A DNA stretch of 47,827 nt from Clostridia bacterium (lineage in GTDB: Bacteria > Bacillota > Clostridia > Christensenellales > DTU072). This document shows, in pieces, positions 1 to 47,827 of this stretch. Under the pieces are notes generated by a model. It was not told the DNA's origin. It searched no databases and saw nothing but the letters and a program-made list of their open reading frames with translations. Every line of letters starts with the position of its first letter. The stretch's first letter is position 1. The translations under genes were made by a program, and so were the position numbers. The stretch is from positions 1 through 47,827 of the forward strand of contig JAFVAC010000094.1 in NCBI GenBank assembly GCA_017476265.1. The letters are read 5' to 3'.

Positions 1-2
1 TG

Positions 3-131
3 GAGGACTACAACGAACAATTACGAAAATACAACAGAGAATACAACAACTTCCCTATGCGCCCATTGAATTGGCTGTCGCCTAATCAGTACCTCAAAAA
101 TTTTTTCTCCCAAAGTGTAACAAATGTTTGA
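3..131 (+). CDS. Transposase C-terminal fragment (cut by window edge)
   Basis: The first 42 codons of frame 3 are open and end in TGA. They carry a tail rich in Tyr-Asn pairs followed by FPMRPLNW and LSPNQ, which resembles the end of the integrase-core (DDE) domain of insertion-sequence transposases, where a YN-rich helix and an RP...SP motif close the catalytic domain. The rest of the gene lies left of the window, so the family (IS3/IS481-like) cannot be fixed and I cannot say whether the element is intact. The stop is followed within about 160 nt by the promoter and ribosome site of the next gene. Confidence 0.6.
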   Translation, partial: EDYNEQLRKYNREYNNFPMRPLNWLSPNQYLKNFFSQSVTNV

Positions 132-172
132 CAACCCTACAGTTTTTTTCGAGCAAAAAACGCGTTTTGGTA

Positions 173-201
173 TTGTCTAATCGCTTGCAATATGATACAA
201 T
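173..201 (+). promoter_or_regulatory. Sigma-A-type promoter for the PAP2 gene
   Basis: TTGTCT at 173-178 and TACAAT at 196-201 are separated by 17 nt. The gene begins 88 nt downstream with its own ribosome site, so the leader would be about 80 nt. Confidence 0.55.
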
Positions 202-288
202 ACCTTTGTCGATTGTTCACTTCGCGTAACTGCTCTTGTTGGCTATTTTGCGCGGTAAAAAGGAAGGAACATAACGGAGGAACTTTTT

Positions 289-1269
289 ATGGAAAGGAAA
301 AACACCCGTCTTTATACCATCATCGGGCTGTCGCTCTTTGCCGTCGTCTTTGCCGCTCTCGTGGTGGTTGCGACTTTTTGCGATCTCGAGATCAGCAAAA
401 TATTGACAAAGAACGCGCTTCCGACAGGCGCGTACTTCTCGACGTCCGGGTTCGGGCTCTTTTTTGAGGCGATGGGGAGCGCGCCCATTTATCTGATGGG
501 CTCGGTCGCCGGCATCATCTTCTTCTGGTGGGGCGTCAGAAAGGAGCAAAAGTGGCTCAAGATCCTCGCGCCCATCGTCGGCGCCATCGCAGCCGTAGCG
601 GGCGCGTATCTCTTTGTCAACGACGCGTTCAAGTACGTCGGCGAGCAGTTCCTCGTAGCGGGCGGACTGAAAAAGTTCTACGTCAAAGTCATTTCCGCCG
701 TCATCGCGCTCTTCATCGCAGCGCCGAGCGTCGTCGCCTGGGGACGGATCAAGCCGGAGCAGAACGAGAAGTTTATTAAATGGGTCCTCGTCATCCTGTG
801 TACCCTTGCAATATACCTCATCGTCCATTTCATCAAGACGCCCATCGGACGCGTCCGTTTCCGCACGATGAACTACCTCGGGGACAGCGACTATTCGTAC
901 TTTACCAAGTGGTACGTCATAAACGGCAAGCGGAACCTCGTCGAGAGCGTGGACGGAGTGGCGATCAAAGACAGCTGCAAGTCCTTCCCGTCCGGGCACA
1001 CCTTTTCCGCGGGCATGATCTACACCCTCATCTGTCTGCCCGACCTCATCGAGAGTTGGAACAAGAAGTGGGTTAAGGGCGTGGTCTACGGCGGCACGGT
1101 CGCCTTTACGGCGGTGGTCGCGATCAGCAGGATTTTGGTCGGAGCGCACTATATGAGCGACGTTCTGTTCGGCGGGACGATGGCATTTGCCGGGACGATG
1201 ATCTTCCGCGAGATATTCCTCTTCAAGGGCGAGCATCTCAAGGCTCTGTTCGGAAAGACCCGGGAGTAA
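289..1269 (+). CDS. PAP2-family membrane phosphatase
   Basis: A 326-residue integral membrane protein of the PAP2 superfamily, which removes phosphate from lipid phosphates such as undecaprenyl pyrophosphate or phosphatidate at the membrane. The three family motifs are in order: Lys183 with six residues to Arg190 (motif 1, although the usual following Pro is Phe here), PSGH at 234-237 (motif 2) and SR at 280-281 through His287 to Asp291 (motif 3). About 170 residues with several hydrophobic segments precede motif 1, longer than the minimal family. The ATG at 289 is preceded by GGAGG at 276-280 with 8 nt spacing, which fixes the start. The gene has its own promoter and terminator and is a single transcription unit. 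The lipid substrate cannot be told from sequence. Confidence 0.85.
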   Translation: MERKNTRLYTIIGLSLFAVVFAALVVVATFCDLEISKILTKNALPTGAYFSTSGFGLFFEAMGSAPIYLMGSVAGIIFFWWGVRKEQKWLKILAPIVGAIAAVAGAYLFVNDAFKYVGEQFLVAGGLKKFYVKVISAVIALFIAAPSVVAWGRIKPEQNEKFIKWVLVILCTLAIYLIVHFIKTPIGRVRFRTMNYLGDSDYSYFTKWYVINGKRNLVESVDGVAIKDSCKSFPSGHTFSAGMIYTLICLPDLIESWNKKWVKGVVYGGTVAFTAVVAISRILVGAHYMSDVLFGGTMAFAGTMIFREIFLFKGEHLKALFGKTRE

Positions 1270-1290
1270 TACCGCAATACGATTATTGCG

Positions 1291-1328
1291 CGGGGACTTG
1301 TCGGACGTCGGCGAGTCCCCGATTTTTT
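1291..1328 (+). terminator. Rho-independent terminator after the PAP2 gene
   Basis: CGGGGACT at 1291-1298 pairs with AGTCCCCG at 1314-1321, followed directly by ATTTTTT. Confidence 0.8.
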
Positions 1329-1341
1329 CAAGGAGAAAGAG

Positions 1342-2268
1342 ATGATCATTTCCACAGGAATGCGGACCGACATACCCGCATTCTATTCCGAGTGGCTACT
1401 CAATCGCTTCAAGGAGGGCTACGTCTTAGTCAGAAATCCGTACAATCATCACCAAGTGACGAAGTATCTTCTCGACCCCAAAGTTGTGGACTGCGTAACT
1501 TTTTGTACCAAAAATCCTCTGCCGATTTTGGACAAACTCTCTTGTTTTGATCGATTTCGTCAGTACTGGTTTGTGACGATCACGCCGTATGGAAAAAATT
1601 TGGAGCCGCGCGTGCCCGATTGGAAAAAGGTGACGGAGGGGTTTGTCGCTCTGTCTCGTCGGCTCGGTCCCGACGCCGTATGCTGGCGGTACGACCCCGT
1701 CTTGTACGGCGAGGGGTACGACTTCGAGCGACACGAGGAAGGGTTCTTTGAGATCGCTTCGGCTTTACGGGGCTATACGAACGCTTGCGTGGTGAGCTTT
1801 TTGGACCGCTACGAAAAGGTCAAGAAGAACGCGCCCAATATCTATCCGCCCGACTTTGCCGAGCAAAAGAGACTGATCAAACGCCTCGTCGGGATCGCGA
1901 AAACGAACGGTATGACGATACGGACCTGTTGCGAGGGGAGGCACTTGTCGGAATACGGCGCGGACGTCTCCGGGTGTCAGACGAAAGAAGTCCTGGAGAG
2001 GGCGATCGGGGAGAGACTGGACGCCCCTGTCGGCAAGAGCCTGCGCGCCGCCTGCGACTGTCTCTTAGGCAATGATATCGGCGCCTACGACAGCTGTCCG
2101 CATCTTTGCAAGTACTGCTACGCCAACACCGACCCAAAGGTCGTTGCGGACAACGTCAGGCGACACGACAAGCACTCGCCTTTTTTGATCGGCGGGGAAG
2201 AGGAAGGGGACGTAGTGACCGTCGCAAAGCAGAAGAGTTGGGTCAGTCTTCAGGACTCGTTTTTTTAG
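1342..2268 (+). CDS. DUF1848 family protein
   Basis: A 308-residue protein that I recognise as DUF1848 from its opening MIISTGMRTDIPAFYS and its cysteine-rich end. The C-terminus contains CPHLCKYC (about residues 251-258), a Cys-x3-Cys-x2-Cys arrangement like that which holds the 4Fe-4S cluster in radical SAM enzymes, followed by YAN. Further cysteines lie at about residues 195-245. In this family the cluster motif sits at the C-terminal end rather than near the N-terminus. A metal- or DNA-related role is plausible, but no function is established. The start at 1342 has AAGGAG at about 1330. It sits between the PAP2 terminator and the tilS promoter, so it is probably transcribed alone; no promoter of its own was found. 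Confidence 0.8.
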   Translation: MIISTGMRTDIPAFYSEWLLNRFKEGYVLVRNPYNHHQVTKYLLDPKVVDCVTFCTKNPLPILDKLSCFDRFRQYWFVTITPYGKNLEPRVPDWKKVTEGFVALSRRLGPDAVCWRYDPVLYGEGYDFERHEEGFFEIASALRGYTNACVVSFLDRYEKVKKNAPNIYPPDFAEQKRLIKRLVGIAKTNGMTIRTCCEGRHLSEYGADVSGCQTKEVLERAIGERLDAPVGKSLRAACDCLLGNDIGAYDSCPHLCKYCYANTDPKVVADNVRRHDKHSPFLIGGEEEGDVVTVAKQKSWVSLQDSFF

Positions 2269-2369
2269 GACCATTCTCTTCGTCGGAGCAGAAGGCGTCG
2301 GGAAAAAGTCCCTTTGACGGGAAGCGCGGTCCTAAATATGCGGATGGAGAAATATGGATCGTCAACGGC

Positions 2370-2398
2370 TTGCCTTCAGGCAAGAAAAATTATATAAT
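2370..2398 (+). promoter_or_regulatory. Promoter of the tilS operon, -35 inside a small palindrome
   Basis: TTGCCT at 2370-2375 and TATAAT at 2393-2398 are 17 nt apart. The -35 lies in the palindrome CTTGCC-TTCA-GGCAAG (2369-2384). The tilS ATG starts 7 nt after the -10 box, at the expected transcription start, which implies a leaderless mRNA. The preceding gap (2269-2369) holds no gene. It contains TTAGGACC (2265-2272) and its complement GGTCCTAA (2328-2335), which could form a long stem over the end of the DUF1848 gene. Confidence 0.65.
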
Positions 2399-2404
2399 TT
2401 TCGT

Positions 2405-3664
2405 ATGAAGGTGGAAGTCACAGGCAAAAAAACGGGCGTCGCGGTCAGTGGCGGCAGGGACAGTATGGCTCTTTTATGTCTCTATCTGGAGGCAGGGGTC
2501 CGTCCTGTCGTCCTCAACGTGGAGCACGGCATACGCGGGGAAGTCTCCAAAGAGGACAGCGCATTTGTGGAGCGGTTTGCCCGCAGTCACGGACTGGAGT
2601 ACTATGGGACGGAAGTGGACGCGCCGGGGTATGCCGCCACGCACGGCGTGAGTGAGGAACTCGCCGCAAGGACCCTTCGGTACGCCTTTTTTGACGACCT
2701 TCTTCGCCGTGGCGTCATAGAGGAGATCGCCCTCGCGCACCACGCCGACGACAATGCGGAGACGGTGCTTATGCGCCTCTTTCGCGGGACAGGGCTCAAA
2801 GGACTATGCGGGATCGTGGACCGACCGGGGTACATCCATCCGCTCATCCGCTATACCAGAAAAGAGATCGACGAGTACGTCGAAAAGTACGATATCCCGT
2901 ACGTGGAAGACGAGACCAACGGCAATACCGACTACACCCGGAACTTCATCCGCAACGTCCTCTTGCCCGAAATAAAGACGAGATATCCCGAAGTTGTGAA
3001 CGCGATCGGTCGCCTGTCGGAGAGTGCCGCCGCCGACTATGAATGGATCTGTCGCTCCGTCGTCGAGTCGGGAGAGACGGACAATGGGCGCGTCCTGAAA
3101 GACGCATTTTCGGTACCCGAATCCGTCTTGCGGTATTCCGTAAAGACAGCTTTGTGTGAGATGGGCGTATATGCCGACGTGGAGAAGACGCACCTCGACG
3201 CGGTGGTCGATCTGATCTACGCGCACAACAACGCGACCATGGATCTGCCTTTCGGGGTGGTCGCGGAGCGATGCGGCAAGGATCTGTATCTGGTCAAAAA
3301 GCGGCGCGACGACTTTTTGGAAAGACCCTTTGAAAAAAACGAGGTCTACACGTTCGGAGGATATCGCTACAGCTTTGTTGCGGAAGACGAGATCGTACCG
3401 CGTCTGACGGTGGACGAGGACAAAGTCAAGGGCTGCGTGATCCGTACACGGAAGGACGGAGACAAGTTCCGTTCGGTCAACGGCAGAGGGAAACTTCTGT
3501 CCGACTATCTGAATGAAAAAAAACTGCCTAAGCACCAAAAAGACGCTTTGCTTGTAATGGCAAAGGGCGAAGTGGTATACGCCATTCTCGGACTGGACGT
3601 CGCGGAAGAGGCGAAGGCGGAAAAAAACTATTTGCGGATAAAAAAGGAGAAGACGGACTTATGA
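2405..3664 (+). CDS. tilS: tRNA(Ile)-lysidine synthetase
   Basis: TilS uses ATP to attach lysine to C34 of tRNA-Ile(CAU), so that it reads AUA instead of AUG; this is an essential cytoplasmic enzyme. The N-type ATP pyrophosphatase loop SGGRDSM is near residue 15 and is followed by NVEHGIRG. HHADDNAETVLMRLFRG (about 115-131) is typical of TilS. The C-terminal part holds DGDKFRSVNGRGKLLSDYL, the substrate-binding C domain. The family is usually 420-460 residues; this start gives 419. I prefer ATG 2405 over an in-frame ATG at 2354, because 2354 lies upstream of the promoter hexamers and would add 17 residues before the conserved core. No Shine-Dalgarno site precedes 2405. The stop overlaps hpt by 4 nt, the classical tilS-hpt pair of Bacillota. 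Confidence 0.92.
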   Translation: MKVEVTGKKTGVAVSGGRDSMALLCLYLEAGVRPVVLNVEHGIRGEVSKEDSAFVERFARSHGLEYYGTEVDAPGYAATHGVSEELAARTLRYAFFDDLLRRGVIEEIALAHHADDNAETVLMRLFRGTGLKGLCGIVDRPGYIHPLIRYTRKEIDEYVEKYDIPYVEDETNGNTDYTRNFIRNVLLPEIKTRYPEVVNAIGRLSESAAADYEWICRSVVESGETDNGRVLKDAFSVPESVLRYSVKTALCEMGVYADVEKTHLDAVVDLIYAHNNATMDLPFGVVAERCGKDLYLVKKRRDDFLERPFEKNEVYTFGGYRYSFVAEDEIVPRLTVDEDKVKGCVIRTRKDGDKFRSVNGRGKLLSDYLNEKKLPKHQKDALLVMAKGEVVYAILGLDVAEEAKAEKNYLRIKKEKTDL

Positions 3665-4203
3665 TGAGAGACGACTTAGATCGGATTTTGATCACCAAAG
3701 AGCAGATCGCGGAGAGGGTCAAGGAGATCGCCGCGGAGATCAAGCGCGATTTTCACGACGAAGATCTGACGATGATCTGTATTTTGCGGGGGAGTTGCTA
3801 CTTCTTCGCCGACTTGACAAAAGCTCTCGACAATGCGGTGACATTAGAGTTTATGGCGGTGTCCAGCTATGGGAGCGGGACGACCTCCTCGGGGGAAGTC
3901 AAGATCAGCAAGGACGTCAGCACGCCCATCGAGGGGAAGAACGTCATCGTCGTCGAGGACATCATCGACACCGGCTATACGCTGTCCTATCTGAAGAGGA
4001 TCCTCTTACAGCGCAAGCCGAAGTGTCTCAAGATCTGCACGCTACTCGACAAGCCCTCCAGACGGGAGGCGGAAATAGAGGGGGACTACGTCGGATTTGA
4101 GATCCCCAATGAGTTCGTCGTAGGGTACGGGTTGGACTATGCGCAGAAGTACAGAAATCTGCCCGAAGTCGGCGTCCTGAAGCCGGAAGTCTATAAGAAG
4201 TAG
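3661..4203 (+). CDS. hpt: Hypoxanthine phosphoribosyltransferase
   Basis: A purine-salvage enzyme that joins hypoxanthine or guanine to PRPP to give IMP or GMP. The 180 residues match the family length. The PRPP-binding motif VVEDIIDTGYTL lies at about residues 97-108, and VSSYGSGTTSSG (about 67-78) forms the flexible loop that closes over the active site. The start is the first of two adjacent ATGs. It overlaps the tilS stop (ATGA) and is preceded by AAGGAG at 3644-3649, so translation is probably coupled to tilS. The tilS-hpt order is conserved in Bacillota. Confidence 0.92.
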   Translation: MMRDDLDRILITKEQIAERVKEIAAEIKRDFHDEDLTMICILRGSCYFFADLTKALDNAVTLEFMAVSSYGSGTTSSGEVKISKDVSTPIEGKNVIVVEDIIDTGYTLSYLKRILLQRKPKCLKICTLLDKPSRREAEIEGDYVGFEIPNEFVVGYGLDYAQKYRNLPEVGVLKPEVYKK

Positions 4204-4209
4204 TCGGAT

Positions 4210-5550
4210 ATGGAAAAAAAGATCGCTCTGCCGGCGGGACTAAAAGATCTTGCGAGGTGCTTCGACAAGCCGATATACGTCGTGGGCGGGTACGTCCGCG
4301 ACTCTTTGATCGGGTTCGAGCCGCACGACGTGGACCTAACCGGCGATCTCGACCCGGAGGTCGTCTTCGCCTTGCCGAAAGAGCGATTCATTGTCAAAGA
4401 GACCAGTAAAAAACTCCTGACCCTGAAAATAATCGACAGGCGGTACGGGACGGAATACGAATTCACTTCTTTCCGCACGGATAGCTACTCCGACGGAAAA
4501 CATCGCCCGGACGCGGTCAAGCGGACCGGCGATATCTTGTCCGACGCCTTGCGACGGGACTTCTGCGCCAACGCCATCTACTACGACGTCAAATCGGAGA
4601 CTTTGTCGGACCCTTTAGGCGGGGTGCACGACGTCGAAAAGTCGGTCCTCCGTATGACGAGGGAAAATACCTTTTGCGAGGACGGATTGCGCCTGATGCG
4701 CCTGTGCCGACAGGCGGCGGAGACCGGGTTTTCCATCGACCCGGAGACGAAAGCCGCCGCACGAAAAAACCGTGAGGCGATAGACGATATCGCACCCGAG
4801 CGGATCCGGGACGAACTGGATCGTATCCTTGTCGCAGATCTCAGATACGGCGTCTCGGACGGACACTACCGCGGCGTCCGACTGCTGGACGAGATCGGAG
4901 TCTTTGAAAAGATCCTGCCCGAGATCGCTTTGGGAAAAGGAATGGAACAACGACCGGACTATCACAAGTACGACGTGCAGGAGCATATGTTTAGGACCAT
5001 GCAGTGCGCCCACCCGTCGGTCCGTTTGGCGGCGCTTTTGCACGACTGCGGCAAGCCGTATTGCAAGTTGACATACGGCAACTTCCACGGACACGATATC
5101 GAGGGAGAACCCATTGCGGACAAAATTCTTCACCGCTTCAGGTACCCGAATGATGTCATCAAGGAGACTAAAGCGCTCGTTTTGCATCATATGTTCGATC
5201 TCAAATGCGACGCGAAAGAAAACACCGTGCGAAGATTCGTCCAGTCCAACGTCAATCTCATCGATAAGTTGCTCTTATTGAAAGAGGCGGACTATCTCGG
5301 CGGAGGACTGGTGTCGGGCACCGCGCCGGGTGTGGAAAGAATAAGTAGGATCTACAACGAGATGCTGAAAGAGCAGGTGCCCTTTTCCATCAAGGACCTC
5401 GGGGTGGACGGGCACGACCTGGAAGAACTCGGCGTGCCGGAGCGATCGAGAGGCGAGGCGTTAAAGCGGCTTTTGTCCGACTGCGCGCTGAAAGATACGT
5501 ACCTTGTGACAAGAGAGGCAAAACTGGACTATCTCAGACAGTTCGTATGA
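4210..5550 (+). CDS. cca: CCA tRNA nucleotidyltransferase / poly(A) polymerase family, with HD domain
   Basis: A 446-residue class II nucleotidyltransferase that most likely adds or repairs the CCA end of tRNAs. The head domain has VVGGYVRDSLIG followed by HDVDLTGD (about residues 24-45), the G-G and Asp-x-Asp catalytic motifs of the pol beta superfamily. RRDFCANAIYYD (about 117-128) and the EDGLRLMRLCRQA helix (about 157-169) follow, then an HD hydrolase-like region with LLHDCGKP (about 275-282), as in many bacterial CCA enzymes. Class II CCA-adding enzymes and poly(A) polymerases are hard to separate by eye. A CCA role fits the tRNA-modification neighbour tilS, although both tRNAs in this window already encode CCA. 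The start is 6 nt after the hpt stop; no strong Shine-Dalgarno is visible. Confidence 0.85.
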   Translation: MEKKIALPAGLKDLARCFDKPIYVVGGYVRDSLIGFEPHDVDLTGDLDPEVVFALPKERFIVKETSKKLLTLKIIDRRYGTEYEFTSFRTDSYSDGKHRPDAVKRTGDILSDALRRDFCANAIYYDVKSETLSDPLGGVHDVEKSVLRMTRENTFCEDGLRLMRLCRQAAETGFSIDPETKAAARKNREAIDDIAPERIRDELDRILVADLRYGVSDGHYRGVRLLDEIGVFEKILPEIALGKGMEQRPDYHKYDVQEHMFRTMQCAHPSVRLAALLHDCGKPYCKLTYGNFHGHDIEGEPIADKILHRFRYPNDVIKETKALVLHHMFDLKCDAKENTVRRFVQSNVNLIDKLLLLKEADYLGGGLVSGTAPGVERISRIYNEMLKEQVPFSIKDLGVDGHDLEELGVPERSRGEALKRLLSDCALKDTYLVTREAKLDYLRQFV

Positions 5551-5572
5551 TCAAATAACAATCGGAGGGTAT

Positions 5573-6172
5573 ATGCAGTACAACGTCGAAGACTACAAAA
5601 AGGAATTTATTCGTATATTCGAGGAGAACATCACCCGCGAAGGGGCAAACAAACTGTTGGAGTGGTTAAAGAAGAGCGACTTTTTCTACGCGCCGGCGTC
5701 TACGCGCTTCCACTCCGCGCATATAGGCGGTCTGTGCGAGCACAGCGTCAAGACGTACTACCGTTTTTTACAGAATCTCGAAATGGAGTACGCCGAAGAC
5801 CTGGACGAAAAGATCAGTCAGGAGAGCATAGCCGTGATCGCATTGCTACACGATCTGTGCAAGGTCAACACCTACAAGGTGGAGTATCGGAATGTGAAAG
5901 TGGACGGGAACTGGGAGCAGAAGCCCTACTATTCCACCGAGGACAATCTCCCCTACGGACACGGAGAAAAGAGCGTGTATATCATCAGCGGCTTTATGAA
6001 ATTGACCAGAGAAGAGGCGATGGCGATCAACTGGCATATGGGCGGGTTCGATCTCCGCGTGTTGGGCGGGAGCTATGCGCTTTCCACCGTCTTTAATCAA
6101 TATCCGAGCGCTCTTTTATTCCACGTCTCCGACGTACAGGCGACCTATCTGGACGAGACGCAAGGAGAGTAA
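5573..6172 (+). CDS. HD-domain metal-dependent phosphohydrolase
   Basis: A 199-residue cytoplasmic HD-superfamily protein. The metal-binding residues are visible as FHSAHIGGLCEHS (about residues 45-57) and ALLHDLCK (about 94-101), with a further His in INWHMGG. It resembles the HD domain of the exoribonuclease YhaM but lacks an OB-fold nucleic-acid domain, so the substrate (nucleotide, RNA or second messenger) is open. The start has CGGAGGGT 6-8 nt upstream. It is the fourth gene of the tilS run, 22 nt after cca, and is probably cotranscribed. Confidence 0.75.
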   Translation: MQYNVEDYKKEFIRIFEENITREGANKLLEWLKKSDFFYAPASTRFHSAHIGGLCEHSVKTYYRFLQNLEMEYAEDLDEKISQESIAVIALLHDLCKVNTYKVEYRNVKVDGNWEQKPYYSTEDNLPYGHGEKSVYIISGFMKLTREEAMAINWHMGGFDLRVLGGSYALSTVFNQYPSALLFHVSDVQATYLDETQGE

Positions 6173-6175
6173 GCC

Positions 6176-6198
6176 CGCGCATAGCGCGATTATTTTTC
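6176..6198 (+). terminator. Probable terminator of the tilS operon
   Basis: CGCGC (6176-6180), a 3-nt loop and GCGCG (6184-6188) are followed by ATTATTTTT. The stem is short, so this is a weak call. It sits between convergent genes. Confidence 0.4.
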
Positions 6199-6204
6199 GT
6201 CTTC

Positions 6205-8424
6205 CTAAGCGCGTACCAGCCGCATGGCGACGACGGTCATATCGTCGGGTTTTTTTGATAAGCGAACGGCGTTCTCGATCAAAGCGTCGGCGGCGGCTTT
6301 TGGGTTTTTTACCGTGACAGTCTTCAGGATCTGCGCCACTTCGCTGGGGGCGAGGGCGTCGGCTACTCCGTCACTCATCAGGATGATGAGATCGTCCGGG
6401 CGGAGTTTTTTTCGTACGGTCTGAGGGGTGGTCTCTATGATCCCGAGGGGGAGAGAGTCCCCTTCGATGATCTCATAACTATCGCCGGTGAAGACGTAAC
6501 TCTCTCTTCCGCCCTGCTTGATGAAGTCCGCTTCGGCGGTCCGCAAGTCGATGATCACCGCGTCCAACGCCGAAAAGTCTTCTTTGGAGCGGAGGCTGAG
6601 GAGGTTGCTGACGTTGGCGAAAACGGTCTCGTGATTGAATCCGGCGCGATAGAAAGTTTCCACGAGCCCCGCGACGCCGGTCGCCGTCTCCTTGGCGCGC
6701 GCGCCCGTCCCCATACCATCGGACAGAATGAACATTGTTTTTTTGTTGTCGATCCTGACCGCTTGGCGGGTGTCACCGCAGCGGTTTTCTTTTGAGGAAA
6801 AACATTCTCCGTACAGGATCTTGTAGGACGGCGCGCGACAGAAATGAAGACTGATCTCGCCGTTGATCTCCTTTTTTCGGTAGAACTCTTTCATCGGCAT
6901 CCCAACCGCCTCGCCGACGATCTCGGGAATGGCGGTTTTGTCGGCGTCGGATTCCCTTACGATCAGGGTGACTTCACGCTCGGACCCATCGACATAGATG
7001 CAGACGTCGCGGACGGGCACGTTGGACTTGGAGAGCCGTTCGATAAGAGCCTTTTCCCGTCCGATGTCGAAGGTCAGATTGACGTTGGTGAAGGTGGCGA
7101 GTTTTTGCAAGACGTCGGAAAACCCGTCCAGTTCGGTCACGATCGCTTCTTTGCCCTTTTCCAGTCCGCTCCTGCGTTCGTTTTCCTTTCGGAACAGTTC
7201 GCACTCCTCGTTAACCGCGTGTAATAGATAGGGGAGTTTTTGGCAGTTCTTTCCGAGATTCGCGTCGGCGTCTAAGATACTGACGCGCGTGCCCGACAAA
7301 GCTTCGAGGACGAGTTTCCGGACGGGGATAGCAAGGTCTCCGACGGCGGAAAAGCACTTCCGGAAATAGGGACAAACGATACAACACTTTTCGCAGACGA
7401 CTTTTACGACCGTCTCCGGGCTGCGTTCGGAGGGGACTTCCGCGATCAGAATATCTCTTACGTCGGCAAAGGCGCGGGCGACGTCGGACAGCTTTGTCGC
7501 CAGGGTCTCCCTGTCACGGTTGACGACGGTGCGCAGAGCGTACCGATCGTCGGTCCGGGCAGGTGACAGACGACGAACGAACTTGTCGAATAAAAGAAGA
7601 GAGAGCGCGGACCCCACCGCAAAAGGCAGGAAGGAATACAGATCGATCTTGCCGAAAAAGAAAGTGGTGACCAAAAAGAAGGTGACGATGGAGCCCAATA
7701 CGCGGAAGACGGACTTGTTGTGCGAAAGGGCGAGGACCGCGAGGGCGGGCGCGGCGAAATAGAGCGTGACGGACGGGTCGTAGAGTCCGATCGCCGCGCC
7801 CGCCCCTACGCACAGCCCGTAGGGCAGTGCGTACTTGCGCCCATAGGCGCAAAGCGGACTCAAGAAGAGAGAAAAAATAAGACATTGTACGTTGACGGAA
7901 AATGGTCTTACTTCCGCTATTCCTATACTTAAAATGATGATCAGGATACCCAAACAGACGTTCTCATTATTATTAAAAGGGTATCGTATCCCACGCACGA
8001 GGATGGGATATGCGGACACCAAAGATAAATAGCATACCGCCGCCGTCGTACCGACGGAGACCACCGCCGTCGTGATCCCCAGCGCGTCGAAAGGACCGAA
8101 GGCGACGTGAGGAGTCTGGCACAAAACGGCGCATAAGATGAATTCTATACGAAAGTAGCGTTTTTTGATTTTCCTGTGGAGGAAAAAGACGCCGATCGTG
8201 ATCGCTATGACCGCGGCGGTGGAGATCAAGGCAGGTACGGATCGACTCACCGTCACCGCCGCCCCGGCAAAAGAGGGGAGAAAGAGCCATATTTTTTCCC
8301 GACAGTACAGCAGGGCGAAAGCGCATCCCGCCGCCAGTCCGTATAGCCCCAGCGTCCGCTCCGTCAGGGACAGCAGTGCGAACAGTCCGTAGTAGAGGGG
8401 GATCTTTGCGACGATTTGTTTCAT
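6205..8424 (-). CDS. spoIIE: Stage II sporulation protein E (membrane PP2C-type phosphatase)
   Basis: SpoIIE dephosphorylates SpoIIAA at the asymmetric septum and so activates sigma-F in the forespore; it also takes part in polar septation. The 739 residues (Bacillus SpoIIE is a little over 800) show an N-terminal third of about ten hydrophobic segments (to about residue 275), a soluble linker with a small cysteine cluster (CEKCCIVCPYFRKC, about 345-358), and a C-terminal PP2C domain. PP2C motifs are LSDGMGTGA (about 565), GDSLPLGI (about 650), LMSDGVAD (about 680) and DDMTVVA near the end; the Asp residues bind manganese. The start has GAGG 5 nt upstream. It is monocistronic, convergent with the tilS operon. 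I saw no clear Spo0A box. It is good evidence that the host sporulates. Confidence 0.88.
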   Translation of the reverse strand: MKQIVAKIPLYYGLFALLSLTERTLGLYGLAAGCAFALLYCREKIWLFLPSFAGAAVTVSRSVPALISTAAVIAITIGVFFLHRKIKKRYFRIEFILCAVLCQTPHVAFGPFDALGITTAVVSVGTTAAVCYLSLVSAYPILVRGIRYPFNNNENVCLGILIIILSIGIAEVRPFSVNVQCLIFSLFLSPLCAYGRKYALPYGLCVGAGAAIGLYDPSVTLYFAAPALAVLALSHNKSVFRVLGSIVTFFLVTTFFFGKIDLYSFLPFAVGSALSLLLFDKFVRRLSPARTDDRYALRTVVNRDRETLATKLSDVARAFADVRDILIAEVPSERSPETVVKVVCEKCCIVCPYFRKCFSAVGDLAIPVRKLVLEALSGTRVSILDADANLGKNCQKLPYLLHAVNEECELFRKENERRSGLEKGKEAIVTELDGFSDVLQKLATFTNVNLTFDIGREKALIERLSKSNVPVRDVCIYVDGSEREVTLIVRESDADKTAIPEIVGEAVGMPMKEFYRKKEINGEISLHFCRAPSYKILYGECFSSKENRCGDTRQAVRIDNKKTMFILSDGMGTGARAKETATGVAGLVETFYRAGFNHETVFANVSNLLSLRSKEDFSALDAVIIDLRTAEADFIKQGGRESYVFTGDSYEIIEGDSLPLGIIETTPQTVRKKLRPDDLIILMSDGVADALAPSEVAQILKTVTVKNPKAAADALIENAVRLSKKPDDMTVVAMRLVRA

Positions 8425-8500
8425 GCAACCTCAAAAAGCGTTTTTTTCATACTAACGCCTTCCGAAAGAAAAATTATGCCAAAGTCTGCCGTCTTTTGCA

Positions 8501-8533
8501 AAAAAAAGACTGCCTTCCGTCGGGAAGACAGTC
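8501..8533 (-). terminator. Terminator of the DUF1846 gene
   Basis: On the minus strand GACTGTCTTCCC pairs with GGAAGGCAGTC across a GACG loop, followed by a run of seven or more T residues. Confidence 0.85.
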
Positions 8534-8555
8534 GATTCGATCATAGCGTCGTCGT

Positions 8556-10043
8556 TTAGCCGCCGTACAGTTCTTTGGTGGCGAATTCCGGCTCGCAGGT
8601 CAGATTGATGCCGAGTTTTCGGATCATACTGGCGTCGATGTCTGGGATCATGCAGGAGCTGTGCGCCTCGCAGTCCTTTAGTTCGACCAGTTTTTCATAC
8701 GCGGACTTGACCTTGGCGTCGTTGACGGCGCAGATGGACAGCGCGGTCAATACGTCGGCGAGGTTGAGGACCGATTTATCACTGTGCAGGATCTCTTTTT
8801 TGAGCCCGGTGACGGGATTGAGGATCTCCGGGGAAAGGAGCAGCGCTTCGTCGTCGATGTCGGCGAGGGCTTTTATCGCGTTCAGGATTGCGGCGGAGCA
8901 ACTGGTCATAAGACTCGTCGCCCGTCCGGTCACGATCTTTCCGTCGGGCAGTTCGATCGCTACGCTCGGCGCGCCGGACTCCTCCGCCTTTTTGAGGGCG
9001 GGCTCCACGACTACGCGCTCGGAGACGGGGATCTTGTTCTCATTCATGAGGAGTTTTATCCGTTGGGGCGCGTTGGCGTCGCATAGTCCCTGTTTGTAGT
9101 CGCAGCTGGTCTTGAAGTACCGTCTGATGATCTCCTGACGGCTGGCTTTTCGGACGACTTCGTCGTTGACGATGGCGTACCCCGCCATATTGACGCCCAT
9201 ATCGGTGGGAGAGCGGTACAGATTGTCGTCGCCCGTTATTTTGGTCAGGATGGATTTTACGATTGGGAAGCACTCGATGTCGCGGTTGTAGTTGACGGTG
9301 GAGATCCCGTAGGCGTCGAGGTGATACGGATCGATCATGTTGACGTCGCCCAGGTCCGCCGTAGCCGCTTCGTACGCCACGTTGGTGGGGTGACGCAGGG
9401 GGATATTCCAGATCGGGAAGGTCTCGAATTTGGCATAGCCGGCTTTCACGCCACGTTTGTACTCGTGATACAACTGACTCAGACAGGTGGCGAGTTTGCC
9501 GCTGCCGGGTCCGGGCGCAGTCACGACGACCAAGGGACGGGTGGTCTCGATGTACGGATTGGCGCCGTAGCCCTCGTCGGAGACGATGGTGTCCACGTCG
9601 GTGGGATAACCTTTGGTACAGCGGTGGACGTAGGTCTTTTCTCCCCGGCGCTCCAGTTTGTGCAAAAAGACGTCGGCGGCGGACTGACCGGTGTATTGCG
9701 TGACGACCACACTGCTCACATAGATGCCCATCGCGCGGATCTTGTCGATGAGACGGAGGACGTCGTTGCCGTATGTGATGCCGAAGTCCGCTCTTATTTT
9801 ATTGCGCTCGATATCGCCCGCGCTGATGACGAAGATGATCTCCGCCTTGTCCTTGAGTTGCTTCAAGATGTTGATCTTGTTGTTGTACGCAAAACCGGGC
9901 AGGACTCTGTAGGCGTGCATATCGTCGAAGAGTTTTCCGCCGAATTCCAGATACAGTTTGTTGTCGAATTTTTTGATCCGTTCGAGGATCTTTTCGGTCT
10001 GTAACTTCGTATACAGTTCGCCGCTGAACCCTATTTCCTTCAT
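8556..10043 (-). CDS. DUF1846 (UPF0371) family protein
   Basis: A 495-residue protein typical in length and sequence for DUF1846, a family of known fold but unproven function found in many Bacillota. It opens with GFSGELYTKLQTEKILERI. A glycine-rich loop, TAPGPGSGKLATCLSQLYHEY, spans about residues 174-194 and recalls a nucleotide-binding loop. FPIWNIPLRHPTNVAYEAATADL (about 208-230) and the aspartate-rich MIDPYHLDAYG (about 235-245) are other conserved blocks of the family. The start is supported by GAGGTGA 6 nt upstream and by a promoter. It is probably monocistronic with its own terminator. Confidence 0.85.
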   Translation of the reverse strand: MKEIGFSGELYTKLQTEKILERIKKFDNKLYLEFGGKLFDDMHAYRVLPGFAYNNKINILKQLKDKAEIIFVISAGDIERNKIRADFGITYGNDVLRLIDKIRAMGIYVSSVVVTQYTGQSAADVFLHKLERRGEKTYVHRCTKGYPTDVDTIVSDEGYGANPYIETTRPLVVVTAPGPGSGKLATCLSQLYHEYKRGVKAGYAKFETFPIWNIPLRHPTNVAYEAATADLGDVNMIDPYHLDAYGISTVNYNRDIECFPIVKSILTKITGDDNLYRSPTDMGVNMAGYAIVNDEVVRKASRQEIIRRYFKTSCDYKQGLCDANAPQRIKLLMNENKIPVSERVVVEPALKKAEESGAPSVAIELPDGKIVTGRATSLMTSCSAAILNAIKALADIDDEALLLSPEILNPVTGLKKEILHSDKSVLNLADVLTALSICAVNDAKVKSAYEKLVELKDCEAHSSCMIPDIDASMIRKLGINLTCEPEFATKELYGG

Positions 10044-10072
10044 TCGTTCACCTCGGGAAAAAATATGATATT

Positions 10073-10101
10073 ATTATACAAGAATAGCTATCGATTTGTA
10101 A
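10073..10101 (-). promoter_or_regulatory. Promoter of the DUF1846 gene
   Basis: Read on the minus strand, TTACAA (10096-10101) and TATAAT (10073-10078) are 17 nt apart, about 30 nt before the ATG. Confidence 0.65.
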
Positions 10102-10140
10102 AGCGCGCGCGATAAAGTGCGTCAAAAATTTCAAACGCGG

Positions 10141-11631
10141 TCAGTTCTTTTTTATATCGTCTTGGGCGCGGCGTAAAGCCAGTTCTTTTGTGACGGTCGC
10201 TTTCTTTTCCCCGGTCAGATCGTAGAAAAAGATGGGGATGGTGCATAGCAGCAAACTGACTCCCTGTATCAACGAAACGGTCGAAAACATCGCAAACCGC
10301 TGCAAAAACGGCAGATCTGTCGCAACGACCACAGCGGACGAGGCGTACATATCGGCGGGGTTGAGGTCGATCAGAAGATAGACGACGATAATAAGCGTGG
10401 TCGCCAATGCGTTGCCCAATTTGTTGACGAAACTTTGGCAAGCGCTGCCGAGGGCGTTGTCGCGGTAGCCCGTCTTCCATTCCATATAGTCAAGGCAGTC
10501 GCCAACCATCGCGTAGGACGTCGTGTTCAGTACGCCGAGAGGCACGCACTGCAAGACGACGAAGGGGATGGTCGCAAAAAAGAGCGAACCCATATTGTAG
10601 TAGATACTCAACCCGCCGAGAAGCGTGGTCATGAGCGAGGCGATAAACCCGGCTAAGCAGGAGAAGAGGACGATCTTTTTGTAGTCGTACTTTTTGTACA
10701 AAAGGGGCATGAGCAGCATAGAGCCGAACATGCCGAGGGCGGAGCATGCCGTCAGGATGACGTTGACGATCGTGATGGAGGACTGGATTGCGGCGGTGGG
10801 ATTGTCCACTAAAGCGAGATCGGGTCCGACGTAAAAGGCGTATCTGGCAACGTGCACCGACGCCGCCTGCGTCATATACCTACCCGAGGCAAGGACGCCC
10901 ATCAGGACCACCAACATAAGAGGTTTGCAGGAGAGGATCCTTTTCAGGACCTGTCCGTCCGATTTTTTTCGGGGAGGCAGGACCCGCTCTTTGATATGGA
11001 AGTAGCTGTTGACGTAGAGAGCCATACCGACCGCGGTGCAGACCGCGGCGAGGATGAGATACTTCGTCTTGTCGAGTTCGACGCCCGTCTTTTCGGTCAG
11101 ATAGGGCAGGACAAAGCCGAGTCCGGAGAACAAAAGAATAGGGAAGACGCTCCCGACCCCGTTGAGCGTCCGACCGAAGGCGATCACGTTCGCCCGTTCG
11201 TCGGGGAGGGGGGTCATAACGTTTGGCAGACTCCAGAAAGGCACGTCGGCGACGGTGTACGCCATACCCCACAGGACGTAGACGGCTCCGGCATAGAGCA
11301 TCGATCCCGTCCTGCCGATTTCGGGAGCGAAGTACATCAATACCGTCAGCGTGGCGATGGGCGCCGCGGCGAACAGAACGTAGGGACGTAACTTGCCGAA
11401 AGGCGAGGTGGCGCGGTCGGCGACGAAGCCCATAAGAGAATCGTTGATCGCGTCCCATACTCTGGCAAGGAGCATTAAGAGCATGACGAAGACGAGAGGC
11501 AACTGCATCACGTTGATGTAGAAGTCGGAGACGTAACTACTCATGACGGTATAGACCGTGCCCTGCCCGAGCGCGGCTATACCGAAGGTCCAAAGCTCCT
11601 TTTTCGAGACATATTTATTTGTATCCGACAT
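10141..11631 (-). CDS. MFS sugar:cation symporter of the GPH family
   Basis: A 496-residue membrane protein with about twelve hydrophobic segments. The signature ARVWDAINDSLMGFVADRAT followed by FGKLRPY (about residues 38-65) is that of glycoside-pentoside-hexuronide:cation symporters (MelB/XylP/UidB group), which bring oligosaccharides or glycosides in with Na+ or H+. The substrate is not predictable. I place the start at ATG 11631; a TTG four codons upstream is also in frame. The ribosome site (GGCGGGAAG) is weak. It is transcribed from its own promoter, divergently from manA, which suggests but does not prove a shared role in sugar use. Confidence 0.82.
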   Translation of the reverse strand: MSDTNKYVSKKELWTFGIAALGQGTVYTVMSSYVSDFYINVMQLPLVFVMLLMLLARVWDAINDSLMGFVADRATSPFGKLRPYVLFAAAPIATLTVLMYFAPEIGRTGSMLYAGAVYVLWGMAYTVADVPFWSLPNVMTPLPDERANVIAFGRTLNGVGSVFPILLFSGLGFVLPYLTEKTGVELDKTKYLILAAVCTAVGMALYVNSYFHIKERVLPPRKKSDGQVLKRILSCKPLMLVVLMGVLASGRYMTQAASVHVARYAFYVGPDLALVDNPTAAIQSSITIVNVILTACSALGMFGSMLLMPLLYKKYDYKKIVLFSCLAGFIASLMTTLLGGLSIYYNMGSLFFATIPFVVLQCVPLGVLNTTSYAMVGDCLDYMEWKTGYRDNALGSACQSFVNKLGNALATTLIIVVYLLIDLNPADMYASSAVVVATDLPFLQRFAMFSTVSLIQGVSLLLCTIPIFFYDLTGEKKATVTKELALRRAQDDIKKN

Positions 11632-11655
11632 ACTTCCCGCCAAAAAACTATTTTT

Positions 11656-11684
11656 ATTGTACTGTAGAAAGGGAAAGAAGTCAA
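11656..11684 (-). promoter_or_regulatory. Promoter of the GPH symporter gene
   Basis: On the minus strand TTGACT (11679-11684) and TACAAT (11656-11661) are 17 nt apart, about 25 nt before the start codon. Confidence 0.75.
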
Positions 11685-11719
11685 CACCGCGAAGCGTAGA
11701 TGGGTCCGCCTACCCACGA

Positions 11720-11749
11720 TTGACAAAGCCGTAAGAACGATGGTATACT
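11720..11749 (+). promoter_or_regulatory. Promoter of manA
   Basis: TTGACA (11720-11725) and TATACT (11744-11749) have an 18-nt spacer. It is divergent from the symporter promoter, about 35 nt away. Confidence 0.75.
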
Positions 11750-11792
11750 CATCGGTGAAGACGAAATGCGTCTTTTCGATCGGAGGCGATAT

Positions 11793-12839
11793 ATGGAGAG
11801 GACAATAGAAAGAGAAGAGATCGTAAAAAAGCCGATTTTTTTTGAAAACAACCGCGTCTATCGTGTCTACCTCGGAGGAAAGGGGTTTGACGGGTTTTTG
11901 CCCGACGCGGAGGATGGGATCTTTCCCGAAGAGTGGGTGGCGAGCAAAGTAAGAGCCATCAATCCGCGCTATTTCGGACCGCGAGACGGCGTGTCCGTCG
12001 TCAAGGGCACGGATATCTTTTTGGACGACCTATTGGAAGAGTTCCCGGAGGAGACGCTCGGCAATAGAAAGTACGACTGCCTGGTCAAGTTCCTGGACAG
12101 CGCCATTCGACTTCCCGTGCAGGTCCATCCGACCAAAGAGTTCTCGAAAAAGCACTTTGACAGCGAATACGGCAAGACCGAAGCGTGGCTGGTGATAGCG
12201 ACCAGAGAGGACCCGAAACTGTACTTCGGATTCAACAAAAAAATCGACAAAGAGACCTTGTCCGACCTCGAGGAGCGGAGCGAAGAGGACAGGGACGCCA
12301 TGACCACCGTACTTACCTGCGTCACCCCCAAAGTGGGCGACGTGTACCTCATCACCGCCGGGCTCATACACGCCATCGGCGAAGGGTGTACCGTGATAGA
12401 AATACAGGAGCCGACCGACTTCACCATCCAGCCGGAGCGCTGGTGCGGAGACTACCATATCTCCTATAAGGAGGAGTACATCGGTCTGGACAAGTCCACC
12501 GCTCTCGACTGCTTTGATTTTGATTTGTACGGAGAAAGGGCTCTTAACATGGCGAAAAAGACACCTAAAACCGTATTTTCGGAAAACGGCGTCCTGAAAG
12601 AGTCGCTTATTTCCTATGCGGATACGCCGTGCTTTGCACTCAACAGATTTACACTGAGAGACTCCTCTATGCCAATAGGTCCCGGACCCGCCGTCTACGT
12701 TGTGGTGGACGGGAATGGGACGGTTGGCGACAGACCGATAAAAAAGGGCGACTACTTCTTCTTGCCCTACGCCGCCGCGGGCACCGAAATAAGCGGCGAA
12801 ATTGTCTTTGTCGAGTGCCTGCCGAGTAAGCAGGACTGA
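11793..12839 (+). CDS. manA: Mannose-6-phosphate isomerase, type I-like
   Basis: A cupin-fold, zinc-dependent cytoplasmic enzyme interconverting fructose-6-phosphate and mannose-6-phosphate. The zinc site is recognisable as VQVHP (about residue 108), a glutamate in the KTEAWLV region and the later LIHAIGEG (about 190). EIQEPTDFTIQPER (about 205-218) is a strongly conserved block of the short bacterial type I enzymes. The length is 348 residues. I chose ATG 11793 rather than the in-frame ATG 11766 because CGGAGG sits at 11781-11786, just upstream of 11793. A strong promoter precedes it and a terminator follows, so it is monocistronic. Confidence 0.88.
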   Translation: MERTIEREEIVKKPIFFENNRVYRVYLGGKGFDGFLPDAEDGIFPEEWVASKVRAINPRYFGPRDGVSVVKGTDIFLDDLLEEFPEETLGNRKYDCLVKFLDSAIRLPVQVHPTKEFSKKHFDSEYGKTEAWLVIATREDPKLYFGFNKKIDKETLSDLEERSEEDRDAMTTVLTCVTPKVGDVYLITAGLIHAIGEGCTVIEIQEPTDFTIQPERWCGDYHISYKEEYIGLDKSTALDCFDFDLYGERALNMAKKTPKTVFSENGVLKESLISYADTPCFALNRFTLRDSSMPIGPGPAVYVVVDGNGTVGDRPIKKGDYFFLPYAAAGTEISGEIVFVECLPSKQD

Positions 12840-12856
12840 TAAATCAAGGATCGTTG

Positions 12857-12882
12857 AGCGCCGTTGCCGCGGCGCTTTTTTT
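12857..12882 (+). terminator. Terminator of manA
   Basis: AGCGCCG (12857-12863) pairs with CGGCGCT (12870-12876), followed by a run of T. Confidence 0.85.
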
Positions 12883-12922
12883 ATGCCGTCCGATCGCAAA
12901 AATGGGCTCCGAAATCGAGGAG

Positions 12923-12951
12923 TTGACAGGCTTTTACAGGTGTGGTATAAT
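12923..12951 (+). promoter_or_regulatory. Perfect consensus sigma-A promoter for locus A small membrane gene
   Basis: TTGACA (12923-12928), 17 nt, TATAAT (12946-12951), which is a perfect match to both consensus hexamers. Confidence 0.85.
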
Positions 12952-12979
12952 AAGGTCACAAATGGAAGGGAGATACGGT

Positions 12980-13450
12980 ATGACTATCGGTCTGTTTTCG
13001 ACGTTACTGTTTTTCGCCGCGGCGTCCGTGCCGTTTTTGGTGCGAGTGGCGACGGCGATTTTCAGAAAGCGATTCTCGTTGAGGTACGCGGTCAAGACGG
13101 CGGTCTTGTACCTGATTTTTCTCCCTGCGGAATTTTTCCTGTGCCTCTATTTATATAACAAAGCGTTGCACGTTGAGGAAAACCTCTTCGAGTCGATCTT
13201 TTCGCAAGGGTCGGTGTTCGTCCTGTTCGGACACCAACTGGTCACCGACGTGGTTTTCCGCCTGGTCTACCTGCTCTTTTTGGGGTTGGCGACCGCTCTG
13301 TGCATCGTAGGCGTGAGCCTTTCCCGTCCGATCGACAAGAGAATGACGGAGGAGTCCGCCGTAAGTACGGACGAAGATCCGGGCGTATGTTTTGTCCGAT
13401 ATCCCTATCGTAGCGTAGACAGACTTTCCCTTTGCCGCATCCGCAGTTGA
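12980..13450 (+). CDS. Small membrane protein of unknown function (locus A)
   Basis: I do not recognise a family. The 156 residues contain three or four hydrophobic segments (about 5-25, 38-58, 75-110) and a polar C-terminal tail ending in a basic stretch. ATG 12980 is chosen over a longer in-frame opening because the promoter is at 12923-12951 and GAAGGGAG lies 7 nt before this ATG. It precedes the YwaF-ABC fusion gene by 75 nt, but that gene has its own promoter. A protein of similar size and hydrophobic pattern stands before the ATPase of locus B (44406-44831). Both have an early PFL/PAI-V motif followed by FRK and basic residues, so they may be distant homologues; this is tentative. Confidence 0.6.
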   Translation: MTIGLFSTLLFFAAASVPFLVRVATAIFRKRFSLRYAVKTAVLYLIFLPAEFFLCLYLYNKALHVEENLFESIFSQGSVFVLFGHQLVTDVVFRLVYLLFLGLATALCIVGVSLSRPIDKRMTEESAVSTDEDPGVCFVRYPYRSVDRLSLCRIRS

Positions 13451-13490
13451 GTTTTTCGGGTTTTATGCGAGTTTTATGGTATGACGGGTT

Positions 13491-13519
13491 TTGTCCGGTC
13501 GGTTTTCTGATTTGATACT
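13491..13519 (+). promoter_or_regulatory. Promoter of the YwaF-ABC gene, positioned for a leaderless mRNA
   Basis: TTGTCC (13491-13496), 17 nt, GATACT (13514-13519). The -10 box ends 6 nt before ATG 13526, with no Shine-Dalgarno site between. Confidence 0.6.
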
Positions 13520-13525
13520 AAAGTT

Positions 13526-15919
13526 ATGAACGAAGCGATACTATTATGTGGGACGGTCGCTTTCGGAGCGGCGTTCTACTTCGTCGGGAGAGGTCTCGGC
13601 AACAAAAAGATATATATAAGGAAAAAGGCGTATGAGTGGAAGGACCTTTTCTTCAAGGCCCTTTCGGTCGTCCTCTTTTTGCTCTTTATGCCCCACCTCT
13701 TCATGCGGGAGGCCATCGCTTCGCAGATAGGCGTATCGAGCGACTTCATGCCCGCGCCGAAACCGGACGATTACGGCGTACCGGCCGTCTATACCTATCT
13801 GCCTTTTTCCGCGGTATCCGTCGTCTTTTTGACCATTCTGAAGTGGTTTACCCTCTTTTCGATAGCCGTCACTGTCCTCTTGCCCTTCTTCGACAAGCGG
13901 GAAGGAAAGGACTTCACCGTCCTTGTCACGACGCTTGTGACGCTCTTTAACGGCGTCTTCTTCCGCGCGATCGCGGCGACCATCGTCTATACGCCCTCCG
14001 GCGGGACCGATCTGTACTCCTGGCGGGTGATCGTCTACGCCTGTATCATCGCCCTCAACGGTGCCATCGGGATCGAGCGCGTGATACGCTTTTTTGTCGA
14101 AAAGGACTTCGCTGACTTCGGCAGGCGTATGGGAAAACTCGCTCTGTACATTCTCTTCTATCTCATCGCATTTATGCCGGTGTACGCGCCCCAACTCCTG
14201 TTCGGGCTGGTCGGCAAAACGCCGAAAGGTTTTTCGGTGCCTCATCGTCTGCTCATCTATCTGACGATGATCTTCCCGTTCGCGGTGCAGTTCATTTTCC
14301 GCAAGCGCAGTCGGGCAGAGAGACGCTACGTCCTCATTATGCTGGCCCTCTCCGGCTTCTTTGCCTATTTCTCCCAGTACTACTATCCCGGCAAGACGAT
14401 CATATCCTCTTTGCCGTTGCACTTGTGCAATACCGCCATCGCGTTGATGTTCTTTGCCTACGTCTTCGACTTGAAGGGCGTCTTCTATTTCACCTACCTT
14501 GTCAATATTATGGGCGCGATGATGGCGCTCCTTATGCCGACGACGAAAAACGAGTTCACGTCCATGGGGAACATCGTCTTTTTCTACAACCACATTTACG
14601 CCATCGTGTTGCCTCTGCTTGGCGTGTCCTTGAAAGTGTTCGACCGACCGACGATGAAGTTGATGAAAAAGGCGATCATGTTTTTCACCTTCTACGTCCT
14701 CTTTGCCGCCGTCATGGACGGCTGGTTCAACAATTCCGCCTCCCTCCAGCCGATCACTTTGGCATACGGACAAAAAGGGCACATCGATATCGACTATTTC
14801 TTCCTTTATTCCGACTTCTTCGTCAACAAGTTCTCCTGGGCGATCCCCATCAAATACAACTTCGTATGGAAGTTCCAAGTAGGGGACACCTTGATGACGT
14901 TCTATTATATGTATATCATCGTCATCTACCTCATTTCGGTAGCGTTGATGTTCGCCTTTTGGGGCGTATACGGTATTTTGTACCGCGTGGAGGACTCGCA
15001 TAAAGAACTCGCACGAAGAAAGAAGCTGAGACGAGTGGACAAACTCGATCTGTTGAAAGAACTGAACGGGAGGTCGCCGAAAGAGCCGCTACATCCCGAA
15101 GGAGCGCATATGATAAAAATCAGCCACTTTTCCAAGACGTACGCCGGGAGCGACCGCAAGGCGGTCACCGACCTCAACCTCGAGATCCACGAGGGAGAAG
15201 TCTTCGGATTCATCGGACCCAACGGCGCGGGCAAGTCCACCACCATCAAGTCCCTGGTCGGGATCCAGACGATCACCGAGGGGACGATCGAGATACAAGG
15301 GTACGACATCGCGCGTCAACCGTTGGAGGCGAAGTTGAATATCGGCTACGTCAGCGACAATCACGCCGTGTATGAAAAGTTGACCGGGCGGGAGTACGTC
15401 GGATACGTCGCCGATCTGTATATGGTCAAAGAGGAAGACAAAGAAGCGAGGATCGCAAAATACGGCGAAATGTTCGGTCTGACCGACGCACTCGATCGGG
15501 AGATCAAGAGCTATTCCCACGGTATGAAGCAGAAGTTGATGGTCATATCCGCGCTCATTCACAATCCCAAGGTTTGGGTCCTCGACGAGCCCTTGACCGG
15601 GCTGGATCCGACCAGCTCTTATCAGATCAAAGAGTGTATGCGTCGTCACGCCGACGAGGGGAACATCGTCTTCTTCTCCAGTCACGTCATAGAGGTCGTG
15701 GAAAAGATATGCGACCGCGTGGCGATCATCGCCGGCGGCAAACTCTGCCGGGTCTGCACACCGGAAGAATTGAAAGCCGAAGGAAAGTCGCTGGAAGAGT
15801 TGTACCTCAAGTACGCGTCCATGGCGGAGAGCGGAGACAGGGACGGAGACGATCCCTCGGACGAGTCGGATGGGCGGGAAGAACTCGTCGCGGCGACGGA
15901 TGGAGAGAGCAATGGCTAA
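13526..15919 (+). CDS. YwaF/TMEM164-like membrane domain fused to an ABC transporter ATPase
   Basis: A 797-residue two-part protein. Residues 1 to about 510 hold ten or more hydrophobic segments, and the region SSLPLHLCNTAIALMFF...NIMGAMMALLMP (about 290-340) resembles the YwaF (TIGR02206)/TMEM164 membrane family. From about residue 529 there is a complete ABC ATPase: Walker A GPNGAGKST (564-572), signature YSHGMKQKL, Walker B VWVLDEPLTGLDP and an H-loop SSHVIE. The ATPase closely resembles the stand-alone ATPase of locus B, for example in LTGREYV-YVADLY and IKSYSHGMKQK. A Met at residue 529 has its own ribosome site, so the ATPase may also be made separately. The gene overlaps the downstream permease by 8 nt. 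I infer that the ATPase powers that permease. The role of the YwaF part is unknown. Confidence 0.8.
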   Translation: MNEAILLCGTVAFGAAFYFVGRGLGNKKIYIRKKAYEWKDLFFKALSVVLFLLFMPHLFMREAIASQIGVSSDFMPAPKPDDYGVPAVYTYLPFSAVSVVFLTILKWFTLFSIAVTVLLPFFDKREGKDFTVLVTTLVTLFNGVFFRAIAATIVYTPSGGTDLYSWRVIVYACIIALNGAIGIERVIRFFVEKDFADFGRRMGKLALYILFYLIAFMPVYAPQLLFGLVGKTPKGFSVPHRLLIYLTMIFPFAVQFIFRKRSRAERRYVLIMLALSGFFAYFSQYYYPGKTIISSLPLHLCNTAIALMFFAYVFDLKGVFYFTYLVNIMGAMMALLMPTTKNEFTSMGNIVFFYNHIYAIVLPLLGVSLKVFDRPTMKLMKKAIMFFTFYVLFAAVMDGWFNNSASLQPITLAYGQKGHIDIDYFFLYSDFFVNKFSWAIPIKYNFVWKFQVGDTLMTFYYMYIIVIYLISVALMFAFWGVYGILYRVEDSHKELARRKKLRRVDKLDLLKELNGRSPKEPLHPEGAHMIKISHFSKTYAGSDRKAVTDLNLEIHEGEVFGFIGPNGAGKSTTIKSLVGIQTITEGTIEIQGYDIARQPLEAKLNIGYVSDNHAVYEKLTGREYVGYVADLYMVKEEDKEARIAKYGEMFGLTDALDREIKSYSHGMKQKLMVISALIHNPKVWVLDEPLTGLDPTSSYQIKECMRRHADEGNIVFFSSHVIEVVEKICDRVAIIAGGKLCRVCTPEELKAEGKSLEELYLKYASMAESGDRDGDDPSDESDGREELVAATDGESNG
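15099..15112 (+). promoter_or_regulatory. Internal ribosome-binding site and ATG at the start of the ATPase domain
   Basis: AAGGAG (15099-15104), 5 nt, then ATG (15110-15112), in frame with the fusion gene at codon 529. The encoded MIKISHFSKTY aligns with the first residues of the locus B ATPase (MLTITNLRKKY). Confidence 0.5.
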
Positions 15920-17558
15920 GAACGTCGGTGCGATAAAAAACAGCGTCGCAAGGCGGATCAAGTACCTTGTCCTCTTACAGGCGGGGGAAAAGTTCCGTTC
16001 CGTCAAGACAGCCAACAAGAAAAAACTGGCGTTCAATCTCTTTTTGAGTGTCCTCGTGATCGCGGGAGTGACCTTCGGACTGAACTATTTGTTCGGCTAC
16101 CTGAAGGGTTCGTACAGTTTCAAGATCGGGACCGATCTCTTTACGTCGGTGCTGTTCGTCACGCAGATCATCAGCATCGTCACCTGCGTCGGCAGTATGA
16201 TGGCGGTACTCTACAATGGGAAAGAGAACCTTATTCTGATGGCGTTCCCGTGCAAGTACAACGAGATTTTCGTCAGCAAGATCATCGTCTTCACACTCGG
16301 AGAACTGAAAAAGAGCTGCTTTTTCATCTTGCCGTTCTTGTTCAGTTACGGTTTGGCGTCGGGTGGCGGCGTGGCTTATTGGCTGCAACTGATCCCGATT
16401 TGGCTGTTCTTGACGCTCTTCCCGGTCTTCATCAGCGCGATCCTCTCCATACCGTTTATCTTTGTCAAGAAGTTTTTGGAAAATCACTCCGTCCTTTACG
16501 CCGCGGTCATTGCGGCGACTCTTATCGGAGTCTTTATTCTCATCGTCTTTTTATTAGACAAGCTCCCTCGTCCCATTCGTCTCATCGCGATCTATAACCA
16601 GTTTATGACCTCTTTCGAGGCGAGTTTGGTACAATTCAATCGTTTTGCCCTGTTCTACAACTTCATCGGACGTGCGGCGTTCGGGCAGAAGGTGTATCTG
16701 TATCTGCCGATCGCCCTGATTATCTTCGCCGCCGTCGCCGCGCTGACCTTTTTGGTGGCGATGCCCTTCTACTTCAAGGCGGCGTCCGGTGCGTCGGAGA
16801 ATTCCGTCACCAAAAAGCACAGAGTGCGCGAGCATAAGCACAACAATCTCTTCCTGACCTTTGTCCGCAAGGAGTTCAAGTTGATGTTCCGGACCTCGTC
16901 CTCCATCATCTCGGCGGTCACCATCGTGTTTGTCTTCCCGATTTTGTCGTATGTACTCAATTTCGTCGTGGCGGGGATCCGGACCAGCGACTACGGGACG
17001 TATTTGACGGTCGCGTTCAATCTGATGATCACGCTGTCTCTTTTGTCCACCTACAACGCAAATTGCGCGCAGGCGCTTTCGAGCGAAGGGAGCGAGTTTT
17101 CGGTCCTGAAGGCTGCCCCGAGCAATACGATGATCGTCACTTGGGCAAAGGTCCTCGTGACCATGGTCGTCGATCTCCTTGCCGTAGCGACGATGTGTAT
17201 CGTCCTGACCGTCACCACCAAGTTGTCCGCCGTGGACATCGTATTGATGGTCTTTACCATCATTCCGGTCTCGTTAGGTAACATCCTCTGGTCCTTCCAA
17301 CTGGACATCACCAATCCGAAAGTCAACGACTACGCCGTCAAAGGGGACGCCGTTGTGGACAACCCCAACGTGGCGAGAGCGCTCGTGATCGGGTTCGTCA
17401 TCTCCACGCTCTTCGGCGTGATCGGACTCTTGCTATTGTTCGACAGCCATTTGACCGGCTGGATACGGTTGATATTGATCGCTTACGCCTTCTTCGGCGC
17501 GAGACTGTATCTGTACATCAGCAATCTGAAGGCTTACTTCAACGAGATCCAAGGATAG
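15912..17558 (+). CDS. Large ABC-2-type permease (locus A)
   Basis: A 548-residue membrane protein with two halves of about six hydrophobic segments joined by a basic cytoplasmic linker (KKHRVREHKHNN, about residues 298-309). It is the membrane partner of the ATPase just upstream. It has the same layout as the locus B permease, and three blocks correspond: the FVRKEFKLMFRTSSSIIS block after the linker (FYNELRVIFRSFNYSF in B), LSSEGSEFSVLKAAP (ISRNGETFYLTKIFP in B), and the closing loop with DITNP...N (DLRSP...N in B). ATG 15912 is chosen because GGAGAG precedes it; it overlaps the ATPase stop by 8 nt, giving translational coupling. Direction of transport and substrate are unknown; export or extraction of a surface molecule is a guess. 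Confidence 0.8.
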   Translation: MAKNVGAIKNSVARRIKYLVLLQAGEKFRSVKTANKKKLAFNLFLSVLVIAGVTFGLNYLFGYLKGSYSFKIGTDLFTSVLFVTQIISIVTCVGSMMAVLYNGKENLILMAFPCKYNEIFVSKIIVFTLGELKKSCFFILPFLFSYGLASGGGVAYWLQLIPIWLFLTLFPVFISAILSIPFIFVKKFLENHSVLYAAVIAATLIGVFILIVFLLDKLPRPIRLIAIYNQFMTSFEASLVQFNRFALFYNFIGRAAFGQKVYLYLPIALIIFAAVAALTFLVAMPFYFKAASGASENSVTKKHRVREHKHNNLFLTFVRKEFKLMFRTSSSIISAVTIVFVFPILSYVLNFVVAGIRTSDYGTYLTVAFNLMITLSLLSTYNANCAQALSSEGSEFSVLKAAPSNTMIVTWAKVLVTMVVDLLAVATMCIVLTVTTKLSAVDIVLMVFTIIPVSLGNILWSFQLDITNPKVNDYAVKGDAVVDNPNVARALVIGFVISTLFGVIGLLLLFDSHLTGWIRLILIAYAFFGARLYLYISNLKAYFNEIQG

Positions 17559-17568
17559 GGAGGGCGAT

Positions 17569-17973
17569 ATGAATAAAAAGATAGTCATTCTTGTGGTTCT
17601 TGTCGAATGCGTCCTCGCCATTCTTCTCATCAGCGTATTAGGAAACGCCATCGAGTCGTACTTCAACGAGATCGGCGCACGGGACGTCTACTTCGTGGAC
17701 GCCGAGGGCAATCGCTTGGAGGACGGCGCAACGATTTCGGTGGAGCGGACCGATCTCGGATATCAACTGCAATGGGTGATCCTGCCCGACGATACCACCG
17801 ACACGGAGGTGAAATTCACCTCGACCAAGGCGGAAGTCACGGTGGACGCGACGGGGTACGTCACCTTTGACAGAGACGTAGACGTCGTCATCACGGTGTC
17901 CACCAAAAACGGAAAAACTTCGAATATTCATCTCGTGCCCAAGAAAGAAACGGGCGGTACGGTTGATATATAA
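17569..17973 (+). CDS. Membrane-anchored small Ig-like protein (locus A)
   Basis: A 134-residue protein with an N-terminal hydrophobic segment (about 4-27, no lipobox) and an outside domain of about 100 residues made of beta-strand-like stretches. The ending TSTKAEVTVDATGYVTFDRDVDVVITVSTKNG resembles bacterial Ig-like (Big_2-type) domains, where a strand reading V-D-x-x-G-x-V precedes the last strand pair. The start has GGGAGGGCGAT immediately upstream. It is 10 nt after the permease stop, the same spacing as the Ig-like gene of locus B, whose first domain is a similar anchored Ig fold. I infer that it is the extracytoplasmic partner of the transporter. Confidence 0.65.
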   Translation: MNKKIVILVVLVECVLAILLISVLGNAIESYFNEIGARDVYFVDAEGNRLEDGATISVERTDLGYQLQWVILPDDTTDTEVKFTSTKAEVTVDATGYVTFDRDVDVVITVSTKNGKTSNIHLVPKKETGGTVDI

Positions 17974-18002
17974 TGTAAAAAAATGAAAAGGAGAGTAAGA
18001 TC

Positions 18003-21000
18003 ATGAAAAAAGGCATCGGAAAGCTGTTTTTATTGACCGTTATGGTTATGATAGCAGTGCTCTGTCTCTACGCCTGCGGCGAAGAGACGTCCTTTACCGT
18101 CACTTTCCACAACGGGGACGAAGTATACGCCACCGTCAAAGTGGGGGACGGAAAGACGGTCACCATGCCGCAGGATCCCACGCCCGCGACGGGGTATACC
18201 TTCGTCGGGTGGTATCTGGACGAGGAGGGGACGAGCGTATTCCAGAGAGACGGCTCCATCACCGACAACGTGGACGTCTACGCAAAATACGCGCAGCAAC
18301 AGCGGTACGTCGTCGTGGACAGCAACGGAGGAAGCGCGGTGGACAGAGTCGCCGTCTCCACCGGGGCGGAGTACACCATTCCCGTACCGACGCGCGAAGG
18401 GTACGACTTCGTCAAGTACACCTACGTTGACGCGGAAGGGGAGAAGCACGACTTTGCCACGACCGGGACCTATACGCTTACGACCAACGTGCGTATCACC
18501 GCCGAGTGGACCAAAAGGGTCTACACGGTCACTCTGCACGTGGAAGGAGAAGAGGACGAGGAGATCGAGATCGAACACGGCAACAAGGTCGCGCCCAATC
18601 AACTGGCTCAAGATGGCTACACCTTCGACGGGTGGTTCGAGCAAGACGCGCAAGAAGCGTATGTGCGTACCACGCCCGTGACGAGCGATCTTGACTTGTA
18701 CGCCCGCTTCACTGCCAAGACCTATCTCATCACCTTCGATACCGCGGGCGGAGAAGAGGTCGCCGACTATACCGCGACCTACGGGCAAGCGTATACTCTG
18801 ACCGCACCGACCAGGGCGGGATATACCTTCGTCGGATATACGTTGGACGGACAGGATTTTGCTTTGAGCGGGACGTATGCCCGCACGTTGGGCGCTCGTC
18901 TCGTGGCGAACTGGAGTAAGAACGACTATACCGTCGCCTTCCTTGACGCGGACAGCGAAGAGCCCTTGGGACAAGCGCAGACGGTCGCCTACAACGAGAC
19001 CGCGACCCTGCCGACGGTGGCGACGGGCTACGAGATCGAGGGGGTCTATACGACTTCGGCTTGCGACGGGGATAAGATAACCGTCGGCACGACCAAGATC
19101 ACCGAAAATACCACTTTCTACGTCAAAGTCAAAGGACAGAACTTCACAATCAGCTACAAAGTCAACGGCGGCGACGCCATCGAGCAACTGACGGTTGAGT
19201 ACGGAAAAGCATATACCCTGACCCAAGCGACCCGCACGGGGTACGACTTTGTCAGATACACCGTCGATATCAACGGCGTTGCGACCGAAATGACGCTTTC
19301 CGGGACCTACACCTATCTCAACAACGTCACCGTCAGCGCGGTGTGGCAGATCAAGAGTTATGAGGTCACGTTCTTGGACGGCGTGACGGTATTGAAGACC
19401 CAGAACGTCAACCACAACGCGTATGCGACGGCGGTAGACGCAATATTTGGGTACAATATCGACGGGTATTACGGGAGTGGCGACTTCGGAGGAAACGCCG
19501 TTGTTCTATCCGACTATCCCATCACCGAGACGACCGTCTTCTACGTCAAAAAGTCTCCGAAAGCGGCTTCCGTCACGGTGGCCGGCTGGGAAGAAGCGTC
19601 TTTCCCCGCCGCGGCATACGGACGGGTCTATACCTTGCCCGATCCCGATGACGAGACCGACGCAAGGATCCGAGCCAAAGTGGGTATCGATATAGACCAC
19701 GCTTGGTTGACTTTTACCGGATACGAGTACAATGGGGAGCCCTTCGCTTGTACCGGGACGATAGACTGGGTGGGCAATATCACCGTTACGCCCGTCTATA
19801 CCGAAAATCCCGACTACGACAAGTGCACCGTTATCTTCATCGACGGCGTCACCGGAGAGTCCGTCGGGGCTTCGCAGACCTTTGCAAGAGGCGGTTCCGC
19901 GACATACTTCTCCGCGCCCGAAAAGACAGGCTACTCCTTTGTCAAATGGGCGACCGAGAAATCTTCAGACGCCGACGAGTTCGACTGGGGCACTGCGATC
20001 TCCGTAGATACGACCATCTATGCCGTGTATCGGGTCAATCAATATACCGTCACGCTCGACAAGAACAACGGTCAACCGGTCGAACAGATATACGTCGAGT
20101 ACGGCGAGGTCCTCGACTTGTACGACTCTTTGGAAAAGCGCGGCTATACCTTCGCCGGGTATGAGTACAACGGAGAAGCGTTCGAGATCGGTCAAGACTA
20201 CGTCTACACGACCGACATCACGATCACCGCTGTCTATACGCGCAACACAAGAGAAGTCGATTTCTATGCGGATGGTTCGTTGATCGATACCGTCACGGTC
20301 TATCAGTACGACGCCGTCACTCCGATCGCCGAACCCGAAAAGACCGGCTACACCTTCCTGTACTGGTCGCTCAGCGCGGGCGGCGCCGAGTATAACCCGT
20401 TGACGGAGGTCGAAAACGATACCAACCTTTACGCCGTGTTCTCGGTCAACACTTACAAAGTCACCGTCGATGAGAACGGCGGGGAGGAAGTCGCCGTAAT
20501 AGACGTCGATTACGGCGCGACGCTCACGTTGCCCGCGACGATGGTCAGACGCGGCTATACCTTCACGCACTTCACCCTCGACGGCGAAGAGTACGCGGGC
20601 GGGATGTATACGTTTACTACCGATATCACCGTCGTCGCGCAATATACGCGCAATGAAAGGACGGTCAATTTCCGCAACGAGAACGGAGAACTGTACGCCA
20701 ACGGAGCAAAGACGATCTATCAATATCAGACCGTCGAAGCGATGAGCGATCCGACCAAGACCGGCTATACCTTCGTACACTGGTCGCTCTCTTTGGACGG
20801 GTCGGAAGCGTTCGACTTTGCGTCCGAGATCGAAAACAACACCGATCTCTATGCAGTGTTCGAAGCCAACAAGTACGTCATCTACGTTCGATACGACGAG
20901 GACGACATTCGCGAGATCCCCGTCGTGTACAACGAAGAGTATAATATCCCCGAGGCGAGCAGATTCGGATACACATTCGTGAAATACACGCGAGACGGAG

Positions 21001-23282
21001 AGGACTTTACGGCGATCGAAGGCGTCTATACCGAGACCAACAATATGTATCTTGTCGTGGTGTGGGAAGATCACAGTTTCTATAGGGCGACTAACAGCAT
21101 GGGCAACGATATGGACTACTTCTTTGAAGTCTTCGGTGACGATCAAGAGTATACGCTGGTCCTCTTGGTCGGAGCGACCTATACTTTCGACGGATACGCG
21201 TTGGTTGCCGGCGGAGAGACTTTGTATCAAAAGACCGCCCCGAATGAAATCACCCCCGTCCTTACCGGCGATTTCACGTTGAACTTGTATATTGATGCTG
21301 ATGGTGATCCCGTCAAGACATACAAGACCAAGGTCGTCTACGACGTCACCGGGATGGAAACCGGCAGCAACTTCAACTCGATGATCGCCAACGCCACGCT
21401 CGAAAACTTCAAGATTGCGACCCAAAGAGCCGCATATGTACAGTCCGCCGGCGTGGAGTATTACATCCCCGATTTGTCGATTACGGATAAAGGACTTAAC
21501 ATCCTCACGTTGGAGGAGGCGAATATCGAAGTTACCGTCTTCGATGAAGAAAACAATGTTATTGCGCCCAACCTCTACGTCCTTTCAGAGAATAGATTTG
21601 ATTTCGACGAGACGTTGATCGGACGGACTTTGAAGCTGAGCTTCGCACCCAAGTATGATATTCATGATCGCAAGCCCATTGATTTAACGGTCTCTTTCAA
21701 CGACGGAAAGAACGTCTACACCAATGCGGAGTTGAAGTCCTATTACAGCAATACGCAGGTCCACACCGTCAACATTCTGCGCAATATCAAGGCGGAACTG
21801 GCGGAGTCCGACTATGTCATCGGACACGGGAAGAACATGCAGGACGTCACCATCTACAAGAACGTCTCCAACGGAGTCTACTCCAACCCGGTGACCCTCC
21901 ACGACGTCGATACCGGCGCCCCGCTCAACGACACCAAGGCGCGCGGCGTCTACGTCCGCACGGGCGATAAGAACGACCGAATCGTCGTCAACGGCAACTA
22001 CTTTGCCATCGACGGGTCGAGCCTGCCGTACATCGACAACCGGTACGGCGAATACGGCTCCACGACGGGGCAATACAGCGACGCCGGAGCCAACTATCTG
22101 ACCGCGGACGTCCAGATCGGTATCTTCTTCTATCAGAGCGCCGACCTGAAGGCAAACGGATACCGCGCACGCAAGTGGGCGACCGGCACGGCTACGTTCA
22201 ACAACCTCCGCATCGAAGGGAACGCGCTGCCCGAATATGCCTCCTACGCGGAGAACATCGGCGAGGAAAAAGCCCTCTTGAAGATGAGCGCGGCGTACCT
22301 TGGCATGATCATCCGCGGCGGTACCGTTACCACCGACAACGTGACCATCAGAAAAACGGCTATCTCCACCATGCTCCACGGTCAGGTCTCCGGATTTGAC
22401 GCGCCCGGCTACAGCGACGGCGTCCTCGGTCAAGCGCAAGAGGGAGAAAAGCACGCCACCAACCTCATCGTCAACAACGGCATCATCGAGAAGAACTGGG
22501 GCAACAGCTTCTACGTCTACGACCTCTGCACGATGACGCTCAGCAATACCGACATCGGGATGTCCTTCGGTCCGGCGATCTCCGTCGATGACAAACCGTA
22601 TGCCAATGAGGACGCGGAAAACACGGACGTCTCCGAGAACGGCTACAGCAATCTGGACATCGAGATCAATATGGACCACTATACCGCGACCCACGTCGAT
22701 TGCTGGATCTCCGGCGACGAGGTGTGGTACACGGCGTACGGGTTGACGCAGAGCGCGACCGGTGCGAAGTCCTTGATCGAAAACGGCGTCAAGAGCGTCA
22801 ACGACAACCTGACCATTTTACGTTGGATAGACGGCGTCCAGAAGATGAACTTCGTCATCATGGTCAAACCCGCCGACGCGTCAAAGAACAGCTGGTGGTT
22901 GTCCGACAAGCAAGGACAGCCCTACGTCAAAGTCTCCGCGTACACCGCCGTGGAAAACGATGGCGGGAACGTGGTCGTCTTCGGCAACGAGAACGAACTC
23001 AAAGCCAGCGCGGATCCCGCCGAGTGCGGCGAAGTGATGTTGGCTTTGGGCGCATATCAGCAGTATATGGCGGCAAGCGACGCGGCGAAAGAAGCCGCCG
23101 CTCAAGCGTATGCGGCAGGAGATATGGAGACGTATCAAACGAAGGCGAACGAGGCGAAGATCGCCGGAACGAACGCTCTGCAGAGCTTCTTGGCGGCAGG
23201 ACCGTACATCGAAGCGGCGGCGGCGACTCCGCTCGGCTTCTCGGTCGCCCTGTACGTCCCGATCTACTCCACGCTCGGATAA
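18003..23282 (+). CDS. 1759-residue InlB-repeat and beta-helix lipoprotein (locus A)
   Basis: A surface lipoprotein: an N-terminal signal segment ends in LYAC with Cys25 as the likely lipid attachment site. Residues about 30-1022 contain fourteen InlB B-type (Listeria-Bacteroides) repeats of 62-80 residues, each with a GYTF-x-x-W/Y core. After a beta-rich linker (about 1025-1240), residues about 1243-1570 look like a right-handed parallel beta-helix: short repeats such as TFNNLRIEGN, TVTTDNVTIRK, NLIVNNGIIEKN and TMTLSNTDIG recur. The last 90 residues are Ala-rich and helical. AAGGAG precedes the start, 29 nt after the Ig-like gene, so it ends the locus A operon. InlB repeats act as stalks or adhesion modules in other proteins; here binding or enzymatic activity is unknown. 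Confidence 0.82.
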   Translation: MKKGIGKLFLLTVMVMIAVLCLYACGEETSFTVTFHNGDEVYATVKVGDGKTVTMPQDPTPATGYTFVGWYLDEEGTSVFQRDGSITDNVDVYAKYAQQQRYVVVDSNGGSAVDRVAVSTGAEYTIPVPTREGYDFVKYTYVDAEGEKHDFATTGTYTLTTNVRITAEWTKRVYTVTLHVEGEEDEEIEIEHGNKVAPNQLAQDGYTFDGWFEQDAQEAYVRTTPVTSDLDLYARFTAKTYLITFDTAGGEEVADYTATYGQAYTLTAPTRAGYTFVGYTLDGQDFALSGTYARTLGARLVANWSKNDYTVAFLDADSEEPLGQAQTVAYNETATLPTVATGYEIEGVYTTSACDGDKITVGTTKITENTTFYVKVKGQNFTISYKVNGGDAIEQLTVEYGKAYTLTQATRTGYDFVRYTVDINGVATEMTLSGTYTYLNNVTVSAVWQIKSYEVTFLDGVTVLKTQNVNHNAYATAVDAIFGYNIDGYYGSGDFGGNAVVLSDYPITETTVFYVKKSPKAASVTVAGWEEASFPAAAYGRVYTLPDPDDETDARIRAKVGIDIDHAWLTFTGYEYNGEPFACTGTIDWVGNITVTPVYTENPDYDKCTVIFIDGVTGESVGASQTFARGGSATYFSAPEKTGYSFVKWATEKSSDADEFDWGTAISVDTTIYAVYRVNQYTVTLDKNNGQPVEQIYVEYGEVLDLYDSLEKRGYTFAGYEYNGEAFEIGQDYVYTTDITITAVYTRNTREVDFYADGSLIDTVTVYQYDAVTPIAEPEKTGYTFLYWSLSAGGAEYNPLTEVENDTNLYAVFSVNTYKVTVDENGGEEVAVIDVDYGATLTLPATMVRRGYTFTHFTLDGEEYAGGMYTFTTDITVVAQYTRNERTVNFRNENGELYANGAKTIYQYQTVEAMSDPTKTGYTFVHWSLSLDGSEAFDFASEIENNTDLYAVFEANKYVIYVRYDEDDIREIPVVYNEEYNIPEASRFGYTFVKYTRDGEDFTAIEGVYTETNNMYLVVVWEDHSFYRATNSMGNDMDYFFEVFGDDQEYTLVLLVGATYTFDGYALVAGGETLYQKTAPNEITPVLTGDFTLNLYIDADGDPVKTYKTKVVYDVTGMETGSNFNSMIANATLENFKIATQRAAYVQSAGVEYYIPDLSITDKGLNILTLEEANIEVTVFDEENNVIAPNLYVLSENRFDFDETLIGRTLKLSFAPKYDIHDRKPIDLTVSFNDGKNVYTNAELKSYYSNTQVHTVNILRNIKAELAESDYVIGHGKNMQDVTIYKNVSNGVYSNPVTLHDVDTGAPLNDTKARGVYVRTGDKNDRIVVNGNYFAIDGSSLPYIDNRYGEYGSTTGQYSDAGANYLTADVQIGIFFYQSADLKANGYRARKWATGTATFNNLRIEGNALPEYASYAENIGEEKALLKMSAAYLGMIIRGGTVTTDNVTIRKTAISTMLHGQVSGFDAPGYSDGVLGQAQEGEKHATNLIVNNGIIEKNWGNSFYVYDLCTMTLSNTDIGMSFGPAISVDDKPYANEDAENTDVSENGYSNLDIEINMDHYTATHVDCWISGDEVWYTAYGLTQSATGAKSLIENGVKSVNDNLTILRWIDGVQKMNFVIMVKPADASKNSWWLSDKQGQPYVKVSAYTAVENDGGNVVVFGNENELKASADPAECGEVMLALGAYQQYMAASDAAKEAAAQAYAAGDMETYQTKANEAKIAGTNALQSFLAAGPYIEAAAATPLGFSVALYVPIYSTLG
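18093..21068 (+). repeat. Fourteen InlB-type protein repeats, alternating two types
   Basis: The repeat units start at about residues 31, 97, 171, 237 and so on to about 1022. Odd-numbered units have a short first strand (VTF-x-x-G), a GYTFVGW-like core and a closing ITDNVDVYAKY-like strand. Even-numbered units have a D-x-NGG strand, V-x-YG-x-YTLP, then GYTFVGYTLDG and GTY-T-TTN-x-x-ITA-W. The boundaries are by eye. DNA identity between units is low, so this is an old protein-level repeat. Confidence 0.7.
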
Positions 23283-23310
23283 GACGAGAGGAAAAGAGAC
23301 ACCTCTTACG

Positions 23311-23350
23311 ACGGCGTCGCGCTAAGTTTTGCGCGGCGCCGTATCGTTTT
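23311..23350 (+). terminator. Probable terminator of locus A
   Basis: ACGGCGTCGCGC (23311-23322) pairs with GCGCGGCGCCGT (23331-23342) with one mismatch, followed by ATCGTTTT. The T tract is short. Confidence 0.55.
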
Positions 23351-23353
23351 CGC

Positions 23354-23383
23354 TTGAAAAAAAAGGTATGAATGAACTATACT
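23354..23383 (+). promoter_or_regulatory. Promoter of the phosphopantetheinyl transferase gene, leaderless geometry
   Basis: TTGAAA (23354-23359), 18 nt, TATACT (23378-23383). The box ends 6 nt before ATG 23390. Confidence 0.6.
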
Positions 23384-23389
23384 GACAGT

Positions 23390-23989
23390 ATGAAAGACAA
23401 TCTTTCGTCCCTATATGTGAAGATCTACCGCCTCCGGCTCGAGGACTTGGAAAGAGAGTCAAAAAAACTCTACACCCTACTCCCCGCCGAGGACAAGAAG
23501 TCTTGCGACGCGTTCAAGTTCCGCGCCGATTATTTGCGACGGCTTGGCTCGGCGTATCTGATGCAAAGGTTCGTCGGCAAAGTCACGCGGGACGAGTGCG
23601 GCAAGCCGCGAGGAGAGGGGATTTGTTTTAACGTCTCCCACGGTGGGGCATACGTCGTCATGTCGGTCGCTCCGGTGGAAGTCGGGGTGGATATAGAAGA
23701 GGACCGCCCGGCTGAGGACGACCTGTACCGCTACGTCTCCTCCGAGTCGGAGTACAAAAAAGGGGACTTTTTCGAAGTGTGGACGCTAAAAGAGAGTCTC
23801 CTCAAGTGCGTGGGGACGGGTATTGTTAATGCCCTCCCGTCCGTCCCCGCCTATCCGATAGGACGAAAGGTCTACGACGGACGAATTTATTTCTGCCGGA
23901 CCGAGCGCTTTTTCGGACACGTCCTGTCCTTGACGCTGGAGACCGAAAGGAAAGACGTGACGGTCGAATTTGTTGACGTGACGCCATAG
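23390..23989 (+). CDS. 4'-phosphopantetheinyl transferase (Sfp-like)
   Basis: The enzyme moves the phosphopantetheine arm of CoA to a serine of acyl- or peptidyl-carrier proteins. The 199 residues include KPRGEGICFNVSH (about 74-86), the magnesium-binding VGVDIEED (about 102-109) and the catalytic FFEVWTLKESLLKCVGTG (about 125-142), all typical of Sfp-type PPTases. I place the start at ATG 23390. An in-frame ATG at 23372 lies between the -35 and -10 boxes of the promoter and so would not be transcribed from it. No Shine-Dalgarno precedes 23390. No polyketide or peptide synthetase is visible nearby, so the partner carrier protein is unknown. Confidence 0.85.
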   Translation: MKDNLSSLYVKIYRLRLEDLERESKKLYTLLPAEDKKSCDAFKFRADYLRRLGSAYLMQRFVGKVTRDECGKPRGEGICFNVSHGGAYVVMSVAPVEVGVDIEEDRPAEDDLYRYVSSESEYKKGDFFEVWTLKESLLKCVGTGIVNALPSVPAYPIGRKVYDGRIYFCRTERFFGHVLSLTLETERKDVTVEFVDVTP

Positions 23990-24016
23990 GGGAGAGGGAT
24001 AAAAAGGGGAAATCCC

Positions 24017-24045
24017 TTGACAAAACGCCCGCTTTACGATACTAT
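24017..24045 (+). promoter_or_regulatory. Promoter in front of the tRNA-Arg half-copy
   Basis: TTGACA (24017-24022), 17 nt, TACTAT (24040-24045), ending 14 nt before the tRNA-like sequence at 24060. It is the only good promoter seen for the intact tRNA-Arg downstream. Confidence 0.65.
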
Positions 24046-24059
24046 ATTGAGTAGCGAAT

Positions 24060-24100
24060 GCTTCCTTAGTTAAATGGATATAACAAGCCCCTCCTAAGGG
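24060..24100 (+). pseudogene. 5' half of tRNA-Arg(CCT), truncated duplicate
   Basis: The sequence matches the 5' half (acceptor strand, D arm and anticodon loop CTCCTAA) of the intact tRNA at 24225. Over 24058-24100 against 24223-24265, 40 of 43 positions agree. After the anticodon loop the sequence departs: there is no T arm and the 3' side of the anticodon stem no longer pairs. It probably marks the original insertion point of an element that recombined within the tRNA gene. Confidence 0.7.
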
Positions 24101-24186
24101 AATGCTCTATCCGCTGTAAACGGAAAATATATAGCAAAATATGCCCTAAAATGCGTGTTTTGTGGTAGAATGTGAGGTGTGAAATA

Positions 24187-24210
24187 AAATCGGTATATAA
24201 ACCGGTATAA
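24187..24210 (+). repeat. Arm-type repeat left of tRNA-Arg
   Basis: Contains CGGTATA twice as a direct repeat (24191-24197 and 24203-24209 region). The whole 24-nt block recurs inverted at 24371-24393 with one mismatch and one missing base. Confidence 0.6.
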
Positions 24211-24224
24211 AATTTAATAAAAAT

Positions 24225-24299
24225 GCTTCCGTAGTTAAATGGATATAATAAACCCCTCCTAAGGGTTAGTTATGGGTTCGATTCCCGTCGGGAGTACCA
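24225..24299 (+). tRNA. tRNA-Arg, anticodon CCT
   Basis: It folds as a cloverleaf: acceptor GCTTCCG/CGGGAGT (G1-U72 and one internal T-G wobble), anticodon stem AACCC/GGGTT around loop CTCCTAA (anticodon CCT, Arg AGG), T arm GGGTTCGATTCCC, discriminator A and encoded CCA (24297-24299). No clear promoter lies between 24101 and 24224, so it may be transcribed from the promoter at 24017. Confidence 0.88.
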
Positions 24300-24302
24300 C
24301 TA

Positions 24303-24326
24303 AAACCACAATATATTGTGGTTTTT
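24303..24326 (+). terminator. Terminator after tRNA-Arg
   Basis: AAACCACAAT (24303-24312) pairs with ATTGTGGTTT, followed by TTTCTTTATTTTT. Confidence 0.75.
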
Positions 24327-24370
24327 CTTTATTTTTAACCTAAATATTGATTTTGCTCGTCATTTTTTTC

Positions 24371-24393
24371 TTATACCGTTTTTATACCGATTT
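24371..24393 (-). repeat. Arm-type repeat right of tRNA-Arg (inverted copy)
   Basis: Its reverse complement aligns with 24187-24210 apart from one substitution and one deletion, again with two CGGTATA motifs. It lies between the tRNA and the 3' end of the integrase remnant. Confidence 0.6.
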
Positions 24394-24399
24394 CAAATA

Positions 24400-24945
24400 T
24401 TAAACCGCCAATTTTTTCAATGCGTTTAACGCTTTGTCCAGCGTATCGGGAATAAAGTGGCTGTAAACTTTTTAGGTTACCGTTGAATCTGAGTGTCCCA
24501 TATACTTACTGACCGTCTGTATCGGCACGTTTTGAGAAAGCAGTAAACTGCAATAGGTGTGCCGCAGTCCGTGACAAGATACATACTTGAAACCGTGTTT
24601 CTCTTCAAACTCTTTCAGCCAATGACCTATTGTGTGCGGATACGCAGGCGTTCGATACATGTTGACGACGAGATAGAATTCATCCAACTTTGTCGGAAAA
24701 CTTCTGTCCGCTTCCACAAACCAATCATAATATTTGCGTAAGTCCGCAATCAGATTTTCCGGCATAGGCACGTCGCGGATAGACGTTTTCGTTTTTGGCT
24801 CTTTCTCATACACAAAACCTTTTGCAGCCAATCTGTTTCTGCGGACGCGTAAAACACCTCGTTCAAAGTCTATATCCGACCATCGTAAACCGCAAACCTC
24901 ACCCAACCGTAGTCCTGTCAAAAGCATTATCTCTAATGGGATTCG
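24400..24945 (-). pseudogene. Tyrosine recombinase (integrase), broken at both ends
   Basis: Catalytic domain of a phage/ICE-type integrase, which would cut and rejoin DNA at an attachment site in a tRNA gene. Visible are RIPLEI then MLLTGLRLGEVCGL with the first catalytic Arg, a lysine-rich beta-hairpin (KTKTSIRDVPMP), HGLRHTY (His-x-x-Arg) and GHSD. An in-frame TAA at 24472-24474 follows STVT. Beyond it the same frame continues KVYSHFIPDTLDKALNALKK to a second stop at 24400-24402, so the catalytic Tyr (VYSH) lies three codons past the early stop. The N-terminal arm-binding and core-binding parts are missing; the reading frame runs into the end of an unrelated gene near 24945. It cannot work as it stands and is adjacent to tRNA-Arg, its likely target. 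Confidence 0.88.
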
Positions 24946-25343
24946 TTTGAAAATGTATTCGTCACCGATAATCCCGAGCCAAACACTATTCTCTCATCTG
25001 CGTAAAATTCACCTATTGTAATTCCACCACGAATTAACAAATTGAAATCTGCTAATAGAATGATTTGTATTATTCGAATAATTCGAGAAAAAGTTTTAAG
25101 CATTTCCTCATCATTTTGAAGCGTTGCTCTATTTGAAAATAATAAAAAATTATCCGAATATGTTCTATACTGAATGCCAAAGCCGTTACAATTCTCCTGA
25201 ATCAATTTTTGTACTTTTGCAACAATAGCCTCAAGATTCACCAAAAAACTCTTGTGCTTTGCCGGGTTGCTTTCCATATATTCTCTATATCCTAGAATAT
25301 CAAAATAACAGATGTAGTACTCTTCTATTTTGATATTCATCAT
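24933..25343 (-). pseudogene. Unknown protein with cyclase/palm-like motifs, C-terminally truncated
   Basis: A 136-residue ORF opening MMNIKIEEYYICYFDILGYREY, then a helical stretch, YSDNFLLFS and LLIRGGITIGEFYADERIVFGSGL. This order (DILG, SDN, RGG-I-x-x-G-x-F, FGSGL) resembles a group of uncharacterised bacterial proteins with a nucleotidyl-cyclase/palm-like core; I know no proven function. In such proteins more sequence follows the FGSGL strand, but here the frame ends after VTNTFSNESH, inside sequence that in another frame is integrase. The gene is therefore probably cut by the deletion or insertion that also cut the integrase. No clear ribosome site was seen. It is AT-rich, unlike the flanking chromosome. 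Confidence 0.5.
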
Positions 25344-25519
25344 ATTAACTATTTCATAAAAACCACTGTAGCTATCTTCCTATTTCTTGTTTTTGCTCTT
25401 TTGAACACCTTTTGTCTTTTTTGCCTCTATCCTATTTTATCGTCTTTCATCAAAAACCAATATCGCCGTTGCCCTACTATGAATAATAGCGTATCCGTTT
25501 TACTTTGTAAACGGTCATC

Positions 25520-25536
25520 TGTCCCAATATGGGACA
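25520..25536. repeat. 17-bp palindrome TGTCCCA-ATA-TGGGACA
   Basis: Perfect 7-bp arms with a 3-nt centre and no T tract, in the 218-nt gene-free gap 25344-25561. It could be an operator, but no nearby gene start fits, since both flanking genes read leftward. I see no other feature in this gap. Confidence 0.4.
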
Positions 25537-25561
25537 CCTCGACTTATTCGTTTCGGAATGA

Positions 25562-26926
25562 TCATATTTTATCGTTTAAGTCCGAGAAATCGGAGTTAAA
25601 TATAACTTCATGCGGAAGTTCTTTTCTCGATAAGCACATAAGCATATATATAGGGAAATAGGCGATCTTATCATGAACTTCGACGTTTCCGTTGCAAAAG
25701 ACATAGCCCTCGGCTATTTCATAGTCGGAGAGATTCAGTACGTTATCCATAGCGTTGTGACGATAGTAATCTTTTCCCGATTTGATTTCGATGGGTAAAA
25801 CCTTGCCGTCCTTCTCGATAATGAAATCTATCTCTCCGAACTTTTTGCTATTGTAGTAGTATAGCGGATACCCGTGCGCGGTTAGTTCCTGAGCGGCGAC
25901 GTTTTCGTATATAGAACCGAAATTCATCGTCGTTTCGTGCTGTAAGATTTTCAGTTGAATATCCCCACCGTATTGCGCCGCGAGTAATCCTACGTCGTTG
26001 GAGAACAGCTTAAAAAGGTTCTGCGACTTGGAAAGAAGAAGGGGGACCTTCGGTTCGTCCACTACGTTTGCGGGAAGAGCGACGCCGGCGTTCTTCAGCC
26101 ACAAGAAACTGTCATAATAACGATCAAAGCGAGCCTTTTCGTTCAGATTTTTCAAAATAAAACGCTTGTTTTTCGAGTTCAATTCACTGGGGATCAGATC
26201 AAAAATATCGTTGAGATACAAACGGCTTCTTTCGTCGTATTTGGAAATGTCGTGCTTATAGAGTTTGATGATGGAATTCTGTTCGTCCGCCACTTTGCGA
26301 AGATTTTTCGTCGCCAAATAGGTGGATACGGCGGCAGGCATTCCGCCAACGATAAGATACAATTCAAAAAGCGACATCATACGTTCATGGATAAATGCGT
26401 CCACGGGTATCTTTTTTTCAAACGCTTTTTTCAAAGAATCTATAACATTCGTTCCAACGCCGTTCGCCCAAGCGAACTCCTCAAAGTCCAAAGGATACAT
26501 CTCCATAATATCCATATACCCGACCGGAGCGGAAACGATATCCTTAAAAATCGTACCAAGCAACGAACCACTGAGAATATAGTCATACGTTCCATCTTGC
26601 ACTAAATACTTGATTTGCGTGACCAACTCTTTACATTCTTGCGCTTCGTCGAAGATGATCATCGTTTCGCCTGGGATCATTCGATCACCGAAAAGAGCCG
26701 ACATACGCAAAAGAATCTCTTCCGCGCTTTCCGCTTTTGCAAAGATCGAAGCATAATCGGTATTCTCAATGAAATCGATTCTTATCACGCTTTTATAATG
26801 AGATTTTGCAAATTCGCTGATAATATATGACTTGCCCACCTGACGTGCCCCGACAATCATAAGCGCTTTATGCGGCTTGTTTTTGTAGAAGTCTTCTATC
26901 CTTTTTGAGATTTTTCGTTGAAGCAT
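25562..26926 (-). CDS. AAA ATPase with DUF4143 (archaeal-type ATPase-like)
   Basis: A 454-residue protein of the AAA_14/DUF4143 group, common in bacteria and of unclear function, often variable and mobile. It has Walker A GARQVGKS (about residues 29-36), Walker B IIFDEAQE (about 97-104), sensor-like LSGSLLG (about 138-144) and MYPLDFEEFAWANG. The C-terminal DUF4143 has a nuclease-like core with EIDFIIEKDGKVLPIEIKSG (the D-x(n)-E-x-K pattern of PD-(D/E)XK folds). ATG 26926 is chosen over TTG 26932 because GGGAG precedes it. It has its own promoter. A second member lies at 46434-47660. Confidence 0.85.
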   Translation of the reverse strand: MLQRKISKRIEDFYKNKPHKALMIVGARQVGKSYIISEFAKSHYKSVIRIDFIENTDYASIFAKAESAEEILLRMSALFGDRMIPGETMIIFDEAQECKELVTQIKYLVQDGTYDYILSGSLLGTIFKDIVSAPVGYMDIMEMYPLDFEEFAWANGVGTNVIDSLKKAFEKKIPVDAFIHERMMSLFELYLIVGGMPAAVSTYLATKNLRKVADEQNSIIKLYKHDISKYDERSRLYLNDIFDLIPSELNSKNKRFILKNLNEKARFDRYYDSFLWLKNAGVALPANVVDEPKVPLLLSKSQNLFKLFSNDVGLLAAQYGGDIQLKILQHETTMNFGSIYENVAAQELTAHGYPLYYYNSKKFGEIDFIIEKDGKVLPIEIKSGKDYYRHNAMDNVLNLSDYEIAEGYVFCNGNVEVHDKIAYFPIYMLMCLSRKELPHEVIFNSDFSDLNDKI

Positions 26927-26956
26927 GTTCAATCTCCCTTATATATCTTTGAGCAT

Positions 26957-26985
26957 ATTATAGCATAAATACAGAACAAAATCAA
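26957..26985 (-). promoter_or_regulatory. Promoter of the AAA/DUF4143 gene
   Basis: Minus strand TTGATT (26980-26985), 17 nt, TATAAT (26957-26962). Confidence 0.65.
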
Positions 26986-27157
26986 TATAGAAATTGCACT
27001 TTTCCACAAATATTTTTGCTTAATTTATACACTTTTCCACGAACGAGTTGTATGTTATGAAATACTTGTACTCAATCTGACAACAAATTAAAAAATGTAG
27101 TACATTATAAGTGCATAATATTGTTTGGATGCTTGACATTGTTTTTTTACATATTGA

Positions 27158-27286
27158 AAAGACAATAAAACTATTCCTTTTATTAACTACATTAAAAAGT
27201 ATAACGAATTAGATTTGAAAACTAAAAATAAAATTAAGTATATTATTGTAGATGGTACACTTAAACCATCGGCAAGTGTAGCATAA
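27158..27286 (+). pseudogene. 3' remnant of an unidentified gene
   Basis: Forty-two open codons follow a TGA and have no start codon. They encode PFINYIKKYNELDLKTKNK and then IKYIIVDGTLKPSA, end in TAA and are followed at once by a strong terminator, the arrangement of the last part of a real gene. I cannot name the family. The remainder of the gap from 26986 to 27157 shows nothing I can support. Confidence 0.4.
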
Positions 27287-27290
27287 AGCA

Positions 27291-27317
27291 AAAAGGCGAG
27301 AATTTTTCTCGCCTTTT
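27291..27317 (+). terminator. Terminator after the gene remnant
   Basis: AAAAGGCGAGAA (27291-27302) and TTCTCGCCTTTT (27306-27317) form a 12-bp stem flanked by A and T runs, so it could act in both directions. Confidence 0.8.
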
Positions 27318-27375
27318 ATCAATGAATTTTTAATTGTTTTACTTAATTATTAAGCCGAAATAATCACGGGTAAAA

Positions 27376-27416
27376 AATAATACGAACTCCGACATTCCGT
27401 CAGGGTTCGTATTATT
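27376..27416. repeat. Long hairpin, 12-bp arms
   Basis: AATAATACGAAC (27376-27387) and GTTCGTATTATT (27405-27416) are perfect complements. The inner part pairs partly. It ends six bases before the tRNA-Val-like repeat at 27423. Confidence 0.6.
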
Positions 27417-27422
27417 CTTGTT

Positions 27423-27580
27423 TGGTGCGCTGTAACGGACCATTCGGACTTACCGATACGATATTCAGTTTTGGTCTACGCGAAGATACAAATACCGTTA
27501 ACGTGTTTAGTTGTCCCTCATCAGTTTCACGCAAAGCGTGAAATTGCGAACCTGCGGTTCGTTAGTTCGTCAGCGCACCA
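27423..27580. repeat. 158-bp segment with tRNA-Val 3'-end sequence at both borders
   Basis: The left border TGGTGCGCTGTAACGGAC (27423-27440) is identical to the last 18 nt of tRNA-Val including CCA (29306-29323), in the same orientation. The right border CAGCGCACCA (27571-27580) is the same tRNA end inverted. Inside are hairpins TTTCACGC-AAA-GCGTGAAA (27525-27543) and GAACC-TGC-GGTTC. No ORF. It is probably an attachment site or a small non-autonomous element. Confidence 0.55.
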
Positions 27581-27617
27581 AAAACAAAACACACCCATAG
27601 CGGTGTGTTTTGTTTTT
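27580..27617 (-). terminator. Strong terminator downstream of the nucleotidyltransferase gene
   Basis: Sixteen-base arms (27580-27595 and 27602-27617) of A-rich/T-rich sequence around ACACACC/GGTGTGT. It is symmetrical enough to serve either strand. Confidence 0.75.
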
Positions 27618-27692
27618 GTCTAAGTAGTACGAAAAGGCTACACCTTAATTTCGCCACTTTTGAAATATCTGCTTGTTTTTTTAAGTATTCTT

Positions 27693-28364
27693 TTAAGCCC
27701 CAATAATAATTCTATTATATTTGAAATAAACTTCATTAACCGCTTCAATATAAACATTGAAAGAATGGTGATTGCTATCGTTCCGTGAAAGATACATATT
27801 CTTCTTATTGAGATACATCTCTCTGACTTCAAACCAGCAATCGTTATCTTTCAACCATTCTACTCTTTCGGTAAGACCCTTTGACTTCGGCGCCTCATTC
27901 CAATAGTAGCGATCCATTGAAACGAAGCCTGTTTTTTCGTGAATCAAGCGATACCAACTACCATTTCTGTCGACCGTGATGATGCAAAGGTCAATGCTAA
28001 ACTCCGTATGATTTCCCTTTTTAAAATAGTAGGTGTCTGTGGTTAATGCTGAGGTGGAATCCTGACAATTATCCCAACCGACTTTAATTAGAATTTCATC
28101 GAACTTTTCCCGCACGTATTTCTTGATTCCGCGACAATCATTGATATCAAACTCCCCACTATCCTCAATTTCGAGATTAAAATCAAGGTCGATGGGTTCA
28201 TCGGCGTTTTGCGTAATTAAATTCTTTGCTCCGCTTCCAACAAGATGTTGTTTCACTCTCATTGAACCTTCGCTGTTAATGGCTTGCACGAGTTGATTGA
28301 TAATATCCGAACAGCGTGTTTTCATTCTATTTAAGAATTCTTTATCCTCTATCCAGTGATACAT
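27693..28364 (-). CDS. Pol beta-type nucleotidyltransferase, likely toxin of an AbiE-like pair
   Basis: A 223-residue cytoplasmic protein. The nucleotidyltransferase signature is VGSGAKNL followed by IDLDFNLEI (about residues 46-70): Gly-Ser, then Asp-x-Asp for metal binding, with a third acidic strand in FSIDLCII (about 126-133). Such enzymes transfer nucleotides to RNA or protein; in AbiE systems the AbiEii partner is the toxin. The gene lies just downstream of an AbiEi-like gene on the same strand, which supports this reading. The sequence is not a typical AbiEii by eye, so the pairing is inferred. ATG 28364 is chosen because AAGGAG lies 7 nt upstream; a longer frame begins upstream of it. 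It has its own promoter inside the gap. Confidence 0.65.
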   Translation of the reverse strand: MYHWIEDKEFLNRMKTRCSDIINQLVQAINSEGSMRVKQHLVGSGAKNLITQNADEPIDLDFNLEIEDSGEFDINDCRGIKKYVREKFDEILIKVGWDNCQDSTSALTTDTYYFKKGNHTEFSIDLCIITVDRNGSWYRLIHEKTGFVSMDRYYWNEAPKSKGLTERVEWLKDNDCWFEVREMYLNKKNMYLSRNDSNHHSFNVYIEAVNEVYFKYNRIIIGA

Positions 28365-28420
28365 ATATAAACTCCTTTCTTTCCCAAACCATCCATCTGA
28401 CATCGAGGTCAAATCATTAT

Positions 28421-28448
28421 ATTATACAACTCTTTTGATAAAAGTCAA
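28421..28448 (-). promoter_or_regulatory. Separate promoter of the nucleotidyltransferase gene
   Basis: Minus strand TTGACT (28443-28448), 16 nt, TATAAT (28421-28426). It lets the putative toxin be transcribed apart from its upstream partner. Confidence 0.7.
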
Positions 28449-28486
28449 GAGAAATTTCAAAAATTATGTTTTAGGTATATTCCGTT

Positions 28487-29116
28487 TCATATCTCTTCTT
28501 TATATAGGTCAAGACATATATTTCCTATTCTATATTGATCCAACAGTTGGCTGAGTCGTAATATCGTCGAGTATTTATATTTAATTGCCTTAACAATCTT
28601 ATTAAACAAATCATCGGTATAACTTTTACATAATAAAGATTCAATTTCGATATAAGCAACATAATTACAATCGACGATATCATATCCTGCGTCTATGATT
28701 TCCATTAAAGATATCAAATCGACCATTGCGTTATTGAATTTCAAATCGACACGTTTAAGAGATATTCGACCGATAGTATGTTGGTTTGCGGTTATTGCAT
28801 TGGTAAACACTTCGATTTTGTCATCTTGAAAATCGGTTAATCCTATATTGTTAAAAAGTGAGTATCCAACAAGCATGCCTCTGCCGTCGTTTGTATATTT
28901 AGATATAATCCGTTCCTCGCTTACATATCTTTTCCCTATAAAATAAATCCCTCTTGAAACACCTGTAATAACTTGCTCTCCTTCCAATCTATTCAGTATT
29001 TTGAGCAGTGTCTTATACGGAATATCTGCAAATTCTTTACCTTTAACATTCGCTACCTCAAGCATTTCATATTTATGTTTCTCACAGTAATTTCTCACTG
29101 TATCAATATAACTCAA
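28487..29116 (-). CDS. AbiEi-like (DUF6088-like) transcriptional regulator/antitoxin
   Basis: A 209-residue protein. The N-terminal 60 residues form a winged-helix-like unit (YKTLLKILNRLEGEQVITGVSRGIYFIG) with the Leu-Asn-Arg-Leu-x-x-x-x-x-I/V pattern and Arg-Gly-Ile-Tyr turn seen in AbiEi/DUF6088 antitoxins. The rest is a helical domain containing the NAITANQHTIGR stretch that fits the family. These proteins repress their own operon and counter the nucleotidyltransferase toxin. The start is a TTG at 29116 with AAAGGAG 7 nt upstream; the only nearby ATG is followed by a stop. The stop lies 122 nt before the nucleotidyltransferase start. Confidence 0.65.
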   Translation of the reverse strand: MSYIDTVRNYCEKHKYEMLEVANVKGKEFADIPYKTLLKILNRLEGEQVITGVSRGIYFIGKRYVSEERIISKYTNDGRGMLVGYSLFNNIGLTDFQDDKIEVFTNAITANQHTIGRISLKRVDLKFNNAMVDLISLMEIIDAGYDIVDCNYVAYIEIESLLCKSYTDDLFNKIVKAIKYKYSTILRLSQLLDQYRIGNICLDLYKEEI

Positions 29117-29270
29117 TTACATTCTCCTTTGCCTCATTCGGCTTCACAATTATATCATATTAGATCAAAACAAACAATACAGTAGCCCCTTATTGCTTGT
29201 TAAGCGATTCAGTTTTAAGTCTTTTTATTATTAAAAATCCAAAAACAGGTGGAAAACAAAGTAAATATTG

Positions 29271-29302
29271 AAAAAAGCCGACAACTAAATGTCGACTTTT
29301 TT
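29271..29302 (-). terminator. Terminator of tRNA-Val (bidirectional)
   Basis: AAAAAAGCCGACA and TGTCGACTTTTTT form a stem immediately after the tRNA 3' end on the minus strand. Confidence 0.75.
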
Positions 29303-29305
29303 CGC

Positions 29306-29381
29306 TGGTGCGCTGTAACGGACTCGAACCGCTGACTTTCTCCACGTCAAGAAGACACTCTACCAGCTGAGTTAACAGCGC
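29306..29381 (-). tRNA. tRNA-Val, anticodon GAC
   Basis: On the minus strand: acceptor GCGCTGT/ACAGCGC, D arm with GCTGGTAGAGT, anticodon stem TCTTC/GGAGA around TTGACGT (anticodon GAC), T loop GGTTCGAGTCC, discriminator A and encoded CCA. Its last 18 nt are repeated at 27423-27440. Confidence 0.93.
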
Positions 29382-29401
29382 ATCTTTCAATCACTTGCTA
29401 T

Positions 29402-29430
29402 ATAATACCACACAAAACGGCGTTTGTAAA
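29402..29430 (-). promoter_or_regulatory. Promoter of tRNA-Val
   Basis: Minus strand TTTACA (29425-29430), 17 nt, TATTAT (29402-29407), about 20 nt before the tRNA. Confidence 0.65.
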
Positions 29431-29476
29431 GTTATTTTCGGTATTTTTATTCGGAAAATTCTTGCATCCATTGCGT

Positions 29477-29509
29477 AAAAAGAGGACGCCCCCGATTTAC
29501 ATCGGGGGC
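29477..29509 (-). terminator. Terminator of the giant lipoprotein gene
   Basis: Minus strand GCCCCCGAT and ATCGGGGGC (29488-29496 with 29501-29509) form a 9-bp stem, followed by GTCCTCTTTTT. Confidence 0.75.
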
Positions 29510-29529
29510 GACATTCGATTCTTTTTCGA

Positions 29530-32500
29530 CTACACAGTCGCTCTCAAGCGGACCTCGTCGTAGTCAAGGATCACGATGACGTAGTTCCCTTGGATGACGG
29601 CGTAATTGCCGCTGCTCACGTTCGTTTCGAGACGGGAGGCTCTGCTGTCGATCGTGGTCGTGCCATCCGCCACTGTAGCGAACTGAGCAAAGATCCAGTT
29701 GTCGTAGTTCGTGCCGTTGTAGTTCCAGCTCGGTCCGACGACGATGTCGGTCTCTATGCCGTTCGAGGAGACCGTTCTGCCCTCTACTACCGCCGTGTAG
29801 TACAACGTGGGCACTTCGTTACGCTCGTAGATATTGGCGGCGTAGGTCGCCCACTCGCGCTTGTAGTTCGCCTTCACGTTGCCGGACGGGGAGTTGGCGA
29901 CGTAGATACGGAGTTTGTAGACGCTGTCGCCACGATTGAAGCTGGACGCCTCAATGGACGCGGGCGTGGACGAGTAGACGTCGATCTTGGTGAGGTTAGC
30001 GCAGCCGGAGAAGACCGCGTTTTCGATGTATCTCACGTTGTAATTGATACGCACACCGAAGAGGGACTCGCAGTCCTTAAAGGCGCTCTCGGCGATCCTG
30101 ACCAGGCTGTTGGGCAAGACCAACGTGACCAGGCTGGGCGCGCTGATGTTGATCTCTCCGCCGAGCGAAGAGCATCCGGCAAACGCCTCGGTCTCGATGA
30201 CGGTCACCTTGGACAAATCGACGTCGAAGGTCGCGGACTTGAGGGCGGTGCAGTTTCTGAAAGCGCCCGCCTTGATCGCGGAGATACCGTTCGGGATAGA
30301 GATTGCGACGAGCTCGCGGCAGTTCTCGAAGACGCCTTCGCCCAGATACGTCATCTTGCTCTTCTCTTGCAGCGTGGTGACGACCGCGTTGTCTACGTTC
30401 TCTTCCGTGAAGTAGTCGAAAGTCACTTTGGTCAAGTGGATGCAGTTCTCAAAAGCGCGATCGCCCAGGGACTCCAGTCTGTACGGGAGTTCCACTCCGG
30501 TCAGGTTCCTGCACGACTCGAAGGCTTGTTCGCCGATCTCGGTCAGTGCGCTGGAGCCCACGTTGAAGACTACCGTCGTCAGGGACTGGCAGATGGCGAA
30601 CGCCTCTTTGCCGATGACCTCCACGCTGTCCGGCAGGGTGACGGAGGTCAACCCGGCGCAGTTGTAGAAAGCGCGATCCCCGATGTACTTCAAGGTGCTC
30701 GGGAGGACGAGTCTCTGGACCTGACTGCTGTTGAAGGCGTCGTTGCTGATCGACACGATGCCTTCGGGCACGGTGATGTTGGAGGCGGTGGTGATCCACT
30801 TCAAAAGGACGTTGCCCAAACGGATCATATCGCTGTTGTTGTTCTTATAGTACGTCGTGTGCGTAAAGGCGTCGTCGGCGATGTCGTTCAGGACGGTGCT
30901 CGCCGTGGTGATGTTCACACGCACGTTGATCTTGACGAAGGCGTCCGAATTGATCTTCTCCAGTCTGTTCGGCAGAGTCATCGTCTCGAAGTTGACGTCC
31001 TGTACGGAGCCGTTCTCTCTCGCCTCGGCGTAGAGATACCCGGCTATGACGGTCAGATCGAATCCGTTCAGACTGTTGGGGATCACGAGCGCATTGGCTT
31101 GTGCCTCTTGCTTGTATCTCAAGAGCATATTGCCGGCGGAGTAGAAGAAGCCGACCGTGGAGCCCTGCACGACGTAGTCGGTACGAGCCGCGGGGACGCT
31201 TCCGTCCTTGCCGAGGTACCAGACCGTATTGTCAAAAGACCTGCTGTCCGCGTCCACCAAACGGATCCCTTCGGCGAACTCGATCTCTTCCAGGGAGGCG
31301 TTGAAGGCGGCGACGCCGATCTTCGTGACGGAGGCGGACAGAGTGATCTTGGTCAAGCCGGAATTGCGGAAAGCGTTCGGCAAGATCTCCTCCACCGTGT
31401 CGGGCACGACGAACTCGGTCGCGATCTCTTTTTCGGTCTCTTCCACCGCGGGCTCTTCTTCGGTCGCCTCGTCGCTCTCTTCGACAGCGGGCTGCTTATA
31501 GGTGACGAGATAGGAAATGAGCACGGTCTTGTCCTTGTTGTAGAGGACGCCGTCTTCGACGATCATATCGGACTCTTCGGCGTCGTCGCTGAGGAGCTCG
31601 ATCTCTTTCAGGTCGGGGAAGTGAGCGAACATATTGCTCTCCATCCCATCGAAGGCGCTCGCATTGGTCAGGACGACCTTGGTCACGCCGGGCACGTCGG
31701 CAGTCAAGTCGATCCCCGTGACGGGCAAGCCGCCGACCTTGGACGGGATATACAGCACGCCGCTCTCTTCCGTCTCCTCATTGGGCACTACGGCGGTCAC
31801 GACGTACGACTCTCCGTCGGTACGGAAGGACAAGCCGTCGCCTTCGGAGTCGTCGGCGAGAGCATTGACAAACCACTTCGCGTAGATGGTGGTGTTGACG
31901 TAGACTTCGTACGGAAGGACAAGCGGATCGCTGTATCTTCCGTCAACATAGCTGAGGTACCACCCCATAAAGGTGTTGCCCGTCTTGGCGGGGACGCCCA
32001 GTTCGGTGATGATCTCTTGCTGGAAGGCGGGCATGTAGTAATCGTTGTTGTCGAAGTTGACTTGCGGATAGTCGCCCTTGGTGTAGATCTCGATGATATC
32101 GTTACGCCAAGCTCTGACGCGAGCGTCGGTGCTGTTGGTGACGTAGTTGTAGAGTTGCGTATCGACGTAGGTACGGATCTTGGCGGAGGCGGTCGCTTTG
32201 GCGAAGATCTTTTCCACATAGGTCTCGAAGTCCTGTACGGAGTACTCGTCGGTCCGCTCTCCGAGCTCGATCGCGACGTCCACCCGGGACTTGACGTACT
32301 CTTCTATATTGGCGTTGAGTTCGTCCATGACTTCGGAATCGAAGTCTATGGATATCTTGTGCAGGTTGGCGCAGGAGCCGAACGCTTCCTCTCCGATGAA
32401 AGTGACTCCGGTACCGATGACCACGGACTCCACTTTGGAGGCGTAGAAGGCGCGCTTGCCGATCGTCGTCACTGCGGCGGGGATGTCCGCGTCCGTCAGC

Positions 32501-35500
32501 GCGGTATTGCGGAAGGCACTATCGCCTATCTTCTCCAGACCGACGGGCAGGACCATCGTGGACAGATTGCCGGCGAAGGCGAAAGCCATATCGCCGATCT
32601 CGGTCAGCCCGGAGACCTCCTCTTCTTCGACGTCAAAGACGACCTGCGTCAGGGACGAAGCGTACAGGAAGGCGTTCTGCTCGATGACGCGGACGCTCGC
32701 GGGGATCCGCACCACGGCGATATCGGTGTATTGGAAGACTCCGGCGAGGATCACTTCCACGCCGTCGGGCACGATCGCCACGATCTCTTCCTCTGCCGCT
32801 ACGGTACCGGGGATATACTTCACGAGGACTTTTCCTAAGACAAGGTACTGCGCTTCTTCGGTCTCTTCGACGTTATAGAACGCGGTATCGATCAAGCCGT
32901 TCTCGACAAAAGCGTCGGTCCGCACGATGCCGTCGGCGACGATGGTCTCCAAAGCGACGCAACCGCGCAGGCTGTGCGTACCGAGCAAAGTCACTTGGTC
33001 GGAGACTGTCAGGCTCGCCAACGACATGTCACCGTCGAAGGTTCTCTCCGGCAGCGTGTCAAACAGGACCTTGCTTAGGTCTGCGGCGCGCAAAGCCACG
33101 CATCCGGCGTAGACGCCGACGCCCATCTCCTCGACGGCGGGGAGTTCTACCTTGGTCAACTTGCTCTCCGCAAAGGCATAGTCGCCGATCTTGACAAGAC
33201 TGCTCTGCGCTCCGAAGCGCACTTCTTTCACCGTACCGTCTCCGCGGAAGGCGTTGGCGTTGATGACGGTCACATAGTCCGGGATCGTCACGGCGTCTTC
33301 ACCGTCCAACCCGTTATACTTCAAGAAGATGGTGCCGATGATCGCCTTGTTCTTCCCGCTCAACCACTTGGTCCCCTCGAAGGACTCCGCGGTGGCGTAG
33401 ACCAGAGCGGAATTGTGATTGCCGCCGTCTACCTCGTTGTTGACGGTGGTGTCCGCATAGGTGACGTAGGCGAGATTGGTCGCATTGAGGAAGCACTCGT
33501 CACCGATGTACGCGAGAGCGTTGTTGATGACGATCTCCTCAATATTGGTGTTGTTTTTGAAGAGCCCGTCGGCGAGCTTGTACAGATCGGACGGCAGTTC
33601 TATCTGTTTGCCCTCGGCGAGGTACTCAATGGCGAGGTGACCGGCTATGATGAAGCCGTTGTTTCCGCCCTCTTCGGCGGTCGCCTTCTTGTCCAGGTAC
33701 CACTTGGTCCCCTCAAAGGCGGCTTTGCTCGCGTTGACCAACTTGCTCCCTTCGGCGAACTCGAAGTCGAGATTGGTCATATTGGCGAAGGCGCCGTCCT
33801 CGATCTCGGTGACCGTGGAGGGCACGACGATCTTCTTGAGATACAGCGGCATCGCGTCCGGATCGGCAGGCGTGCCCTTCTTGATGACCTTGACGCCCTC
33901 GGGCAGGACCAGTTCGGTCAGATTGGTGCAGTCGGCGAAAGCGCCCGCATAGACCACGGTGATGGGATGTCCGTCGAAGACCGCCGGAATGTACGCCGCG
34001 TCGTCGGTGGCGTTTTCATACGAGACGAGAGCATAGGTCCCCGCCTCTTCGTCCAAAACAAGATCGGACTCGACGATGGAGCCGGCTTGCTCGTTGAAGT
34101 ACCGGGCGAAGAAAGTCACGTCAGCGACCACACTGTACGGGAACTCCACCTTCTTGTAGGTCTCGTTTTGTTTGTAATACCAAGCGTCGAACACGAATCC
34201 GTCAAAGGCGGGCGCGTCGGGTGCCTTATCCATATATATAGTCTCTTCGTCGATCAGACCCAAAGAGCCATTGGCGGCATATCCGGGATACATCTTGAAG
34301 TCCACCTTGGGCAGCTCTCTGACGATGCGCGCGCTGTAGCTGCTGATGTTGGTCGCGGAGGCGCTGCTGGCGATATAGATCTTGTAGGTGTAAGTGACTT
34401 CCGCGCTGTCCACCGGGAAGACGTCCGCGCCGAGCGCTTCGTGCGTGGGCGCGAGGATACCGCCGTTAGCGACGAACCGGACCGCTTTGAGCAAACTGCA
34501 TCCGCCGAAAGCAAGCGCCCCAATCTGATCCACCTTGCTGGAGATCACAATCGCCTCCAGTCCGGTACAGTCGGAGAAGGCAAGGTCGCCTATGTAGGTC
34601 ACGGCAGTCTTGGTGAAGTCCACCGCTCTGAGTGCCGCGCACCCGCTGAACGCTCCATCCGGAATCTCGGACACCGTCGCAAGGAAATCGACGTCGGCGA
34701 GCGCCACGCAACCGTAGAAAGCGTTGCTGGCGCCGTATTGATCCTGCGCTAAGCCGATCAAGGAACCTTCACCGAAAGTGACTTTGGTCAAGGACGCGCA
34801 TCCGCTGAAGGTCTCCACCGGCAGGTAGCCTTTATTGATCGTGGCGGTCACCAGAGCCTCTTTCAGCCCGTTGCTGTTCTTGAAGACGCCCTCGCCCATT
34901 TCGGAGACGTTGACGATTTCGATTTTTGTCAGATAGGAGGTCTCGGCAAAGGCACCGTCCCCGATCTTGCGCACATCGGCGAGGTCGATGGACTTGACGC
35001 CACTCTTGGCAAAAGCCTCTTTCCCGATGACTTCCATACTCGCCGGCAGGACGACCGAGGTCAGATTGCTCATATCCTTAAAGAAACCGTCCGGAATCTC
35101 CTTCGCACCGCCGAAGTCTTCTGCGACAAGGTCGGTCGAGATCCCTTTCTCTTCGTCCGCGGCGAAGTTGTTGTACTTGATGAGTTTGCCGCCGAGGACA
35201 AGCAGGTTCTTGCTCTTTGCCCACAGAGTGTCGTCAAAAGCAGAGGCGGCTACCGTCGCTTTTTCCGTCCAGGACGCGACGGTGATCTCGCTAAGCGCGG
35301 TCGCACCCTTCAACGCGTCTTTGCCGAAGACTTTCAGTTCGGCTTGGATCGTGAGTTTTTCCAGACGGGAATAGCCCGAGAAGGCACCCGCGCCGATCTC
35401 GGTGACGCGGAGTCCGTCGATCGTGGCGGGCACAACGATCTCCGTCGCGGAGATGTCGCCGAACAAGATCCTCGCCGACGCTTTCTTTTCGGCGTCGTAG

Positions 35501-38349
35501 ACCTTTTCGTATGCAAGGGCATACGTCTCATTATATATAGATACGTCGCTACCCGACACCGGGAAGACGTCGCTCCAACCGTTCTCTTCCACGACTTCGG
35601 CGGTCAATACGCCGTTGACGTAGAGGTTCTTGGCGAAATAGAAGGCTTTTCTCAACTTGTTGACGTTGGCGACCAAAGCGTCCCCTTCTCCGAGGAGCGC
35701 CCCGGCGACGACGACGTTTTCCACGTGGATGTCGGCAGCCCTATCCGCAGGTTCCGCTCCGGCAAGGATCGCTTTGACGATACGTTCGTTGAGCGTGAGC
35801 GTGTTGATCATGCCGGGAGCAAAGCCGTCCGCCAGTCCGTCCGCCAATGCGGGCACGGTGTAGTCACCGCCTTTCGCGTTGGGATAGAAAGCGAGGATCG
35901 TCTTTTCGCCCAGCGTATACAGGACGCCGGCGTCGGACTCGAACTTCACGTTGCCGGAGGCGACGTTCACGGCGCGCAGCGCGGTCAGATACTTGAGGTT
36001 GTTGACGTTCTCGATCGAAGCGAGTTCCGTGGACAGTTCGATCGTGCGCAGAGCATACAGACCGATGGGAGAACTCTCTTCATCGATCGTCAAAACGTCG
36101 GTCGTATCGACGACGAACGTCTTGATCCCTTTGCCAAAAGTCAACGTGGTCAATTTGCCGTCGAGAAGGATATCCGACAGACGGAAAGACAAGGCTGTTT
36201 CGCCGTCTTCATAGACCGTCTCGGTCGAGAGGCTCAAAGAAGTGAGATCTTCCATCCCGGCAAAAGCAAAGCTATAGCCGTCGTTCTCCGCGGTGACGAT
36301 CGACTTGAGTTTCGGCAAGGACAGAGTGGAAAGAGCGGCCCCCGAAAAAGCGGAATCGCCGACGGATTCCACCGACTCCAGTCCGTCGATAGAAGCGATA
36401 TTGCTACCGCAGAAGGCTTCGTCCCCTATCGTCTTGACGCCGGAAGGCAAGGTCACGGCGACGATGTTTTCGGTGCCGTTGAAGGTTTGTTTCGGCAGCG
36501 TCGTGAAAGTGCCTTGACCGGACTTGAAGGTGACGGAGATCTCGGCGTAGACCTCTTCTTCGTCCTCGCCGGACAAGAGGACCGTACCGGCGTCCATGAA
36601 GACGCCGTCGCCTAAGGTCGTAAGGGCGGGCAATTCGACGTCGGACCCGAAGATCGCTCCGCTGAACGCGCCTTCACCGATCTTTTTCACGCTGTCGGGA
36701 ATGACGATGCGGGAGATGGTCCTTCCGGCGAAGGCTCTGCTTTCGATCTCGGTGACGGGGGTCCCGTCGGGGGTCTTTTCCGGAATGAAGATGGCGGTCG
36801 CGCTCCCGGTGTACGCCTTGACGACGCCGCCTTCGATCGTCAGATCGGACGTGCCTCTTTCCGCATTGACGACGGTGACGATAAACTCGTGCGGGTTGCT
36901 CCCCAATATCTCTCCGAGGACTACGCCCGTAGCGGTGACGTCGGAGCCGTCGTATTCTATTCTTTCTATCTCAAATCCGGCATAGTCGTCGTTGCCTCTC
37001 TTGATCGCCTCCAACTTTTCGGAGACGTAATCGAAGTCGATCTTGTCGGAATACAGAGTCGTGTTGTCGTATCTCTCCTCGACGATGGGGCGACCGCTGT
37101 TGGGATCGCGGAGGTCGAAGTTATAGATCAGTTTGACCGGAGCGGACTTCTTGTTGTAGACCGCTTCCAGCACGAGGTCGCGGTTGACGACCACGCTGCC
37201 GGTATATACGTTCCCTTCGTCGTCGCGCCAAGCGTTGTTGAAGGTGTACCCCGTCTTGGGGGCGGCGGAGGTGGGCAGGTTGTAGCGAGCCCCGGCGAGC
37301 AAAGTTTCGGAGGTGTGATCGCCGTTTTTGTAGCTGACGGTGAAGTTTCTGTCGGCGACGATCGCGACGAACTTCATATCGGTATATACGTTGGTGGAGG
37401 TGTTTTGCCATTCCACGAAGGTCAATCCGCGGAGGGTGATCGCGTTTTGCGCGGCGGTTTGTTTGGTGACGGAGGACCCGACCACCACGCTCTCGCTGAT
37501 GCCCAACGAGTAAGTGACTTCGGGCTTGGAGACAAAGGCGTAGCAGTACTCTACGGTCTTGGTCTTCTTTTGCGCGTTCATACGGACGGTGACGTTGTTG
37601 GTGACGACGTAGGTGTTGATATCGGGGGTCCAGGTGACGGTAGACGCGTCGTAGTCGGAGGGTACGGAGGTGTCGATACCGCTTAAGGAGATCTTATTGC
37701 CGTGCAGGACCTGTACCGTACCGCGATTGTCCCCGTCGGGTCCGATGAAAGTGACGGTATGGAAGTTCGCATTGTCGGCGTATTTTGCCTTAACGCTCAT
37801 ATCCTCTTGCACGGAGCGGAGCGCGCTCGTGGCGGAAGAAGCGTTGGAGACGAAGACCCATTCGACAAAGTCCTGTCCTTCCACTTTGGGCGCGGTGGGC
37901 GGAGTGACGGACTCTCCCCTGACCACGGTCTTAGCGACGATCTTGTTGTTTTCGCTGTCATAGAAAGTGACGGTGGCAACTTCCACGTCCTCTTCCACGA
38001 CCAGTACTTCAAAGGTAGCGGTCTTGCCTTGGTAATAGACGGTGACGCTCTTTTCGCCCGGGGTGTTGAGATCGTTCCTGACCTCGGCGGGGAGCATACT
38101 CCTCTGCAGATAGACCTCCACGGGCTCTGCGTCCTCCTCCTCGGAGACCGTAACGAGTAATTTTACTTTGCCGATCCAGTCGGTGTCGCCGACGCGGACC
38201 ACTGTCGGGACGGTCTCTTCGTCCAGAGTGATGCCGACGGCTTGTATCCCCTGCTGGCAGGCGGTCAGAGTAAACACGGCGAGCATGGCCACGATGACGA
38301 GCATCAGGACCGCGCCGAGTCGAAAACTCTTTTTGTTTGCTTTTTCCAT
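29530..38349 (-). CDS. 2939-residue BspA-type leucine-rich-repeat lipoprotein
   Basis: A giant surface lipoprotein: signal segment ending in LTAC (Cys31 lipidated). Order of parts: an Ig-like stretch (about 35-115), three or four InlB-type repeats (about 120-410), then BspA-like LRR_5 repeats in three blocks (about 500-1350, 1425-2040 and 2160-2830) with the recurring AF-x-x-C-x-x-L-x-x-V/I-x-LP-x-x-V/L-x-x-IG pattern. Single InlB-like units separate the blocks (about 1356-1420 and 2095-2156). A predicted helical insert spans about 2000-2090, a Glu-rich insert about 2285-2315, and a unique C-terminal domain of about 110 residues ends the protein. GGAGG precedes the start. It is transcribed alone from its own promoter. 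BspA proteins in other bacteria bind host matrix proteins or coaggregate; the ligand here is unknown. Confidence 0.88.
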   Translation of the reverse strand: MEKANKKSFRLGAVLMLVIVAMLAVFTLTACQQGIQAVGITLDEETVPTVVRVGDTDWIGKVKLLVTVSEEEDAEPVEVYLQRSMLPAEVRNDLNTPGEKSVTVYYQGKTATFEVLVVEEDVEVATVTFYDSENNKIVAKTVVRGESVTPPTAPKVEGQDFVEWVFVSNASSATSALRSVQEDMSVKAKYADNANFHTVTFIGPDGDNRGTVQVLHGNKISLSGIDTSVPSDYDASTVTWTPDINTYVVTNNVTVRMNAQKKTKTVEYCYAFVSKPEVTYSLGISESVVVGSSVTKQTAAQNAITLRGLTFVEWQNTSTNVYTDMKFVAIVADRNFTVSYKNGDHTSETLLAGARYNLPTSAAPKTGYTFNNAWRDDEGNVYTGSVVVNRDLVLEAVYNKKSAPVKLIYNFDLRDPNSGRPIVEERYDNTTLYSDKIDFDYVSEKLEAIKRGNDDYAGFEIERIEYDGSDVTATGVVLGEILGSNPHEFIVTVVNAERGTSDLTIEGGVVKAYTGSATAIFIPEKTPDGTPVTEIESRAFAGRTISRIVIPDSVKKIGEGAFSGAIFGSDVELPALTTLGDGVFMDAGTVLLSGEDEEEVYAEISVTFKSGQGTFTTLPKQTFNGTENIVAVTLPSGVKTIGDEAFCGSNIASIDGLESVESVGDSAFSGAALSTLSLPKLKSIVTAENDGYSFAFAGMEDLTSLSLSTETVYEDGETALSFRLSDILLDGKLTTLTFGKGIKTFVVDTTDVLTIDEESSPIGLYALRTIELSTELASIENVNNLKYLTALRAVNVASGNVKFESDAGVLYTLGEKTILAFYPNAKGGDYTVPALADGLADGFAPGMINTLTLNERIVKAILAGAEPADRAADIHVENVVVAGALLGEGDALVANVNKLRKAFYFAKNLYVNGVLTAEVVEENGWSDVFPVSGSDVSIYNETYALAYEKVYDAEKKASARILFGDISATEIVVPATIDGLRVTEIGAGAFSGYSRLEKLTIQAELKVFGKDALKGATALSEITVASWTEKATVAASAFDDTLWAKSKNLLVLGGKLIKYNNFAADEEKGISTDLVAEDFGGAKEIPDGFFKDMSNLTSVVLPASMEVIGKEAFAKSGVKSIDLADVRKIGDGAFAETSYLTKIEIVNVSEMGEGVFKNSNGLKEALVTATINKGYLPVETFSGCASLTKVTFGEGSLIGLAQDQYGASNAFYGCVALADVDFLATVSEIPDGAFSGCAALRAVDFTKTAVTYIGDLAFSDCTGLEAIVISSKVDQIGALAFGGCSLLKAVRFVANGGILAPTHEALGADVFPVDSAEVTYTYKIYIASSASATNISSYSARIVRELPKVDFKMYPGYAANGSLGLIDEETIYMDKAPDAPAFDGFVFDAWYYKQNETYKKVEFPYSVVADVTFFARYFNEQAGSIVESDLVLDEEAGTYALVSYENATDDAAYIPAVFDGHPITVVYAGAFADCTNLTELVLPEGVKVIKKGTPADPDAMPLYLKKIVVPSTVTEIEDGAFANMTNLDFEFAEGSKLVNASKAAFEGTKWYLDKKATAEEGGNNGFIIAGHLAIEYLAEGKQIELPSDLYKLADGLFKNNTNIEEIVINNALAYIGDECFLNATNLAYVTYADTTVNNEVDGGNHNSALVYATAESFEGTKWLSGKNKAIIGTIFLKYNGLDGEDAVTIPDYVTVINANAFRGDGTVKEVRFGAQSSLVKIGDYAFAESKLTKVELPAVEEMGVGVYAGCVALRAADLSKVLFDTLPERTFDGDMSLASLTVSDQVTLLGTHSLRGCVALETIVADGIVRTDAFVENGLIDTAFYNVEETEEAQYLVLGKVLVKYIPGTVAAEEEIVAIVPDGVEVILAGVFQYTDIAVVRIPASVRVIEQNAFLYASSLTQVVFDVEEEEVSGLTEIGDMAFAFAGNLSTMVLPVGLEKIGDSAFRNTALTDADIPAAVTTIGKRAFYASKVESVVIGTGVTFIGEEAFGSCANLHKISIDFDSEVMDELNANIEEYVKSRVDVAIELGERTDEYSVQDFETYVEKIFAKATASAKIRTYVDTQLYNYVTNSTDARVRAWRNDIIEIYTKGDYPQVNFDNNDYYMPAFQQEIITELGVPAKTGNTFMGWYLSYVDGRYSDPLVLPYEVYVNTTIYAKWFVNALADDSEGDGLSFRTDGESYVVTAVVPNEETEESGVLYIPSKVGGLPVTGIDLTADVPGVTKVVLTNASAFDGMESNMFAHFPDLKEIELLSDDAEESDMIVEDGVLYNKDKTVLISYLVTYKQPAVEESDEATEEEPAVEETEKEIATEFVVPDTVEEILPNAFRNSGLTKITLSASVTKIGVAAFNASLEEIEFAEGIRLVDADSRSFDNTVWYLGKDGSVPAARTDYVVQGSTVGFFYSAGNMLLRYKQEAQANALVIPNSLNGFDLTVIAGYLYAEARENGSVQDVNFETMTLPNRLEKINSDAFVKINVRVNITTASTVLNDIADDAFTHTTYYKNNNSDMIRLGNVLLKWITTASNITVPEGIVSISNDAFNSSQVQRLVLPSTLKYIGDRAFYNCAGLTSVTLPDSVEVIGKEAFAICQSLTTVVFNVGSSALTEIGEQAFESCRNLTGVELPYRLESLGDRAFENCIHLTKVTFDYFTEENVDNAVVTTLQEKSKMTYLGEGVFENCRELVAISIPNGISAIKAGAFRNCTALKSATFDVDLSKVTVIETEAFAGCSSLGGEINISAPSLVTLVLPNSLVRIAESAFKDCESLFGVRINYNVRYIENAVFSGCANLTKIDVYSSTPASIEASSFNRGDSVYKLRIYVANSPSGNVKANYKREWATYAANIYERNEVPTLYYTAVVEGRTVSSNGIETDIVVGPSWNYNGTNYDNWIFAQFATVADGTTTIDSRASRLETNVSSGNYAVIQGNYVIVILDYDEVRLRATV

Positions 38350-38351
38350 AC

Positions 38352-38372
38352 TGTAAAACCTCCGTTTTTACA
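38352..38372 (-). promoter_or_regulatory. Shine-Dalgarno presented in a hairpin loop (giant lipoprotein leader)
   Basis: On the minus strand TGTAAAA and TTTTACA flank ACGGAGG, so the ribosome site sits in a 7-nt loop on a 7-bp stem ending two bases before the ATG. Confidence 0.5.
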
Positions 38373-38406
38373 ACGTCGCGCACTGTACATACCTACAGTT
38401 ATTATA

Positions 38407-38435
38407 ACTATATCACAAACGACTTCTTTTGGCAA
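38407..38435 (-). promoter_or_regulatory. Promoter of the giant lipoprotein gene
   Basis: Minus strand TTGCCA (38430-38435), 17 nt, TATAGT (38407-38412). A TATAAT overlaps just downstream but has no -35 box at the right distance. Confidence 0.55.
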
Positions 38436-38506
38436 GAGGCAATTTCGCATTTAATATATATATTATAAGAAAATTCTTTTAAAGAGCGGTTCTGCTTTCG
38501 CCTTAT

Positions 38507-38530
38507 AAAAAAATCCCCGTCTTCACGGGG
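38507..38530 (-). terminator. Terminator of the YcxB-like gene
   Basis: CCCCGT (38515-38520) and ACGGGG (38525-38530) form the stem; on the minus strand it is followed by ATTTTTTT. Confidence 0.8.
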
Positions 38531-38557
38531 AGAAAAAGCGTTCGATTTTTTTGCTGT

Positions 38558-39115
38558 TTAACCGTCGATTTTGATCTTTTTCTTTTTCGGAAAAATACGC
38601 TTGACCGTCTTGAATTTGAACTTTTCTTGCGGGACGTGTTCCTTCAAAAAGAGGACAAAATCATCAAAATTTTCGGTCTTTTCTCTCGGAAAATAATAAA
38701 ATATAGCCATAACCGCATAAATATAGACGAAATTCTTGCGGATCACAACGGCTTCTATTTTTTTATATTCGTGTATCTCGGTCAAGAGCGTTTCTCCGCC
38801 TTTTCCCAAAAAATCGACGCTGACCGCCTCGTCGCCGAAATCAAGCCTTGCGCCGTACACGCCCTGCTTGTCGTGGTCGGACTTCCAGCCGGCGACCGTC
38901 GTCCACACGAACAGGATCACCGTCAAAAGCAGTACGAGCAACGTCACGCCGAACAAAATCAGAATGAGGATGCTGTCGGCAAGGAAGTACAACAAAAGCG
39001 CCGCCGTCAACAAAAAAGCGAGCAAGATCGTCTCCCGCAAACCGAAGTACCTACGCATGTAGTACATACTGCACTTGTAGTACTCTTTTTTATCCGACTT
39101 CATTTCCAGTTGCAC
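38558..39115 (-). CDS. YcxB-like membrane protein
   Basis: A 185-residue protein with two close hydrophobic segments (about residues 25-70) and a C-terminal cytoplasmic beta-rich domain of the YcxB type: GARLDFGDEAVSVDF, then Y-x-x-I-EAVVIRKNFVYIY and FPREKTENFDDFVLFLKEH. YcxB-like proteins are small, widespread in Bacillota and of unknown function. I prefer the GTG start at 39115, because GGAGGT lies 5 nt upstream; the frame is open further up, and ATG 39103 is a later alternative with poor spacing. It stands alone between the giant lipoprotein and locus B on the same strand. Confidence 0.65.
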   Translation of the reverse strand: MQLEMKSDKKEYYKCSMYYMRRYFGLRETILLAFLLTAALLLYFLADSILILILFGVTLLVLLLTVILFVWTTVAGWKSDHDKQGVYGARLDFGDEAVSVDFLGKGGETLLTEIHEYKKIEAVVIRKNFVYIYAVMAIFYYFPREKTENFDDFVLFLKEHVPQEKFKFKTVKRIFPKKKKIKIDG

Positions 39116-39260
39116 ACGCCACCTCCGAATGGGCTCTTTTATCATACTACTACGCAAACAAAAAAAACGCAAGAATTATTTCGGCGGCGTGGGTGTGACA
39201 GGCGTATTTAGGTGCCCCAAACGGCTTGATCGTCATCCTGCAATTTGCCCATAGGGCCAA

Positions 39261-39289
39261 CTGCAAATTTGCCAACGGCAAATCTGCAG
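39261..39289. repeat. Intergenic hairpin, 13-bp arms
   Basis: CTGCAAATTTGCC (39261-39273) and GGCAAATCTGCAG (39277-39289) pair at 12 of 13 positions around AAC. A third related piece, CAATTTGCC, lies just before. It lies between the locus B Ig gene and the YcxB-like gene. The rest of 39173-39369 shows nothing I can support. Confidence 0.6.
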
Positions 39290-39369
39290 ATCGCTTATGC
39301 AAAATTGCGCGCCGTCAGGCATATCGCGCCGGTAGGCATCTCACGTCCAACGGACATATCCCGCCGTCT

Positions 39370-41835
39370 TCAGACTGCATTTTTTCCTCGTCTCAACTTC
39401 TCGAAAGCGTATTTATCCGCGACGAATTTATCCTTCGGTCCGATGTTCTCGTCCACTTCGTACAGGTAGACGTTAATGCGGTACAGTTCGTGCCCGAGGA
39501 AGGGTTTGACGATATTGGTGTAGTCGTCCAGCATTGCCAGCGGGAAGGTTTTGAAGCGCGGGTCCTCAAAGGTCGGCTCGGTAGTGCAGATATTGAGCGC
39601 GCCGGAAGTGATGACCCCGAGATGGATATAATTCGCGTCCTCCTCTCGGTAGCAGATCCTGTCATATTTCGACTTCGCCAGTTCGTCGGATAAGAAGGTT
39701 GTTATCAATCGTCTGAAGAGGGCGTTCGCTTGGTCGTTGCCGGGTAAGAACTCCCTCCCGAGCATAGCGTCGGAGGTGATGTTCTGCCAGTTGTAGACGT
39801 CAAAGAATCCCGTCTGATGAAAAGTACTCTGCCGGGTGAGCGCGCTCCCGTCGTTTTCACATGCAAAAGTGGATATGCCGATCGCCGGCGCGATGACGTC
39901 GCTGATGATGCAATCGTTGACGGTGACGTCGCCGTAGATGTAGCGGTAGTAGTACTTGCCGTCCTCCCGACGGATCGCGATGACGCGGTTGTTGGGGATA
40001 TACACGCCGAAGTTGCTGGCGTTACGCATAATGCACCCGTCGAAGGTGACTTCCGCCCGCGTCACCGCGGCGCAGTAGTAGCAGTTTTCCAAAATAGAAT
40101 ACTCCACGTGCACGCCTTCCAGGTAGCCGTAGTCCTCCCAGTATTGTTCCTCCTGCGAGCCGATCCAGAGCGCGGCGCCGTGCAGACCGTTGGGAGTGTT
40201 GATCTTGACTCCGTCGTCCCCGCGGATGTAGGCGTTGGTGACGAGGACGCCGCTGTTCTTCACTTGTATGATGGCTTCCTCCGCCTCTTTTTCCGTCGCG
40301 GATACGTCCAACATATAGCCGTTGCCGTACCAATCTGCGACGATCGTCAAGAGTCCGTCCTCCGCCGCCGAAGCGATATCCTTACGCAGGGCGATCACTC
40401 GGCCTTCGGACGAAGCGCGGACGACGTCGGCATACGAGTAGCAGTTGATCCCGTCAACAAGCGTAAAGTGCCTGTTGGCTCTCGCGGAGACGGACAAAAA
40501 TGCGGAGTGATGCGCCGTCACCGATACGGTCACGACGGTGGGCTCCTCCACCGTCTTTTTGACGATCAACGTGTGGTCTTCCGTCACTTCCACAAGATCC
40601 GGGTGAGAGACCGTCAGCTCGAAGTCCTCCCAGTCGGCGTCAACGGGGTACTGAATGGAAAGCGGCACGCGGACGCCTCTTATTCCCTCCGCCGCATACT
40701 CTTGCGTCCCATAGACGGACTCCTGCGCGATCCCGCGTCTGTCGTCCGCGTCCACCGTGTTGAGTCGAACGTATGAGACGGGTTGAACTACGACAAAGTC
40801 CTCGCTTACGGTACCCAATTCACTCAATACGGTCACCTTAAATGTGCCTTTTGTGCTGAACGTAACTCTTCCGTCTTCCTCGGTCGCTCCCTCGGAGACC
40901 GTCACTTCCGCCTGCGGCGTACCCGCGCGCAAGTCGTCCGTATAGACCGCCTCGACGTACAACGGGACCTTGCCGGCGGAATAGACTCTTTCTTTGAGCA
41001 GATCGGCGTTTTTGATCGTCACGCCGTCTTCCGCACGTCGGATCGTAAGAAGTTGTCCCCCGATAGTGAGTTCGGCGACGTCGCCCTCGAGCGTGATCAC
41101 GTTCCCGTCCACCGTCGCGCCGCTTTGAGCCGTCGCCTCGGTGACGCCCAGGTCGCCGAACGTGAGACTCGTCCGGGAAGTCGTCACAGTCGACCCGAAC
41201 CTACTGACAGAGGGCGTGACCTCGATGGTCCTTGTGAAGGTATGCCCTTGTGCGGACGCGGTGATCTCCGCCGTCCCGGGGGACTTCCCTTTCAAAATGC
41301 CGTTCTTATCGACTTCCAAAATAAAAGGCTCAGACGAAGTCCACTCCACGTCGTACACTTCGGCGTCCACGGGGTCGAGGACGGCGGTCAGTTCCGCCCG
41401 GTCTCCCACCGCAAGCGTCGTCGGCGCCGTAAAGGTCAGCCCTTTCATCTCGTCGCATTTGACGTAAAAGTTGGCTCTGGCGGTCTTTCTGCCCTCGACG
41501 GTGGTCACGACCGCGTCAAAGGCGCAATAGGTGGAAAAACGGACCAGTCCGTCCTGTATGGTCACCGGCTCCTCGATCTCATCGCCGAAGCAGACGACGT
41601 TCTCTATCGACCACTCCACATCGCGGTTCCTGGCGGCGGTGGGATAGACCGTCGCAGTGAGCGAAAAACTGCCTTGCGACAGCCCGATCTCCATAGTCTT
41701 GTTCTCTTCCACGTTGAGCTCCACGCTCTCCACGGCAATATACACCTCGTGCGCGATCACACCGGTGGCAAGCAGGACGCTCGCCACGATGATGAGGGGC
41801 AAAAGTAAAAGCATCGCTACGACTATTTTTTTCAT
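39370..41835 (-). CDS. Membrane-anchored Ig-like / beta-helix surface protein (locus B)
   Basis: An 821-residue protein with an N-terminal hydrophobic segment (about 4-28, no lipobox), then several bacterial Ig-like domains. The first (about 36-120) has VELNVEENKTMEI, LTATVYPTAARNRDVEWS and QDGLVRFS; a second Big_2-like domain (about 128-205) has PVDAEVYDVEWTSSEPFILEVDKNGILKGKSPGTAEITA; further beta-rich domains follow to about 460. Residues about 470-720 look like a right-handed beta-helix (GVLVTNAYIRG, VEYSILENCYY, VTFDGCIMRNASNFGVYI, VTVNDCIISDVIAPAIGI). GGAGGG precedes the start, 10 nt after the permease stop. It combines in one protein the two parts that locus A keeps in two genes. Confidence 0.78.
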   Translation of the reverse strand: MKKIVVAMLLLLPLIIVASVLLATGVIAHEVYIAVESVELNVEENKTMEIGLSQGSFSLTATVYPTAARNRDVEWSIENVVCFGDEIEEPVTIQDGLVRFSTYCAFDAVVTTVEGRKTARANFYVKCDEMKGLTFTAPTTLAVGDRAELTAVLDPVDAEVYDVEWTSSEPFILEVDKNGILKGKSPGTAEITASAQGHTFTRTIEVTPSVSRFGSTVTTSRTSLTFGDLGVTEATAQSGATVDGNVITLEGDVAELTIGGQLLTIRRAEDGVTIKNADLLKERVYSAGKVPLYVEAVYTDDLRAGTPQAEVTVSEGATEEDGRVTFSTKGTFKVTVLSELGTVSEDFVVVQPVSYVRLNTVDADDRRGIAQESVYGTQEYAAEGIRGVRVPLSIQYPVDADWEDFELTVSHPDLVEVTEDHTLIVKKTVEEPTVVTVSVTAHHSAFLSVSARANRHFTLVDGINCYSYADVVRASSEGRVIALRKDIASAAEDGLLTIVADWYGNGYMLDVSATEKEAEEAIIQVKNSGVLVTNAYIRGDDGVKINTPNGLHGAALWIGSQEEQYWEDYGYLEGVHVEYSILENCYYCAAVTRAEVTFDGCIMRNASNFGVYIPNNRVIAIRREDGKYYYRYIYGDVTVNDCIISDVIAPAIGISTFACENDGSALTRQSTFHQTGFFDVYNWQNITSDAMLGREFLPGNDQANALFRRLITTFLSDELAKSKYDRICYREEDANYIHLGVITSGALNICTTEPTFEDPRFKTFPLAMLDDYTNIVKPFLGHELYRINVYLYEVDENIGPKDKFVADKYAFEKLRRGKNAV

Positions 41836-41845
41836 ATTCCCCTCC

Positions 41846-43507
41846 TTACGGCACGATCTTTTGATACTTCTTGTCCACCGTCAAAAAGAGCGTAAGGACG
41901 CTCGCGGCGGCGATAACAAGACTCACCCCGGCGAGGATGAGATACAGTCCCCTCGTCCCGGAACTGTACCCGCCGATGGGCAAGTAGGTCAGGATCATAC
42001 ATACCAGTCCGTACAGGACCGCCACGACTATGCCGAGGATCATCGAGTTGGAGACGTTTTTGTTGACTTTTGTCAGCTCCCCCTCGCCATTGACTACAAA
42101 TGTGGGTGACCGAAGATCGGACAGGATCGCCACGGCGGTCTGCGCCACAATGATAAGCAGCGAGATGAAAAAGATCGCTATGACGTCCACGAACCCGATA
42201 TATCCGCCGTACTTTTCCCCGCCGAAAGCCGCCCAGGTCACCAGAGTGGACAAGAGACTGCTCCCGCCCGCCACCATGATATAGAGCAAAAATTTGGCAA
42301 AGATCTGCGTCTTGTATGGCACGGGGAAGATCTTGGTCAGATAAAAAGTCTCGCCGTTTCTGCTGATCGTCGTCGACGCGAAGCTGACGATGATGGTATC
42401 AAAGATCAACACGACCATCAGGGTCAATCCGGGTATGATCGCGCCGCCCACCGCCGAGTCTCCGACCGCCACGGCGAGATCGTTGCAGAAATACACCATA
42501 AGAGGCGCCGCGATCGCCATCGCCAGGTACTGGAAGGAGTAGTTGAAGGAGCGGAAAATGACCCGCAGTTCGTTATAAAAAATCGCCGAGAAAGGAGAGT
42601 TTATTTTCGTCGTCTTCGGCGGACGCTTCGTGAAAGTCTCTTTGCCCTTCTCCAGACTCTTGAGTAAAGTGTGGTAGTAGCTCTTTTTCGACAAAAGGAT
42701 ACTGACGGCGCCGATCAAAAGCGTCACGCCCACCGTCAAAGGGATATTGAGCAAGAGCCGCTCCCTGTACAAGACGTTGGCGAACCAACTCGCCGGGACC
42801 AGCGAGGACGCGATCGACTTGATCTTGAGGAGAACTTCTTCGCTGAAAAAGACGTTGGACTCCGAAGTCTGATAGTACTCCAATATGCCCCGAAGCACCA
42901 GCATATACGCCGAAAACGCCGCCACCATCAAAACGATGATGAGGACCAACTTCAGTCCGAACTTGTTGCGGACGGTGTTGTTGACGTGCATGACGGGCAC
43001 GGCGATTAGATTCGCCAAAAAGAAGGGCAGAATGGACGAATACAGCGCAGTAGCCACCGCCGCGATATAAAAGCCCCAATGCTGGGCGGTAAAGACGCCG
43101 TAGTAGATGTAGAACGGCAACGTAAACAGTAGCGCAAGGAGCACGTTCTTCAAAAACACGAAGGCAGCCTTCGCCGAAAACAGCTCCATTCCGTCGATGG
43201 GGAAGCGCAATAACAGTTCGTTGTCCACGTCGTAGTAGAGGGACTTGATGAGCCCGCCGCAGGACACGCACAACTCCACCGCCATACCGGCGAGCGTCGT
43301 GACCACGAGGTATTCGTATTGCATCGGGACCGACCCGCGCAGGATCATCTTGGACACGAAATATGTCCCAATGATAAAGATCGCGTAGATGATGGCGTCG
43401 AACAAAAGATTGAGGATGACCCCCCCTATCGCCTTTTTCCCATTGACGCCGTTGAGTCCGAATTGCCCCCTGATCTCCATCTTGAGTGTGATCAGAAAGT
43501 TATTCAT
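41846..43507 (-). CDS. Large ABC-2-type permease (locus B)
   Basis: A 553-residue membrane protein with two halves of about six hydrophobic segments and a basic linker (KGKETFTKRPPKTTK, about residues 286-300). It is paralogous to the locus A permease: FYNELRVIFRSFNYSFQ, ISRNGETFYLTKIFPVPYKTQIFAKFLLY and DLRSPTFVVNGEGELTKVNKNVSNS match its counterparts in order and spacing. The start has GGGAGGG upstream and overlaps the ATPase stop by 8 nt, exactly as in locus A. It should form a transporter with that ATPase. The substrate is unknown. Confidence 0.82.
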   Translation of the reverse strand: MNNFLITLKMEIRGQFGLNGVNGKKAIGGVILNLLFDAIIYAIFIIGTYFVSKMILRGSVPMQYEYLVVTTLAGMAVELCVSCGGLIKSLYYDVDNELLLRFPIDGMELFSAKAAFVFLKNVLLALLFTLPFYIYYGVFTAQHWGFYIAAVATALYSSILPFFLANLIAVPVMHVNNTVRNKFGLKLVLIIVLMVAAFSAYMLVLRGILEYYQTSESNVFFSEEVLLKIKSIASSLVPASWFANVLYRERLLLNIPLTVGVTLLIGAVSILLSKKSYYHTLLKSLEKGKETFTKRPPKTTKINSPFSAIFYNELRVIFRSFNYSFQYLAMAIAAPLMVYFCNDLAVAVGDSAVGGAIIPGLTLMVVLIFDTIIVSFASTTISRNGETFYLTKIFPVPYKTQIFAKFLLYIMVAGGSSLLSTLVTWAAFGGEKYGGYIGFVDVIAIFFISLLIIVAQTAVAILSDLRSPTFVVNGEGELTKVNKNVSNSMILGIVVAVLYGLVCMILTYLPIGGYSSGTRGLYLILAGVSLVIAAASVLTLFLTVDKKYQKIVP

Positions 43508-44282
43508 CCGTCCCTCCCGCGCCGTAGACGGCGTTCTCCAATTCCAGTATGGACTTGATCTTTTCCCGGTCCATTCCCGCCGCGGTATAGAAAGTCTCCT
43601 CCAGACGGTCCTGGTTTGCCTTGTTGCCGGCGAGTTCCATCACTTCGACGAGTTTGCCGTTGTTGATGATGGCGACGCGGTGGCAGAGTTTTTTGACCAA
43701 GTCCAGATTGTGCGAACTGAAAAAGACGGTGTTGCCTTTTTGGCAGTGTTCCTGCATATGCAGGACGATCTCGGCGGTGGACTGCGGGTCCAAGCCCATC
43801 ATCGGCTCGTCCAGGACCCACAATTTCGGCTCGTGGATCAGGGCAGCGGTGATGCAGATCTTCTGCTTCATTCCGTGAGAATAACTCTTGATCTGACGGT
43901 CCACGGCAAAGCCGAGATTGAACAGTTCGAGATATCTCTCCAGCCGCTCCTCGCGCTCCTTTCCCACCTTGTAGACGTCGGCGACGTAGTTGACGTACTC
44001 CCGCCCGGTGAGTTTGTCTATGACGGAGTGATTGTCGGGGACGTAGCCCACGTTCATCTTCGCCTTGTTCGGCTCCTTTTGCACGTCGTAGCCGCAGATC
44101 TCTATCTTCCCTTCGTCAAAGGGCAGGATCCCCGTCAGGCACTTGATCGTCGTCGATTTCCCGGCGCCGTTCTTGCCCAAAAAGCCGAAGATCTCCCCTT
44201 GTTTTACTTCCAGATTCAACCCGTCGACCGAATAGCGGTCGCTTTTTGGATATTTTTTTCTCAAATTCGTTATCGTCAACAT
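43500..44282 (-). CDS. ABC transporter ATPase (locus B)
   Basis: A 260-residue ATPase: Walker A GKNGAGKST (about 36-44), LTGREYV (about 92-98), signature YSHGMKQK (about 136-143), Walker B LWVLDEPMMGLDP and H-loop SSHNLD. It resembles the C-terminal ATPase of the locus A fusion over its whole length and lacks the YwaF part. ATG 44282 is chosen because GGAG lies about 8 nt upstream; the frame continues farther upstream without a ribosome site. A small membrane-protein gene ends 123 nt upstream on the same strand. The permease overlaps its end by 8 nt. Confidence 0.88.
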   Translation of the reverse strand: MLTITNLRKKYPKSDRYSVDGLNLEVKQGEIFGFLGKNGAGKSTTIKCLTGILPFDEGKIEICGYDVQKEPNKAKMNVGYVPDNHSVIDKLTGREYVNYVADVYKVGKEREERLERYLELFNLGFAVDRQIKSYSHGMKQKICITAALIHEPKLWVLDEPMMGLDPQSTAEIVLHMQEHCQKGNTVFFSSHNLDLVKKLCHRVAIINNGKLVEVMELAGNKANQDRLEETFYTAAGMDREKIKSILELENAVYGAGGTDE

Positions 44283-44405
44283 TGTATTTATCTCCGTGTA
44301 AATTATCGCGCGATATGCGCCGAGTCCGGCTCTCCTTGAAAGAACCGCCAAAGTCCGCCGAGCGGAAAGAGACTATCCCCTTCGCTCGCTCCTATGAAAA
44401 AAATC

Positions 44406-44831
44406 TTATTGTAAAAGGATAAAACGGGGCTTTCTGCACGCCTCCACCGCGTCGGAAAGACGGATCACGACCGGAGAAGGACGAAGCGCCTCTCCCCTGC
44501 CGCGAAGAGAGGACCGCCCGAAAAGATAATACGCGAAAAAGACCAAAAACGCCGTCGCACAAGCGATCAGGACCCAGTAGACCATCGGATGCAAATATTC
44601 CGCGGCGAACTCGCCGAGAATGACTCCGCCAAGGTCTCCCGCGGCGAACAGCATCGTCAGAAAGGAGCCGCAAATAAGACACGCCAAAGCCGCCAGCCCG
44701 AAAAATGCCGAGCAGAGCAAGCGGACGCCCGCCTTCCACAATCGCAAGATCATCTTGCGGAAAGGGATCGCCACGATCGCCGGCAACAAGAGCGTGTTGT
44801 TCGTCAGCACCAAAGTCACGAATCCAAACAT
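44406..44831 (-). CDS. Small membrane protein of unknown function (locus B)
   Basis: I do not recognise a family. The 141 residues have three hydrophobic stretches (about 5-25, 38-62, 80-105), a short basic segment after the first (FRKMILRLWKAG) and a polar C-terminal tail. ATG 44831 is chosen because a perfect promoter ends 6 nt upstream, which makes the mRNA leaderless; the longer open frame upstream crosses the promoter and overlaps the divergent Fur-type gene, so it is not used. Its size, topology and position before an ABC ATPase recall the small membrane gene of locus A (12980-13450). Confidence 0.6.
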   Translation of the reverse strand: MFGFVTLVLTNNTLLLPAIVAIPFRKMILRLWKAGVRLLCSAFFGLAALACLICGSFLTMLFAAGDLGGVILGEFAAEYLHPMVYWVLIACATAFLVFFAYYLFGRSSLRGRGEALRPSPVVIRLSDAVEACRKPRFILLQ

Positions 44832-44837
44832 AGTATT

Positions 44838-44866
44838 ATTATACTTCGTCTGAAAAAACCTGTCAA
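44838..44866 (-). promoter_or_regulatory. Perfect consensus promoter with leaderless geometry
   Basis: Minus strand TTGACA (44861-44866), 17 nt, TATAAT (44838-44843). ATG 44831 begins 7 nt after the box. The region is shared with the divergent Fur-type gene, so a regulator bound here could affect both. Confidence 0.8.
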
Positions 44867-44923
44867 CAAAATGACTTGTTAGCCATACAAAACAAGAATA
44901 ATTCCTGATTTTTTCCTTTGCGC

Positions 44924-44952
44924 TTGACATTATACTTTCGATTGCGTTAAAA
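44924..44952 (+). promoter_or_regulatory. Promoter of the Fur/PerR-type regulator gene
   Basis: TTGACA (44924-44929), 17 nt, TTAAAA (44947-44952). The -35 is perfect and the -10 weak. No clear 15-bp PerR box was found around it. Confidence 0.5.
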
Positions 44953-44983
44953 TTGATATAGATTCTTATTTTCGGAGCGCGGT

Positions 44984-45346
44984 ATGCAGAACTATTCCCG
45001 CCAGCGGGAGGCCATCGTGAGAGTACTGCAGGAGTCCTACGACCACCCCACGGCGGAGGAAGTCCTTGCGCTGTCCCGCAAGACCTGCCCGAAGATATCC
45101 CTCGCCACCGTCTACAGAAATCTGCACGATCTGGCGCAATCGGGAGAGGTACTCGTCCTGCACCCTTCCGACGGCAAAGAGCGCTTCGACGGACACGTCG
45201 AGACACCGCACGCTCATTTCTTCTGCAAAGCCTGCGGCAAGATACGGGACTATCCCCTCACCATGCTGCAGACGAAGACGCTGTATCTGACCGAATGCGA
45301 GTCCTTTGAACTCAACTTTTACGGTCTGTGCGAGGACTGCAAATAA
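44984..45346 (+). CDS. perR: Fur-family regulator, PerR-like
   Basis: A 120-residue DNA-binding metalloregulator. The N-terminal winged helix has [13 protein letters not shown] and [20 protein letters not shown] (recognition helix, about 39-58). The dimerisation part has [24 protein letters not shown], which supplies His/Asp metal ligands and the first Cys pair, and ends in LCEDC, the second pair of the structural zinc site. PerR rather than Fur is suggested by short length and by the adjacent reverse rubrerythrin, a peroxide-defence protein controlled by PerR in clostridia; this is inference. GGAG lies 6 nt before the ATG. Rubrerythrin follows after 58 nt on the same strand. Confidence 0.82.
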
Positions 45347-45404
45347 AAAAAACCGAGCGATCGGCAAAAAACAAAAATACAAATTTATAAGGAGATTTTT
45401 TATT

Positions 45405-45941
45405 ATGAAGTACGTTTGTTCCGTATGCGGTTACACCAGCGACACCCTTCCCGAAGAGTGCCCCATCTGCCACGCCCCGGCAGAGAAGTTCAATGAGGTC
45501 GGCGGAGACGTCACCTACGTCACCGAGCACGTCGTCGGCGAAGCCCAAAAGGTGGAAGAGGACATCGTCAAAGAGCTCCGCAACAACTTCAACGGAGAGT
45601 GCAGTGAGGTCGGTATGTATCTCGCTATGGCAAGAGTCGCCTATCGTGAAGGATATCCCGAGATCGGTATGTACTGGGAAAAAGCCGCCTTTGAAGAAGC
45701 CGAGCACGCCGCCAAATTTGCCGAACTCCTCGGCGAAGTCGTCACCGACTCCACCAAAAAGAACCTGCAAATGCGAGTGGAAGCCGAAGCCGGCGCCAAC
45801 GCGGGCAAGATGGAACTGGCAAAACTCGCCAAGCAACGCGGCTACGACGCCATCCACGACACCGTCCACGAAATGGCAAAAGACGAAGCCCGCCACGGCA
45901 GAGCCTTCCAAGGTCTCCTCGACAGATACTTCGGGAAATAG
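45405..45941 (+). CDS. Reverse rubrerythrin (rubredoxin domain first)
   Basis: A 178-residue cytoplasmic peroxide reductase of anaerobes. The N-terminal rubredoxin domain has [21 protein letters not shown] (two Cys-x2-Cys pairs, about residues 5-25). The following four-helix ferritin-like domain has [28 protein letters not shown] and [13 protein letters not shown], carrying the Glu and Glu-x-x-His ligands of the di-iron site. Classical rubrerythrin has the rubredoxin domain at the end; this reversed order defines the clostridial reverse rubrerythrins, which reduce H2O2 with NADH-derived electrons. The start has AAGGAG about 9 nt upstream; the frame is open upstream, but that lies inside perR. 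Probably controlled by the PerR-like gene before it. Confidence 0.9.
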
Positions 45942-45944
45942 CCG

Positions 45945-45986
45945 GTGTCATCTTGAGCCGCGCTTTGGCGCGTGTCGAAAGATCTC
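45945..45986. repeat. Possible dispersed intergenic repeat (REP-like)
   Basis: GTGTCATCTTGAGC ... GTGTCGAAAGATCTC with a GCGC-rich stem between (GCCGCGC/GCGCGTG). Its form is like short palindromic repeats widespread in bacterial genomes from gut communities. Only one copy is present here, so the call rests on resemblance. Confidence 0.35.
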
Positions 45987-46001
45987 AAACTTACATAAAA
46001 G

Positions 46002-46031
46002 CAGAGGTTCTAATACGAGCCTCTGTTTTTT
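46002..46031 (+). terminator. Terminator after reverse rubrerythrin
   Basis: CAGAGGTTC (46002-46010) and GAGCCTCTG (46017-46025) pair with one G-T wobble, followed by TTTTTTA. Confidence 0.8.
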
Positions 46032-46147
46032 ATTGTTATGAAATTTGACAGAATACCTGACAGCCCCAAAGTCTCCGGTTTTCTCTTCGGGCTTTTTAAA
46101 AACTCTCTATTCTTCCGTTTCGTCATAGTAGGAATAATCGATCCCTT

Positions 46148-46387
46148 TCATAAGGATCTCGCGTCGTCCACCACGTCGGTCTTGTAATACTTCCCGTCCT
46201 GCGCTTTCAATTTCAGTTGCCTACAAATTGTCGACAACTCAATTTTCCTTTTTTTAAGGGCATACCAGTACTTTCTCGGCGCGGTCGAATCGGTCAGCGC
46301 TTCGGCGATATCCATAGCGCAATACCACCATTTGTGACTTTCATCGTCCCAAACGGCTCGAACCGGCGTATTTTCAAAGACAAAGAG
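46148..46387 (-). pseudogene. BRO-N domain protein relic
   Basis: Seventy-nine open codons without a start codon read LFVFENTPVRAVWDDESHKW, then a stretch with DIAEALTDSTAPRKYWYALK, a basic segment, and QLKLKAQDGKYYKTDVVD, ending at a TGA. This is the order of the BRO-N domain of phage antirepressor-like and DinD-like proteins (N-terminal FENxxVRxxWD, central DI-x-x-x-LT-x-S-x-x-PR-x-YW, and LK-x-x-DGK-x-Y-x-TD). The first ten or so residues and everything after the domain are missing, and an in-frame TGA precedes it, so it is a dead fragment. The rest of 46032-46433 shows nothing else I can support. Confidence 0.7.
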
Positions 46388-46433
46388 TATTAATCAAGCG
46401 ACAGGGCTTAGCGCAGCGTCGCAGACTGCTCGC

Positions 46434-47660
46434 TCAGATAAGGTTCCCGGGAATGAAGCAGTCTTTTTCGTCAATAGGCAACGGTTCCTCGCACATACAA
46501 ACAATGCCTCCCGCCCCACGAGTTAGGGTGGATTTGTCGATCAATGCAAATTTCTTGACTTCCCGTTTGTCCGGCATAGCGGATTTTTTGATCTCCAATG
46601 GGTGGATCAAGTTGCTTTCTTCCACAATTACGTCTATTTCCTTAGCGTTATCGTCACGATAATAGGTCAGATTGGCTTTTGACTTTGCATATGCATAATT
46701 CTTGACCAATTCCATCACAACGTAGTTCTCGTAGTATGCGCCGCTTGCCGCGCCGTTCATCAATGCTCCGGGCGTGGGCCACAGCGAAAGAAAAGCGCAT
46801 AGCCCCGTATCACAGAAATACAATTTCGGCGTCTTGGACAACCGCTTAAGAGCATTGTTTGAATATGGATTCAAGAGATAAACTATATGCAGTGCTTGCA
46901 ATATGTCCAACCAAGCCTTTGCTGTTGGGGGACTGATCCCCGCCGATTCGGCAAGCGTGGTGTAATTGACTTGTTGTGAGACCAATGCGCCGCACCCGGT
47001 TAAAAACTTACGGAAACGCACGGCGTCGACGATACCGCCCGCTTCCGCCACGTCTCGCATCAAATAGGTGTCGACGTAAGAGTTGTAATACTCGTTTCGC
47101 AACTCTTCCTCTTCACCCAAAACCTGCGGCATTCCCCCTTCCCAAATATGCGCAAACACGCGGGTGATGTCGTTTTTCTCCACTTTTCGTTGTCGCGCTT
47201 GCAGCCCGGGCATGGAAAAATCCAGTTCTTCATCAAACACGACGCCTCGTTTTTCTCGTTGCGACAGACCGTATAATTCCAGGAGCCCAACTCTGCCCGC
47301 CAAAGTCTCCCGGACGCGCTCCATCATCTTGTATTGTTGCGATCCCGTCATCCAAATCAAACCCTTTTCTTCGCTCTCGTCGCAAATGATCTTGATCTGT
47401 TCAAACAGCTCGGGGGCTTTTTGCACTTCGTCTATGAGTATGGGCGGTTTATAGGTCTGAAAGAAAAGTACAGGATCGCTCTTTGCCAAATCTCGCACCA
47501 TACTATTGTCCAAACTGACGTATGTGCGCTCGCTCCCCTCCGCCAGGTGTTTTAGCATAGTCGTTTTCCCCACCTGTCTTGCTCCCGTAACCAATACCGC
47601 CTTAAAAAACCCGCTCATTTTCAAAAACTTTCGTTCCAACTCGCGTGTAATATAGTTCAT
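46434..47660 (-). CDS. AAA ATPase with DUF4143 (second copy of the family)
   Basis: A 408-residue protein of the same AAA_14/DUF4143 group as 25562-26926, but only distantly similar. Walker A is GARQVGKTT (about 27-35), Walker B ILIDEVQKAPELF (about 80-92), sensor-like WMTGSQQYKMM (about 109-119). After the ATPase the YGLSQRE segment leads into DUF4143, with AKEIDVIVEESNLIHPLEIKKS near the end (the D...E-x-K core). ATG 47660 is chosen over an upstream in-frame start because TTTGGAGGAAGT directly precedes it. It has a good promoter. Its function is not established for the family. Confidence 0.85.
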   Translation of the reverse strand: MNYITRELERKFLKMSGFFKAVLVTGARQVGKTTMLKHLAEGSERTYVSLDNSMVRDLAKSDPVLFFQTYKPPILIDEVQKAPELFEQIKIICDESEEKGLIWMTGSQQYKMMERVRETLAGRVGLLELYGLSQREKRGVVFDEELDFSMPGLQARQRKVEKNDITRVFAHIWEGGMPQVLGEEEELRNEYYNSYVDTYLMRDVAEAGGIVDAVRFRKFLTGCGALVSQQVNYTTLAESAGISPPTAKAWLDILQALHIVYLLNPYSNNALKRLSKTPKLYFCDTGLCAFLSLWPTPGALMNGAASGAYYENYVVMELVKNYAYAKSKANLTYYRDDNAKEIDVIVEESNLIHPLEIKKSAMPDKREVKKFALIDKSTLTRGAGGIVCMCEEPLPIDEKDCFIPGNLI

Positions 47661-47698
47661 ACTTCCTCCAAATTTTACGGAAATCAAAAGTCTATTTT

Positions 47699-47727
47699 AT
47701 TTTATCGTAAAAAAATCAGGCTGTCAA
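47699..47727 (-). promoter_or_regulatory. Promoter of the second AAA/DUF4143 gene
   Basis: Minus strand TTGACA (47722-47727), 17 nt, TAAAAT (47699-47704). Confidence 0.75.
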
Positions 47728-47780
47728 GCACCTTTCTTCCGCTATAAGTTATTAAAAAGCAATACTATTTGCCAAACTTA

Positions 47781-47811
47781 AAAAACAGAGGCAAAAACGC
47801 CTCTGTTTTTT
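47781..47811 (+). terminator. Terminator at the right edge, possibly bidirectional
   Basis: CAGAGGC (47786-47792) and GCCTCTG (47799-47805) flanked by AAAAA and TTTTTT. Its stem core is the same as that of the terminator at 46002 (CAGAGG/CCTCTG). The gene it serves is not visible in the window. Confidence 0.7.
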
Positions 47812-47827
47812 GACCGTCTTTTTGAAA

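Follow-up and report, generated by a model that had tools for sequence, protein, structure and literature searches.

A TMEM164-like membrane domain fused to an ABC ATPase heads a conserved four-gene cassette that encodes a predicted surface lipoprotein

The sequence analysed here is contig JAFVAC010000094.1 of a Clostridia bacterium from the order Christensenellales, the whole 47,827 nucleotides of which we refer to as the window. On its forward strand lies a cassette in the order acyltransferase-ATPase (putative), permease, one-helix Ig-like protein and large surface protein with a beta-helix-like domain:

13526..15919, + strand: fused gene (797 aa, ATG start), a predicted 13-helix membrane domain with TMEM164 core followed by an ABC ATPase (open reading frame, Pfam, 54 distinct fused relatives)
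14231..14926, + strand: TMEM164 core, residues 236–467 (PF14808, 58.6 bits)
14426..14428, + strand: codon of Cys301, the proposed nucleophile, predicted at the outer face (63/63 proteins, topology)
14591..14593, + strand: codon of His356, the proposed general base (63/63 proteins, 9/9 short standalone relatives)
15101..15805, + strand: ABC ATPase half, residues ~526–760 (ABC_tran and NCBIfam matches)
15912..17558, + strand: permease, ~548 aa, the next gene in fused cassettes
17569..17973, + strand: one-helix protein with Ig-like outer part, 134 aa (family alignment)
18003..23282, + strand: predicted surface lipoprotein of 1759 aa that carries 11 List_Bact repeats and, at its C-terminus, a conserved beta-helix-like domain (Pfam, shared domain, lipobox)
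18075..18077, + strand: codon of the lipobox cysteine, residue 25 of the surface lipoprotein (lipobox scan)

The first gene is a single unbroken frame of 797 codons that comprises both a membrane domain and a complete ABC ATPase. An earlier note, made from the sequence alone, had described it as a YwaF/TMEM164-like domain joined directly to a full ABC ATPase, and the domain search that it proposed bears this out: Pfam places PF14808 (TMEM164) on residues 236–467 with E 8.3e-16 and a score well above the cut-off of 25 bits, and ABC_tran (PF00005) on residues 548–690 with E 3.7e-28 and 99.3 bits. The two motifs on which the note relied, LPLHLC and NIMGAMMALLMP, are located at residues 296–301 and 327–338, and the ABC half carries a Walker A motif at residue 564 and the signature SHGMK at about residue 664. 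The NCBIfam model TIGR02206 (TMEM164-related integral membrane acyltransferase) scores 59.6 bits, below its cut-off of 75, which places the protein outside the subfamily as defined by that model. PF14808 was found in all eight proteins scanned, i.e. the window's own and seven other fused, split or standalone ones; the fused gene is its single match in the genome of the window, and among 14 control genomes matches occur in Bacillus subtilis and Corynebacterium glutamicum. YwaF of B. subtilis is, as we take it, a named member of the TMEM164 family (PF14808; TIGR02206). The fused protein shares with this family the character of a membrane protein with a core of about 220 residues containing a cysteine and a histidine, but is extended at the N-terminus by about 230 residues that include additional helices, ends in an ABC ATPase and is encoded within a transporter cassette. 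A PDB sequence search with the membrane domain returned nothing useful, and a fold search with an AlphaFold2 model of the membrane region, built from five sequences and of low confidence (mean pLDDT 55.8), gave no match at E ≤ 0.001.

Among NCBIfam models, the ATPase half best matches drrA and GldA, with scores far under their curated cut-offs. The permease gene probably starts at position 15912 and so shares its first eight bases with the fused gene, its open reading frame being listed from 15870; ABC_tran_2 (PF16949) is detected in seven of twelve members of the permease family, the window's own permease being without a match at E ≤ 0.01, and a PDB sequence search with it gave no useful match. 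These likenesses connect the cassette to ABC-2-type exporters (drrA/GldA/ABC_tran_2), from which it differs by the putative acyltransferase on the ATPase and by the Ig-like and surface subunits.

The genome is fragmented into 122 contigs and split genes exist elsewhere, which would fit a stop codon lost through faulty assembly or sequencing, with the fusion as the result, a reservation already voiced in the earlier note. With the membrane domain as query, 13 of 98 genomes (the window's own and relatives) gave matches, and a 14-row profile matched 69 of 396 genomes of the order at E ≤ 1e-8; in this latter search, frames of 667–857 aa account for 54 hits in 52 genomes. The set of 54 distinct fused proteins that we read consists of 53 of these 54 long-frame hits (G381 was left out) and one protein from the 98-genome search, and contains the fused gene of L006/L070, which lies under a longer opposite-strand frame and was added by hand. 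The ABC half is present in 54/54 of them, and by the labels of the search table they belong to 11 families of the order. Because the fusion recurs in so many distinct proteins from many assemblies within one clade, loss of a stop codon by error can be excluded, its probability being vanishingly small. Nine further proteins possess the TMEM164 part without an ABC half: L007 is cut by a contig end, L076 and L136 represent a split form in which the TMEM164 gene and the ATPase are adjoining separate genes in the same cassette order, and for six of the nine no ATPase of the fusion's kind was found downstream in the DNA examined. Related genomes thus contain both the same fusion and the split adjacent genes that the earlier note had suggested looking for. 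In a sample of 391 genomes of the class, matches at E ≤ 1e-20 were limited to the own order, and in a phylum sample of 398 genomes nine matched at E ≤ 1e-10, namely the window's genome and eight others with standalone frames of 254–284 aa that align over the TMEM164 core only. Within the sampled genomes, the fusion is confined to its own order.

Two residues of the core are invariant: Cys301 and His356, presumably the counterparts of the catalytic residues of human TMEM164, are present in 63/63 proteins (54 fused and nine without an ABC half). Residue 299 is a histidine in 54/54 fused proteins and a glutamine in seven of the nine without an ABC half. Nine short standalone relatives all keep the histidine, together with the cysteine in seven cases and a serine in two. 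L150 and L151 are standalone TMEM164-like proteins in which serine replaces the cysteine and the histidine is retained. The 13 helices derive from the low-confidence AlphaFold2 model (pLDDT 55.8) in broad agreement with hydropathy; with the ATPase fixed inside, the density of Lys and Arg amounts to 0.20–0.32 in inside loops and 0.01–0.08 in outside loops, and it is higher inside than outside in 63/63 sequences, as in a positive-inside pattern. From this model and the charge rule, Cys301 is predicted to lie five residues deep in helix 9, counted from the outer side, and His356 within that half of helix 11 which faces outward; both would thus be located at the outer face, on the other side of the membrane from the ATPase.

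According to PMC13276253, TMEM164 is a cysteine-dependent acyltransferase that moves a chain between phospholipids. PMC12345273 describes LhaT (YpjA), placed by its authors in the superfamily defined around TMEM164, as a protein with six helices and no ATPase that N-acetylates Bacillus lipoproteins outside the cell; by which route the acyl donor gets across the membrane is called unclear there. The designation of the family as an orphan in the earlier note consequently does not stand. The link to a transporter drawn there is real, the four-gene cassette and its lipoprotein having escaped it; its proposal of a regulatory or substrate-recruiting role is less convincing, because the conservation of Cys and His in 63/63 proteins favours an enzyme over a purely regulatory or recruiting domain.

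Where over 4.5 kb of DNA follows the fused gene (34 rows), the permease was detected in 33 and is present with a longer overlap in the 34th (L110), and the Ig-like protein occurs in 34/34; for these counts, small genes of L015/L016 that lie under longer opposite-strand frames were recovered. In 35/35 rows with more than 4.3 kb downstream, the last gene encodes the shared C-terminal domain. A lipobox is encoded by the last gene in 33 of these 35 rows, which corresponds to 32 of 34 distinct fused cassettes, as row L113 stems from the same genome as L016. Two cassettes have a last gene without lipobox: In L125 the frame is broken and the upstream fragment carries the lipobox, and L133 is a real exception with a fused TMEM164-ATPase and an outer protein that is in one piece, helix-anchored and devoid of a lipobox:

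G124:C9 5780-8299, − strand: exception protein of L133, Ig-like protein and beta-helix-like domain in one chain

As a background, the same loose lipobox test is passed by 60 of all 426 genes at these loci, a number that includes the lipoproteins of the cassettes themselves. Both split cassettes (L076, L136) contain a lipoprotein that matches the fused-cassette lipoprotein domain in a profile comparison (97.7%, E 2.3e-12). In Pfam, the surface proteins show List_Bact repeats, Big_3 and weak pectate-lyase-like or beta-helix matches; because the latter are weak, beta-helix is a likely label for the shared domain rather than a proven fold, and an AlphaFold2 model from six sequences was poor (mean pLDDT 43.5).

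A second locus of the window, locus B, holds a related set of genes in which the TMEM164 domain is missing:

43500..44351, − strand: ATPase of locus B, not joined to a TMEM164 domain (55% identical to the ABC half of the fusion)
41846..43507, − strand: locus B permease (permease profile, BLAST, tree)
39370..41835, − strand: locus B one-piece outer protein, 821 aa, helix-anchored, with Big_2 and a beta-helix-like part (Pfam Big_2, profile match)

As the earlier note had stated, this standalone ATPase is the closest relative of the fusion's ABC half in the window (E 5e-86). Downstream of locus B follow a gene for 204 aa and one for a BspA-type leucine-rich-repeat protein of 2939 aa with a lipobox-like N-terminus (29530-38349, − strand), a predicted lipoprotein in which we counted 13 stretches of BspA-type repeats (LRR_5) and one List_Bact repeat. 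Relatives of the locus B permease exist in 19 of 39 genomes, and 14 regions were taken from the resulting table. Twelve loci, the window included, have the permease and a long helix-anchored protein adjoining an ATPase without TMEM164; outside these twelve, L183 is cut by a contig end, L189 is a different transporter and L191 has no long helix-anchored protein. A scan of 14 aligned long helix-anchored proteins found no lipobox, and one of them has a cysteine at residue 7, within the helix. By profile comparison, their late part is homologous to the domain shared by the fused-cassette lipoproteins (98.6%, E 1.2e-15; reversed and shuffled controls 0.1% or less). Without TMEM164 the outer part is thus one helix-anchored chain, and with TMEM164 it is divided into a small helix-anchored protein and a lipoprotein. 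The putative acyltransferase and the predicted lipid anchor hence co-occur, with L133 as the one clear exception. At 35 loci with more distant ATPase-permease pairs, three of which had no gene found to show, the Ig-like protein and the lipoprotein domain were both absent from the neighbouring genes.

Since twelve sister cassettes lack the acyltransferase, the core machine can do without it, and the retention of all other parts at these loci is what one would expect of a machine that works in the manner of NosDFY. NosDFY is composed of an ATPase, an ABC-2 permease and a beta-helix outer protein, and ATP hydrolysis moves the outer protein so that it acts on a client. If the cassette, which has parts of these three kinds, operated likewise, the TMEM164 domain would mainly dock or sense the lipid anchor. 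The likeness is one of parts: NosDFY has no acyltransferase, the outer part of the cassettes is helix- or lipid-anchored, the Pfam scans of the outer proteins gave the weak beta-helix or pectate-lyase-like matches named above and no NosD family, and the permease found no PDB counterpart by sequence. Moreover, docking does not require that Cys and His be retained in 63/63 proteins, and we consider this explanation unlikely.

In a combined tree, for which ATPase and permease were placed side by side (55 rows, 776 columns), the fused rows form one group (99.9/100), with L133 as its first branch on a long branch, and the rows without TMEM164 form a separate one (100/100); the split rows are a third group (100/100) that joins the fused rows with weak support (52/73). 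The ATPase-only tree with 72 rows again unites the fused rows (96/78), but differs from the combined tree in that locus B is nearer than the split rows to them. Because the fused rows group together in both trees, a single fusion event is likely. The counts of lipid anchors are accordingly not independent of each other, as one or two evolutionary changes account for the link between TMEM164 and the anchor.

What the sequence shows is the architecture: a conserved fusion, a cassette of four genes, a Cys and a His that never vary, and the joint occurrence of the TMEM164 domain and a predicted lipid anchor; for the reaction, we infer acyl transfer. We tentatively favour an ABC machine that carries an acyltransferase at its outer face, which would most likely act on the machine's own lipoprotein subunit, as LhaT does in Bacillus, a reading to which we give somewhat less than even confidence. 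The fused gene would then code for the ATPase subunit of an ABC-2-type machine with an N-terminal membrane acyltransferase of the TMEM164 kind, an assignment that is equally tentative. Catalysis would be initiated by Cys301, which, aided by His356, would take an acyl group from a lipid of the outer leaflet and pass it to an acceptor at the outer face. The most likely acceptor would be the N-terminal cysteine of the cassette's lipoprotein after it has been processed by Lgt and signal peptidase II. Once acylated, the lipoprotein would sit with the Ig-like protein on the permease and form the outer part of this transporter, and ATP hydrolysis would drive whatever the machine moves or remodels. 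Through the covalent link, the modification would take place on the very transporter that uses the product; the transporter may, in other words, carry its own tool to modify the lipid anchor.

Outer-face acylation of the cassette lipoprotein is favoured because of the chemistry of TMEM164 and LhaT, because Lgt is present in the genome and because PF07187, PcrB and Lit found no match in it. The LhaT family DUF1405 (PF07187) is also without a match in the Pfam scan of the fused protein, and since PcrB (PF01884), the maker of LhaT's heptaprenylglyceryl donor, is missing from the genome's matches too, LhaT membership and a PcrB-dependent acetyl donor were ruled out. The proposal is further supported by the lipoprotein as last gene in 32/34 fused cassettes against the background of 60/426. 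It is opposed by L133, which keeps the fused TMEM164-ATPase without a lipobox partner, by locus B, which has a giant downstream lipoprotein and no TMEM164 domain, and by LhaT itself, which works without an ATPase. The dependence among the anchor counts and the low confidence of the topology model also weigh against it.

Alternatively, the TMEM164 domain may be an active outer-face transacylase whose acceptor is a lipid or envelope molecule flipped or extracted by the ABC machine, the lipoprotein being its outer subunit only. TMEM164 itself moves acyl chains between phospholipids (PMC13276253), in L133 the enzyme is accompanied by no lipid-anchored partner, and lipid flipping would account for the ATPase. 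Under this explanation, the tie to a lipid-anchored partner becomes a coincidence, and the cassettes read contain no lipid-synthesis gene as a constant neighbour. PF09989, presumably linked to plasmalogen synthesis, has no match in the genome, by which weak test an ether-lipid (plasmalogen) route is without support here and was rejected. We regard a lipid acceptor as possible, if on the unlikely side.

Returning to acylation of the lipoprotein, a more far-reaching version would be an ATP-coupled lipoprotein N-acylation in monoderms that is dedicated to a transporter's surface subunit, distinct from LhaT and Lit, and co-evolved with the change between helix and lipid anchor; this version we deem doubtful. 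A limited library of literature that we searched yielded no description of a TMEM164-ABC fusion, and what is new is the combination of parts of known kinds and its tie to a predicted lipid-anchored subunit. That two functions are physically fused strongly indicates that they work together. The present fusion ties a poorly studied bacterial branch of TMEM164 to an ABC machine and, via the cassette, to a surface protein with a predicted lipid anchor, so that the bacterial family gains a candidate substrate specific enough to be tested. For the crossing of the donor, the step left unclear in the study of LhaT (PMC12345273), a fusion of ATPase and putative outer-face acyltransferase would also be a natural place to seek a coupled solution.

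Directly after the cassette lies a 4'-phosphopantetheinyl transferase-like gene (PF01648; 23372-23989, + strand). A phage-integrase-family fragment (24472-24927, − strand) matches only model positions 31–162 of 172 from its first residue and is perhaps the remnant of a mobile element. Two AAA_14/DUF4143 ATPases are encoded at 25562-26932 and 46434-47687, both on the − strand, and a SpoIIE-like gene (6205-8424, − strand) hints at a host that forms spores or once did.
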